Positions 1 to 64,000 of a stretch of DNA of 64,000 bases are shown one piece after another (position 1 is the stretch's first letter; each line of letters starts with the position of its first letter). Both the position numbers and the translations under genes were made by a program. Origin of the DNA: Rhabdophis nuchalis (lineage: Eukaryota; Chordata; Lepidosauria; Squamata; Natricidae); the NCBI GenBank assembly GCA_039707465.1, contig CM077652.1:37178618-37242617 (forward strand), in the 5' to 3' direction. The notes under the pieces are model-generated. The model did not search any database. It was given only the letters and a program-made list of their open reading frames with translations, and was not told the DNA's origin.

Positions 1-845
1 GGTTAACTTTAAGGGTGCTTCCACCATTCAGTTTTATCTTGCTTTGGCTATATTCTTTACTAATCACATTTTTAACTTGTCCATACTTGATGTTATCCGA
101 CTGTAAAATGCCCAGATACTTGTAGGTTCCGTTCTGGTGGATTGGACATTTCAATCCATTAGTGTTTGTGACTTTACTCCAGTTTATTGTTATTGTGGCA
201 CATTTCTTAGACCAAATTCCATTGCTACACCTGTGCTAAAAGTTCTTGCAGTATTATTATATTATATATTATAATATGTAATATTGTATTGCTATAGTCT
301 GGCACCCAGTCAGCCAATGTTTAGACTGGATTCGGGATCTTTATCTACCTGTCAAGGCCTTCCCAAGGCCCTGGAACAGGCAGGTGTTGTCTGATGGTGT
401 ATTGTCACAGGATGTAAGTGTTCTTAGTGAAAGTGTAAGCTACCTTTTGCAGTCGACGGATGGTGCTTTTGTCAGTGCCAATCATTTTCAAGTGGTGCTC
501 CAGATGTTTTGGGATTGCACCCAAGACCAGAACACTTTAGCTTCTCCATTTTCTATTACTTTGTCTCTGTGATGGTCCTGCTAGCTCTGGCTGGCAAGAA
601 AATGGCATTTCTTTTTTTTTCTTTTGAAAAAACCTTCCAGAAGGAAGCTTTTTATTAAAGACAACAAGTTCCTCTTTAACAAAATCATCCATCCAAACTA
701 GGAAAACCAATTCTCTTTTACAGCAAAAATCATAACCACAATGATTATGAAGAGTATCAGACAAAAACAATGCCAAAACGTCATTTGTTGCCATTGGTAT
801 GGTCTGGATTATCAATTATAAGTGACTGCTTCCCTCCTTTTTCTT
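1..845. other. Unassigned AT-rich sequence
   Basis: Degenerate, AT-rich DNA. No reading frame longer than about 90 codons and no family I can name. It may be repeat-derived. It should lie in an upstream ARHGAP17 intron. Confidence 0.4.
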
Positions 846-1414
846 TTTTCTTTTTTTAAACTTTTTATTTTGTTTATGCAAACTTCACATCTTTACAACA
901 CATTATATTTCTTTTACATATCTATTGTTATTCTTTTATCTGTACATATAAGTCTTGTATAACTATAATTTTATATATGTGTGCATTTATATTATTTCAT
1001 ACATCTTTTTTCTTCATTCTATATATTCTATTCTATGTATAACATTATTTATTTATTTTATTTACTTTATTACATTTGAGTCATTTTGTATCCATTTCCT
1101 ATTATTTATTTGCTACAGTCTCATATTTCTATCTTTTAATCATTTTCCGATTTTGTAGTTGTTTTTTTAATTTGTTGATCTTTCTTTCTTTTTTGCTTTC
1201 CTGCTTCCCCCCCCCCCCCCTTTCCTCTAGCCAATTATACCATAAATCCCATACGGAGGAGTATTCAGATTCTTCTTTCTCTTTTAATTCTGTCGTGAGC
1301 CTATGCATCTCTGCATATTCCAATATTTTTTTTATTACATTTTCTTCTGTTCGTGTGTAATTATTTTTCCAGTTTTGTGCGAATGTAATTCTCGCTGCCG
1401 TGATTATGTGTAGA

Positions 1415-1480
<66 letters not shown>

Positions 1481-1552
1481 TAAGAATTAAGAATCTAATA
1501 TTTTTTTTCACAATTTCCTTTTATAATTCCTAACAGAAATAATTCCAGTTTT

Positions 1553-3692
1553 AATAATAATAATAATAATAATTTAATTTATATCCCGCTCTCTCTCCCC
1601 GAGGGGACTCGAGGCGGGGCACAGGCAATTAAAAATACAAATAAACACAGACAAGTACAAAATACAGAATTAAAAATAAATTAAATAAATCCTGCGCTAA
1701 AACCTATAAACTAAAAATTACCCCTAAAAAACCCTAACCTAAAAAGAGACTACCCAAGGCCGGCCAGACGAAAAAAGTGAGTCTTTAATTTTAAGCGGAA
1801 GGAGCGGAGGTCCGTAGTTGTCCTGATATCGGGGGGAAGGTCATTCCAGAGGGCTGGGCCCGCCACAGAGAAGGCCCTTCCCCTGGGCGTCGCCCGCTGA
1901 CAAAGTCTAGTGGACGGCACCCGGAGAAGTCCCTCTCTGTGGGAGCGAATCGGCCGTGAGGATGTATGGGGCAGGATCCGATCCCGCAGGTAGCTAGGTC
2001 CCGAGCCATGGAGCGCTTTGAAGATGGTAATTAACACCTTGAAGCGCACCCGGAAGACGACAGGTAGCCAGTGCAGCTCGCGCAAGAGCGGTGTTACATG
2101 GGCAAACCTAGAGGTGCCCATAATTGCTCGCGCGGCTGCATTCTGGACCAACTGAAGCCTCCGGGTACACCTCAAGGGGAGCCCCATGTAGAGAGAGTTG
2201 CAATAATCCAGTCGGGATGTCACGAGAGCATGAGTGACTGTGCGAAGGGCGTCCCGATCCAATAGGGGGCGCAACTGGCGTACCAGGCGAACCTGGTAAA
2301 ACGCCCTCCTGGCCACGGCTGTCACTTGATCTTCCATGGACAGCCGGGTATCCAGGAGGACACCCAAGTTGCGCGCCCCATCCACAGGGGCAAGATGTTC
2401 GCCCCCTATGGCCAGCGTTGGAGAGAGCTGGTTGAACCGGGCAGCCGGAAACCACAGCCACTCGGTCTTGGTCGGGTTGAGCCTAAGTCCGTTACTTCCC
2501 ATCCAGATCCGCACGGCTTCCAAGCACTGGCACATCACCGCTACGGCATCGTTGGGGTGGTTTGGGGTAGATATGTACAGCTGGGTGTCATCAGCGTACA
2601 GGTGGTACTCTACCCCAAAACCACGGATGATCTCGCCCAGCGGCTTCATGTATGCGTTAAACAGGAGAGGCGAGAGGACCGACCCCTGAGGCACCCCGCA
2701 TGTGAGGGGTCTCGGGGTCGACCTCTGCTCTCCTGCACGCACAAATTGCGATCGGCCAGAGAGGTAGGAGGAGAACCACCGTAAAATGGTGCCTCCCACC
2801 CCCAACCCCCCCAGCCGATGCAATAGGATACCATGGTCGATGGTATCGAAAGCCGCCGAGAGGTCTAATAGGACCAGGATGGAGGAACATCCCCCATCTC
2901 TGGCCCTCCAGAGATCATCTACCAACGCGACCAATGCCGTCTCGGTGCTATGCCCGGGCCGAAAGCCGGACTGGCGCGGATCTAGATAGTCAACTTCCTC
3001 CAGGTGACGGGGAAACTGTTGTGCCACCACACTCTCAACAACCTTCGCCAAGAAGGGAAGGTTGGAGACTGGACGGTAGTTGTTCAAAAGAGCTGGGTCC
3101 AAAGAGGGCTTCTTGAGGAGGGGCCTCACCATGGCCTCTTTTAGGGAGGCAGGCAAGGAACCCTCACTCAAGGATGCGTTGACAACCTCTTGGAGCCAGC
3201 CTCGTGTCACCTCCCAGGATGCCAGTACAAGCCAGGAGGGGCACGGGTCCAATAAACATGTGGTGGCTCGCAGTCGCCCACGTAGCCTGTCCATATCCTC
3301 GGAAGTAACGGAGTCAAACTCCTCCCAAACAAGATCTCTCTCGTGGCATCCCACTGGGTCATGAATGGGGGTCAGCTCACTCTGTATCTGGGCGGTTTTC
3401 TCCTGCAGAAAAATCACAAATTCCTCTGCTCTACCCTGTAGCGGGGCTTCCCGTTCCCTCTGTTGAAGGAGGTCGCGGGTCACCCTAAACAGGGCGGCAG
3501 GGCGGTTTTCTGCGGATGCTATGAGAGTGGCACAATGATGACGTTTGGCCACTCTCAGCGCCACAATGTAAGTCCGTAAATGGGCTCTTACCTGTGTCCG
3601 GTCAGATTCAGAGCGGCTAGCCCTCCATCTTCTCTCTAGGCATCTCTTGCGGCGTTTCATCACCCGCAGCTCCACAGTGAACCAAGGAGCCA
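1553..3692 (-). mobile_element. 5'-truncated L2-type LINE (copy A)
   Basis: This is a minus-strand non-LTR retrotransposon of the L2/CR1 superfamily, 5'-truncated in ORF2 just upstream of the RT. It is over 95% similar by eye to the copies at 33236, 55800 and 60950. Its 3' end borders AAT repeats (1553-1574; another run at 1416-1475). Confidence 0.88.
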
Positions 3693-3693
3693 A
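1750..3693 (-). CDS. L2-type LINE ORF2 fragment, reverse transcriptase, open
   Basis: A 647-codon open frame covers the linker, reverse transcriptase and C-terminal region. It contains [57 protein letters not shown] and the catalytic [10 protein letters not shown] box. The apparent ATG lies in the middle of the parental ORF because the copy is 5'-truncated, so the endonuclease is missing. The RT has no internal stop, which suggests recent insertion. It is a retrotransposon gene, not a host gene. Confidence 0.85.
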   Translation of the reverse strand: MAPWFTVELRVMKRRKRCLERRWRASRSESDRTQVRAHLRTYIVALRVAKRHHCATLIASAENRPAALFRVTRDLLQQREREAPLQGRAEEFVIFLQEKTAQIQSELTPIHDPVGCHERDLVWEEFDSVTSEDMDRLRGRLRATTCLLDPCPSWLVLASWEVTRGWLQEVVNASLSEGSLPASLKEAMVRPLLKKPSLDPALLNNYRPVSNLPFLAKVVESVVAQQFPRHLEEVDYLDPRQSGFRPGHSTETALVALVDDLWRARDGGCSSILVLLDLSAAFDTIDHGILLHRLGGLGVGGTILRWFSSYLSGRSQFVRAGEQRSTPRPLTCGVPQGSVLSPLLFNAYMKPLGEIIRGFGVEYHLYADDTQLYISTPNHPNDAVAVMCQCLEAVRIWMGSNGLRLNPTKTEWLWFPAARFNQLSPTLAIGGEHLAPVDGARNLGVLLDTRLSMEDQVTAVARRAFYQVRLVRQLRPLLDRDALRTVTHALVTSRLDYCNSLYMGLPLRCTRRLQLVQNAAARAIMGTSRFAHVTPLLRELHWLPVVFRVRFKVLITIFKALHGSGPSYLRDRILPHTSSRPIRSHREGLLRVPSTRLCQRATPRGRAFSVAGPALWNDLPPDIRTTTDLRSFRLKLKTHFFRLAGLG

Positions 3694-4416
3694 TTAGTCC
3701 AATTTGCTGTGTCGTAATCTCCTCCAGCTAATCTTTTATTTTTTTTCCAATATTTTTTTTGCCGATGCGCACGTCCACCACACATGGTGGCATGTTCAGT
3801 GTTGTTGTTTGCATTTCCAAAAGATAGGTGAGCACTCCGGGAACATTTTTGCAATTCTCGCTGGTGGGAGAAGCCATCTGTAGAACATCTTGTACATGTT
3901 CTCTCTATATGCCTTTGCCATAGTTAATTTGTAATTTATTTCTCAATTTTTTCCCATTCCGCCAATTCTATGGTATACCCAAAATTTGTTGCTCATATTA
4001 TCATCGTTTCTTTCACAGTTTCTTCTTCCTTTTTAAATTTTAATAAATATATTTTTTAAATCAATTTTTCTTCGGTTCCCTGTAGAATTTTATCCAGTTC
4101 TTGTGGCTCCTTATAAAATCCATCCCTTTCTCTGTCTTTTTTATACCTTGCCTGTGTTTGTAAATACGGCCACCGGCCTACGTCCATTCCCTCGTCTTTC
4201 CATTCTTGCCTTCTTTTGAGTCTTTCTTGGTGATCTAATATGTCTTCATAATGGCATTTCTTGCAGATCTCCCAATGCCCCTCTCTGTTGTCATGCTCTT
4301 CTTTGTAGTCAGTCTGTGTGGTCTTCTTGTTGCAGCTAACTAAGTAGACCACTTCCAATTCTTTGTAGAAGCAGCCTTTGCTGACTGTTGCTGTCTTCTG
4401 GTTTTGTATGTATTTG

Positions 4417-6405
4417 GTTTTTTTTTTTATTGAAAAAGTTTTATTGAGTTTTACAAATTTTTATAACAAAAAGGGTAGGGTAAGGTGAGTTAAAAAGATA
4501 TTTTGAGAACTTTCACGTCGAGAACGTTGGCCCCTCCCGGGCTTCTTAACAAGACATTGGTAATACATCTTTCAATAGTACAACAAGGTGAAAATAAATG
4601 CATACATTAAATTCTAAATTCTATACTGGCAGTCGTATACAAACATCCAGATAAAAAATTATACTGTATTAATAAAAATAAAGATAAAAGTCATTTTTTA
4701 GATCTAAGTCTCTTAGCAATTGTGTCTTCTTGTTCTCCCTCCTGGCCCCCAGCGGGTAGAGCCGCGGCCCCCTCCGTCCCCCCTGAATCTTCCCCCAGGA
4801 TAGAGGAATGTTTTTTAAGAAAGGCTTCCGCCTCAGCAACTGTTTTAATCCTAACTCTTCCTCCTTCCCAGAACACCAGCATCCCTTCTGGCATCGCCCA
4901 CTTAAACCAAGTCCCGTGGTTAAACAATCTTTTAGATAAGAAGGAATATTTCCTCCTCACCTCTCTAATTTTTTTTGGGATCTGCTTCAAGATAGCGATT
5001 TGCTTTTGTTGGTAAATTAACGGACCCTCCCTCTGCGCCTTCAAGATTCCGTCCCTCGTCGACCTTCTAACAAATTTAATATGTATCTCTCTGGGTACTT
5101 CATTCATCCTGGCATATGCTGAATTTATTCTGTAGACTAGGTCAATGTCCCCCCTGATCTCCTCTTTGGGTTTATGTAAATAGTCTGATAAAATTGTACT
5201 CATGAGATCAGGAAGGCATTCACCAGATTCCTCAGAAATATTCTGAAATCTTAAAAAATATGACATCCTCTCAAAATCCATCCTAGACACATGACCAGAC
5301 AAATCTCCAATTTCCGTATTAATATTTTTAAGATCTCCCTTTGCCCCAGCCAGCCCCACCTCCAACTCCTCGGTCTTCTGTGTGTTCTCCATCAATTTTT
5401 TCTGTGTCTCCAAAAGTTCAAGCTTAGTGCTAGTGTGATCTTTTCTAAATTCTCTGATTTCCAGCACCAAGGAGTTTAACACTATTTCCATAGCTGTCAT
5501 TCTCTCTTCCAATCCTAGCTTTCCTGGTTGTTTTTTTGAAGCCATGGTGAGCTGTTTAAGTCAGTGCCACTAAGATGGCGTTTTTTGGGTGCGGCCGCTG
5601 GAGCAAATCCCGGGAAAAAGTTCAGAAAAGTTGTAAAAAAGTGATCCTGTCCAGAGAGCAAAACACTTTCTACTATCAATTATTAAGACAAAGAAGGCAC
5701 TCCAGGGAGGAATCAATTAATCCAGAAAATCATCCGTTGATAGAGGGAGGCAGTCCATATCACAAAGGAGTGTTGGAAATTTTCCATAAAGAAATAAACA
5801 TTCAGGAACAAAGGGCAGCCATCTTCCGCCACCCACTCTGGCAGCCAGCCGGAGAAAATAGCAAAGAAAAATGTTTCAGTAAAGCCAGGCTTAGATACAT
5901 TGTATGAAAGCGGTTGATTTTCACTTGTTCCGCAAAAGTCCGGATGCGAAATATCCGCTCCCTGCATTCCAGGAGCCATTTCTGCGCGCCGCTGTTGTAA
6001 ATCCGAGGGGGGGGTTAGCAAACAAACACCCCCCTCCACGTTTCTCTCATCCAAAGCCGCCAGCAATAAAGTTAAAGACACTTACTCTCCACCTCGCAGC
6101 TCAAGCCCCGGCAAAGCCATCCGACCCGAGCGCTCCGTTCTCTCCGAATTCATTGTTCGTTACCGTCCTCCGTTGGCGAAGGGAACCAAGCCCCCCCCCC
6201 CCCCCCGCAGCATGTCTCCTTCCACCTAGACCGAAGGCAAGGACTGTTCCCCGGCCGCCGCCAGGCTGAACCAGTCCAGGCAAGCCAGTCCTACGGAGGG
6301 ACCCCAAAAAGAAGGGGTACCCCGCCCTGTTTGGGGCAGAAAAAAGAACAAAACGGCGGACAAACCCCAAGGTTCGTCCGTCACCGCCAGAAGCCGGAAC
6401 AGGAA
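4417..6405 (-). mobile_element. ORF1-only L1-like (HAL1-type) element, full length, copy 1
   Basis: This 1989-bp element is flanked by a perfect 16-bp target-site duplication (GTTTTGTATGTATTTG at 4401-4416 and 6406-6421). On the minus strand it consists of a GC-rich 5'UTR (6405-5546), one ORF (5545-4691) and a ~270-bp 3'UTR with AATAAA and a poly-A tail. There is no ORF2 sequence between ORF1 and the 3'UTR. It is inserted in the L1-like relic. Confidence 0.88.
4691..5545 (-). CDS. L1-like ORF1 protein (RNA-binding), copy 1
   Basis: The 284-residue protein has the architecture of L1 ORF1p. An N-terminal coiled coil (residues ~10-95) has heptad-like runs such as LELLETQKKLMENTQKTEEL. An RRM-like segment contains YFLRFQNISE and DIDLVYRINSAYA, and a C-terminal domain has REIHIKFVRRSTRDGILKAQ and RKYSFLSKRLFNHG. 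A basic AKRLRSKK tail ends the protein. From family knowledge, ORF1p trimers bind L1 RNA and act as nucleic-acid chaperones in the RNP. The frame is fully open. It aligns throughout with the ORF at 52147-52995. Confidence 0.85.
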   Translation of the reverse strand: MASKKQPGKLGLEERMTAMEIVLNSLVLEIREFRKDHTSTKLELLETQKKLMENTQKTEELEVGLAGAKGDLKNINTEIGDLSGHVSRMDFERMSYFLRFQNISEESGECLPDLMSTILSDYLHKPKEEIRGDIDLVYRINSAYARMNEVPREIHIKFVRRSTRDGILKAQREGPLIYQQKQIAILKQIPKKIREVRRKYSFLSKRLFNHGTWFKWAMPEGMLVFWEGGRVRIKTVAEAEAFLKKHSSILGEDSGGTEGAAALPAGGQEGEQEDTIAKRLRSKK

Positions 6406-6644
6406 GTTTTGTATGTATTTGTTGATAAGGTTCAGCCTTGTGCAGCTGGAATTAGCCCTTCTGTCTCTTTCTTCAGTTTCCCTGCTCTTTCCTGCCCATT
6501 GCCAGTTCTTGCTTTTGCCTGCTTTTTTATGCCCCGGCCATGTAATACTTTGCCTCTCTTTCCTTCTCGTTTGCTCTTTCTTTTGGGCCAGGTTGGTCTC
6601 TCCAGTACTCAGAAAGCCTTCATGGCATAGTAGCTTCACTACAT

Positions 6645-6668
6645 CTTCCTCCTCCTCCTCCTCCTCTT
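6645..6668. repeat. CCT microsatellite
   Basis: A short run of CCT units lies between the L1-like relic and the hAT-type element. Confidence 0.8.
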
Positions 6669-6753
6669 CTATTCACAACAGTATGAAGTCCCAGCTGCCA
6701 GTTCTCCAGCTGTTGGTCTTCATCTGCATCAAGTTCCCTCCAATAACCTAGGA

Positions 6754-7805
<1,052 letters not shown>

Positions 7806-7856
7806 ACCTAGGATGTCGTAACATGTCAATGTAGTATATTATTATTATTATTATAG

Positions 7857-8190
7857 TATACATATAGTCCTTGACAACACTTCATTTAGTGACCGTTCAA
7901 AGTTACAACAGCACTGAAAAAAGTGAGTTATGACTGTTGCAGCATCCCCATGGTCACATGATTAAAATTCAGCCACTTGGTAATTGACTCATATTTATGA
8001 TGATTGCAATGTCCAGGGGTGTGTGGGTGTCATGCGATCCCCTTTTGCGACTGTCTGTCCAGTGATTCACTGAACAACTCTGGCAGGAATGGTCGTAAAA
8101 TGGGGCAAAATTCACTTAACAACTATCTTGCTTAGCCACAGAAATTTTGGGCTCAATTGTGGTCGTAAGTCAACAACTGCCAATATTGGC
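7857..8190. mobile_element. MITE-like repeat with inverted ends, TAGTCCTTGAC family
   Basis: The sequence begins near ATAGTCCTTGACAACAC and ends with GTCGTAAGTCAACAACTGCC. The ends are roughly inverted, and the body has GTGACCGTTCAAAG and AGTGAGTTATGACTG-type segments shared with the copy at 10648-11023. I recognise it as a common squamate repeat with no coding capacity but cannot name the family. Confidence 0.6.
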
Positions 8191-8877
8191 TTTGCATATT
8201 ATTACAGCCTGCTCTTTCAACATACTTTGTTCAACGCATGGTGGCCAACCTACTTAATCCTCCTGCTCCTGTTTTTCTCCCAGCTGAGATAGTCACCCAG
8301 CTGGCTTTCATGCCTGAGGAAGGCCTGGACCTCACTTCCTCCTGGCTTCACCAAAGTGGCTCTCACTCAATCCTTTAAAGTTCTAAATAAAAATGTGAGT
8401 GTCAACTCTCAAAACATCACCATGACTCTTATCGAGTTGCCATAGAGAAATGAGGATTCCAGATGGGAATTCCAAGCTGGCCTGTGAATGCGCATGTATA
8501 GATTCAATTACGCTGCTAATTGGCTAACGTGATTTATTACCAGGCAGAGGGGAGGGGGCATAGGGGGTAAAGTGCAGACACCATTAAATGATTTTTCAGT
8601 TTTAGCTGCACACAAGTAACGCCAGAATGTTGATCCTAATAAATAATTGGATTTCTTTTGAATTTTGTCTCGAGGCTTGTAAATTTGTTAGGTTTTCTTC
8701 TGGGATCTTCACAGAGAGCATGTGATTGTGTATGAAACACAGCTCACCCTCCAAGCATGGTACATAGGATTGAGGAAGGAGTATTCTGTAACTGCATAGG
8801 CTTAGGTATCCTCAACTGACAATTGTTCATTTAGCGACATGCCTTGCTTTATCCTGTCCTGTTTCCTCTCCGGCCAG
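8191..8877. other. ARHGAP17 intron, nothing recognised
   Basis: Intronic DNA before the first in-window exon. I see only the branch/pyrimidine region near 8845-8875. Confidence 0.5.
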
Positions 8878-8982
8878 ATCGAGCGGCGCCTTGACAACGT
8901 GAGGTCCGTTTGCCACAATTCCTATAAGCGGCTCGTGTTGTGTTTGCAAGGACAGTATGGAACTGAGGCTGAAAAGAGACAC
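8878..8982 (+). CDS. ARHGAP17: ARHGAP17 exon, start of BAR domain (first in window)
   Basis: The exon is 105 nt, enters in phase 0, follows a CCAG acceptor and ends at a GTGAGT donor. It begins [20 protein letters not shown], the first helix region of the BAR domain. By homology to the human protein it is coding exon 3. Confidence 0.95.
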
Positions 8983-10199
8983 GTGAGTAGCCCTTGCCTG
9001 TAGATTTCCCCCTTCAAGCCCCTTCCTGTGCATCCGTGCTTCCTTGCTTCCCGCTGGTTAGCAATAGCACTTAGACTTATATACCGCTTCACAGTGTTTT
9101 ACAGCCCTCTCTAAGCGGTTTACAGAGTCAGCATCTTTGCCCCCAACAATCTGGGTCCTCATTTTACCCACCTCGGAAGGAGGGAAGGCTGAGTCAACCT
9201 TGAGCCTGGTGAGATTCAAACTGCCAAACTGCAGCTAGCAGTCAGCTGAAGTAGCCTGCAGGACTGCACTCTTAACTACTGCGCTACCTGGGCTCAATGG
9301 ACAGGATGGCGAGACTGTCCTCGGTGTTCTTTTTTTTAAGTTTACCTACTTCTTTGTATTGCTCTAACATGCAAGAAAGAAGAAGAAGAAGCCATCCCGA
9401 AATACGAAGCCAAAAGTAACGAATAGAGAAAGAAACCCCCGCAAAGAGAGCTTCCGCCATTTCCCAGGTGCTTTGCATGGGCTCCCAGCTTCATGCGAGG
9501 TGAGCCCTACAGGCACTCGCCCAGCCCAGCCTCTCCTCCGCAGAGCGGCTTCCTTCTCACCAGAGAGCAGCTCTGGCCCCTCCTTTCCGATTCACAGGGC
9601 AGCTTCGGCCTGCTTCCATTGGCAGGGCAGCCCAGGGCTTCGCCAGGAGAGACCTGCCGAGCGTCTCCTTTACACACACACCCCATTGACCAACCTTTCT
9701 CAGGCTGACCATTTCCCAACGCCTCTGTCCAGCCATCAGAGCTGAGCTTTCCTTCCTCCTTCCTGCGATTGTCCCCCGATTTCTCCCTCGGGTCCTGCAG
9801 GTGGGCTGGCGGAGGCCACGTTTCGCCCTGAGTGTTAGGAGGTTCGGAAGAGTTACCTTGCTAGGAGCTGCCTTTCTTTTCCTTTGCAGAAGAAGCTTCC
9901 CCTCACGACATTCGCACAGAACATGCAGGAAGGCGCCCAGCAGCTCAGCGAGGAAACGCTTCTGGGGTAAGAGGCACTTTCTGTATCTGCCCATCGCTCC
10001 TGGCCTCTTCGCACATGGAGACGGTGCCGCCTCTGAGGGCCAGGCTCCCTTTCCCCTTTCGGCCCTGCACGCTCACTAAACACAAGCGCTGAGGAATCCA
10101 TCCTCTGGTCATGGATTCTTAGAGGAAGAAGCTGTTTCCACGTAGCAATAAGGGCAAGTGGCTCAAAGCTTTGCATGCCCCAAAGACAAGGTGCCTCTA

Positions 10200-10236
<37 letters not shown>

Positions 10237-13200
10237 AATGCCTCTCGGCCGTCTTTCACTTTAAGAGGTCCTCTGAGGCCCTTTAGATGCCCCAGCAACA
10301 AAGACTGGATGAAAAGGGGGGGGCAGGGGCTGGCTTACAGGTGGACCTTTCCTCAAGAAATTGGACTGGTGCTCATTGACTCCCATTGTGGGCCTGCTGT
10401 GAATAAAAGCCATTCTGTTCGTTTGGGATTGAAGTTGCCGATTATTTACACAGTTTTCCTCCGTTTCTTATTGGTGGCTGCTGTTATATTTATTGTTTCA
10501 ATGTCTTCAATTGTAATTCAACTGTAATTGTGTCGTGGAAGTTCAGCCCAGCCGGAAAAACAGCTCAGCAGTCGTAAGTCAGCAGCCCTGAATGCCTAAG
10601 AGGTCTTTCTCTTGGCTAAAGAACAGCCTGGTTTTCTCTTGTCCCTGTACAGGGAGTCCTCAACTTAAAACCACAGTTGAGCCCAGAATTTATGTTGCTA
10701 AGCAAGACAGTTGTTAAGTGAGTTTTGCCCCATTTTACAATGTTTCTTCCCACAGTTGTTAAGTAAATCACTGCAGTTGTTAAGTTAGTAACACGGTTAT
10801 TAAGTGAATCTGGCTTCCCCATTGACTTTGCTTGTCAGGAGGTCACATTACAACCGTCATAAATACAAGCCAGTTCCAAGCATTTAAATTTTGATCCTGT
10901 GGCCAAGGGGATGCTACAGCGGTTATAAGCATAACAATGGTCATAAGTCACTTTTGTCAGTGCCTTTGCAACTTCGGTCCCTCAATGAACTGTTGGAAGT
11001 CGAAAACTGCCTATATAGGCAGCAGACCATGTTTTTTGCACACTTTGGAAACCCAAAGGGGCAAAAACCGCTTCACCTCTTGTGCCTCTGCAGCCCTTCC
11101 CGTGTGGTGATTCCAGTTGGGGGGAAGAGAGCTTGCTTAGCAGAGTCTGGGTGGTCCCTGTAACCCTTCCTTAGACTCTCCTTTTCCCACAGGCACCTGT
11201 GAGAATAAAGGCTCTCACCTTCCGGAGCTTCTTGAGAAATGGCTGGAGAATTGCAACAAGTTCACGTGCTTTGTTTTGCTGGGGGAATGGCTCCTTCCAC
11301 TCCTTTGGGCAAACCGAATGAAGCCAATGACGGTTTCCTTCGTTTGTAGGAAAATGCTGGAGGCTTGTGGAGAAGCGGAGAATAAGCTTGCAATGGAGCT
11401 CTCTCAGCACGAGATGCAGGTTGAAAAGGATGTTTTGGAACCACTGAATCAACTCAGCGAGGTAAGCGGCTCCAGCTGTGACCGTCGGTCCTGTCCCAGG
11501 CAGACCCGCTTTCTTACCCGGAAGAAGAATCAAAGCAGCAACACATTGGGGGAGGGGAGGACTGTTGGATAAATATCATGGTTGTATAGTGTCAAATGTG
11601 GGTTTCCTGTTGTCTCTTCTTGCAGATGGAAATCCCCAATATTCAGAAACAGAGGAAGCAGCTTGCTAAGCTGGTCCTAGACTGGGATTCTGCAAGAGCT
11701 CGGTAAAGTACAACTCTCCTTCCTTTTCGTGCTCAGGAAGTCTCAGTCCCCCTTCCTTGCAAGCCCATCTGCCTTCAGGGTTGACCCGAGGAGTCCTTGA
11801 TATTACCTGAGCTTGGCTGGTTTTGTTGCAGATGTTTCATTACCAGGGTGGATTTGGTTTAAATCAAGTCGATTGAGATCACAATTGAAATCCTGATTTT
11901 GATCACTAGTAAAAAGGCTTGATTTAAATCAACTCGATTTATCCACCCTGTTCATTACCTAAACTGGGTAATATCAACATGGCACCTAATATGGTTAATG
12001 AAACATTGGAAAGAGAGAAAACAACCAAGCCCAGCGAACGCCAAGGACCCCCTCATTTCATCCATGAGCTACAAATGTTCTCATTTATCGGTACATTTAT
12101 CAGGCCACATCCAGCCTTCCCGAGTTTGTCATCCACTCGGTACCTTAGGAAGGGAGAGTCTCCTCACTCAGCTCAGCTGCCCTGGAGATTGTCAGCTCCC
12201 ATCCAAAGGCATGCTTGCTCAATGAGTAAAAGAAGGTGTGCCAGTGGGATGGATTTGTTGTTCACTAGGACAACCTCCCATAATGTGGTGATCTGTCAGA
12301 GAAGACGGCTTTCTGCTCAAGTAGCTAAGTGGGCTCCCAACTGAATTCCAGTTCCCACAAGCCCTCACCCATCAGCCACACCCTTTCTGTGCCAGAACGC
12401 AATAGAATGGACCCTCTACTTTCAGTAAAGTTGTCGTGCTTTGAGTAGGAGCCCATGGGCATCACGGAGAGTGTGCCTTCTAGGTCCCATCTCTATTTGG
12501 CATGCAGTTGGCGTGACATGTTTACTTAGTTGGAGTTAGAGACCAGACATCTTCCCCATAAGTTCTGTCTCGAGGATATAATCAGCTCATGGGCTCTATT
12601 TCTTCACTTCCTGCTTGCCTCTCATAAGCACTTTCATTTGAAGATCTTGTTCTGCAAAAGATGCCTCTTCATGGAGAACAAAGATTCACTACGGAAGAGC
12701 AGGACTTGGGCAGGGCGCTTAGGAAGACCATTGATCCTTCATAGTTGTTTTCTCCTCTGGAATTCTTTTTGGACAGGTGGAACCAGGCCCACAAAACCTC
12801 AGCTACTAACTTCCAGGGGCTCCCGTCTAAGATAGATTCCCTCAAGGAGGAGATGGATGAAGCTGGAAATAAAGTAGAGCAATGCAAGGTATGTTCTTAA
12901 GTGAATTCGTGCTGCAATCTCTGATGGAGAATTGATGGATGCTTGGAGAAGTTTTACATTTCCCTGCCTAGTAACATGGAGATTCTCAATCATCCAGGTC
13001 ATGGTTGTCCCAAAAGTGCTTTTCTCCAAAAAGCAGCTGGACAATCTTGAGGTTTTTTTTCTTTTGAAAACGTTGCAAAGGAACTGAAACTTAGAAATGA
13101 AGAAGTTTCTTGGAAATATTTTCAAAGGAAAAAACCCCCAAGAAAGTCCAGTTTCCTTTGGGGAAAAGCACTTTTGGGACTCCCTAGTAAAAACACCCAG

Positions 13201-16200
13201 GACAGAAGATCATGTCCTTGGTTTTCAGGGAAAATGTCACCAACAGGATTTTGCAGCTGGAGCTTATCTCTGGATGCCTTTTATGCCTCTCTCAGCAGTC
13301 TAAGAGGTGAATTTCATTCAGGACAGAGGAAGCAGTCCCTAGCGGGAGTCAAACTATTCTCCAAAACACCTGAGGGCAGAACAAGAAGCAATGGGTGGAA
13401 ACTAATCAAGGAGAGAAGCAACTTAGAAATAAGGAGAAATTTCCTGACAGTTAGAAGAATTAATCAGTGGAACAGCTTGTCTCCAGAAGTTATGAATGCC
13501 CCAACACTGCAAGTCTTCAAGAAGATGTTGGATAGCCATTTGTCTGAAATGGTATAGGGCTTCCTGCCTAGGCAGGGGGTTGGACTAGATGACCTCCAAG
13601 GTCCCTTCCAACTCTGCTATTGTATTGTATTGTATTATTGTATTAGCCTCACTAACACCAGCCCTGGCTTCCTAGGAAACTTACTTCAAACAGATGATGA
13701 CTCTTCTTGGTCTCCTGAAAACAGTGCTCCTCAATCTCAGCAATTGAAAGACTCTGATTCCTAAAAGTCCACACACATCTTAAAGAATTAATAAATTATT
13801 TATTCTAAGAATAACAAATCTTAAAGAATTCTGGGAGTCCACGCATCTTAAAGTTGCTGAAGTTGCGAAACCCTGCTTTAGAACTAGTAGGCAGCAGCTT
13901 TTCAATCAAGCTGAGTTTCTACTGCCCAGAGCTCCCCCTTGAGGGGAGATGGGCAGTCTAGAAAGAATGAAATATAAATAAACAAAAATACCCACATTCA
14001 CCTTTTTGCTTGCTTAGGTTTGCTGTCCAAAGTTATATTTGAATTACTGGAATTGGGTGCTCAGTTCTCCTCTGAACGTCCTTCCGAGCCAAGGTCTCAA
14101 CCATCATTTCACAGAAATCTTGTGGGAGGGTCTGAAACGGGCAGTTTGTGCAAGGAAGCCCACCAACATCCCTGTTTTATATTACAGAAATATTGAAAGA
14201 ATCCAAGGGGTTCACCAGCATTCAAGCATCACCGCATGCTTACTTTTATCTGATTTTGAAAAAAGTGTAGTGTGCAGCTTTGTTTATACTTTTTGCACAG
14301 ATTATTTGGATCATATAAAAATGGCAGAAAGTTTGAATCAATTTTCCTGCATTAATTGTATTAGAGGCAATGGGCTAAAAAATAGGCACACGAGGCAATG
14401 ATGCAAGAGGCAGAGTTTCTTCTGAAAGGAAGGTTCAGGTGAGGCCGTGGATTCCTGGGCCTTACACTCATTCACGGAGATGGATTCAGGGAAATTGTGC
14501 TTTGACTCTCTTAATGTCCTCACTTCATTATCCCGGAGAGCTGGTTCAGGGTCTGTCTGCCTGTTTAATTTACTCGGCCAGATTTCTGTGCCTGTCCCAG
14601 AGGGCTGCTGAGTGAGGCAGTGGTAGGGTGTGTCAAATTTTTCAACTTTCAATTTCCAAACATTTATGTAGTTACTTACCAAGCACATCTAAATTATATT
14701 AAAGTAACCAAAATATCTTTAGAATCCCCAAGGCACATCACCCCTTGATTCTAAAGATATTTTGGTTACTTTAATATAATTTAGATGTGCTTGGTAAGTA
14801 ACTACATAAATAACTTTTTAACCTTCTATTTGTTTCATCTTATGTCACTAACTTGCCTCTTCTTTTTTCTACACTCCTTCCCAAAATCTCCAGGACCAAC
14901 TTGCTGCAGATATGTATAATTTCATTTCCAAAGAAGGCGACTATGCCAGACACTTTGTCTCGGTGAGTAACTGCTCCCCGGGTAGAATACTGTGTTCTGG
15001 GATATACATTTTACCTGCTTAATCCTTCTGTCTGTGTGCTGTTCTGTTCATTCGGTGCTAACTTTTGTTTTAAAATATGGGTTTTGTTCTCAGTTATTAG
15101 AAGCCCAAGCAGATTACCATAGAAAAGCATTAGCAGTCTTAGAAAAGGTGCTCCCTGAAATCCAGGCCCATCAAGGTAAAGTAACTCCATGCTCTGCCTC
15201 CTGCTTTGCCTGTGCCATCTCTGCACTCTTCTTCCTCCTCCTCCTCCTCCTCCTCCCAGTTTACTTCGTCCCCTTTCCGCATGCTGTCCTTCTTGAATGA
15301 AAACACAGGAGTTCTCCTAATGGTGCTTAATCTTCCCAAATTGTCCCTTCCTTTTTGCAGTTGCATCCCTGAAAACCTCCCACTTCCCTCTTAATCCACT
15401 AACAAATCCCTAGGAACTTGTCTGAAGCTCCTCCAGAGCGTTCCCATTCCTTGGACAGGTGAGGCATCACAGCCCACTCCTTGGCCAGTTGCGGAGCCAT
15501 TGTCTCTCTCCCAGTACCTGGCGCTTTTCCTCCCTCACCTTATTTGGGAATATGTGAAGTTCTTGGCGAAGTCTGCTCTGATCAGCATCTCTCCCCAGAG
15601 ATGTTGGATCGTAGCCTCCTGCGGAGCCCTGCCCTTAAAGGTGGCGCATGACTGCACATGCAAAAGAGCCTTCTTCAAACATGGCTGCTGGGGAGGAGGC
15701 GCCATTGAGGCCTCCCAAAGACCAACCGCCAGAAGAATTTAGCAGATGCGGCAGGGAAGAGCAGGAGGGGCTGTTTGACCTCGAAAAGGCCTTTCCACGA
15801 TAGAGGAACCCCACAGGCATCCCAATAAACAGCTGGTTAGCTGAGCTGCGTTGTCCTAAGAAAGCTGAATCGTTTTGCTGTCTGCTTTGTTTGTTTGTTT
15901 TTAAAATTTATACGCCGCCCATCTCACTCTGAGAAGCAATTTTGTCATCATGTCAAATATGTTAAAGGCAGCTAACGATAAAAATGGCAACAAATATAAA
16001 ATCATGTAAAAATCAAGTAAAATATCTAGTATTTAGTGTCTCAAGGTAAATTAATCCTGAAACGACATGTGTTCTGCTAATATTCTAAACCTTAAAAAAC
16101 GAAACACTCCTTTACAAGCCTCTGGTGAAGGCCCTGGGTTTCAGAAGTTCATTATGTGAAGCCGTATAATGAGGGAGGGAAGTTACCTTAGATAGTGGCG

Positions 16201-19200
16201 GGTCCTGACCTCCAGGGATGGACTTTGTGGTCCTTTGATACTGCCAAGCAGCAATTCCCACCCTCTGACCTTACAGTTGGGGCTGCTGGCCTTTGTAGTT
16301 CAGCAACATTAGGAAAGAGCACCGTTTTGGGGGCCTTGCTGGGCCCCAAGGCTGAAGGTTGCAATACAAGCACACCCTTGCAGAAAGGACTATTTCAGGG
16401 CCTAGATTCCCTCAAGCCATCCAATCTGTTCCATCCCAGCCTATCGGAGAGATTTAATTCAGTGCTGCACCTTCCAACTCTGCTTCGGAGTGGGCCATCA
16501 AGTATTCGCCCTTTGTGTCTGCAGGGGGTTGAAGGCAAAACAGCTTTGGGGAAGCATCACGTGTCTCGGAGAGCTTTCAGAGTTCCCCTTTCTAAGTTCT
16601 TCCTGAATAACTAACAATCTGCTCAGGCGCCTCTGTCTTCATCTTTTGATTTGGAAGAGAATTGAAATGGTCTTAAATGTACTTAGCAGACTGGAGAGAA
16701 TTGAAATTATTTGTATGGGCCATTTGGCAAAACTCACGTCACTCTCCAGATTGTTTAATTGAGAAAGGATATTTATTTATTTATGTACTCACTCTGTGTA
16801 TAGCTGCCCAATCAGCATGAAGCTCAGGGTAACCAACGCAATTAAAAGCAGTTGTTGTTGTTTTTTTAAAATGGCAGGCTGGGAACCTCCAACAACTCCA
16901 GTTAAAAATAGTCCAAATTGGCATGCACGTGTGTGCGCACACACACACACACACACACACACACCTACCTGACCCAGAGCCTTGGAAGAAGGCCTGGGCT
17001 TCAGAGCCTTGGGAAAGGCCAGCAAATTTGAGGTCATCCATAATTGGGGTTGGTTTAGATTGCCAGCAGTTGGATGACAATACTGCAATGGAAAAAGCTG
17101 TTGAATACCTTTCTAGGAGCCCTGGTGGCTGAGTGGTTAGAATGCAGTATTACAGGCAGACTCTGCCCACTGCCAGGAGTTCAATCCTGACCATCTCTAA
17201 GTTGACTCTCAGCCTTCCAAGATCAGTAACATGAGGATCCAGATTATTGAGGGCAACATGCTGACACGGTAAACTTCTCAGAGAGTGCTGTAAAGCACCA
17301 TGGAGTGGTATGTAAGTCTAAATGCTTTTGCTATTCCTGATTGGACAGAATTGTCACCATCTGTTTTCCTGGGAGGAAACTCTGATCGCTGAGAAATCAC
17401 CTTTCCTTTCAAGAACAGCTCACCCCTGGCCACTTAATTCACCAGGGGTGGATCTTCCTGCCTTAGCTACCTGCTCTCACCCTTGTGGCAACCCAACCTG
17501 CTTTTAGCATCCCTTGCCACAAAGACCTCCGGGACTGGGAAGCCTCGCAAGAAAAACCAAGGAAGATTTACTGCTTAACTAAATTACCTGATAATTGAGA
17601 GCATGCCTCAAGCGTTGTTGCAGCCAACATCACTATCTTGTTTTAGTTCCTGCTCCCAAATCACGTATTTTCTAGCAACTGTGTTACGTGGGTGTAAATG
17701 GCTTCAAATGGCTTCAGTTTCTGAAGAACTGCAAAAAATCTCCCTGGGTTGATTACCTGTCATTCGATTTTGCTCCCTAAGCATGGTGGTTGTGGCGGCA
17801 TTCTGGACCTCACCCAAGTAGTTCTGTTGGAGAAGCCCCGCCCCGCCTAGGGGTCACCTCTTTGTGGCCAATCCAGCCACCTCAGCCTGTGCACATCTGG
17901 GTCCATCTCTCCCAGGCTGCAGACTTGGCTTCTGGTTCTTCCCGGGGACAAAATTTAAAGGGCTCTGCCGTCAAATGGCTCAGATCTTCTTGTGTGCTGC
18001 CTAATGACCAGACTGCAGATCTCTTCCCCACATCCCCCCCGGCTGGTGGTTTCCGAGTGGTGTAGCTGACTTGTAATTCTGCTTCTCTAACTAGACAAGT
18101 GGACTGAAAAACCAGCTTTCGGGACTCCCCTGGAGGAGCACCTCAAGCGTAGCGGCCGAGAAATCGCCGTCCCCATCGAGGCCTGTGTGATGATGCTCTT
18201 GGAAACAGGCATGAAGGAGGAGGTGGGTCTCTTCTGCTGTGTGGGGCAGGTTCAACTGCTGGGCTGGAAGAGCCCTGGGCTCTTCTCTTGCACATACAGG
18301 ACGGGCCAAGGCTGGTGGTAGCAGTGCCCCATTTATTTCATCCCACCTTTATTCTTTTACAAATAACTCAAGGTAGCAAATGTATCCAACACACTTTCCT
18401 CCTTTTTCCCCCTACAACAAACAACAACAACCCTTTGAGGTGGGTTGAGCTGATAGAGAGGGACTAAGGTCACCCAGCCGCCTTTCGGTGGGACTTGAAT
18501 TCACGATCTCCTGCTTTTTAGCTTGGTGCCTTCACCACCTAGACCTGTGATGGCGAACCTATGGCATGCATGCGCGCGCTGGCCACCTGAATTCGCCCTT
18601 TTTTGAAGCCATTTTGCACCCTCCCCAGGTTCCAGAGGCTTTATAGGAGCCTGGGGAGGGCGAAAAGAGCCTCCCCCCCCCCCCCGAGGTCCTCCAAAGG
18701 CTTAATGAGCTTCCCTGAAGTCTCTGGAACGCTCAAAATGATGCTCCAAGCAAATCGGCCGTCACTTCCGGCTTGGTCGGAGTGTCATTTTGAGTGCTCC
18801 AGAGCCTTTCCAGGCACTCCGGAGACCCTCCGGAGGCTTCAGCGACCTTCAGGAGGCTTCAGAGCAGTCAAAATGACGCTCCAACCAAACCAGAAGTGAC
18901 GTCTGATTTGCTCGGAGCGTCTTTTTGAGCGATCCAGAAGGTCGCTGAAGCCTCCGGGGGGGGGGGGAGACTGTTTTCACCCTCCACAGGCTCCTATAAA
19001 GCCTCTGGGGAGGGCAAAAAGAGCATGCAAAAAATGGGGGGGTCATGCCTGTAGTGCGTGCATGCGCACTGGGGGGGTTGCACATTCCATTATGGGTGCG
19101 GCACGCCCACGCATGACCCCTCTGCACTCCCCCTACTTATGGCACGCAAGCCCCAAAAGGTTCGCCATCACTGACCTAGACCCAAGTGGCGCTTGAGTTG

Positions 19201-22200
19201 AGTCAGAGTTCACTTGTGAAAAGCTGTCAGCTCTGTGGCCATAATTGTAGCATCCATTTGTTCTGGAGGGGGGGGGGGGCATGCTCCTGTTTTGAGGCAC
19301 AAGGTCTGTTCACAGAATATTCCAAGAAGAAATACTGTAGGGAAGAGTCACTTGGCTGAGATGAGCTTTTGAGTCGTCTTTTGCCATAATGGCCTAAGAA
19401 AGACAGAACTCCCCCCCAGCTGATCCCTCCTGTCTCTGATTTGCTCAAAGAAATGGCGTCCCGTTCCCTCAGGACCTCCCTCAGGACCACAGCTCATCGT
19501 GTCCCCAAGTGGCGCATGAGCTCAGCCAAACTGACTCTGGTTCTTCCCTGATGTCTCTCAACGTCAGCATCTTGGAAGGGAGGTCTTTTTTCATGAAATG
19601 GGGAGTTAAGCAGTGAAGACCCCAGAGGGAGCCTGGCTAAGGGAAGGCTGTGTTTCCTGTCCTCCCCAGGGCTTATTCCGCATTGCTGCTGGAGCCTCCA
19701 AGCTAAAGAAGCTGAAGGCAGCGCTGGATTGCTCCTCCTCGCACCTGGATGAGTTTTACTCAGACCCTCATGCCGTGGCCGGTAAGTGGACCCCAAAAGA
19801 AGAGACACGCCTCTGGCTCTGCACCAGGCTCGGAGGGGCTCAGAATCGACTGGGGAGAGTTGGGGGGGGGGGGGGAGACCACTGGTGGCTGTACTTTTTT
19901 GCTGGTTTCGAAATTGGCCACAACTGAGGTCCTCCCCACATTGGTTGCTTTTCTCCATTAGTTTCTGGCCCACTTGCTGAGTTTGTTGCACAATATTTCT
20001 GCTTCTTTCCCAAAAAGTCAGATTAACATTCTAGGTGGTCCCCTTGGCTCTGTCCTACTATTATATGTGTGGGCTGAAGCGTGACTCTGGGTCGGGGGGG
20101 CACTGATCATAGGCAGCCCTTGCAAAGTCGCTGAAATAAGGCTGGCTCACAATTGGCAGCAGACCAGGAATGGCTTCCCTTCTAGCTGCCCCAGCTCTGC
20201 CACACGGAAGGGGCTTCTGGTGGTCAGCTGCTTTCTGAGTGCAAAATCTTCAAAGCCGCGTTGACTTGTCCCTTTTAACCATGTAAATATTTAGTTGATT
20301 TAAAATGTCTGCACCCTCCTTGAACTGCCTAGTGCAGGGGTCTGCAAAGTTGGCTCTTTTAAGACTAGTGGACTTCAACTCCCAGAGTTCCCCAGCCAGC
20401 ATAGCTGGGAGTTGTAGTCCACCAGTCTTAAAAGAGCCAACTTTGCAGACCCCTGGCCTAGTGGAAAGGCAGCTAACAAAAAAAGGAGCATTTACAAAAT
20501 AATTATAGAATAATAGAATTGGAAGGGACCTTGGAGGTCTTCTAGTCCAACCCACTGCTCAAGCAGGAGATGCCATTCCATTCCAGATAAATGATTGTCA
20601 AATCTCTTCTTAAATGCCTCCAGTGGTGGAGCACCCACAGCTTCTGGAGGCAAACAGTTCCACTGGTTAATTGTTCTCACTGTCAGAAAAGGTGTTTCAT
20701 TCTAGGTTGGATATCTCCTTGATAATTTTCCAACTGTTACTCCTTGTCCTGCTTTCAGGTGCTTTAATGAATAGCTTACGTCTCTCCTCTTTCTCTGGGA
20801 CAGCCCTTCAAATATTGGAACACTATCAAATGGCTCCTAGTCCTCCTCTTTGTTAGACTAGACCAGGGGTGGGCTTTGCTGGCTGGAGAATTCTGGGAGC
20901 TGAAGTCCTTCAGACTTAAAGTTGCAAAGTTTGCCCACTAGACATTCCTGCAACCCTTCTGCATGTTTTAGCCTAATGCTTAGTCTCCTAATCATTGTTG
21001 TTGCCTTTCTCTGCACTTTCTAGAGTCTGAACGTCTTTTTTGTATCATGATGTCCAAATCCTGACACAGCATATCAAGTGTTGTTTTACCAGTACAGTAT
21101 AAAGCAGTACCATTTCTTCCCATGATCCTGATTCTATCCCTCTGTTGAGGGATGCATTGGCTTTGGCTGCATTGGCTTTCTGAGCAGCTGCAGCTCACGG
21201 CTGGCTGATCCTTAAGCGTTTGTCCCAAGGACTCTTAAATTCCTCTCACTCTTGCTGCTGTTGAGCCACCTATTTAAAATTTAGTTTTCTACCATTTAAA
21301 AATCAAGTGTAAGAGCAAATGATAGAGAAATATTTTTTTAAACATGCTTTTTAAAATCATTGATGTGGGTTTAAACCAGTGTTTCTCAACCTTGGCCACT
21401 TGAAGAGGGTTTCTGGGAGTTGAAGTCCGGACATCTTCAAGTGGCCAAGGTTGAGAAACACTGGTTTAAAATAAGGGGTTTCACCCCAACTCCTCTGGGC
21501 GGGAGACAGGTGTGGCTCCTGAGTAGCTGCCCTGATCTTCGTGCTGTAAACTGAACAGCTGCTTGGATCCCTTTGTACGGCATGTCCAGCTGCAGCCCCC
21601 AGCCTGGTTTGCTTTGACTCTCCCTCCTCCTCTTTGCTTCAGGGGCCCTGAAGTCTTACCTGAGGGAGCTGCCGGAGCCACTGATGACCTATGCCCTGTA
21701 TGAAGAGTGGACCCAGGTTGCAAAGTAAGGCGGGTTTCTGCCAGGATCTCTGCTTTGGCCTTGTCGATGCTTGAAAAGCCTTTCAAAAGTTGTGCTTGAA
21801 AACCACTTTCTTGATTTTCTCCTTGCATTTCTTTCACTTCTCTTTTTAAAGCAACAATGTTGTTTTTTCGTTTTGTTTTATCTTTTTTTTCTGGCGTACT
21901 GTTGTAAGCTGCACAGAGTAGCCCCACCAAGAGATGGGTGGCAGATAAATTTTAAAAAAATAAAACAAATAATGGTAAGACTTCTGTCTCAAGCCTACGT
22001 TGACCAATTGGTATTTTGTTTCTCTCATACTTTTCTTATGCAAACAGGGGAAGATGAGCAGCAAATAAATTTGATGATAATAACAAAAACAATAAAAACA
22101 GAGACTACTGTTGCATTATTTTCCTGCAAACTGGTTAATATTTCTAAGGAGATAATGTAGGCGCTCCAGTTTTAGATTTTTCTTCAGCAACAGCTGATAG

Positions 22201-25200
22201 CAGCTTTGCACGTAAAGTCCTGTTGCACCTGGGAATCAAAGGGATACCTTTTAGGTGACTCTTAAGAGAACATTTTGTTTTCCCTCAGCATCCAGGACCA
22301 AGATAAGAAACTGCAAGACCTGTGGAGGATTTGCCAGAAATTGCCAAAGCCTAACCTGGCCAACTTCAGGTAGGTCAAGCTCTCGAAGGCTTTGCAACAT
22401 GGATCTGTCTTCCCTCCTTGGCTTTAAAACGGAGAATTCCAGGACGCAGAAGCTCAAAGAATGTGTTCATTGTAATATTATGACCTCCCTTGGAAATGGA
22501 ATGTTCTGCGTTGTTGGCCACTTTTACGTTTGCAGTACAAACTCTAGTCTAGAGAATGCCAATCGTAGAAGCCAGGCTGTACCAATTGGTAGTTATGCTC
22601 TGCGACGTGAGGCAAGGGTTTGGCATGGAGGCACCGGACACTGTGTTTATAATGTTCTAGAAGACAGGTATCAACTTTGGCAACTTTACGGTCTGTGAAT
22701 TTCAACTCCCAGAATTCCCCAGCCAGCCAGGTCTTAAAGTTGCCATGGCTGGACCCCCATCTTCTAGAACAGTGATGGAGAACCTTGGGGGCCACGAGCA
22801 TGCCCACCCCATAACTTAATGCCCCCCTGTGCCATGCCCCCTGTGCATGCATGCATGACACCATCCCCCCCCCCTCCCCCCGGTACCCTGCATATGGGCA
22901 CACGGCTTTCTTGGAGCCTGGGGATGGTAAAAACAGCCTCACCTGCACCCTCCGGAAGCTGGAAATGGCCCATATTCCGAGTTCCGGTTTGCATGTTGTG
23001 CTGGTTTTTGCCCTCCGGAGGCTTCAGGGAAGCCTCTGGAGAGCAAAAAATAGCTGAAAATGAAGGCCAAAATCAGCTGGTCAGCATGTGCATGCGCACT
23101 GGATTTGACAGGGCAATGTCTCGCGTACCCTAAGAAATGGCTCGGTGTGCCACGCGTGCCATAGGTTCGCCATCACAGTTCTCGAGGCAGAGCAGGGGCT
23201 CGGTTCCTGAACTGCCACACAGCCCCAGTGTGGGACTATGGCCCAATCCCCAGTGGAATATGAAGGAATCATACAAATGTTAAAATAGTCCTACCATCTC
23301 CAATATGAAGGAAAACCATTCCATTAACTCAGGAGAGGCGGCTGCCCAGCCTCTTCATAAACGTCTCCACGGAAGATGGTGAACTCAAAGCCTCCACCTA
23401 TGGAACTGTCGCTTAGAAAACTTGAACAAGGATTCCAGTGGATGCTCTGAAGTCCCCTGAGTAAGCCCTCCAAAGCATTTCCCACGCTTACTTGTGTGCT
23501 CCTGTCCAGGCAAGAATTGAAATTCACATTGCCTTTGTGGAGTTTTTGTACCGTATTTCCGTCTGGGACAGTCTGAGCTGAGTACCTTGGACTTTTCTGT
23601 GAGCAGCGATGCCTTTGATTCTCCAGAGAGCCTAACACCGATTATTCCTTGCAGGTATTTAATCAAATTCCTTGCAAAACTCGCACAGTATAGTGACGTT
23701 AACAAGATGACTCCTAGCAACATTGCCATTGTGCTGGGCCCAAATCTGTTGTGGGCCAAGAATGAAGGGTAAGTGTTGAATTCTAATACTTGAATTGCCA
23801 AATCAGCAGAGTCAGGCCAATCCCCACTGGCCGCCCTGCTTCTCTTGCCTTTGGCAGCTCTTCTTTGAACTTCAGATAGGGGGCGCTTGGCCAAGGAGCA
23901 GCGAATGTTGAATATGTGTAGGGTTATATTTTTGGCCTAGCTCTTTAACGGAAAAGGTCCGGCACAAACTAAATCACTGCATCATAAGTCAGGACTGTGC
24001 CATTTCTTCGCTTTTGTGCAGAGACGATTAATAGCACCACAACGGAGATTTTTATTATTCAGATCTGCGAGTCCTAAGGTTAGTTAAAAACTTAAGCTGG
24101 TCCAGGCAATCCATCTCCGCAGATTTTCAGAATGTAGGAAGAGCCGAGGGGCCAAAGGTGACACTGGAGGGTACGCACCCTGTCGCCCAGAAGCAACCCT
24201 GGAGAAGGCTGTGTCCCATTGGGACAGCTCTGGAAGCCTCAGGCAGCATCTTCAGAAGAGCTTCTCCTGAAAGCTGGCCAAGAGAAAAAGCCCTCGGGGG
24301 GAGGGAACCTTGACCTTTGAACTCCTCACTTGTGCCCAGTAAACAGTTGGCAGCCACCCAGACATTCCACCAGGCATCCTTTGACCCCGGTGAGCAGGAC
24401 TGATTAGATCTCATCAGCTTCCTTGATTGCTGAGGACATCTTTTGAGCCCCTGGTCTTCTCTCCCCAGCTCTCTTGCAGAAATGGCAGCAGCAACTTCAG
24501 TCCACGTGGTTGCCGTTGTTGAACCCATCATCCAGCACGCCTCCTGGTTCTTTCCTGAAGGTAAAGAAAGCACTTTTTCTTCTTGGCGTGTGATTCTTAT
24601 TGTTCTGCCTAGGAAAGCTGGCAGCAGTGGTGGGTTGCACCCAGTACGGGCGTACCGGACCCTACTGGAGCACCGGACACCGTTCTGGTATGGCGCTCCG
24701 GAGGGCCCGCCCACCTGCCTGCGCTCCTTACCTGTCCTTTAAAGCAGGGGTCTCCAATCTTTGCAACTTTAAGTCTGAAGGACTTCAGCTCCCAGAATTC
24801 TCCAGCCACCTCTGATCTAGATGTTGAACTGTATTCCTATAATTTGGTGAGCCATTCTTAGAAGGGATGAGACATCCTTTCTAATAAAAGGCATAAAATA
24901 TCCTTGCATGTACAAAGCTAACCTGGGCTATTTTATGAGACTATATAGTTTAAAAGCTGCAGTTGAAAAGGATCACATACTCACCTTTTAAGATTTGCTT
25001 CATTCTTCTATGAATCATTTTCCCGAAGTATTGTGCTTTACAGCAATGCCAGTTGTAAAAACAGTATCTATATTTTCAACAATTTTTATAAAATGAATAT
25101 AGTATTAGCACTTAGACATATACCGCTTCACAGTGGTTTTACAGCCCACTCTAAGCGGTTTAGAGAGTCAGCCTCTTGCCCCCAACCATCTGGGTCCTCA

Positions 25201-28200
25201 TTTTACCCACCTCGGAAGGACGGAAGGCTGAGTCAACTTTGAGCTGGTCAGGATTGAACTGTTGTCAGTGTGCAGAATTAGCCTGCAATAACTGCATTTT
25301 AATTAGGAAGGGAGGGAGGAAGGCAGAGCACTTAGATTTATATACCACTTCACAGTGCTTTGCAGCCCTCTCTTAGTGGTTTATAGAGTCGGCCTCTTGC
25401 CCCCAACCATCTGGGTCCTCATTTTACCCACCTCGGAAGGACAGAAGGCTGAGTCAACCTTGAGCTGGTCAGGATTGAACTGTTGTCAGTGTGCAGAATT
25501 AACCTGCAATAACTGCATTTTAATCACAAGGGAGGGAGGAAGAGCACTTAGATGTATATACCACTTCGCAGTGCTTTGTAGCCCTCTCTTAGTGGTTTAT
25601 AGAGTCGGCCTCTTGCCCCCAACCATCTGGGTCCTCATTTTACCCACCTCGGAAGGACAGAAGGCTGAGTCAACCTTGAGCTGGTCAGGATTGAACTGTT
25701 GTCAGTGTGCAGAATTAACCTGCAATAACTGCATTTTAATCACAAGGGAGGGAGGAAGAGCACTTAGATGTATATACCACTTCGCAGCGCTTTGTAGCCC
25801 TCTCTTAGTGGTTTATAGAGTCGGCCTCTTGCCCCCAACCATCTGGGTCCTCATTTTATCCACCTCGGAAGGATGGAAGGCTGAGTCAACCCTGAGCTGG
25901 TCAGGATTGTGGGCAGAATCAGCCGGCCATACTGCATTTTAATCACTGTGCCACTAGGGCTGTAAGGTGACTTGGGTGGCTTACAAGGTTTAAAACAAGC
26001 AGAAAAATAATTAAAACGTTAAAACTACCCAGATTAAGATTTTAACTCGAAACTGAAACCAGAACTAAGAGACGGGCAGGACAATATCCTCTTACCATGT
26101 CAGCCACTTCCAGCTATGAGGACACACATCCAGATGTGGCCCCAGGCACACCAGCAAAACACCTTTCAATACCTTCCGGAAGGGCTTCAGGGAGGGGGAG
26201 TTCTCACCTCCAGTGGTGGAGTGTTCCGCAGGGATGGGGCCTCCATGGAAAAGGATCTTCTTGAACCCGCTGCTGGAGTTCCTTAGCAGACGGGGGCTGT
26301 AGCAGGTCTCTTCTGGTGGCGCGAGTGGGGCAGGCTTGTCCCATTGGGGAAAGATGGACCCATTGGCATGTAGGACTTTAAGGTAACAACGAACATCTTG
26401 AATTGGATCCAGAAGCAAACCTGTGAGCGATGCAGCTTGTGCATTGTTATATGTGCAACCCTAGTGATTCCAGGACTGTGCGTGCCACTGCAGGCCCATT
26501 GTGTTGTATTGCTTTCTCCGACTGTTTTAATCTGGAAAGGGAAATAAAAATGAATTTACCTTAATACTTGCAAGCAGAAGCCGAACGGTACTTTTGTCCT
26601 CTGAAGTTGAGTTCTGGGCCTGAAGGCGATGCTCCTCTAAACCGCCTGGATTTTCATGCTTATTCCTGAATCCGCAGAGCTGGACTTCAATGTGTCCGGG
26701 GCATTTGTGGGGCAGCCGGCTGTGAACTCCAACCACCTTCCTGCGGGGAGTGACTATGATTCAGGGACCCTGGAGCGGAAGAGGCCAGTCAGCATGGCTG
26801 TGATGGAAGGAGAGCTGCTGAGAAAGGAAAGGTAAAGGGAGTGTTCCTTCCCTTCCTCCATCCTATTGGGGGCTTAGCAGGGTATTCAACACCATTAGTT
26901 GCTGTTTAACTTAAGTCAGAGGCGTTTGAAGTTCTTTCAGAGGTCACAAACGGGTTGAGTCAACAGTCCCTTTCTTGGCACATAAGAAACGAAAGATTTC
27001 TTTGTCTAATGAAGAAAAACAGATCAGATTCTTATCACGAAAGAGTCTTGTGGGCTCTTTCACCTACCCCACCCACCCCGAATGTTGCCTAGTGAATGAC
27101 GTTTCAATTGTGGCAGAAGTTGGCACTCATTTCTAACGTTAGCTGCCACTCACAAGTCTTGTGCCTCTGAGAATGATGGCCTTCATGCTGTAGATTAGCA
27201 GCCAATCTGAGAGGTTCCATCCAAAGTGGTTTACAGCCGGGGTCTCCAACCTTGGCAACCTTGGATTCTGGGAGTTGAAGTCCCCAAGTCTTAAAATTGC
27301 CAAGGTTGGAGACCCCTGGTTTGGAGTGTTAAACATTATCGATGGTGTTCCTCTCAGTCACCAAGCCTGGGAGGCGCAAATGTATCCCCTTGAGTACCAA
27401 GGTGCGCAGGGTGTCGGGCCCAAAGTCCTCATTCCAGGAAACCTGGAAGCTTCTTTAAAAGGGCACCTGCTTCAGTGAGCCCCCAAAGGCATCTGATGGG
27501 CTTCCTGAAGGGATTCTGCAGTCGGGCATGGCGTGTGTTGACCGAGAGGAACTGGGCATGCCTGGGGCCATGGCCAGCCATCCCTGAGTGGTGCCTTTCC
27601 CCTCCTTACTGCAGCCTCAGGAAGATCCAAAGGTAATGTACGTGCCATTCTTTCCTTCTCACCGTGTTCCATGCATGATAGAAGCCCGAGGGAGACCTCA
27701 CGCTGTGGGAGCAGATCCCCCTTGGGATCCCCGTAGGGCCTGCAAGAAGGAGTCCCTGCTGGCAGCCCTCACGATGAACGGTTAAAGGCCCCTTTTCTAT
27801 AATCCACCACCACCCAAAGCTCTTTCGTCACACCAGTCGCCTCCCCAGAAATTCTACCATGTCTTTGGAACACCAAATTTCAGTCTGGAAATTTGCTGTG
27901 ATTTTAGTTGGAAGAGTGGTTTAGCCGAGGTTGTTTATATCTGTGTGCTTTGGGCTTCCCTGAACACTGTTGTATCCTGACTTCCAATGTGAGCCACTTG
28001 GCTTTTCCTTGCCTTACTAGCAGCTAGACCAGGGATCTCAAACTCCCAGCCCTTCAGGGGCCACGCCCGGTTGACGTCCAGGCGTCCTAAAGTTGCCACG
28101 GTTGAGAAGCGCTGACTTAGAGGCAAGTAGCTGAGGCTGCTGGCTGGCAGAGATGGCTCTGGCCACATTCACCACAGATGCCGAGTCCGCTGGCTCTGGG

Positions 28201-31200
28201 TTGAGAAGGGACGGTGTCCTGCCTCCAGGCCCCACTTCTGCCACTACCTGCTCAGGTATCCAGAACACACCTAGCAAGATCTCTCCTTGTGAGAGCTGTG
28301 CCAGTTCTTTGAAAGGCTGCCTGGGGTTTCAGTGGCCCAATGCTACAGGGAGGGGCCTCTTCCCCTGCCTCCTGGCCATGCTCCAGGCACAGACCCACCA
28401 CTGCGCAAGTGAGCCCCACCTTCAGTAGCAACCTGAGCAGCCACTGCACAGCCCCACAGCTGTCAGCCAGCCAATTAGCCAAAATGGAATGCAGAGAAAT
28501 GGCTGTAGAGTGTGTGTGTGTGTGTGTGTGTGAAATTATGTTTAGTGATGTATGTGACCCTCTTCACGAAAGACTTTTTAAAAAAACCAAGTATGCCAAG
28601 GCTTCAATGCCACTCTGAGTCTGAGATCCCTGAGCTAGACAAACATTTGTTCTACCTGGTCCACGTTGGATTCATCAGTAACCTAGTTTTCATGTTTTTG
28701 TTTCTGCACATTAACTAGAGCTGTGTGTATTCTGGACATTTACAGTTTCAAACGTCTAAAACAAGAAAACGAATAATTAAGCCACACGTATAAATCCCGG
28801 TTTGTTTACCTTGACCTGTTTTAGATCATTTTGCTGCCAGTAAATCTGGGAGAGGCAAACAGATTCTATAGGGTACCAAAGTCTGCCTTCCCTGTGACAG
28901 AGCACAAGGAGCCTGGCTTCTTGGTGCCGAGGAAGCTGGATTGATTATTTATTAATTAAACGTATCTGCTGCCCATCTCACTATCGAGGGACTCTGGGCG
29001 GCTTTCGTGTCTCTGTTGTTGTGGCTGCCATTGTTGTTGCTGTGATCGCCACGGAATACACACAGCCCTGCCATTAATATTTAAAGAGATACCGACGCAT
29101 GTCTGTGACTTAACCAGGGATGTTCTCAGCTGGCGTGTCCCAGGCATTTGGACCACAGGGGGAGGATACCAAAAAGGCCCTGCGGGTGGCGCTGCCTGGC
29201 AGCCAACGAACTCTCCAAGATTTCCGGAGAAGGGAACTCTTTTCAAACCACTGCAGGATTCCTGGGGCTTCTTCTTAACAAGGGATAATAAAGTGGGCAC
29301 ATAGAATCGTCCAGTATTGTGTCTCTGCATCACTCCCACTCTCCATCTCTGTCTCTCTCTCACACACACAAGACGAAATGGATGGTGAACACTCAATCTT
29401 GCCGGTCCTCAATGCCTGTCACACTCTTCCTAGCTGAGCCAGACTGTGTCGCACTTGTCAAACTCTGGCTGGCAGAGTTTGTGTGTTCCTTGCTGCTTAT
29501 CTTGCATGGCCAGCAGCAGGGACTCCCCTTCCGTCTCCCCCAGTAGCCCTACTGACTCTTTCTGTGTTTACGTGTAGCCCGCCTGCATGGAGTGTTTACT
29601 CTCTCTCTCCTCTAGCTTTGGTGTCAAGGTTATGGACTTCCAGGCAAACCCCCGGAGAGTTGGCACTGTGAATAGAAAGCACACAGCCCCAGCTTTCCAG
29701 CCACCGCTTCCGCCCACGGAGGCTGGCCCGCTGGCCCTGGCCACGGCGGAGCAGCACCCACAGGGCCCGGGGGCTGAGCCCGGCCTGGCGGGTGCTTCCT
29801 CTGCCTGCCTGCCTGGCTCAGCAGAGCATTCTCACAGCCAAGGCACGGAGGACAGCAGGTAAGACGGGGGGGCTCAGAGAGGCAGGCTCAGGGGGGGCCA
29901 CGGCCCTGCTCTTCTCTCCCTGGCGTCAGTCCCCCGAGCCAAAGGGAGACGCTTTGCAAGGCTGGCCTGCTTTGTGGCCCCACGGAAGCAGAACCATCGG
30001 GATCCTCCTCCTGCCTTAAAGCAGGCCAAGCCGCGCTCCTGCTTCCCTCCCGCGGTGTTGCTCAGAGGTCATGCCAGAGCCCGCCCGAGTCAGGGAAAAT
30101 GCAGAGCTGCACGGCAGAGCCCAGCTGCAGCCCGCAAAGGTAGGGATCCTCCCTCCCGCCTGACCTGGAGAGATGGTAGCTCGTCCTTCTAACCCACTTA
30201 GCTAGAACCTGTTTGTCTCATCTTCGTAGGCTGTGCACCCACCCCGGTCAGTGTGCCACAGTGTTTCTGGGCTTTAGCTTTTCCTCCCACGGGGAAGCTG
30301 GGGGCATGAAAGCGGGGTCGACTGGCGGTGCATGCCCCTTCTGAGGAAGCTGGTTGTCTGCACTGGAGAAAGAGAGGTTTCCCCCCCCCCCCCAACTGGC
30401 CTCTGGGCCCAACGGCCCTTGTTGGACAACCTACAAGCCTAACTTTGGGGAGAAGATACGGAAGCAGCTGCTCAGAGAAGCTATTTTGAACAAGCTCCCC
30501 AAGATAGATTGAGCAAAGACCAGGTTGTAGGAATGGGCAGAGCAAGAAATGTTGGTTGTTAAAATCGGTGCCAGGGACCTGAGTGAGGTTCAAGGACTGG
30601 TGAGCAGCTGAGGAGGGGCTCATAGGGGTTTCTGGGGAATTGCAGCCTTTGGCGTATCTCAGAGGAACTAGAGGGACGTCACTCTTGCAGCTTCAGATCC
30701 CTCTCCTAACACCGTGGTGCTCGCAGTCGGTATGGCTAACCTTGGTGCTCTGCTGCTTGAAGCACTTCTGAATATTCTTCCTAAGCTGTGGGGAATTCCA
30801 TGGAGCCCAGACAGCTGGGTCAAGCAGGCCAGCCGTGGGCTAGGGGCCAAAAGGGGGGGGGGGGTCTGCCTGCACTTGGCAGCTGTTTAATGCAACAAGG
30901 GCCCCACGTCTCATGAGGAGCCTTAGGGAGAAGCAGCTTCTGGCACCCGGCAGGAGCCTTTGATGCAGGCCTTTCTCTCCTTGCAGCTCTTCCAAGCCGA
31001 AGGACTCGGTGCCCTCAACCACACCTCCACCCCCCAGAAACGGTGGACCCTCTCAGCCTCTCAGCAGCGCCAGCCAGTACTCGGTTGGGCAGCCCCAGAG
31101 CACCGCTGGGCCCAGCCCACACACCCTCAGGCGAGGTTTGTCCTTCAGGAGCTGCATTGGCAGCCTGGGGGGGTTGGTGGGGGGAGATCAGTCGAGACTA

Positions 31201-34200
31201 AAGCGGCCAAGTCTTTCCCGAGGAACAGCCGTTTCTCAATCAGAGAAACCACTTTGCCCACTTTGGATCGGAAGGGAGACCGACAAGGAAGGGATTTCAA
31301 CACTGGGGTTTGGGGTTTTTCCCCTTTTCAGTTGTGGTCACCTTGCAGGAGGGCCAGAGACAAGGTTTTGCATGGCATTGGCTACTTGGGCTATTTCACA
31401 CCACCAAGAGAATGCAGAACTTGCTCCAAAATCAGACGGTTAAATGTGGCTGACTTGGAGTCTCAAGTTACTCAAGTGATCAATCCTTTGGGGGATAAGA
31501 TGTATTGGAGGAGGAGCAGAGCTGGGAAGGGAAGCGAGAACGCTCTGTCCAGCAAAAGAGTACACGGAAAGATTTCTTTGTTTGGAAAATGGATGTCGGC
31601 ACCCATGTGTCATACACAGGACTCTGGTGCAAAGTAAACACACACACACACAGCTAGACAACAAAAGAACCCCAAGCAAAACCAAGAGACCCACTTCACT
31701 CTTCCTGTTGGAACCGATGGAATGGGTACGTTAGATTCGACTGCTGGGTTGAGGCTAATTTTGGCCAGGGAGGCATTGGGCAGGCTGGGCAGGCAGGGAA
31801 GGACAACGGGGGAGAAGCTCTCCCACTGCATTCTGCTCTGACCACAGGGGTGTCCAAACTTTGCAGCTTTTAGTCTTGCGGCCTTCAACTTCCAGAATTC
31901 CCCAGGCAGCTGGGATGGGGAGTTCAGTTCTGGGAGTTGAAGTTCACAAGTACTCGACTTTAGAGAGCCCTGCAGGCAATCCTCTAGGAGAGGACACGGC
32001 GCATCCCTCTCTTGAAAAGAGGCTGCCAGGCTGGGCCTTCTGTGGTCATACAACCTCCATCCAATTTCAGGATCCCCGCGAAACGTGGCGTTCCTCAGAC
32101 AGGGGCCAGGGGCCTTTTTCAGTCCAGGTGCCCAGCACTTATTGTAGCCCGTGGAATAATCAGAAGCTTCGTGCTCGACCACAGTCTCAGCCATGTCTCT
32201 TCCTTTTGCTCTCTTCCAGCCGTCAAGAAACCTGCACCGGCCCCTCCAAAGCCAGCAAACCCACCTCCGGGACAGCCAGGGACCCCGAATCCCACTCCAG
32301 CCTCCAAGCCCCACACAAGGAGCCCTTCTCCTCCCAGCCAGCAATCAAACCAAGGGAGCGTTCAGCCTTCTGCTGCCCTGTCCCAGATTTCTGCCCCCCG
32401 GCGATACTCGAGCAGCGTCTCCCCGATACAGGCTCCCAACCACCCGCCCCCCCAGCCCCCCACGCAGTCCGTAACACCACCTCCACAGACCAAGGCTGGT
32501 AGTTTTGGACCCTCCCCGCCAGGCCCAGAGGGCGGGTCAGAGCCGCTGTCGCCCACCCCTCCGCGTACCCCCACCCCACCTGACACGCCCCCCCTGGAGA
32601 AGCACAGCACCGCCTGCCCATCCGCCCAACCTTCAGCCCAGGACATTCCACCGGCTCAGTCGCCTCCTCCGTCTGGCACGCTCCCGAGGCCCCGGCCGGT
32701 GCCCAGACCTCGCAACCGTCCCACGGTGCCCCCTCCGCCTCACCCTCCTGCTCCCCATCTGTCTGCAAACGGTTCTCTGCTGGGTCCTCCGGCAACAGCG
32801 TCCCACATCGTGACTGGTAAGAACCCCCTCGGCTCCTCTCAGGCATGTCTTTGAGCCCCTGCTTTGATGGAGGAATGCTCTCCCCCAGCGGGGACGGCCA
32901 AAGGAAGCCCCCCCCCCTCAAAGCAAGCCAGTTACGGCTGTCGGCCAGCCCTCCATGGGGGAGCTGCAGGGCCCAGTTCCTGTCCCTTGAGATTAGCAAA
33001 GTCCACGGATGAGATGACAAATGCAGATTAACTGGGTTCATAGCAGCAACTAGTCTAGATAGGAGCATAGCGCATCATTGAAGAAAGGAAACAGGGAACA
33101 TATTGGAGCAAACGTGGAATGGGTGAGCCCATTTCAGTGTTCAGGTCAAGGTTTTGGCTTCCTTTTTAACAACAAAGGCATCCTCAAGAGTTGGACATCA
33201 GCAGTCCTCATTTTGCGTTCTGGGCTTTTGCATATCAGGCTACGTGGGCGACTGCGAGCCACCACATGTTTATTGGACCCGTGTCCCTCCTGGCTTGTAC
33301 TGGCATCCTGGGAGGTGACACGAGGCTGGCTCCAAGAGGTTGTCAACGCTTCCTTAAGTGAGGGTTCCTTGCCTGCTTCCCTAAAAGAGGCTATGGTGAG
33401 GCCCCTCCTTAAGAAGCCCTCCTTGGACCCAGCTCTTTTAACCAGCTATCGTCCCGTCTCCAACCTTCCCTTTTTGGCGAAGGTTGTTGAGAGTGTGGTG
33501 GCACAACAGTTTCCCCGTCACCTGGAGGAAGTTGATTATCTAGACCCGCGCCAGTCCGGCTTCCGGCCCGGGCATAGCACCGAGACGGCATTGGTTGCGT
33601 TGGTCGATGATCTCTGGAGGGCCAGAGATGGGGGTTGTTCCTCCATCCTGGTCCTATTAGACCTCTCGGCGGCTTTCGATACCATCGACCATGGTATCCT
33701 ATTGCATCGGCTGGGGGGGTTGGGGGTGGGAGGCACCGTCTTACGGTAGTTCTCCTCCTACCTCTCTGGCCGATCGCAATTTGTGTTGGCAGGAGAGCAG
33801 AGGTCGACCCCGAGACCCCTCACATGTGGGGTGCCTCAGGGGTCGGTCCTCTCGCCTCTCCTGTTCAACACATACATGAAGCCGCTGGGTGAGATCATCC
33901 GTGGTTTTGGGGTAGAGTACCATCTTTACGCTGATGATACTCAGTTGTATATATCTACCCCAAACCACCCCAACAATGCCGTAGCGGTGATGTGCCAGTG
34001 CCTGGAAGCCGTGCGGATCTGGATGGGAAGTAACGGACTCAGGCTCAACCCGACCAAGACCGAGTGGCTGTGGTTTCCGGCTGCCCGATTCAACCAGCTG
34101 ACTCCAACGCTGGCCATAGGGGGCGAACATCTTGCCCCTGTGGATGGGGCGCGCAATTTGGGTGTCCTCCTGGATACCCGGCTGTCCATGGAAGAGCAAG

Positions 34201-37200
34201 TGACAGCCGTGGCCAGGAGGGCGTTTCACCAGGTTCGCCTGGTGCGCCAATTGCGCCCCCTATTGGATCGGGACGCCCTTCGCACAGTCACTCATGCTCT
34301 CGTGACATCCCGACTGGACTATTGTAACTCTCTCTACATGGGGCTCCCCTTGAGGTGCACCCGGAGGCTTCAGTTGGTCCAGAATGCAGCCGCGCGAGCA
34401 ATTATGGGAACCACTAGGTTTACCCACATTACACCGATCTTGCGCGAGCTGCACTGGCTGCCTGTCGTCTTCCGGGTGCGCTTCAAGGTGTTAGTCATCA
34501 TCTTTAAAGCGCTCCATGGCTCGGGACCTAGCTACCTGCGGGATCGGATCCTCCTCATACATCCTCACGGCCGATTCGCTCCCACAGAGAGGGACTTCTC
34601 CGGGTGCCGTCCACTAGACTGTGTCAGCGGGCGACGCCCAGGGGAAGGGCTCTCTCTGTGGCGGGCCCGGCCCTCTGGAACGACCTTCCCCCCGATATTA
34701 GAACGACTACGGACCTCCGCTCCTTCCGTCTGAAATTAAAAACACACTTTTTCCGCTTGGCCGGCCTAGGCTAGTCTCTCTTTCTATGGGGTTTTAAACT
34801 TATTTATAGCTGCTGGGTATTTTAGTTTAACGGGTTTTAGCACAGGAATAGATTTAATTTGTTTTTATATTATGTATTTATATTTGTATATTTATTGTTT
34901 TTACTTTCCCTGTGCACCGCCCCGAGTCCCTGTGGGGAGAGGGAGCGGTTTACAAATTAAATTTGATGATGATGATGATGATGATGATATCATCCTTTGC
35001 TAGTCCTCATTCCTTCCCACCAACGGTAGCAGTGCAGCCTTCCCTCTGATTTTCCTCTGCCATCAAAATGGTTTCCCTTCACACCGAAGAACATTCAAAG
35101 ACGTCAGCTTTCCTTCCTGTGTTGTTATAGCAGCACAGCCAGTGCTCAGGAGAGGCAGCGTTTAGCCTTTTTGCTCTGTGGGTTCCTTCTTTCCTTGCTG
35201 CCCAGACGGGGTGCTGGTGGCCTTTTCACACGGACTTGTGTTCAGAAACATTGGGAAAAGCTCAGTGCTGCTGCTAGAGGATGGCTGAATTTTATCATGC
35301 TCAGATTGTCAATGGCAGACAAGGGGAATTAGCCATTTATTCTTTGATTTAAGCCCCGTCCCTTGCTAGCTAACCAAGTAATTTCCCTGTTGGTGCAGTG
35401 CATACTTGATTCATTTATTGCAGATTGCATCAATATTTACAAGCTCTTTTTATTTCTTAATCTGGATTGGGCGCTTTTTAATAACGCTTAATGTTAATTT
35501 ATAGCCGCATATTAGGACAAAACCTTGACTCCTGGCAGAATGAAATAGCGCATGCCCATCTCTTAATTTTAGCAGACTCTAACATGGAACCCTTGCAGAC
35601 TTGTAATGGCTACTGGAACAGAACAAGTTTCAGCTGCCAAAATAGCCCTTTGAATCTTTAGATTGTAATATACCTACAAATAATATTCTAATTGAGAATT
35701 TTATTAAATAATCTAGATGTTTGAGCTGCCTTATTCAATAGGAACTGAAATTGGAAATGGTAAGAGGAAATTGAGGCCTTCCGATTGGCCGGATATGTTG
35801 CAAATGTTGCATAATCATGGATGCTGCTTTCGTTCCTTACTAACCGGTCACCGTAACCTGGCTTGCTTGCACCTGGACTAATCCTGCATGTGAAAGGAGT
35901 GATGCTTTTCTTGTCCATTGTTTGTAATGTTGATCTCCATTTTAATGCAATCTGGTCTCCTGCCCCTCCCCGATCCATACTTGTCAACCTTCCATCAGCA
36001 GACACTGGAATGAATTTCTGCTTTTCAAAATCTTTAGAGCTTCGTAGCATGTCCAGATAGAAGTAAAAGGTGCACATCGAGAGGCACGCGTAAACTCTTC
36101 TTCCCTCCACCCTTGTGCTGACGAATTTGCAGTCTTGAGTTCTCTCCCACAGAGAGCTAAACGCAACCTTGCAGATCCATGCCAATCCTGGCACGGGTTG
36201 CTGTTCCCTTATAGTGTGAACGGGGCACCTCCTGCACGGGGCTTAAACATGCAGGGTAAGAAGAACCTGAGAGAAAGGCCTCTCGCATGGCATGGATTGG
36301 AAGCTCAGGTGAATTATGGATTCTTCATAAAATACAAACTTGATGTGATCTTGGAATAAGCAGCCGTTGCCCCAAGCAAGTTGGTGTGCATTCTTTGGCC
36401 GTAGTTGCAGTATTGCTGGCCAAGACCTCTGGCAAGCGTGGTGTCTCATCTTTTATGTGTAGAGACTCGGCTCCAAGTACTGCCTCATTTGCTGGAGGTA
36501 ACCTTGAGTTAGAAAGAAGAGACAGCAGCCAAAGCATCTTTCTGGGGAAGAGCAGACTGGAGCCTTTAACATTCCTCACCTGCAGAGAGAAATCTTGCCA
36601 AACTAAAGCAGCTACTTGCATCATGTAAGATCTACTGGAGAATGTCTAGGGAGGAGCTGCCTTGGCCCTCTTCCTCCCAACCAGACTATCTAAACCTAGA
36701 CCCTGTCTCTTGGTCCTCTGGCCTGCAGCCTCTCCCTCCTGGGAAGCCAGAGAACATTCCACCACACACGCAGAGGCCGAAAAGCAGGCAATGCGACCCC
36801 CTGCCCTGCCCCATGCCCCATTATGCAGTAGCAGCAACCAACCCTATGGAAGGTTGGGATCATTAAAGCGTTTCCATTAGAGCCAAGTGAGGGCCGGTGT
36901 GATGGTCAGACGGGCAGAGAGCCGTGGCTGGATTTGCATTTCTGATGGTGAGGAAATGTACAAGAACAGGTGCAACTCCATTTTGCAGTCATTGTGCATT
37001 AAAAGGGAAAGGATACCTTTGACCCGTCACACCAGGGCTGCACGTCTGTGGAAATGAAGTCCCACCTGCATGTCAGATGTCTTTTCACCTTTTCGTTGAG
37101 GGGGAGAAGAAAGTTGGTTCCAGTGTAGAAACAGCCTAGCTTATGTTTCTTGGATTTTGAAATGAGAGCTAGGTAGCCATGACAGGCAAGTTTCCCCACC

Positions 37201-37963
37201 ACCACCACCACCACATTGTTACAACATAATTGTTTGTGCTAATGGGTTCCCTCCCATAGATTTCTATTCTTTGCAGGTCCACTAAAACCCCAGGCCCAAC
37301 CAGTTTTCCCCAGAATGGCAAATTCAGACAAATGAACAAAATTCTCTTTATTGACCCGTTTCTTCAAATTATGCTTTCCTAGTAAAGAACAGTTTGTGCT
37401 TTTCCAGAATTACCTAAGTTAATACTAGCTGGGTCCTGACAGTTGGACTTACAGCTTGTGACAAGTCAGTTTCCCTGAATGACATGAAGAAACTTTGGCT
37501 GGCTGGCTGAGAATAAAGTTCTCTGTTTTTCAGGAGCTATGCTGCTCAAATTTGAAATTTTAAGGTGAAGGCGTATCCTGTCACCTCTGAGAAGGTCAGG
37601 CTCCTTCCACAACCAGGTTACTAGCCATTGTAATAAACTTAAAGTATGTTGTTAGAGGATTCTGAAGTCAGAAACACAGAATTGCCATTCCCGCTCTCCT
37701 TTGACTTCAGACCTTTTAGCGTAGTATTGCAGAGGGGGAGTCTTGTGGATCAGTAGCCAGCCCTGGGTTTATCTTTCAGCATTTGTACTGTGTGTGTTTG
37801 ATATCTTTTCTGCACAGATACCAGTTCCGAAGTTAAAGAGCAATCACGGGGCATCCCTGGCATGGAACCTCCTGCCACAGAATTGGTGACTTCGCTGAAT
37901 CAGAATTCCCACAACCACCTTGTGCTTGATCTCGATCATGACACCGAAAGCACTGCTTTGTAA
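8878..37963 (+). CDS. ARHGAP17: ARHGAP17 (RICH1/nadrin), BAR-RhoGAP protein, 5'-partial
   Basis: Eighteen coding exons join in frame to 2532 nt: 8878-8982, 9890-9966, 11350-11461, 11626-11702, 12777-12888, 14894-14962, 15094-15175, 18095-18222, 19670-19781, 21643-21724, 22289-22369, 23655-23768, 24469-24560, 26678-26831, 29616-29858, 30987-31135, 32220-32816, 37818-37963. All introns are GT-AG and all phases agree. The 843 residues match ARHGAP17 throughout: BAR domain (exons 1-8), RhoGAP domain with the arginine finger in GLFRIAAG and the [10 protein letters not shown] and [16 protein letters not shown] motifs, then a long proline-rich SH3-binding tail ending in ESTAL, a class I PDZ ligand. 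From family knowledge, it stimulates GTP hydrolysis by Cdc42 and Rac1 at curved membranes and tight junctions. The first two coding exons (about 31 residues) should lie upstream of the window; I could not find them inside it. No frameshift or internal stop was seen, so the gene looks functional. Confidence 0.97.
9059..9295 (-). mobile_element. Squamate tRNA-derived SINE, full length
   Basis: Read on the minus strand it has a tRNA-like head (GCCCAGGTAGCGCAGTAGTT), a B-box-like region, the body CCGAGGTGGGTAAAATGAGG and the tail GTATATAAGTCTAAGTGC. It lies in the intron before the second ARHGAP17 exon. Confidence 0.85.
9296..9889. other. ARHGAP17 intron, nothing recognised
   Basis: Moderately GC-rich intron. 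Overlapping short open frames have no recognisable protein. Confidence 0.5.
9890..9966 (+). CDS. ARHGAP17: ARHGAP17 exon, BAR domain
   Basis: The exon is 77 nt. It follows a pyrimidine-rich TTTGCAG acceptor and ends at GTAAGA. It encodes [15 protein letters not shown] and onward, ending two bases into the glycine codon of LLGKM. Confidence 0.94.
10205..10234 (+). repeat. AC microsatellite
   Basis: Fifteen AC units. Confidence 0.97.
10648..11023. mobile_element. MITE-like repeat, TAGTCCTCGACTT family
   Basis: It runs from CAGGGAGTCCTCAACTTAA to GAAGTCGAAAACTGCC with inverted ends. The body is rich in GTTGTTAAGT motifs, and it is related to the copy at 7857-8190. No ORF is present. Confidence 0.65.
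11350..11461 (+). CDS. ARHGAP17: ARHGAP17 exon, BAR domain
   Basis: The exon is 112 nt with acceptor TTTGTAG and donor GTAAGC. It encodes [20 protein letters not shown] and the following BAR helix. Confidence 0.95.
11626..11702 (+). CDS. ARHGAP17: ARHGAP17 exon, BAR domain
   Basis: The exon is 77 nt with acceptor TCTTGCAG and donor GTAAAG. It encodes [20 protein letters not shown] and ends inside an arginine codon. This stretch is very highly conserved in ARHGAP17. Confidence 0.95.
11844..11950. mobile_element. Short hAT-type MITE with 8-bp TSD
   Basis: This 107-bp element has ends CAGGGTGGATTTGG and ATCCACCCTG and internal inverted TTTAAATCAA runs. A perfect 8-bp duplication TTCATTAC flanks it (11836-11843, 11951-11958). 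Confidence 0.82.
11959..12776. other. ARHGAP17 intron, nothing recognised
   Basis: Unique-looking intronic DNA with no repeat family identified. Confidence 0.5.
12777..12888 (+). CDS. ARHGAP17: ARHGAP17 exon, BAR domain
   Basis: The exon is 112 nt with acceptor GGACAG and donor GTATGT. It encodes [20 protein letters not shown] followed by a [15 protein letters not shown] helix. Confidence 0.95.
13310..13645 (+). mobile_element. CR1 LINE 3' end
   Basis: It encodes the ORF2 C-terminal tail ([30 protein letters not shown]). The CR1 3'UTR follows, with the hallmark GACTAGATGACCTCCAAGG and short ATTGT-type terminal repeats. Confidence 0.88.
13646..14661. other. ARHGAP17 intron with degenerate MITE
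   Basis: Around 13724-13880 there are traces of the foldback MITE family (AAGAATTCTGGGAGTCC), followed by an L2-like tail at 13925-13985 (GAGGGGAGATGGGCAGTCTA). The rest is not recognised. Confidence 0.45.
14662..14811. repeat. Perfect inverted repeat, 65-bp arms, 20-bp loop
   Basis: Arm 14662-14726 is the exact reverse complement of 14747-14811; the 20-bp spacer is 14727-14746. The arms are AT-rich (TTATATTAAAGTAACC core). I see no clear target-site duplication or link to the other families in the window. Confidence 0.95.
14894..14962 (+). CDS. ARHGAP17: ARHGAP17 exon, BAR domain
   Basis: The exon is 69 nt and phase 0 at both ends, with acceptor CTCCAG and donor GTGAGT. It encodes [20 protein letters not shown] plus FVS. 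The perfect inverted repeat at 14662-14811 lies 82 bp upstream of this exon. Confidence 0.94.
15094..15175 (+). CDS. ARHGAP17: ARHGAP17 exon, BAR domain end
   Basis: The exon is 82 nt with acceptor TTCTCAG and donor GTAAAG. It encodes [20 protein letters not shown], the last long BAR helix. Confidence 0.95.
15223..15258 (+). repeat. CTC/TCC microsatellite
   Basis: A CTC-repeat tract lies about 50 bp downstream of the ARHGAP17 exon ending at 15175. Confidence 0.9.
15885..16060 (-). mobile_element. LINE 3'-end fragment (L2-like tail)
   Basis: The minus strand carries the GAGATGGGCGGCGTATAAATT type of 3' end seen in L2-like squamate LINEs (plus: ATTTATACGCCGCCCATCTC). The upstream part is degenerate. 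Confidence 0.5.
16061..16937. other. ARHGAP17 intron, mostly unrecognised
   Basis: Only a degenerate LINE tail near 16770-16850 (ATTTATTTATTTATG) is suspected. No gene. Confidence 0.4.
16938..16964 (+). repeat. CA microsatellite
   Basis: About 13 CA units. Open frames reading VCVCVC on the minus strand come from this tract. Confidence 0.95.
17117..17335 (+). mobile_element. Squamate tRNA-derived SINE, plus strand
   Basis: A tRNA-like head (GAGCCCTGGTGGCTGAGTGG) and a B-box (GAGTTCAATCC) lead into the shared SINE body and the tail GGTATGTAAGTCTAAATGC. It belongs to the same family as 9059-9295. Confidence 0.87.
17336..18094. other. ARHGAP17 intron, nothing recognised
   Basis: No repeat or gene recognised before the acceptor at 18093-18094. 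Confidence 0.5.
18095..18222 (+). CDS. ARHGAP17: ARHGAP17 exon, BAR to RhoGAP transition
   Basis: The exon is 128 nt with acceptor AACTAG and donor GTGGGT. It encodes [20 protein letters not shown] and the IPIEACV-type start of the RhoGAP domain, here as [18 protein letters not shown]. Confidence 0.96.
18545..19173. mobile_element. Non-autonomous hAT-type element, 629 bp
   Basis: The ends CTGTGATGGCGAACCTATGG and GGTTCGCCATCACTG are inverted. A perfect 8-bp duplication ACCTAGAC flanks them (18537-18544, 19174-19181). The interior has large inverted segments built around CTTCAGGAGGCTTC motifs and poly-C/poly-G runs. There is no transposase. Confidence 0.87.
19670..19781 (+). CDS. ARHGAP17: ARHGAP17 exon with RhoGAP arginine finger
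   Basis: The exon is 112 nt with acceptor CCCCAG and donor GTAAGT. It opens with [20 protein letters not shown]. The catalytic arginine-finger codon CGC is at 19679-19681, so GAP catalysis should be intact. Confidence 0.97.
20335..20455. mobile_element. hAT-type foldback MITE with 8-bp TSD
   Basis: This is a 121-bp near-palindrome with CAGGGGTCTGCAAAG ends. A perfect duplication GCCTAGTG flanks it (20327-20334, 20456-20463). Confidence 0.88.
20503..20862 (-). mobile_element. CR1 LINE 3' end, minus strand
   Basis: Read on the minus strand it has a [14 protein letters not shown] ORF2 tail and the CR1 3'UTR hallmark GACTAGAAGACCTCCAAGGT. Confidence 0.88.
20864..20942. repeat. Half-copy of the foldback MITE family
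   Basis: It starts CAGGGGTGGGC and contains the family core AATTCTGGGAGCTGAAGTCC. Only one arm is well preserved. Confidence 0.6.
21377..21463. mobile_element. hAT-type foldback MITE with 8-bp TSD
   Basis: This 87-bp element has CAGTGTTTCTCAACCTTGGC ends in perfect inversion. An 8-bp duplication GTTTAAAC/GTTTAAAA flanks it. Including the flanks, 36-bp arms are exactly inverted (21370-21405, 21435-21470). Confidence 0.88.
21643..21724 (+). CDS. ARHGAP17: ARHGAP17 exon, RhoGAP domain
   Basis: The exon is 82 nt with acceptor CTTCAG and donor GTAAGG. It encodes [20 protein letters not shown], containing the conserved lysine and LRELPEPL motif of RhoGAP domains. Confidence 0.97.
21888..22000 (+). 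mobile_element. LINE 3'-tail fragment (L2-like)
   Basis: The sequence GTTGTAAGCTGCACAGAGTA then GAGATGGGTGGCAGATAAAT followed by an A-rich run is the typical 3' end of L2-like squamate LINEs. Confidence 0.55.
22289..22369 (+). CDS. ARHGAP17: ARHGAP17 exon, RhoGAP domain
   Basis: The exon is 81 nt with acceptor CCTCAG and donor GTAGGT. It encodes [20 protein letters not shown] and ends inside the arginine codon of NFRYL. Confidence 0.95.
22664..22768. repeat. Diverged foldback MITE
   Basis: It contains the family core TTTCAACTCCCAGAATTCCC and an AAAGTTGCCA arm. The ends are eroded. Confidence 0.55.
22770..23178. mobile_element. Non-autonomous hAT-type element, 409 bp
   Basis: The ends CAGTGATGGAGAACC and GGTTCGCCATCACAG are inverted. 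An imperfect 8-bp duplication TTCTAGAA/TTCTCGAG flanks them. It is related to 18545-19173. Confidence 0.78.
23655..23768 (+). CDS. ARHGAP17: ARHGAP17 exon, RhoGAP domain
   Basis: The exon is 114 nt with acceptor CTTGCAG and donor GTAAGT. It encodes [20 protein letters not shown] followed by [18 protein letters not shown], which carries the conserved asparagine of the GTPase-contacting helix. Confidence 0.97.
24469..24560 (+). CDS. ARHGAP17: ARHGAP17 exon, RhoGAP domain end
   Basis: The exon is 92 nt with acceptor CCCCAG and donor GTAAAG. It encodes [20 protein letters not shown] and the [11 protein letters not shown] end of the GAP domain. Confidence 0.95.
24745..24817. repeat. Foldback MITE, one arm
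   Basis: CAGGGGTCTCCAATC and the core GACTTCAGCTCCCAGAATTC are present. The second arm is largely missing. Confidence 0.6.
25103..25962 (-). repeat. Four-unit tandem array of a SINE-derived repeat (~216 bp)
   Basis: The AGCACTTAGA motif recurs at 25107, 25327, 25543 and 25759, giving periods of 220, 216 and 216 bp. Each unit is a minus-strand copy of the tRNA-derived SINE seen at 9059 and 17117. Units two to four are nearly identical, so the array grew by tandem duplication rather than separate insertions. The 216-bp period is a multiple of three, which keeps a 195-codon frame open on the plus strand at 25355-25942. Confidence 0.9.
25965..26420 (-). mobile_element. Probable LINE 3'-region fragment, unassigned
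   Basis: The minus strand carries a degenerate stretch resembling the C-terminal coding region and 3'UTR of squamate L2-like LINEs. It ends with an A/T-rich segment near 25990-26040. Family assignment is by general resemblance only. Confidence 0.4.
26678..26831 (+). CDS. ARHGAP17: ARHGAP17 exon, post-GAP linker
   Basis: The exon is 154 nt with acceptor CCGCAG and donor GTAAAG. It encodes a linker with [20 protein letters not shown]. The basophilic RKRPVS motif looks like a kinase or 14-3-3 site; that function is inferred only. Confidence 0.93.
27237..27318. mobile_element. Foldback MITE
   Basis: An inverted repeat with ends GGGGTCTCCAACCTTGGCAA and GCCAAGGTTGGAGACCCC surrounds the core TTCTGGGAGTTGAAGTCC. 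Confidence 0.75.
28510..28532 (+). repeat. GT microsatellite
   Basis: About 11 GT units. Confidence 0.95.
29616..29858 (+). CDS. ARHGAP17: ARHGAP17 exon, frame-preserving (probable cassette)
   Basis: The exon is 243 nt, exactly 81 codons, with acceptor CCTCTAG and donor GTAAGA. It encodes [20 protein letters not shown] and a proline/glycine-rich tail. Because its length is a multiple of three it can be skipped without a frameshift. As I recall, a short human isoform lacks a segment at this position. Confidence 0.93.
29859..30986. other. ARHGAP17 intron, GC-rich, unique
   Basis: A GC-rich intron with C and G homopolymers (30381-30393, about 30851-30862). No gene or repeat family recognised. 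Confidence 0.45.
30987..31135 (+). CDS. ARHGAP17: ARHGAP17 exon, Ser/Pro-rich
   Basis: The exon is 149 nt with acceptor CTTGCAG and donor GTTTGT, the weakest donor of the set. It encodes [20 protein letters not shown] and ends at SPHTLRR, which is conserved in ARHGAP17. Confidence 0.92.
31136..31844. other. ARHGAP17 intron, nothing recognised
   Basis: Only a short CA run at 31638-31651. Overlapping open frames have no recognisable protein. Confidence 0.45.
31845..31972. mobile_element. Foldback MITE, diverged
   Basis: It runs from CAGGGGTGTCCAAACTTTGC to GAGAGCCCTG with two TTCTGGGAGTTGAAGTTC-type cores. It lies in the intron before the proline-rich ARHGAP17 exon. Confidence 0.65.
32220..32816 (+). 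CDS. ARHGAP17: ARHGAP17 large proline-rich exon
   Basis: The exon is 597 nt with acceptor TTCCAG and donor GTAAGA. It encodes the proline-rich tail: [17 protein letters not shown], then [20 protein letters not shown], then [15 protein letters not shown]. These PxxP and PxxxPR runs are the SH3-binding region through which the family recruits adaptors such as CIN85/CD2AP-type proteins (family knowledge). Confidence 0.95.
33078..34733 (+). pseudogene. L2-type reverse transcriptase, broken
   Basis: The RT fragment keeps [37 protein letters not shown] and [10 protein letters not shown]. It is interrupted by a premature stop and a C-terminal frameshift. The first ~50 codons of the upstream open frame are intron sequence, not part of the element. 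Confidence 0.82.
33236..34988 (+). mobile_element. 5'-truncated L2-type LINE (copy B), intronic
   Basis: This copy sits in the last ARHGAP17 intron. It starts at AGGCTACGTGGGCGACTGCG, inside ORF2, and ends with a GAT repeat (34963-34988). Relative to other copies, a TGG-to-TAG change creates a stop at 33747-33749, and small deletions near 34550 shift the frame. Reading is therefore split into two open pieces ending at 33749 and 34733. Confidence 0.88.
34989..37817. other. ARHGAP17 last intron, mostly unique
   Basis: A long, largely non-repetitive stretch with a short CCA run near 37198-37213. No exon or repeat family recognised. Confidence 0.45.
37818..37963 (+). CDS. ARHGAP17: ARHGAP17 terminal coding exon with PDZ ligand
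   Basis: The exon is 146 nt including TAA at 37961-37963, with acceptor GCACAG. It ends [14 protein letters not shown], so the C-terminal class I PDZ-binding motif (S/T-X-L) is kept, as in the mammalian protein. Confidence 0.96.
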
Positions 37964-38825
37964 AAAAAAGAATAAAATCACTCCAAAGCAGCCTTTTCCA
38001 TCCCAATGAAAACCTAACCAGTCCAGGATTTACAGTGAGGAGCTTTAAAACAAAGAAGAAGACAAAGCAGGAATGGTGCCACTGCCGGCCTCCTGTCTTC
38101 TGAGAAGACGTGTGATCTTTAAAAGGAGAGTTTAATGACCTGTATCCTGACGGAGCTGCCTAAGCTAACATTGGGTGTTCTGGCTGTTGCTAAACCTTAT
38201 ACGAGAAGCTTGATTGCTGCTGTTAACCAAGACGGCCCTTGCCGGAAAGTTCCGAGAAGAATCCAAAGCGATGCATGTGTAATGGAAATCATAACCCTTT
38301 CAAGACCTCTGTTGAGCTCTCTTTCTTTGTCCGTATCCGAGAGAGGCGTGCAAGAGACATGCTATCTCTGATATGCTGCAGACTTCGTTAAAAGTATGAA
38401 CCAAAAAATTGCTACAGGTGCAGAAGATGACTGCTGGTTATCGGTCACTTTTCTAAACGGTGGATGTATTCTTGTGCCTTGATGGACTTGACACTGTAGA
38501 AGGAAATGTACTGTCTCTCTAACCATTTCAGTGCTATTCTTTTTTAAAATATGGTTCTTTACCCCTTTATTTTTCATAGATATTTGTATTAACCCTTCTG
38601 CTCTGGTTTCTGTAACTTCCATAGGCAGCTGCTGTCAAGCTGATCTCTGGAAAATGTGTATTGCTATAAATGAGTTGAACTTTGAAAGTTATTTTGGATA
38701 TCTTGTTGGATTCATCTGCTGAGTAAAATTATTCTCTTTTTTGTCACTGTACAACCAATTTATTACAACGAACTGTATTTTCCCCCTAATGCACCAGTGA
38801 ATTAAATTGCTTGGGAAGTGAAGCA
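37964..38825 (+). other. ARHGAP17: ARHGAP17 3'UTR (approximate end)
   Basis: Unique, AT-leaning sequence follows the stop codon. An AATAAA lies 8 bp after the stop (37971), too close to be the main signal. A better candidate is ATTAAA at 38801-38806, giving a 3'UTR of about 860 nt. The exact cleavage site cannot be read from sequence. Confidence 0.6.
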
Positions 38826-40716
38826 GAGTCATCCCAGAAAGAAAAGGGGAATAGTTTGGCAAGAACCTGAAAGATGCTAGGATGTATAGATCACCGAGAA
38901 GGATTTGCCCCTAATTTCTCCCCTCTCCACCTCCCTTTAGTCACAAGGAGTCGGGACCCAAACAATGAGAAGTTCAGCAACTTCTGGAGAGTCATGGATC
39001 CCTCAGCCTTGGTTTGAAAGAATGCCAGCCCACCACTCTCCAGTCTTCCTGACAACTTTATTGCTTGCTTTGTTTTTCCTCTGCTTGGGTGAAGAGATGG
39101 GCATTCAAGGTCTCAGGCCAACTCCATCCCAGGCCTTTGGGATTTGTAAATGCAACTTCAGACACATATGTAGGTAGCGTGGCCACAGGGTTTCACGTAG
39201 TCATATGTGTAGGAGTAGGCCATACTGTTTCTGGGGAAGAGAGAGGAAAATGGAAGAAAAAGGAAACATTATTTTCCCGATGTTTTTACAAGCAATAACC
39301 AGAAGAGCATCTGTATTTTCTTTGGGGCACCTGTGTTGTGTTTCTATTTGTGCAGCCTCTCCCCAGGGACCAATCAGAGAGTGCATACATATTGCCTTTG
39401 TGTCTCGGGTTGGCTAAAGTGGACTGGTTGTCTGGTGTGTGAGTGTGTGCTTGTCACCTCTCCAAGCTTCCCAGCCCCTGCCCAGAGCCATGGATTTTTT
39501 CCCATAATCCCCAGGAGCCTGCTTATTACAGTCATAAATCATGACGGTTGTAAAGTGGGGCATCATGCGACCGTCCTGATTTTGCAACCTTTTTTTGTGG
39601 CAGCTATGACACAAATCCATTGTCCAGCGCCAGTTTTTGGCAGAAACATACATTGCAGTCATGTAACTGCAGAACAGTGTGGATGGCCATAAATGCAAGC
39701 CGGTTGCTGAGTGCCCAAAATTCGGTCACATGTCGGGGGTAGGAGGGCTGGCTGTCGGAACTTCGGAACTGGGTCATAAGGATCTTTTGGGAGGCCCATC
39801 CTAGCTTTGAATGGTTGCTCAGCAATTCCCAGCAACATGCACAAAACTGTTTTCAACACTGTTGGGCTAAAGGTTCGGTCCTCAGCATTCTTAATTGCAG
39901 GTGGCCCTCAAGGTAAGACTCATGGAAGCCTCTCCATTACGGCTGTGTGCCGTGACAGCTGTTAAGCTGCATGGTGGAGTTCTGGAAGTGGCCACCATTT
40001 TTATCCCAGCCACGAAATGGCAGCTGTGTTTGGGTCACCGCTGTGCAGCCAGGACAGACTGCTTCATGTCGCTTCCTTTGCAAGGTCCGCACGGCGCTCG
40101 TTCAGAAGCCTCGGCACCGCTGTGGAGGCGGCATGAAGGCAGCAAAGGAATCGGTTGCTCCGCCATTTCCCCCCCCCCCCCGCCCACAAGCAGGCGGCAC
40201 AAAACGGCTGCCACATTCAGGGCTCCTGCGTGGCCCAGGGATGCCGTGGGCTGCCCTCCTTGCACAACGTGAGCTCTGGAGAGCTGCAAAAGGTGAGTGT
40301 GGGGAGCAGCAGAGCCAAGCACTGGGGGGGGGGGGCAGCGGGATGGGATGGGGGAGAGGAGGAGCCCTGCAGCATCCTTGTAGCAGCTGGTCGTGAGGGG
40401 ACCATTCCAGAGGTGGCCGCCATTTTGTCCCAACCCCCTCCCCCAGCGTGAAGAAGTAGAGTGTGCGGCATGATTGGCATGTGTGGAGGAGGGCTGGGGG
40501 GGGGGCTGGGGGCGCTGAGATGCCCCTGTGGTGGGTCATGAGGGCGAATGGCCACAGGGCCCCTGCAGCCATCCTAGTTTGAAGTGGTCCTATGTAATTT
40601 GGGGGCATGTCTTGTAACTTCTTTGAGCAACCTGTTTTACCTCAAGGGTAAAACCCTACTCTTGTTAACAATTTCAATAAGTTCCTTTCTTAGGCTGTGA
40701 CCTTTGAATCAAACAT
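38826..40716. other. Intergenic between convergent ARHGAP17 and TEX47
   Basis: It contains one MITE-like fragment (39525-39700) and poly-C/poly-G tracts at 40170-40180 and 40323-40335 in a GC-rich block. No gene seen. Confidence 0.45.
39525..39700. repeat. Fragment of the TAGTCCTCGACTT MITE-like family
   Basis: Segments such as GTCATAAATCATGACGGTTG and TGGCCATAAATGCAAGCCGG match the repeat type at 10648-11023. The boundaries are not clear. Confidence 0.45.
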
Positions 40717-40722
40717 TTTATT
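40717..40722 (-). terminator. TEX47: Candidate TEX47 polyadenylation signal
   Basis: This is the nearest minus-strand AATAAA I found downstream of the stop codon, about 400 bp away. Use is inferred. Confidence 0.35.
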
Positions 40723-40855
40723 TACGGGCTTCCTGTTCTCCATCCAGCCGCCTGCTTTTAACCCAAAGGTGTTGGGGTGTTAAAAACAAGATGAGGCAGG
40801 GATGGAAGGATAAATGGAATATATTGCCAAGGTCATCTAATTGTGTTTAAAATTA

Positions 40856-41003
40856 GAGGTCTCCAAACTTGGCAACCTTTAAGGCTTGGGGACTTCAACT
40901 CCCAGAATTCCTCACCCTGGATGGGTGTTCTTAATGGCTGGCTAAGGAATTCTGGGAGTTGAAGTTGACAAGCCTTAAGAGTTGCCGAGTCTGGAGACCC
41001 TTG
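40856..41003. mobile_element. Foldback MITE, possibly in the TEX47 3'UTR
   Basis: The ends GAGGTCTCCAAACTTGGCAA and GTTGCCGAGTCTGGAGACCC are inverted around two TTCTGGGAGTTGAAGT-type cores. If the AATAAA at 40722-40717 is used, the element lies within the TEX47 3'UTR. Confidence 0.7.
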
Positions 41004-41124
41004 CACTAAAGCTGCAAAGCACCAGCTTTCCGAGCATAAACCATCTGCCTACAGTCTGTTTGCAACCATCTTCAGTTTCAAGTAGAACCTACAGCTTTCT
41101 AGCAAAATGGTGACTGGCTTGGTC

Positions 41125-50183
<9,059 letters not shown>

Positions 50184-51289
50184 CTTGCTATGGCAGACTG
50201 CTCCAGAACCTTCAAGGAACCAATCTGCCAGCCTGGCATGGCAGTTACTCCCTCAGCAGCTCCTTGGAATCGGCAGTTGGGAGCCTCTGGCTTCTCTGGC
50301 TCACCTGAGCAGCCTGGAGCTCTGAGCAGGAGGAAGATGGGAGGCCTCCATTTCTTCGTAAATTTTTTAAAATACCCTCTTGGATTTCATACGTAATAAA
50401 ACAAGCGCAGCCAATTCTTTAAATCACCAGCAGTGGGATTATCATGGCATGAGCTCGTTTTATGGATCCACATGTTTGGCTTAATGCTAAGACAATGGTT
50501 CACAAGCTCACAAGTCCATGGACCCCTGGGGGAGGGGGGGCGATGCAATATCATCACAAGGGTTTCACAAAGGTTTGAAGAAATGTTAAGTCTTGGAGTT
50601 GCGTGACCATCATCTTTGGCCACACGAAGTACTTAAAGGGGGTCCATGGTGAAGAAAAGATTGAGAATCGCTATGCTATGATATTGCTTTGATTATATTC
50701 ACTTAACAGTGTGATGGGCAGCATATACATCTAATAAATAAATATGAGCCTACAAAGAGAAGAACGTAGACCAATCACTGCCTTGGGTTTTAGACTTACA
50801 AGTTCCAAGTTATGGCCAGGGCTGCAGACCAGAAATGTTCCAATTTTTATCTTTTAGAGAAAATTTGCAATCTACTCTAATTTCCAGAATAATATGGATT
50901 AAAATTGAACCGTTTCCAATTTATTTTCACATTTTGACAAATACTGTCATTTTGGTTTGATTTATACTGTACATATTGTACATAATGCTTACAATCAAAT
51001 GTTTAAAAATGGCAAAAGGCATTTGTAATTAATGTTTGCATCTACCATTCATAACAATGAAATGAATTACATACAGAGAAATTGTCAGAAATAATTTCTA
51101 ACCATTATATGAAAAATAGTTGCCCAAAAGGGGTATCATAATGCATAGTTAAATAATCTATTGGGAAATGTAAAGCAGATTATAGACTTTATGGCAAACT
51201 CAACACCCTTGTTGGTCTCTTGCAGAAATACATTTGATAGCGGTGCCGTTATATAACGGCCACAGGAAAAAGAAAGAGTGGAGAAGAAC
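50184..51289. other. Upstream of TEX47, promoter side
   Basis: This contains the TEX47 5'UTR and promoter by position. No CpG island or TATA box could be assigned with confidence, and the distal half is AT-rich and unrecognised. Confidence 0.4.
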
Positions 51290-51680
51290 CTCACTACACT
51301 AACCTCACCTGCAGAGAGAGAAATTACACCGCATTTCCTTCAGTGATTATTTGATACCAAGGATGAAAGCCTTCTTGGAAGTATTTGGGTAAATATTAGG
51401 GGAGGGAAGAAATGATATTGTTATAGTTGTGTACTACAGGCCACCCAATCAAGCTGAGGAAATAGATGAACTCTTTGCTGATCAATTAACCAAGGTGTGC
51501 AGGACACATACCACAGTAGTAAAGGGGCACTTTAACTGGGAAACAAACTCTGCAGTGAGTGGCAGATGACATTCCTGACATGTCTGGCTGACAACTTTGC
51601 TACCTAAAAGGTAGAGGAGGAAACTAGATGGTCAGCTGTACTGGACTTCATTCTTATTAATAGAAATGAAATGGTTGTGT
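51290..51680 (+). mobile_element. CR1 LINE endonuclease fragment
   Basis: The plus strand translates, with breaks, as YYRPPNQAEEIDELFADQLT, then KGHFNWETNSAV and a LDFILINRNEMV-like end. These are the CR1 endonuclease blocks around the GDFN motif. It is degenerate and has no RT. Confidence 0.75.
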
Positions 51681-51870
51681 AAGGGTCTGCCTCTCCTCTC
51701 CGTTCAGGAAAGTAAAGACTCTTGAAACATCAGCATTTCAAAAGGAAGATTTTATTGAAGGAGAGGGATTGCAAGACAAAAGAAAGCCGGATCTAAAGTT
51801 CCTTACAAACTTGAAATTTGGCATGTATGTTCCTCTTGGCTTTTAAGTGCTCGCTAAGAAAGGATTTTTT

Positions 51871-53857
51871 TTTTTTTATATTGAAAAAGTTTTATTGGTT
51901 TTACATTTTTTCTATAGGGTAGGGTAAGGGATACAAAGAAATTTTGAGAGCATTCACGTCAGAGTCGTCGGCCCCTCCGAGACCTCAAAATACACAATAA
52001 AAAAAAATAACAAAAAAAAGCATTTTTCATAACACTACAAGGTAAAAGCAAGTACATATACCTAAATTCTCAATTCCATGCTGTCAGACATTTACAAAAA
52101 ATCCAGAAAATATTATGCAAAATTGTTCAGGAAAATCAAGGCAAAGTTATTTTTTCGATCTAAGTCTCTTGGCTATTGTATCTTCTTTTTCTCCTCCCTG
52201 GCCCCCAGCGGGCGGGGCCGTGGCCCCCTCCGTCCCCCCTGGATCTTCCCCCAGGGCAGAGGAATGTTTTTTAAGAAAGGCTTCCGCCTCAGCAACTGTT
52301 TTAATCCTCACTCTTCCTCCTTCCCAGAACACCAGCATCCCTTCGGGTGTCACCCACTTGAACCAAATCCCATGATCAAATAAAATTTTAGACAAGAAGG
52401 AAAATTTCCTCCTTGCTTCTCGAATCTTTCTAGGAATCTGCTTCAAGATAGTGACCGTTTTTTGTTGGTAAATTAAAGGGTTCCCTCTCTGCGCCTTCAA
52501 GATTTCCTCTCTGGTTGACCTTCTAACAAATTTCACATGTATCTCTCTAGGCACTTCATTTATCCTGGCATATGCTGAGTTAATTCTATAAGCTAGGTCA
52601 ATGTCCCCCCTGATCTCATCCTTAGGTTTTTGTAAATAGTCTGCTAAAATTGTGCTCATAAGATCAGGGAGGCATTCACCAGGTTGCTCAAAAACATTCT
52701 GAAATCTCAAAAAATATGTCATTCTTTCCATATCAATCCTAGACACATGCCCACTTGTTTCCTCAACCTCTTTAGTAACATTTTTAATCTCTCCCTTAAC
52801 CCCCACCAGCCCCCCTTCCAATTCTTCAGTCTTCTGTGTGATTTCCAGCGTTTGCTTCCGTGTGTCCAATAGCTCCTTCTTGAAAATGATGTTTTCTGCC
52901 CGCTGGGCCTGAATTTCTTGAACCAAAGTTTGTATAACAGTTTCAAGAGAAGCCATCCGTTGTTCTAAACTTGTCAGTGCTGTTTCTTGAGCCATCTTAA
53001 CTGTTAGAGTTAGTGCCACCAAAATGGCGTTTTCAGGGTGGGGCTGGTGAGACTAACCGGGAGCCAAAAGTTCAGATCAAGGTTGGAACGTTGTAAAATT
53101 CAGGAACCAAGAGAGAGACAATTTTCCAACTCAATAGTTATAATAACGAAGGTAATCCAGAAAGGAACCACAAATCCAAAAAAAAAAATTCTTCATTAAT
53201 ATCCAGAGAGTCCCAATTGTAAAAAGACGCTGGAAATTTTCCATAATTAAAATAGTCAGGCAGGGACAAAGAAAAGCCACTTTCCACCGCCCATCTCAGA
53301 GCCCAGAGGAGAGAGTAGAAAAATAATTTTTTTTTTTAACCAGCCAGACCTAGACACAATGTTGCAAGTAGCCGCATACCACTTTCCCTTGTTAGAGACA
53401 GTCCGGATTTAAGATTTCCGCTTTCTCTTCCAGAGAAGCCATTTTAAAGTGCCGCTTAAGTCCGAGGGGTTTTTTTTGAAAACAAACACCCCCCTCCCAG
53501 TCCATTCAACCTGGCTGGCAGCAAGGAAAAAAAGTCTTTTTAAAACTCACTCTCCCTCGCAGCTGAAGCCTCGGCAAGCCTTCCGATCTCTTCCGCTCAG
53601 CCCTCTTCATTAAAGTGAATGGCGCCGACAGCCGTTGGCGAAGGGAGAACCCCCCGCAGCATGTTCTCCTTCACCTAAGGCACGGCAAAAGGGTCGCCTC
53701 CCCCACCGCCGTGAGGGGGGGCGTCCCTGCCGAGCCGGCCCTACGGGAGACCCCCAAAAAAGGGGCGTCTCGCCCCCGTGGGGGGGCAGAAAAAGCAACA
53801 AAACGGTGAGCGAGCGCTAGGCTCGCTCGTCGCCGCAGGAGCCGGAACCGGAAGTCC
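51871..53857 (-). mobile_element. ORF1-only L1-like (HAL1-type) element, full length, copy 2
   Basis: This 1987-bp element is flanked by a perfect 15-bp duplication AAGAAAGGATTTTTT (51856-51870, 53858-53872). It has the same layout as 4417-6405: a GC-rich 5'UTR, one ORF, a ~270-bp 3'UTR with AATAAAACTTTTTCAATA and poly-A. The 5' edges of the two copies also match (CTTCCGGTTCCGGCTCCTG versus CTTCCTGTTCCGGCTTCTG on the minus strand). ORF2 is absent. Confidence 0.88.
52147..52995 (-). CDS. L1-like ORF1 protein (RNA-binding), copy 2
   Basis: The 282-residue ORF1p has a coiled coil (LLDTRKQTLEITQKTEELEG), an RRM-like part (YFLRFQNVFEQ, GDIDLAYRINSAYARINEVP) and a C-terminal domain (EIHVKFVRRSTREEILKAQR, RRKFSFLSKILFDHGIWFKW), ending AKRLRSKK. 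I chose the ATG at 52995 (MAQETALTSLEQRM) because it aligns with the start of copy 1. An in-frame ATG nine codons upstream exists. The frame is fully open, and by eye roughly three quarters of residues match copy 1. Confidence 0.85.
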   Translation of the reverse strand: MAQETALTSLEQRMASLETVIQTLVQEIQAQRAENIIFKKELLDTRKQTLEITQKTEELEGGLVGVKGEIKNVTKEVEETSGHVSRIDMERMTYFLRFQNVFEQPGECLPDLMSTILADYLQKPKDEIRGDIDLAYRINSAYARINEVPREIHVKFVRRSTREEILKAQRGNPLIYQQKTVTILKQIPRKIREARRKFSFLSKILFDHGIWFKWVTPEGMLVFWEGGRVRIKTVAEAEAFLKKHSSALGEDPGGTEGATAPPAGGQGGEKEDTIAKRLRSKK

Positions 53858-54079
53858 AAGAAAGGATTTTTTGAAATGACCATCAGATCATTACTATTTC
53901 TTAATACAGTAATTAACACGCTGTAATGCTAAGGAGTTCTAATCCCTCTCCCCACCTGAAAAGAACTTTGTTCCAACTGCCAGTTGCCTTATATTAACAC
54001 ACTCCAACCCTCATCCCTTATATTAACGCACTCAACAGATTGATCAAGAGCGTTTTGCCAGTGTCACCAACAGTGTCAA

Positions 54080-55125
54080 GAAAGAACTACTGCCCAGAAT
54101 CAGAAGCAATACTGTGCATGATTTCATCGTAGGATTTCCTCTGTTCTTGATTTAATTTTACAACATTCACAGCAACTGCTTCTGCCAGCTGAATGGTATT
54201 ATAAGACGGTTCACTCAGGTGTTGACGGTTGCTGACAACAACTCCTTGCTCTCGTGAAGCTGGTGGAAATCCAAACTGTAGGAGTGTTTTACCCGGCATG
54301 GATGTGACAATATCCTCAAGAAGGATAAGGCATGGGTTATAAACAATTTGGAGGACCAGTTGGGCATTTCCACACTCTTCTCCATTAGCCATTTAACATC
54401 TTCCGCAGGACTGTCTCTGTATTTCTCCCGCAATTTTAGAGGGTCTCCAACTTGGCAGAAAACCAACATGATAGCAAACAGCTCACCGATTTTGTTAGAA
54501 AAGTCAGAGATGGAGGCTTCTTCCAGTGAGCATCGTCCTCCAGCAAGCTAAGTGCACTGCACGCTGCTTGAAATGTCAGTTGAAGTATCCCTGCCACAGT
54601 TTTTAGGGCAGTAAATGACATGGGGCCACGGATCTCGTGCAAGGAGCATAGGTGGTAGCACTCAGCATTACCGGGATGGACGGTGTACGCTCTACCCAAC
54701 ACTTCACTGACCTTTCTTCACCCCCAGATAACCTGCTACAGGCTTCCCTTTTTTCCTCCTGCAGAACTGGTTGCCTTTGCCTATGTAATAAGTTGGAACT
54801 TCGCAATATAAAAGGTTCCTTGCGAAAGCATCGACTTTGCACAGCTCAGAAAAGGCCAGAAGTGTTATTTTGGGAGGGTTATTGATCCTCTCAACAACAT
54901 TGTCCTCAGTAAAATAAATTCTCTGTCCATTTTTGAGATGTATGGCAAGTTGCATAACGGGAGGAAATCTTTTGCGACTAGAGTAGCAGAGAATTCCCCA
55001 GGCTGCCGCAGAGCTGCTGCTGTCTCGTCCTGCCTCGTACCTCGTCACCTCGTCCAGTTCTTCAATGGTGAATGCTGCCTGGTCAGACCCTTTGTTAATA
55101 TACTCGCAGATGTATTTTAGTACAA
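54080..55125 (-). pseudogene. Helitron Rep/helicase relic
   Basis: Minus-strand pieces in three frames follow the order of the Helitron helicase N-terminal region: KYICEYINKGSDQAAFTIEE with LDEVTRYEAGR, LAIHLKNGQRIYFTEDNVVE, NNPPKITLLAFSELCKVDAF, YCEVPTYYIGKGN, AYTVHPGNAECYHL, EIRGPMSFTALKTVAG, LVFCQVGDPLKLREKYRDSP and LNQEQRKSYDEIMHSIASDS. At least three frameshifts break it. It stops before the helicase Walker A motif. It is a dead fragment of an autonomous Helitron, oriented opposite to the TC-CTAG element at 45131. Confidence 0.82.
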
Positions 55126-55368
55126 TTTAACTGAATTGCAGTACTCAACGTTTATATGAGCCGAGAAGGCACGAGACAGGACAGGGTTTATGGCACCACC
55201 CAGCGATTGTCAAGATCAACTCCGCTGATGTTGGCAGTGAAGCCGAAACAAACTGTCCTGCTTGCAACTCACAAATAATTGATATTTCTCAGTTGACTCA
55301 AATTCAAGAGATAATAGCCTGCAAACCAAAACCAAATATCCGATGCTTGTCTGAATGAATTCCTTTAA

Positions 55369-55757
<389 letters not shown>

Positions 55758-56961
55758 CATACAGAGGAATAGTCCAAAATCAGACGAAAACTCCAAGAGC
55801 TGGGTCAGGGTTGTCAATCAGTCCAATTGGTTGTCAATCAGTCCAGTTGGACTGCGCTTGCGCGAAGATGGCGGGGTAGCTCTGGAGCTCCGTGTGGGCT
55901 GCGGAGGCCGTTGGCATTTTTAAGTGCCCCCTGCCCTCGTTTGTGATCCTGGAGGGCATGGGAGGATGAGGGACCCACCCGGACACCTTAGGGTGAGGTT
56001 CGCAATATCGGGGGGAGAGCGGACGGAGCACCGGCGACCGGAACGCCCGGACGGTGAGAGCGCTGGGGCGGGAACTGCCGCAATGGAGGCCAGTGCAGAG
56101 GCCGCCGCCCGGACGTTTTAACAGGGCGGAGAGAGGCCGGCTGCACCGAAGAGCTCCGGAAAGCTGGAAATTGGTGGCGAGCCGTGGGGTGAAGCGGTGG
56201 TGAGAGCACCGGTGGCCAGCGGGAATGGTGAGAGAGGCGTGGAGGAAAGATGGCGGAGGAGGCGGAGATGCTGGTTTGATGGAGCGAAAGGAAAGTGGAG
56301 AGAGAGAGTGCGGAGGGGAGAGGTTGCCGCTGGAAGCCGAGCCGACGGCGGTGGGAGCGCCGGGAGTCGAGAGACGAAGGCGGCGACAGAGGAGCTGGTT
56401 GGAGAAAGGTGGAAGGTGGTGGCTGTGAGAGAGCCATGTGATGGTTGAGAGTGGAGAGGCGGCTGCTGGAGGCCAGGCTGACGGCGGTGGGAGCGCCGAG
56501 AGGCTACTGGCGAAGGCGGTGACGCGGGGATGGCAGCGGTGGGAGCGCCGAGGTGGATGTGGACGGCCGCTGACCAGTCGCAATTTCATTTCCCCCATGG
56601 TCACTCTCCCAAGTTTGGGAGAATTACGCCACCAAGGCCTTGATAGGCCCGGAAGAACTGACTGACTGTCCTAAAGAACATGTGACAGTAACCAACTATG
56701 GACGCCCCAATGGTCATCATTGCGAACTAATTTAACCTAATGTAATTGAATCTATTTACCAACTGATTTATCCTGGTTTACCCATCTTGCACTTTATTTC
56801 ACCTTACTTCATTTTACCAACCAAATGAATTGACTTGAGTGAATTGTTTTAACTAACTGCCAACGACTTTTTAACATCTGTATTTTTAACATCTGTATTT
56901 ATCCCAAAACCCACCCGAATTTTATCTGTATAATTATTGAATTTTAACTATCTATTTAATA

Positions 56962-58968
56962 ATGTATTCCAGAGCAAGCCTGCTATCGCTGCGAGAGTCC
57001 CCGCTCTCGCAGGTATGGCCCCCTGATTTATCTAGGGCCCATCTTGATGATGGTATTGTGAATCCGAAGAGATGGGCGAAGCGCGGCCTTAGGGGATTTT
57101 TAGTTTTTAATTTATTTAAATTATCTTTTTTAGGGGGTTCAAGGGAGGGGGGTAGATATAGACAGATGGAGATTGAAACAGTGATCAATAGTAAGGGCCA
57201 GGATAGCAGTCGACGGCGGGAAGCGGAAGGCGAAAGGAAGGGGGATACTCGAGTCGTTCCACAGGAGGGCATACCAATTCAGAGGGTCGTGGGGAGGGGC
57301 AGGACCGAGGGGAGACAATTTTCATCCTCCCGGTTGGTGGCACGTAGCCGTTGGTTGCAAACGGTCGGGTGCCACAACCCCCGCAGGCTAGGTGGCCAGG
57401 GAATACAGAGCCAGGTTCTGCGGCTGATGTTTTGCAACGCCAGGTCCATTGTCAACAAAGCCCCCCTCATTAGTGACCTTGTGTCAGAGGGGGAGCCGGA
57501 CCTGGTAGGAATTGCGGAAACCTGGTTGGGCCACGAGGGAGAACTTCCCCTCGTTGAAATGTGCCCAACAGGCTACCGCGCATTTCATCAGCCGCGGGCC
57601 CTAGGCAGGGGTGGTGGGGTAGCGGTCATTATTAAGGAAGGCCTTGAGCCGAGAGAGACCATTATGCCTCAGACTACCGGCTATGAGTCCCTCTGCGTGA
57701 AGTGGGGCCTAGGGAGGCAGTTGGGCTTGCTGGTTGTATACCTGGCTCCCCGCTATGTAGCAGCAGCCCTGCCCGAGCTCCTGGAGGTGATCGCTACGGT
57801 GGCAGTTGAGACCCCCAGACTTATAGTCATGGGGGACTTTAACCTGCCATCGTTGGGCGAATCATCCGTGGTAGCTCGGGAGTTCATGGCTTCCATGACG
57901 GCCATGGACCTGACCCAAGTAATTCAGGGCCCCACCCACGAGGGTGGACATACGCCGGATCTCATCTTTGTCTCGGGCCAATGGAAGAGTGATCTGGGTA
58001 CAGGGGACATAGTCATCACACCCTTGTCATGGTCAGACCACTCACTTCTCCGGCTCGACTTTCCGACCGCTGCTCCCCTCCGCGGGGAGGCGGAACCAGA
58101 GTTACCAATCTGGTACCGCCCCAGGCGCTTGATGGACCCTGATGGGTTTCAGACAGCGCTTGGGCCATTTCCTGTATCCCTGACCCGCGCCCCGATGGAG
58201 GACCTCACGGCTGCATGGAATAGTGCGGCCGTGGGAGCCTTAGATCGGGTCGCGCCCTTGCGGCCTCTCTTGCGGCGGCGAACCACCCTGGCTCCTTGGT
58301 TTACTGAGGAGCTGCGGGTGATGAAATGCCGCAAGAGATGCCTAGAGAGTAGATGGAGGTCTAGCCGCTCTGAATCTGACCGGACACAGGTAAGAGCCCA
58401 TTTACGGACTTACATTGTGGCGCTGAGGGTGGCCAAACGTCATCATTGTGCCACTCTCATAGCATCCGCAGAAAACCGCCCTGCCGCCCTGTTTAGGGTG
58501 ACCCGTGCCCTCCTTCAACAGAGGGAGCGGGAAGCCCCGCTACAGGGTAGAGCAGAGGAATTTGTGACTTTTCTGCAGGAGAAAACCGCCCAGATACAGA
58601 GTGAGCTAGCCCCCATTCATGGCCCAGTGGGATGCCACGAGAGAGATCTTGTTTGGGAGGAGTTTGACCCCGTTACTTCCGAGGATATGGACAGGCTACG
58701 TGGGCGACTGCGAGCCACCACATGTTTATTGGACCCGTGCCCCTCCTGGCTTGTACTGGCATCCTGGGAGGTGACACGAGGCTGGCTCCAAGAGGTTGTC
58801 AACGCATCCTTGAGTGAGGGTTCCTTGCCTGCCTCCCTAAAAGAGGCGATGGTGAGGCCCCTCCTCAAGAAGCCCTCTTTGGACCCAGCTCTTTTAAACA
58901 ACTACCGTCCAGTCTCCCTTTTTGGCGAAGGTTGTCGAGAGTGTGGTGGCACAACAGTTTCCCCGTAA
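56962..58968 (+). CDS. L2-type ORF2, endonuclease and linker (5' part of frameshifted ORF)
   Basis: An open frame of 668 codons contains an apurinic-type endonuclease from about residue 150: LRLMFCNARSIVNKAPLISD, VGIAETWLGHEGE, GGGVAVIIKEG, VMGDFNLPS, TPDLIFVSGQW and the terminal SDHSLLRLDF. All expected catalytic boxes (N, E, D-x-N, SDH) are visible. The linker follows, and the frame runs into the RT N-terminus until an 8-bp deletion at 58917/58918 shifts it. The last ~15 codons are out of frame. Retrotransposon gene; it nicks target DNA for target-primed reverse transcription. Confidence 0.85.
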   Translation: MYSRASLLSLRESPLSQVWPPDLSRAHLDDGIVNPKRWAKRGLRGFLVFNLFKLSFLGGSREGGRYRQMEIETVINSKGQDSSRRREAEGERKGDTRVVPQEGIPIQRVVGRGRTEGRQFSSSRLVARSRWLQTVGCHNPRRLGGQGIQSQVLRLMFCNARSIVNKAPLISDLVSEGEPDLVGIAETWLGHEGELPLVEMCPTGYRAFHQPRALGRGGGVAVIIKEGLEPRETIMPQTTGYESLCVKWGLGRQLGLLVVYLAPRYVAAALPELLEVIATVAVETPRLIVMGDFNLPSLGESSVVAREFMASMTAMDLTQVIQGPTHEGGHTPDLIFVSGQWKSDLGTGDIVITPLSWSDHSLLRLDFPTAAPLRGEAEPELPIWYRPRRLMDPDGFQTALGPFPVSLTRAPMEDLTAAWNSAAVGALDRVAPLRPLLRRRTTLAPWFTEELRVMKCRKRCLESRWRSSRSESDRTQVRAHLRTYIVALRVAKRHHCATLIASAENRPAALFRVTRALLQQREREAPLQGRAEEFVTFLQEKTAQIQSELAPIHGPVGCHERDLVWEEFDPVTSEDMDRLRGRLRATTCLLDPCPSWLVLASWEVTRGWLQEVVNASLSEGSLPASLKEAMVRPLLKKPSLDPALLNNYRPVSLFGEGCRECGGTTVSP

Positions 58969-60223
58969 CCTGGAGGAAGTTGACTATCTAGATCCGCGCC
59001 AGTCCGGCTTTCGGCCCAGGCATAGCACCGAGACGGCATTGGTCGCGTTGGTAGATGATCTCTGGAGGGCCAGAGATGGGGGATGTTCCTCCATCCTGGT
59101 CCTATTAGACCTCTCGGCGGCTTTCGATACCATCGACCATGGTATCCTATTGCATCGGCTGGGGGGGTTGGGGGTGGGAGGCACCGTTTTACGGTGGTTC
59201 TCCTCCTACCTCTCTGGCCGATCGCAATTTGTGCGGGCAGGAGAGCAGAGGTCGACCCCGAGACCCCTCACATGTGGGGTGCCTCAGGGGTTGGTCCTCT
59301 CGCCTCTCCTGTTTAATGCATACATGAAGCCGCTGGGTGAGATCATCCGTGGTTTTGGGGTAGAGTACCACCTGTACGCTGATGACACCCAGCTGTACAT
59401 ATCTACCCCAAACCACCCCAACGATGCCGTAGCGGTGATGTGCCAGTGCCTGGAAGCCGTGCGGATCTGGATGGGAAGTAACGGACTTAGGCTCAACCCG
59501 ACCAAGACCGAGTGGCTGTGGTTTCCGGCTGCCCGATTCAACCAGCTCTCTCCAACGCTGGCCATAGGGGGCGAACATCTTGCCCCTGTGGATGGGGCGC
59601 GCAATTTGGGTGTCCTCCTGGATACCCGGCTGTCTATGGAAGAGCAAGTGACAGCCGTGGCCAGGAGGGCGTTTTACCAGGTTCGCCTGGTTCGCCAATT
59701 GCGCCCCCTATTGGATCGGGACGCCCTTCGCACAGTCACTCATGCCCTCGTGACATCCCGACTGGACTACTGTAACTCTCTCTACATGGGGCTCCCCTTG
59801 AGGTGCACCCGGAGGCTTCAGTTAGTTCAGAATGCAGCCGCGCGAGCAATTATGGGGACCACCAGGTTTACCCACGTTACACCGCTCTTGCGCGAGCTGC
59901 ACTGGCTACCTGTCGTCTTCCGGGTGCGCTTCAAGGTGCTAATTATCATCTTCAAAGCGCTCCATGGCTCGGGACCTAGCTATCTGCGAGATCGGATCCT
60001 GCCCCATACATCCTCACGACCGATTCGCTCCCACAGAGAGGGACTTCTCCGGGTGCCGTCCACTAGACTTTGTCAGCGGGCGACGCCCAGGGGAAGGGCT
60101 CTCTCTGTGGCGGGCCCGGCCCTCTGGAACGACCTTCCCCCTGACATCAGAACGACCACTGACCTCCGCTCCTTCCGTACGAAATTGAAGACCTATTTCT
60201 TTCGACTGGCCGGCCTTGAATAA
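58922..60223 (+). CDS. L2-type ORF2, reverse transcriptase (3' part of frameshifted ORF)
   Basis: An open frame of 433 codons continues the ORF in the next frame: [67 protein letters not shown] and C-terminus LKTYFFRLAGLE. The catalytic Asp pair is intact. Apart from the deletion that separates it from the endonuclease part, the ORF has no stop, so the copy was disabled by few mutations. Confidence 0.85.
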   Translation: MAKVVESVVAQQFPRNLEEVDYLDPRQSGFRPRHSTETALVALVDDLWRARDGGCSSILVLLDLSAAFDTIDHGILLHRLGGLGVGGTVLRWFSSYLSGRSQFVRAGEQRSTPRPLTCGVPQGLVLSPLLFNAYMKPLGEIIRGFGVEYHLYADDTQLYISTPNHPNDAVAVMCQCLEAVRIWMGSNGLRLNPTKTEWLWFPAARFNQLSPTLAIGGEHLAPVDGARNLGVLLDTRLSMEEQVTAVARRAFYQVRLVRQLRPLLDRDALRTVTHALVTSRLDYCNSLYMGLPLRCTRRLQLVQNAAARAIMGTTRFTHVTPLLRELHWLPVVFRVRFKVLIIIFKALHGSGPSYLRDRILPHTSSRPIRSHREGLLRVPSTRLCQRATPRGRALSVAGPALWNDLPPDIRTTTDLRSFRTKLKTYFFRLAGLE

Positions 60224-60649
60224 TTCTCTCTGTCTATTGATTCCAAATGCATTTTAATGGGTTCTTAATCATTTTTAGCACGGGTAACATTGTTTAATTA
60301 TGTTTTAAAGTATGTATTTTGTATTTATTGTATATTGTTTTTAGTTTCTCCTGTGCACCGCCCCGGGTCCCTGTGGGGAGAGGGTGCGGTCAATAAATCC
60401 GAATTTGATTTGATTTGATTTGAAAAGTTAAAGGCTCAAGGATTCTTACACAAATAGGAATATCATGCAAGGCCCAGAGAATAAATACTGTTTCCAGCAA
60501 AGGGAACATGAGTCAGAGGTGCTTCTTAAATCAGGCTGCAGCCAGCTGTGATCAATAAAAGATTTACTCTCTTTCTTCGAGAGACGCCTAATAGAACCAT
60601 GTTGCTCAGCCTCCAGTCTGCTTTCTAGGAGGCCTGACATCATCTAAAG

Positions 60650-60782
60650 CAGGGATGTCCAAACTTGGGAACTTTAAGACTTGTGGACTTCAACTCCCAG
60701 AAATCCCCAGCCAGCAGCTGGCTGGGGAATTCTGGGAGTTGAAGTCCACAAGTCTTAAAGTTCCCAAGTTTGGACATCCCTG
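60650..60782. mobile_element. hAT-type foldback MITE, nearly perfect palindrome
   Basis: A 133-bp element with ends CAGGGATGTCCAAACTTGGG and CAAGTTTGGACATCCCTG lies between perfect 8-bp duplications ATCTAAAG (60642-60649, 60783-60790). The two halves are almost exactly inverted. Confidence 0.92.
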
Positions 60783-60949
60783 ATCTAAAGCAATTGACTG
60801 CTGCTTGGTTTTGTGTCTCCTTAACATTCCATGGTTCTACTGGAACCTCTTCCTCAAGGTCCAAGTTGTCCAATTCCTGGGAGATAACAGGAATACATTT
60901 AATATTTAAATGATATTCATCAATAATGGGCAGAACTAATCAAACCTAA

Positions 60950-62680
60950 TAATGGACAGGTTACGTGGGCGACTGCGAGCCACCACATGTTTATTGGACC
61001 CGTGTCCCTCCTGGCTTGTACTGGCATCCTGGGAGGTGACACGAGGCTGGCTCCAGGAGTTAGTCAACGCTTCTCTGAGTGAGGGGTTCTTGCCGGCCTC
61101 CCTTAAAGAGGCCATGGTGAGGCCCCTCCTGAAGAAGCCCTCTTTGGACCCAGCTTTATTAGTCAACTATCGTCCCGTCTCCAACCTTCCCTTTTGGCGA
61201 AGGTTGTTGAGAGTGTGGTGGCACAACAGTTTCCCCGTCACCTGGAGGAAGTTGATTATCTAGACCCGCGCCAGTCCGGCTTTCGGCCCGGGCATAGCAC
61301 TGAGACGGCATTGGTCGCGTTGGTAGATGATCTCTGGAGGGCCAGAGATGGGGGTTGTTCCTCCATCCTGGTCCTATTAGACCTCTCAGCGGCTTTTGAT
61401 ACCATCGACCATGGTATCCTATTGCATCGGCTGGGGGGGTTGGGGGTGGGAGGCACCGTTTTACGGTGGTTGCCCTCCTACCTCTCCGGTCGATCGCAAT
61501 TTGTGTTGGCAGGAGAGCAGAGGTCGACCTTGAGACCCCTCACGTGGGGTGCCTCAGGGGTCGGTCCTCTCGCCTCTCCTGTTTAACACATATATGAAGC
61601 CACTGGGTGAGATCATCCGTGGTTTTGGGGTAGAGTATCACCTCTACGCTGATGATACACAGCTGTATATATCTACCCCAAACCACCCCAACGATGCCGT
61701 AGCGGTGATGTGCCAGTGCCTGGAAGCCGTGCGGATCTGGATTGGAAGTAACAGACTCAGGCTCAACCCGGCCAAGACCGAGTGGCTGTGGTTTCCGGCC
61801 GCCCGATTCAACCAGTTGACTCCATCACTGGCCATAGGGGGCGAACACCTTGCCCCTGTGGATGGGGCGCGCAACTTGGGTGTCCTCCTGGATACCCGGC
61901 TGTCCATGGAAGATCAAGTGACAGCCATGGCCAGGAGGGCGTTTTACCAGGTTCGCCTGGTACGCCAGTTGCGCCCCCTATTGGATCGGGATGCCCTTTG
62001 CACGGTCACTCATGCCCTTGTGACATCCCAACTGGACTATTGTAACTCTCTCTACATGGGGCTCCCCTTGAGGTGCACCCGAAGACTTCAGCTGGTCCAG
62101 AATGCAGCCGCGCGAGCAATAATGGGTACCGCAAGGTATACCCATGTAACACCGCTCTTGCGCGAGCTGCACTGGCTACCTGTCGTCTTTCGGGTGCGCT
62201 TCAAGGTGCTAGTTCTCATCTTTAAAGCGCTCCATGGCTCGGGACCTAGCTATCTGCGGGATCGGATCCTGCCACATACATCCTCCCGGCCGATTCGCTC
62301 CCACAGAGAGGGACTTCTCCGGGTGCCGTCCACTAGACTTTGTCAGCGGCCGACGCCCAGGGGAAGGGCCTTCTCTGTGGCGGGCCCAGCCCTCTGGAAC
62401 GACCTTCCCCCCGACATTAGAACAACTACGGACCTCCGCTCCTTCCGTCAGAAATTAAAAACACACTTTTTCTGCTTGGCCGGCCTAGGTTAGTCTCTAC
62501 CTCAGGGGTTAGGGAATGTGAATTTTAAAAATGGGGATTTTAGTGCAGGGACAATTAGATTTAATCTATTTTTACTGTATTTATTTATGTATATATTTTA
62601 TGTTGTTTTAATTTTTTCCCTGTGCACCGCTCCGAGTCCCCCTGGGGAGAGGAGGCGGTATAGAAAAAATAAAATTATTA
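60950..62680 (+). mobile_element. 5'-truncated L2-type LINE (copy F)
   Basis: It starts at ATGGACAGGTTACGTGGGCG, almost the same ORF2 position as copy B, and ends in an A/T-rich ATT tail. Two small deletions break the RT frame: one T in the run at 61191-61195, and two bases at about 61543 (CACGTGGGG versus CACATGTGGGG). Confidence 0.87.
60952..62493 (+). pseudogene. L2-type reverse transcriptase, two frameshifts
   Basis: Three open pieces (60952-61263, 61194-61586, 61549-62493) reconstruct the same RT order as the other copies. The last piece has [10 protein letters not shown] and runs to [12 protein letters not shown]. It is non-functional because of the frameshifts. Confidence 0.83.
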
Positions 62681-62714
62681 TTAAATTATTTATTATTAAT
62701 TGAAATAATATTAA

Positions 62715-63450
62715 AACCAAATGCTATAGAGGTGTTGAGGAAGCAGCGAGACCTGGCGAGGTCATCCAGTGGTGTCAGAGGGCAACCAATGGTTTCTTGT
62801 GCCAAATTGATCCCTTTCTGTAGGGCCTTCCTGTCCGCAGCTGTTAAACCAGCATACCACACTGTCATGCAATATGTGAGGACACTTTCTATGGTGGACC
62901 GATAGAAAGAGGTCATCAGCCGCTGTTCCACCTGAGTTTTTCGCAGCTCTAAGGAAATGAAGTCTCTGTTGAGCCTTTCCAATCACCAAAGACGTGTTGT
63001 TTTTCCAGGTGAGACCTTGACTAATAAGCTCTCTCAAGAATTTGAAAGAGGAAACCCTCTCCCCACAGCCCCCCCTCGATATACAGTGGGGCAGGTTTTT
63101 TCTCTGTGCTTCCGGAAATCTAACACCATCTCCTTTGTCTTGCTAGAATTTAGATGTAAGCTGTTTCTTGAGCACCATGCGGATACCTTCTGGACTTCTT
63201 CCCTGTATGCTGATTCGTCCCCTCCAGTTATGACACAACAGCACCGTTATGTCATCTGCAAACTTTATTATGATGTTCGATGGATCAGAGGATATGCAGT
63301 CATAGGTATACAACGAGTACAGGTAGGGGCTGAGCACACAGCCCTGAGGGGAGCCTGTGCTGAGCTTCAGCGTGGAAGTTGCAAAGGACCCAACGCTTAC
63401 TGTTTGTGGACGATCCCTCAGGAAGTCTTTGATCCATTCACAAGGGAGGA
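62715..63450 (-). mobile_element. Rex1-like LINE, RT fragment
   Basis: Minus-strand pieces give WIKDFLRDRPQTVSVGSF, LKLSTGSPQGCVLSPYLYSL and IIIKFADDITVLLCHNW, then FYRSTIESVLTYCMTVWYAG and IGCPLTPLDDLARSRCF further down. These are the RT finger, palm (FADD box) and thumb blocks of Rex1/Babar-type LINEs. Several frameshifts are present. Confidence 0.75.
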
Positions 63451-64000
63451 GAGGGAAATTCAGGTATGTTGGGTTGATTGGAAATCCTCCTGAGCTTTTC
63501 AGTATTCCTGCAACATATGGAATGACAACATTGCTCCATTTGTTGTCCTCTTTTTTTTCCTGTAGTGGAGGAGCTCCTGCTTGGTCTTTGTTGGGATTTA
63601 CTGAAGGTCTGGTTAGGAGAGCCATGCATTCCGAGGGCTTCCTTGGTGTGTTTTAGTTCTTTTTCGTGTCTCTCTTCACTGCTCAGCAAACTTTCAGCCC
63701 AGGGGTGTAGGGTTCTGATCACGCCCATGTTGTGCTCCAGTGGGGGGGTGAGAATCCAAATGCAAATACTGGTGTGTGTGTGTGTTAGTTTTCTATAAAC
63801 CTCAGTGTTAAGGCATCTGTCTTCCTTCGTGTGAACTGCACAGTCCAGGAAATCCAGACTGTTTTCCGTAACATCTTCCCATGGGAACTTAACGTCTCTG
63901 TCCACAGAGTTGATGTGTTTTGCGAAGGCTTCCACCTCCTGTGCTTTAATCTTGACCCAAGAATCATCCCTATAACTATACCAGTGAGTGGGTGGGATTC
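63450..64000 (-). mobile_element. Penelope-like element fragment (window edge)
   Basis: The minus strand has EAFAKHINSVDRDVKF, ENSLDFLDCAVHTKEDRCLN followed by TEVYRK, then LEHNMGVIRTLHPWAES. This matches the C-terminal RT region and linker of Penelope-like retroelements (FLD...VYRKPT block). The GIY-YIG endonuclease end is not visible, because homology gives way to the Rex1-like fragment near 63450. A GT run (63771-63784) interrupts the frame. The element continues beyond the window. Confidence 0.68.

Follow-up and report, generated by a model that had tools for sequence, protein, structure and literature searches.

Two diverged ORF1-only L1-like elements in a squamate genome, probably members of a HAL1-like retrotransposon family

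The window analyzed here, a 64,000-base stretch of Rhabdophis nuchalis DNA, contains a complete ORF1-only L1-like element of 1,989 bp (copy A) on the minus strand at positions 4417-6405, bounded by exact 16-bp repeats. The repeat, GTTTTGTATGTATTTG, has just two exact occurrences in the window, starting at 4401 and 6406, and constitutes the target-site duplication (TSD) on the 3' side (4401-4416) and the 5' side (6406-6421) of the element. In the sense orientation, the unit begins with an 860-nt 5'UTR (5546-6405, minus strand), the first 350 nt of which are 61% GC with an observed/expected CpG ratio of 0.82; this 5'UTR is homologous to that of the second copy described below and is presumed to be an internal promoter. 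ORF1 (284 aa; 4691-5545, minus strand) opens with the ATG at 5545, in the context CAGCTCACCATGGCT, which we take to be a good start context, and ends at 4691. The 274-nt 3'UTR with A-tail (4417-4690, minus strand), which is likewise homologous to the 3'UTR of the second copy, contains an AATAAA signal (4445-4440) and an A11 tail (4428-4418), followed by a single extra C at 4417. A preliminary description of this DNA had reported the 1,989-bp unit with its 16-bp TSD, 5'UTR, intact ORF1, 3'UTR, polyadenylation signal, and A-tail; all of these were confirmed, and the minus-strand orientation was added.

The preliminary description also spoke of "these two" elements, and the second copy proved to be real. 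Copy B, a complete ORF1-only element of 1,987 bp at 51871-53857 on the minus strand, has its own 15-bp TSD and ends corresponding to those of copy A, and it too is without ORF2. Its exact repeat, AAGAAAGGATTTTTT, occurs in the window solely at 51856-51870, on the 3' side, where an A/T run merges with the tail, and at 53858-53872, on the 5' side. ORF1 of copy B (52147-52995, minus strand) encodes 282 aa, and the proteins of the two copies are 72% identical. At the DNA level, the alignment of A and B spans the whole unit, also at about 72% identity. The start of copy B lies 4 nt upstream of that of copy A, and the 5'-terminal 60 nt of A and B aligned with a score above that of all shuffles (1,000/1,000). 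For the starts of the 3'UTRs, 57 of 1,000 shuffles aligned as well as the first 30 nt, 1 of 1,000 as well as the first 50 nt, and none of 1,000 as well as the first 90 nt, so that 3'UTR homology begins no more than about 50 nt past the ORF1 stop. As the alignment of the 30 nt immediately following the stop is unclear, the losses of ORF2 in A and B could differ at the junction. The 3'UTR of copy B is 278 nt long, and over its last 100 nt copy A shares 82% identity with copy B (74/90 columns, A-tail included). The L1 endonuclease consensus is TTTT/A; the bottom-strand insertion site of copy A, ATTTG/TTGA, is a mismatch to this consensus, and that of copy B, TTTTTT/GAAA, is a partial match.

Apart from ORF1, no ATG-started ORF of at least 150 aa was found on either strand of the copy A or copy B unit. 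The next-longest ATG-started, stop-ended sense ORF, of 88 aa, lies in the 5'UTR of copy A, and downstream of ORF1 neither copy has such an ORF of more than 37 aa. The ORF listing, together with 3'UTRs of only 274 and 278 nt, bears out for both copies the earlier claim that ORF2 is missing, and neither copy thus has the ORF2 with endonuclease and reverse transcriptase (RT) that defines an autonomous L1. The shared ends and the absence of ORF2 agree in both of the copies examined (2/2), which lie within the one 64-kb window.

As judged from a sequence profile and a modeled fold that both match human L1 ORF1p, the ORF1 product is an L1-type ORF1p. The predicted layout of the copy A protein comprises a coiled coil helix (approximately aa 9-82) with heptads, an RRM (approximately aa 93-188), a CTD (approximately aa 189-253), and a disordered tail. 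The structure model, computed as a monomer, has a mean pLDDT of 69 and a pTM of 0.40, and the top ten rows returned for it by Foldseek were all human L1 ORF1p, with low whole-chain TM-scores (0.24 to 0.30 by query) and 15 to 19% identity in the whole-chain structural alignments. At the sequence level, a single-sequence phmmer search reached L1 ORF1p at an E value of 0.53 only, and a profile search matched human L1 ORF1p but scored a keratin coiled coil equally. No Pfam family was assigned at E 0.001 to ORF1 of copy A or copy B; Transposase_22, the L1 ORF1 model, was found in 4 of the 9 aligned members (best E value, 0.001), copy A not being one of them. The L1-like ORF1p proposed earlier is thus supported by the sequence profile, the Foldseek fold match, and the coiled-coil heptads.

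Searches with ORF1p returned 4 protein relatives, and 9 when a profile search was included; those with an organism name (5/9) are all snake proteins. In an ORF1p tree of 9 rows, from which P0008 and P0009 were omitted (33% and 18% query coverage), P0001 and P0002, two relatives from short contigs, group with copies A and B with a support of 100/100. The other five rows, among them three named snake proteins, are separated from this group by internal branches of 1.5 and 0.4 changes per column. Viral contigs (18 and 1 pattern matches) and prokaryote contigs (60) gave no tblastn-confirmed relative, which would hardly be expected there.

The two copies have diverged unevenly along their length. 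Identity between A and B is 79.2% in the ORF (672/849), 62.9% in the 5'UTR (523/832), and 68.0% in the 3'UTR (170/250), with a UTR divergence of 0.4 to 0.5 substitutions per site. The dN/dS ratio of ORF1 was 0.26 by NG86 (0.164/0.638), 0.37 by YN00 (0.183/0.489), and 0.39 by LWL85 (0.158/0.408); by region, the NG86 values of dN and dS were 0.37/1.28 for codons 1 to 90, 0.096/0.58 for codons 91 to 190, 0.077/0.37 for codons 191 to 248, and 0.068/0.34 for the rest. Differences in ORF1 are distributed over the three codon positions as 46/40/90 (chi-square P = 3e-6). In a neutral simulation of pairs from the copy A ORF, with substitutions only, both frames stayed open in 0 of 2,000 pairs per run, whichever of three divergences was applied. 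The higher identity of the ORF than of the UTRs and the dN/dS of 0.26 to 0.39 indicate that ORF1 was selected while the lineages diverged; on this comparison of sequences, selection appears to have acted for at least part of the A/B divergence, with or without an ORF2 alongside. The time since insertion of A and B looks small, because both TSDs are exact and only 7% of ORFs remain open after a simulated drift of 6% substitutions. The divergence would therefore have arisen to a greater extent in source lineages that were still active than in dead copies.

Within ORF1, the stretch 4802-4888 is identical to the matching stretch of copy B at 86 of 87 bases, the ORF otherwise being about 20% different, and aa 220-265 show little synonymous change. 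Inside versus outside this patch (aa >90), Fisher's exact test gave P = 0.018, and permutations gave 61, 247, and 730 per 10,000 with 40-, 30-, and 20-codon windows, respectively, all chosen post hoc. When the patch was tested as a hidden RNA signal, its folding was not unusual (z, 0.47 and 0.11). The conserved stretch may stem from gene conversion, recombination, or an RNA signal; the statistic is weak and post hoc.

Other repeats are present in the window. At least five related LINE stretches with endonuclease and RT parts (1551-3692, 33236-34967, 47551-48489, 56962-60409, and 60952-62699) are mutually 77 to 93% identical at the DNA level, and one of them carries a 668-aa endonuclease ORF (56962-58968) followed by an RT part. 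For the RT gene at 1750-3660, the highest scores among the best 120 of 7,332 matches belong to snake and lizard LINE proteins, from Pituophis (82% identity over 33% of the query), Varanus, Salvator, Erythrolamprus, and Naja (79% over 60%), with Ahaetulla at 82% over 35%; tuatara, fish, and coral proteins stand lower among the same best 120. This ranking and the snake proteins among the ORF1p relatives agree with a squamate host. An RT fragment of a different LINE lies on the minus strand at 63143-63625 (RVT_1; E value, 7.4e-9) and has no other match in the window by tblastn at E 1e-8. A 216-bp unit is tandemly repeated at 25107-25909 (3.7 copies, 94% matches), with related stretches near 9059-9213 and 17118-17334. 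Two long trinucleotide microsatellites, AAT at 55369-55492 (41 copies, perfect) and TAA at 1417-1487 (24 copies), each lie near the 3' end of a LINE fragment. Neither Rfam at gathering scores nor ARAGORN gave any hit in the window.

Two divergent copies thus combine a full-length structure, the hallmarks of insertion, an L1 ORF1p fold, and selection on the ORF1 between them. We consider it probable that they represent an ORF1-only, HAL1-like family of non-autonomous L1-clade retrotransposons in a squamate. The features expected of a HAL1-type element, as the preliminary description had called copy A, are present in both copies with their corresponding ends: an L1-type ORF1p, no ORF2, and an A11 tail with a 16-bp TSD (copy A) or an A-tail with a 15-bp TSD (copy B). 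HAL1 is described as relying on the RT and endonuclease encoded by full-length LINEs, and for lizards a relaxed L1 system has been predicted (both PMC5322556). In the cycle we propose, RNA polymerase II would start transcription in the element's own 5'UTR, and the mRNA would be polyadenylated downstream of AATAAA. ORF1p, the sole translation product and a putative coiled-coil RNA chaperone, would coat its own encoding mRNA in cis; an autonomous L1 would supply the endonuclease/RT protein ORF2p in trans, and ORF2p would insert the element RNA by target-primed reverse transcription. Retrotransposition of an ORF1-bearing marked RNA in culture is cited in PMC4859970, and a polymerase II-driven Alu transcript was reported to require ORF1p in addition to ORF2p (PMC2666806). 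The latter offers a reason for a polymerase II element to keep ORF1, which a polymerase III SINE need not do.

It is plausible that A and B had a common ORF1-only ancestor. The further proposal of a long-lived ORF1-only lineage, in which ORF2 was lost before the A/B ancestor, at least two branches have inserted recently, and ORF1p has been under purifying selection, is made tentatively, and we would give it slightly less than an even chance. Its counterpart, that two full-length L1 lineages each lost ORF2 by splicing, for instance from close to the ORF1 stop into the 3'UTR, or by internal deletion, with no long-lasting ORF1-only lineage, seems unlikely to us; the selection signal in ORF1 would then be a legacy of autonomous ancestors. 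This scenario overlaps with a HAL1-like family, and the two are not mutually exclusive. The poor alignment of the first 30 nt past the ORF1 stop fits it, as do the several independent origins of mammalian HAL1s (PMC5753468) and the splicing of human L1 mRNA with reinsertion of the spliced copies, known as SpIREs (PMC5860796). Against it, 3'UTR homology runs from about 50 nt past the stop, and two random deletions would rarely coincide in this way. Splicing at conserved sites could yield coinciding junctions in A and B, but SpIREs are described as generally being evolutionary dead ends (PMC5860796).

Two other origins were considered. A and B could be L1 copies cut short on their 3' side at an internal premature polyadenylation site, their "3'UTR" being in fact ORF1-ORF2 spacer or early ORF2 sequence. 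Premature polyadenylation of L1 RNA and 3'-truncated insertions have been described (PMC4859970), and lizard L1 is reported to be rich in polyadenylation signals (PMC7140322). Yet both lineages end at homologous places 274 and 278 nt past ORF1, with the last 100 nt 82% identical, and the stretch past ORF1 contains no ATG-started, stop-ended sense ORF above the 37 aa given earlier; we regard this origin as improbable. We give even less credence, and indeed very little, to A and B being retrocopies of an L1 ORF1-derived gene that the host has domesticated, and no transposon family. Such a gene made of L1 ORF1, L1TD1, exists in mammals (PMC4161310), and copies of a host-gene mRNA would likewise show poly(A), TSDs, and a single ORF. 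However, the UTRs differ by 32 to 37% while both ORFs and TSDs are intact, which calls for at least two diverged sources and is not what one slowly evolving gene is likely to produce. Furthermore, P0001 and P0002 cluster with A and B, as members of a multicopy family would, and the window holds two dispersed, diverged copies with TSDs rather than a single-copy gene at a conserved locus.

The HAL1-like reading matters since most work on the role of ORF1p concerns elements that encode ORF2p as well. An ORF1-only element whose UTRs drift while purifying selection holds its ORF provides a natural experiment, and it suggests that making ORF1p in cis may be advantageous even to an element that borrows its enzyme, in contrast to the protein-less polymerase III SINEs. 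If A and B share an ORF1-only ancestor, they would provide a comparison that does not depend on mammals. If the lineage is also long-lived, ORF1p would be a cis-acting function maintained by selection in a non-autonomous element rather than a leftover, and a split between ORF1 and ORF2 could stay stable over long times.

Among known systems, full-length L1 resembles the two copies in several respects: the human element has a 5'UTR near 900 nt and a 3'UTR near 300 nt (PMC5322556), a coiled coil is common to all vertebrate ORF1ps (PMC9410894), and lizard L1 has a sense A bias, averaging 43% A and 24% T (PMC7140322). ORF1 of the present elements is 34% A and 23% T on the sense strand, a weaker A bias than the lizard average, and unlike full-length L1 they have no ORF2. 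SpIREs share with them the reinsertion of an L1 RNA missing a segment, but the SpIREs described in PMC5860796 lose the 5'UTR or the 5'UTR and ORF1, not ORF2. L1TD1 is also an ORF1p-derived coding sequence without ORF2; it is a host gene, whereas A and B are dispersed, diverged copies with TSDs. The closest parallel is mammalian HAL1 (Bao and Jurka 2010, as cited in PMC5322556, PMC5753468, and PMC4859970), which likewise encodes only ORF1p, has a poly(A) tail and TSDs, lacks RT, and is expected to use L1 ORF2p in trans; rat HAL1 has been described as active (PMC8535693). The likeness is one of structure, and the host here is a squamate. The ORF1p clade of A and B is far both from its named snake relatives, across the branches of 1.5 and 0.4, and from human ORF1p, at 15 to 19% identity. 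Among the matches listed in a literature search, no title or abstract opening named a squamate or other non-mammalian ORF1-only L1, a weak indication as most subscription journals were beyond reach, and neither HAL1 nor ORF1 is mentioned in the main text of PMC6050309 or PMC8303610, both on squamate repeats. A and B are thus probably an element of the HAL1 kind outside mammals, the kind itself being already known from mammals, and what they add to it is a pair of diverged, recently inserted copies with a selected ORF1.
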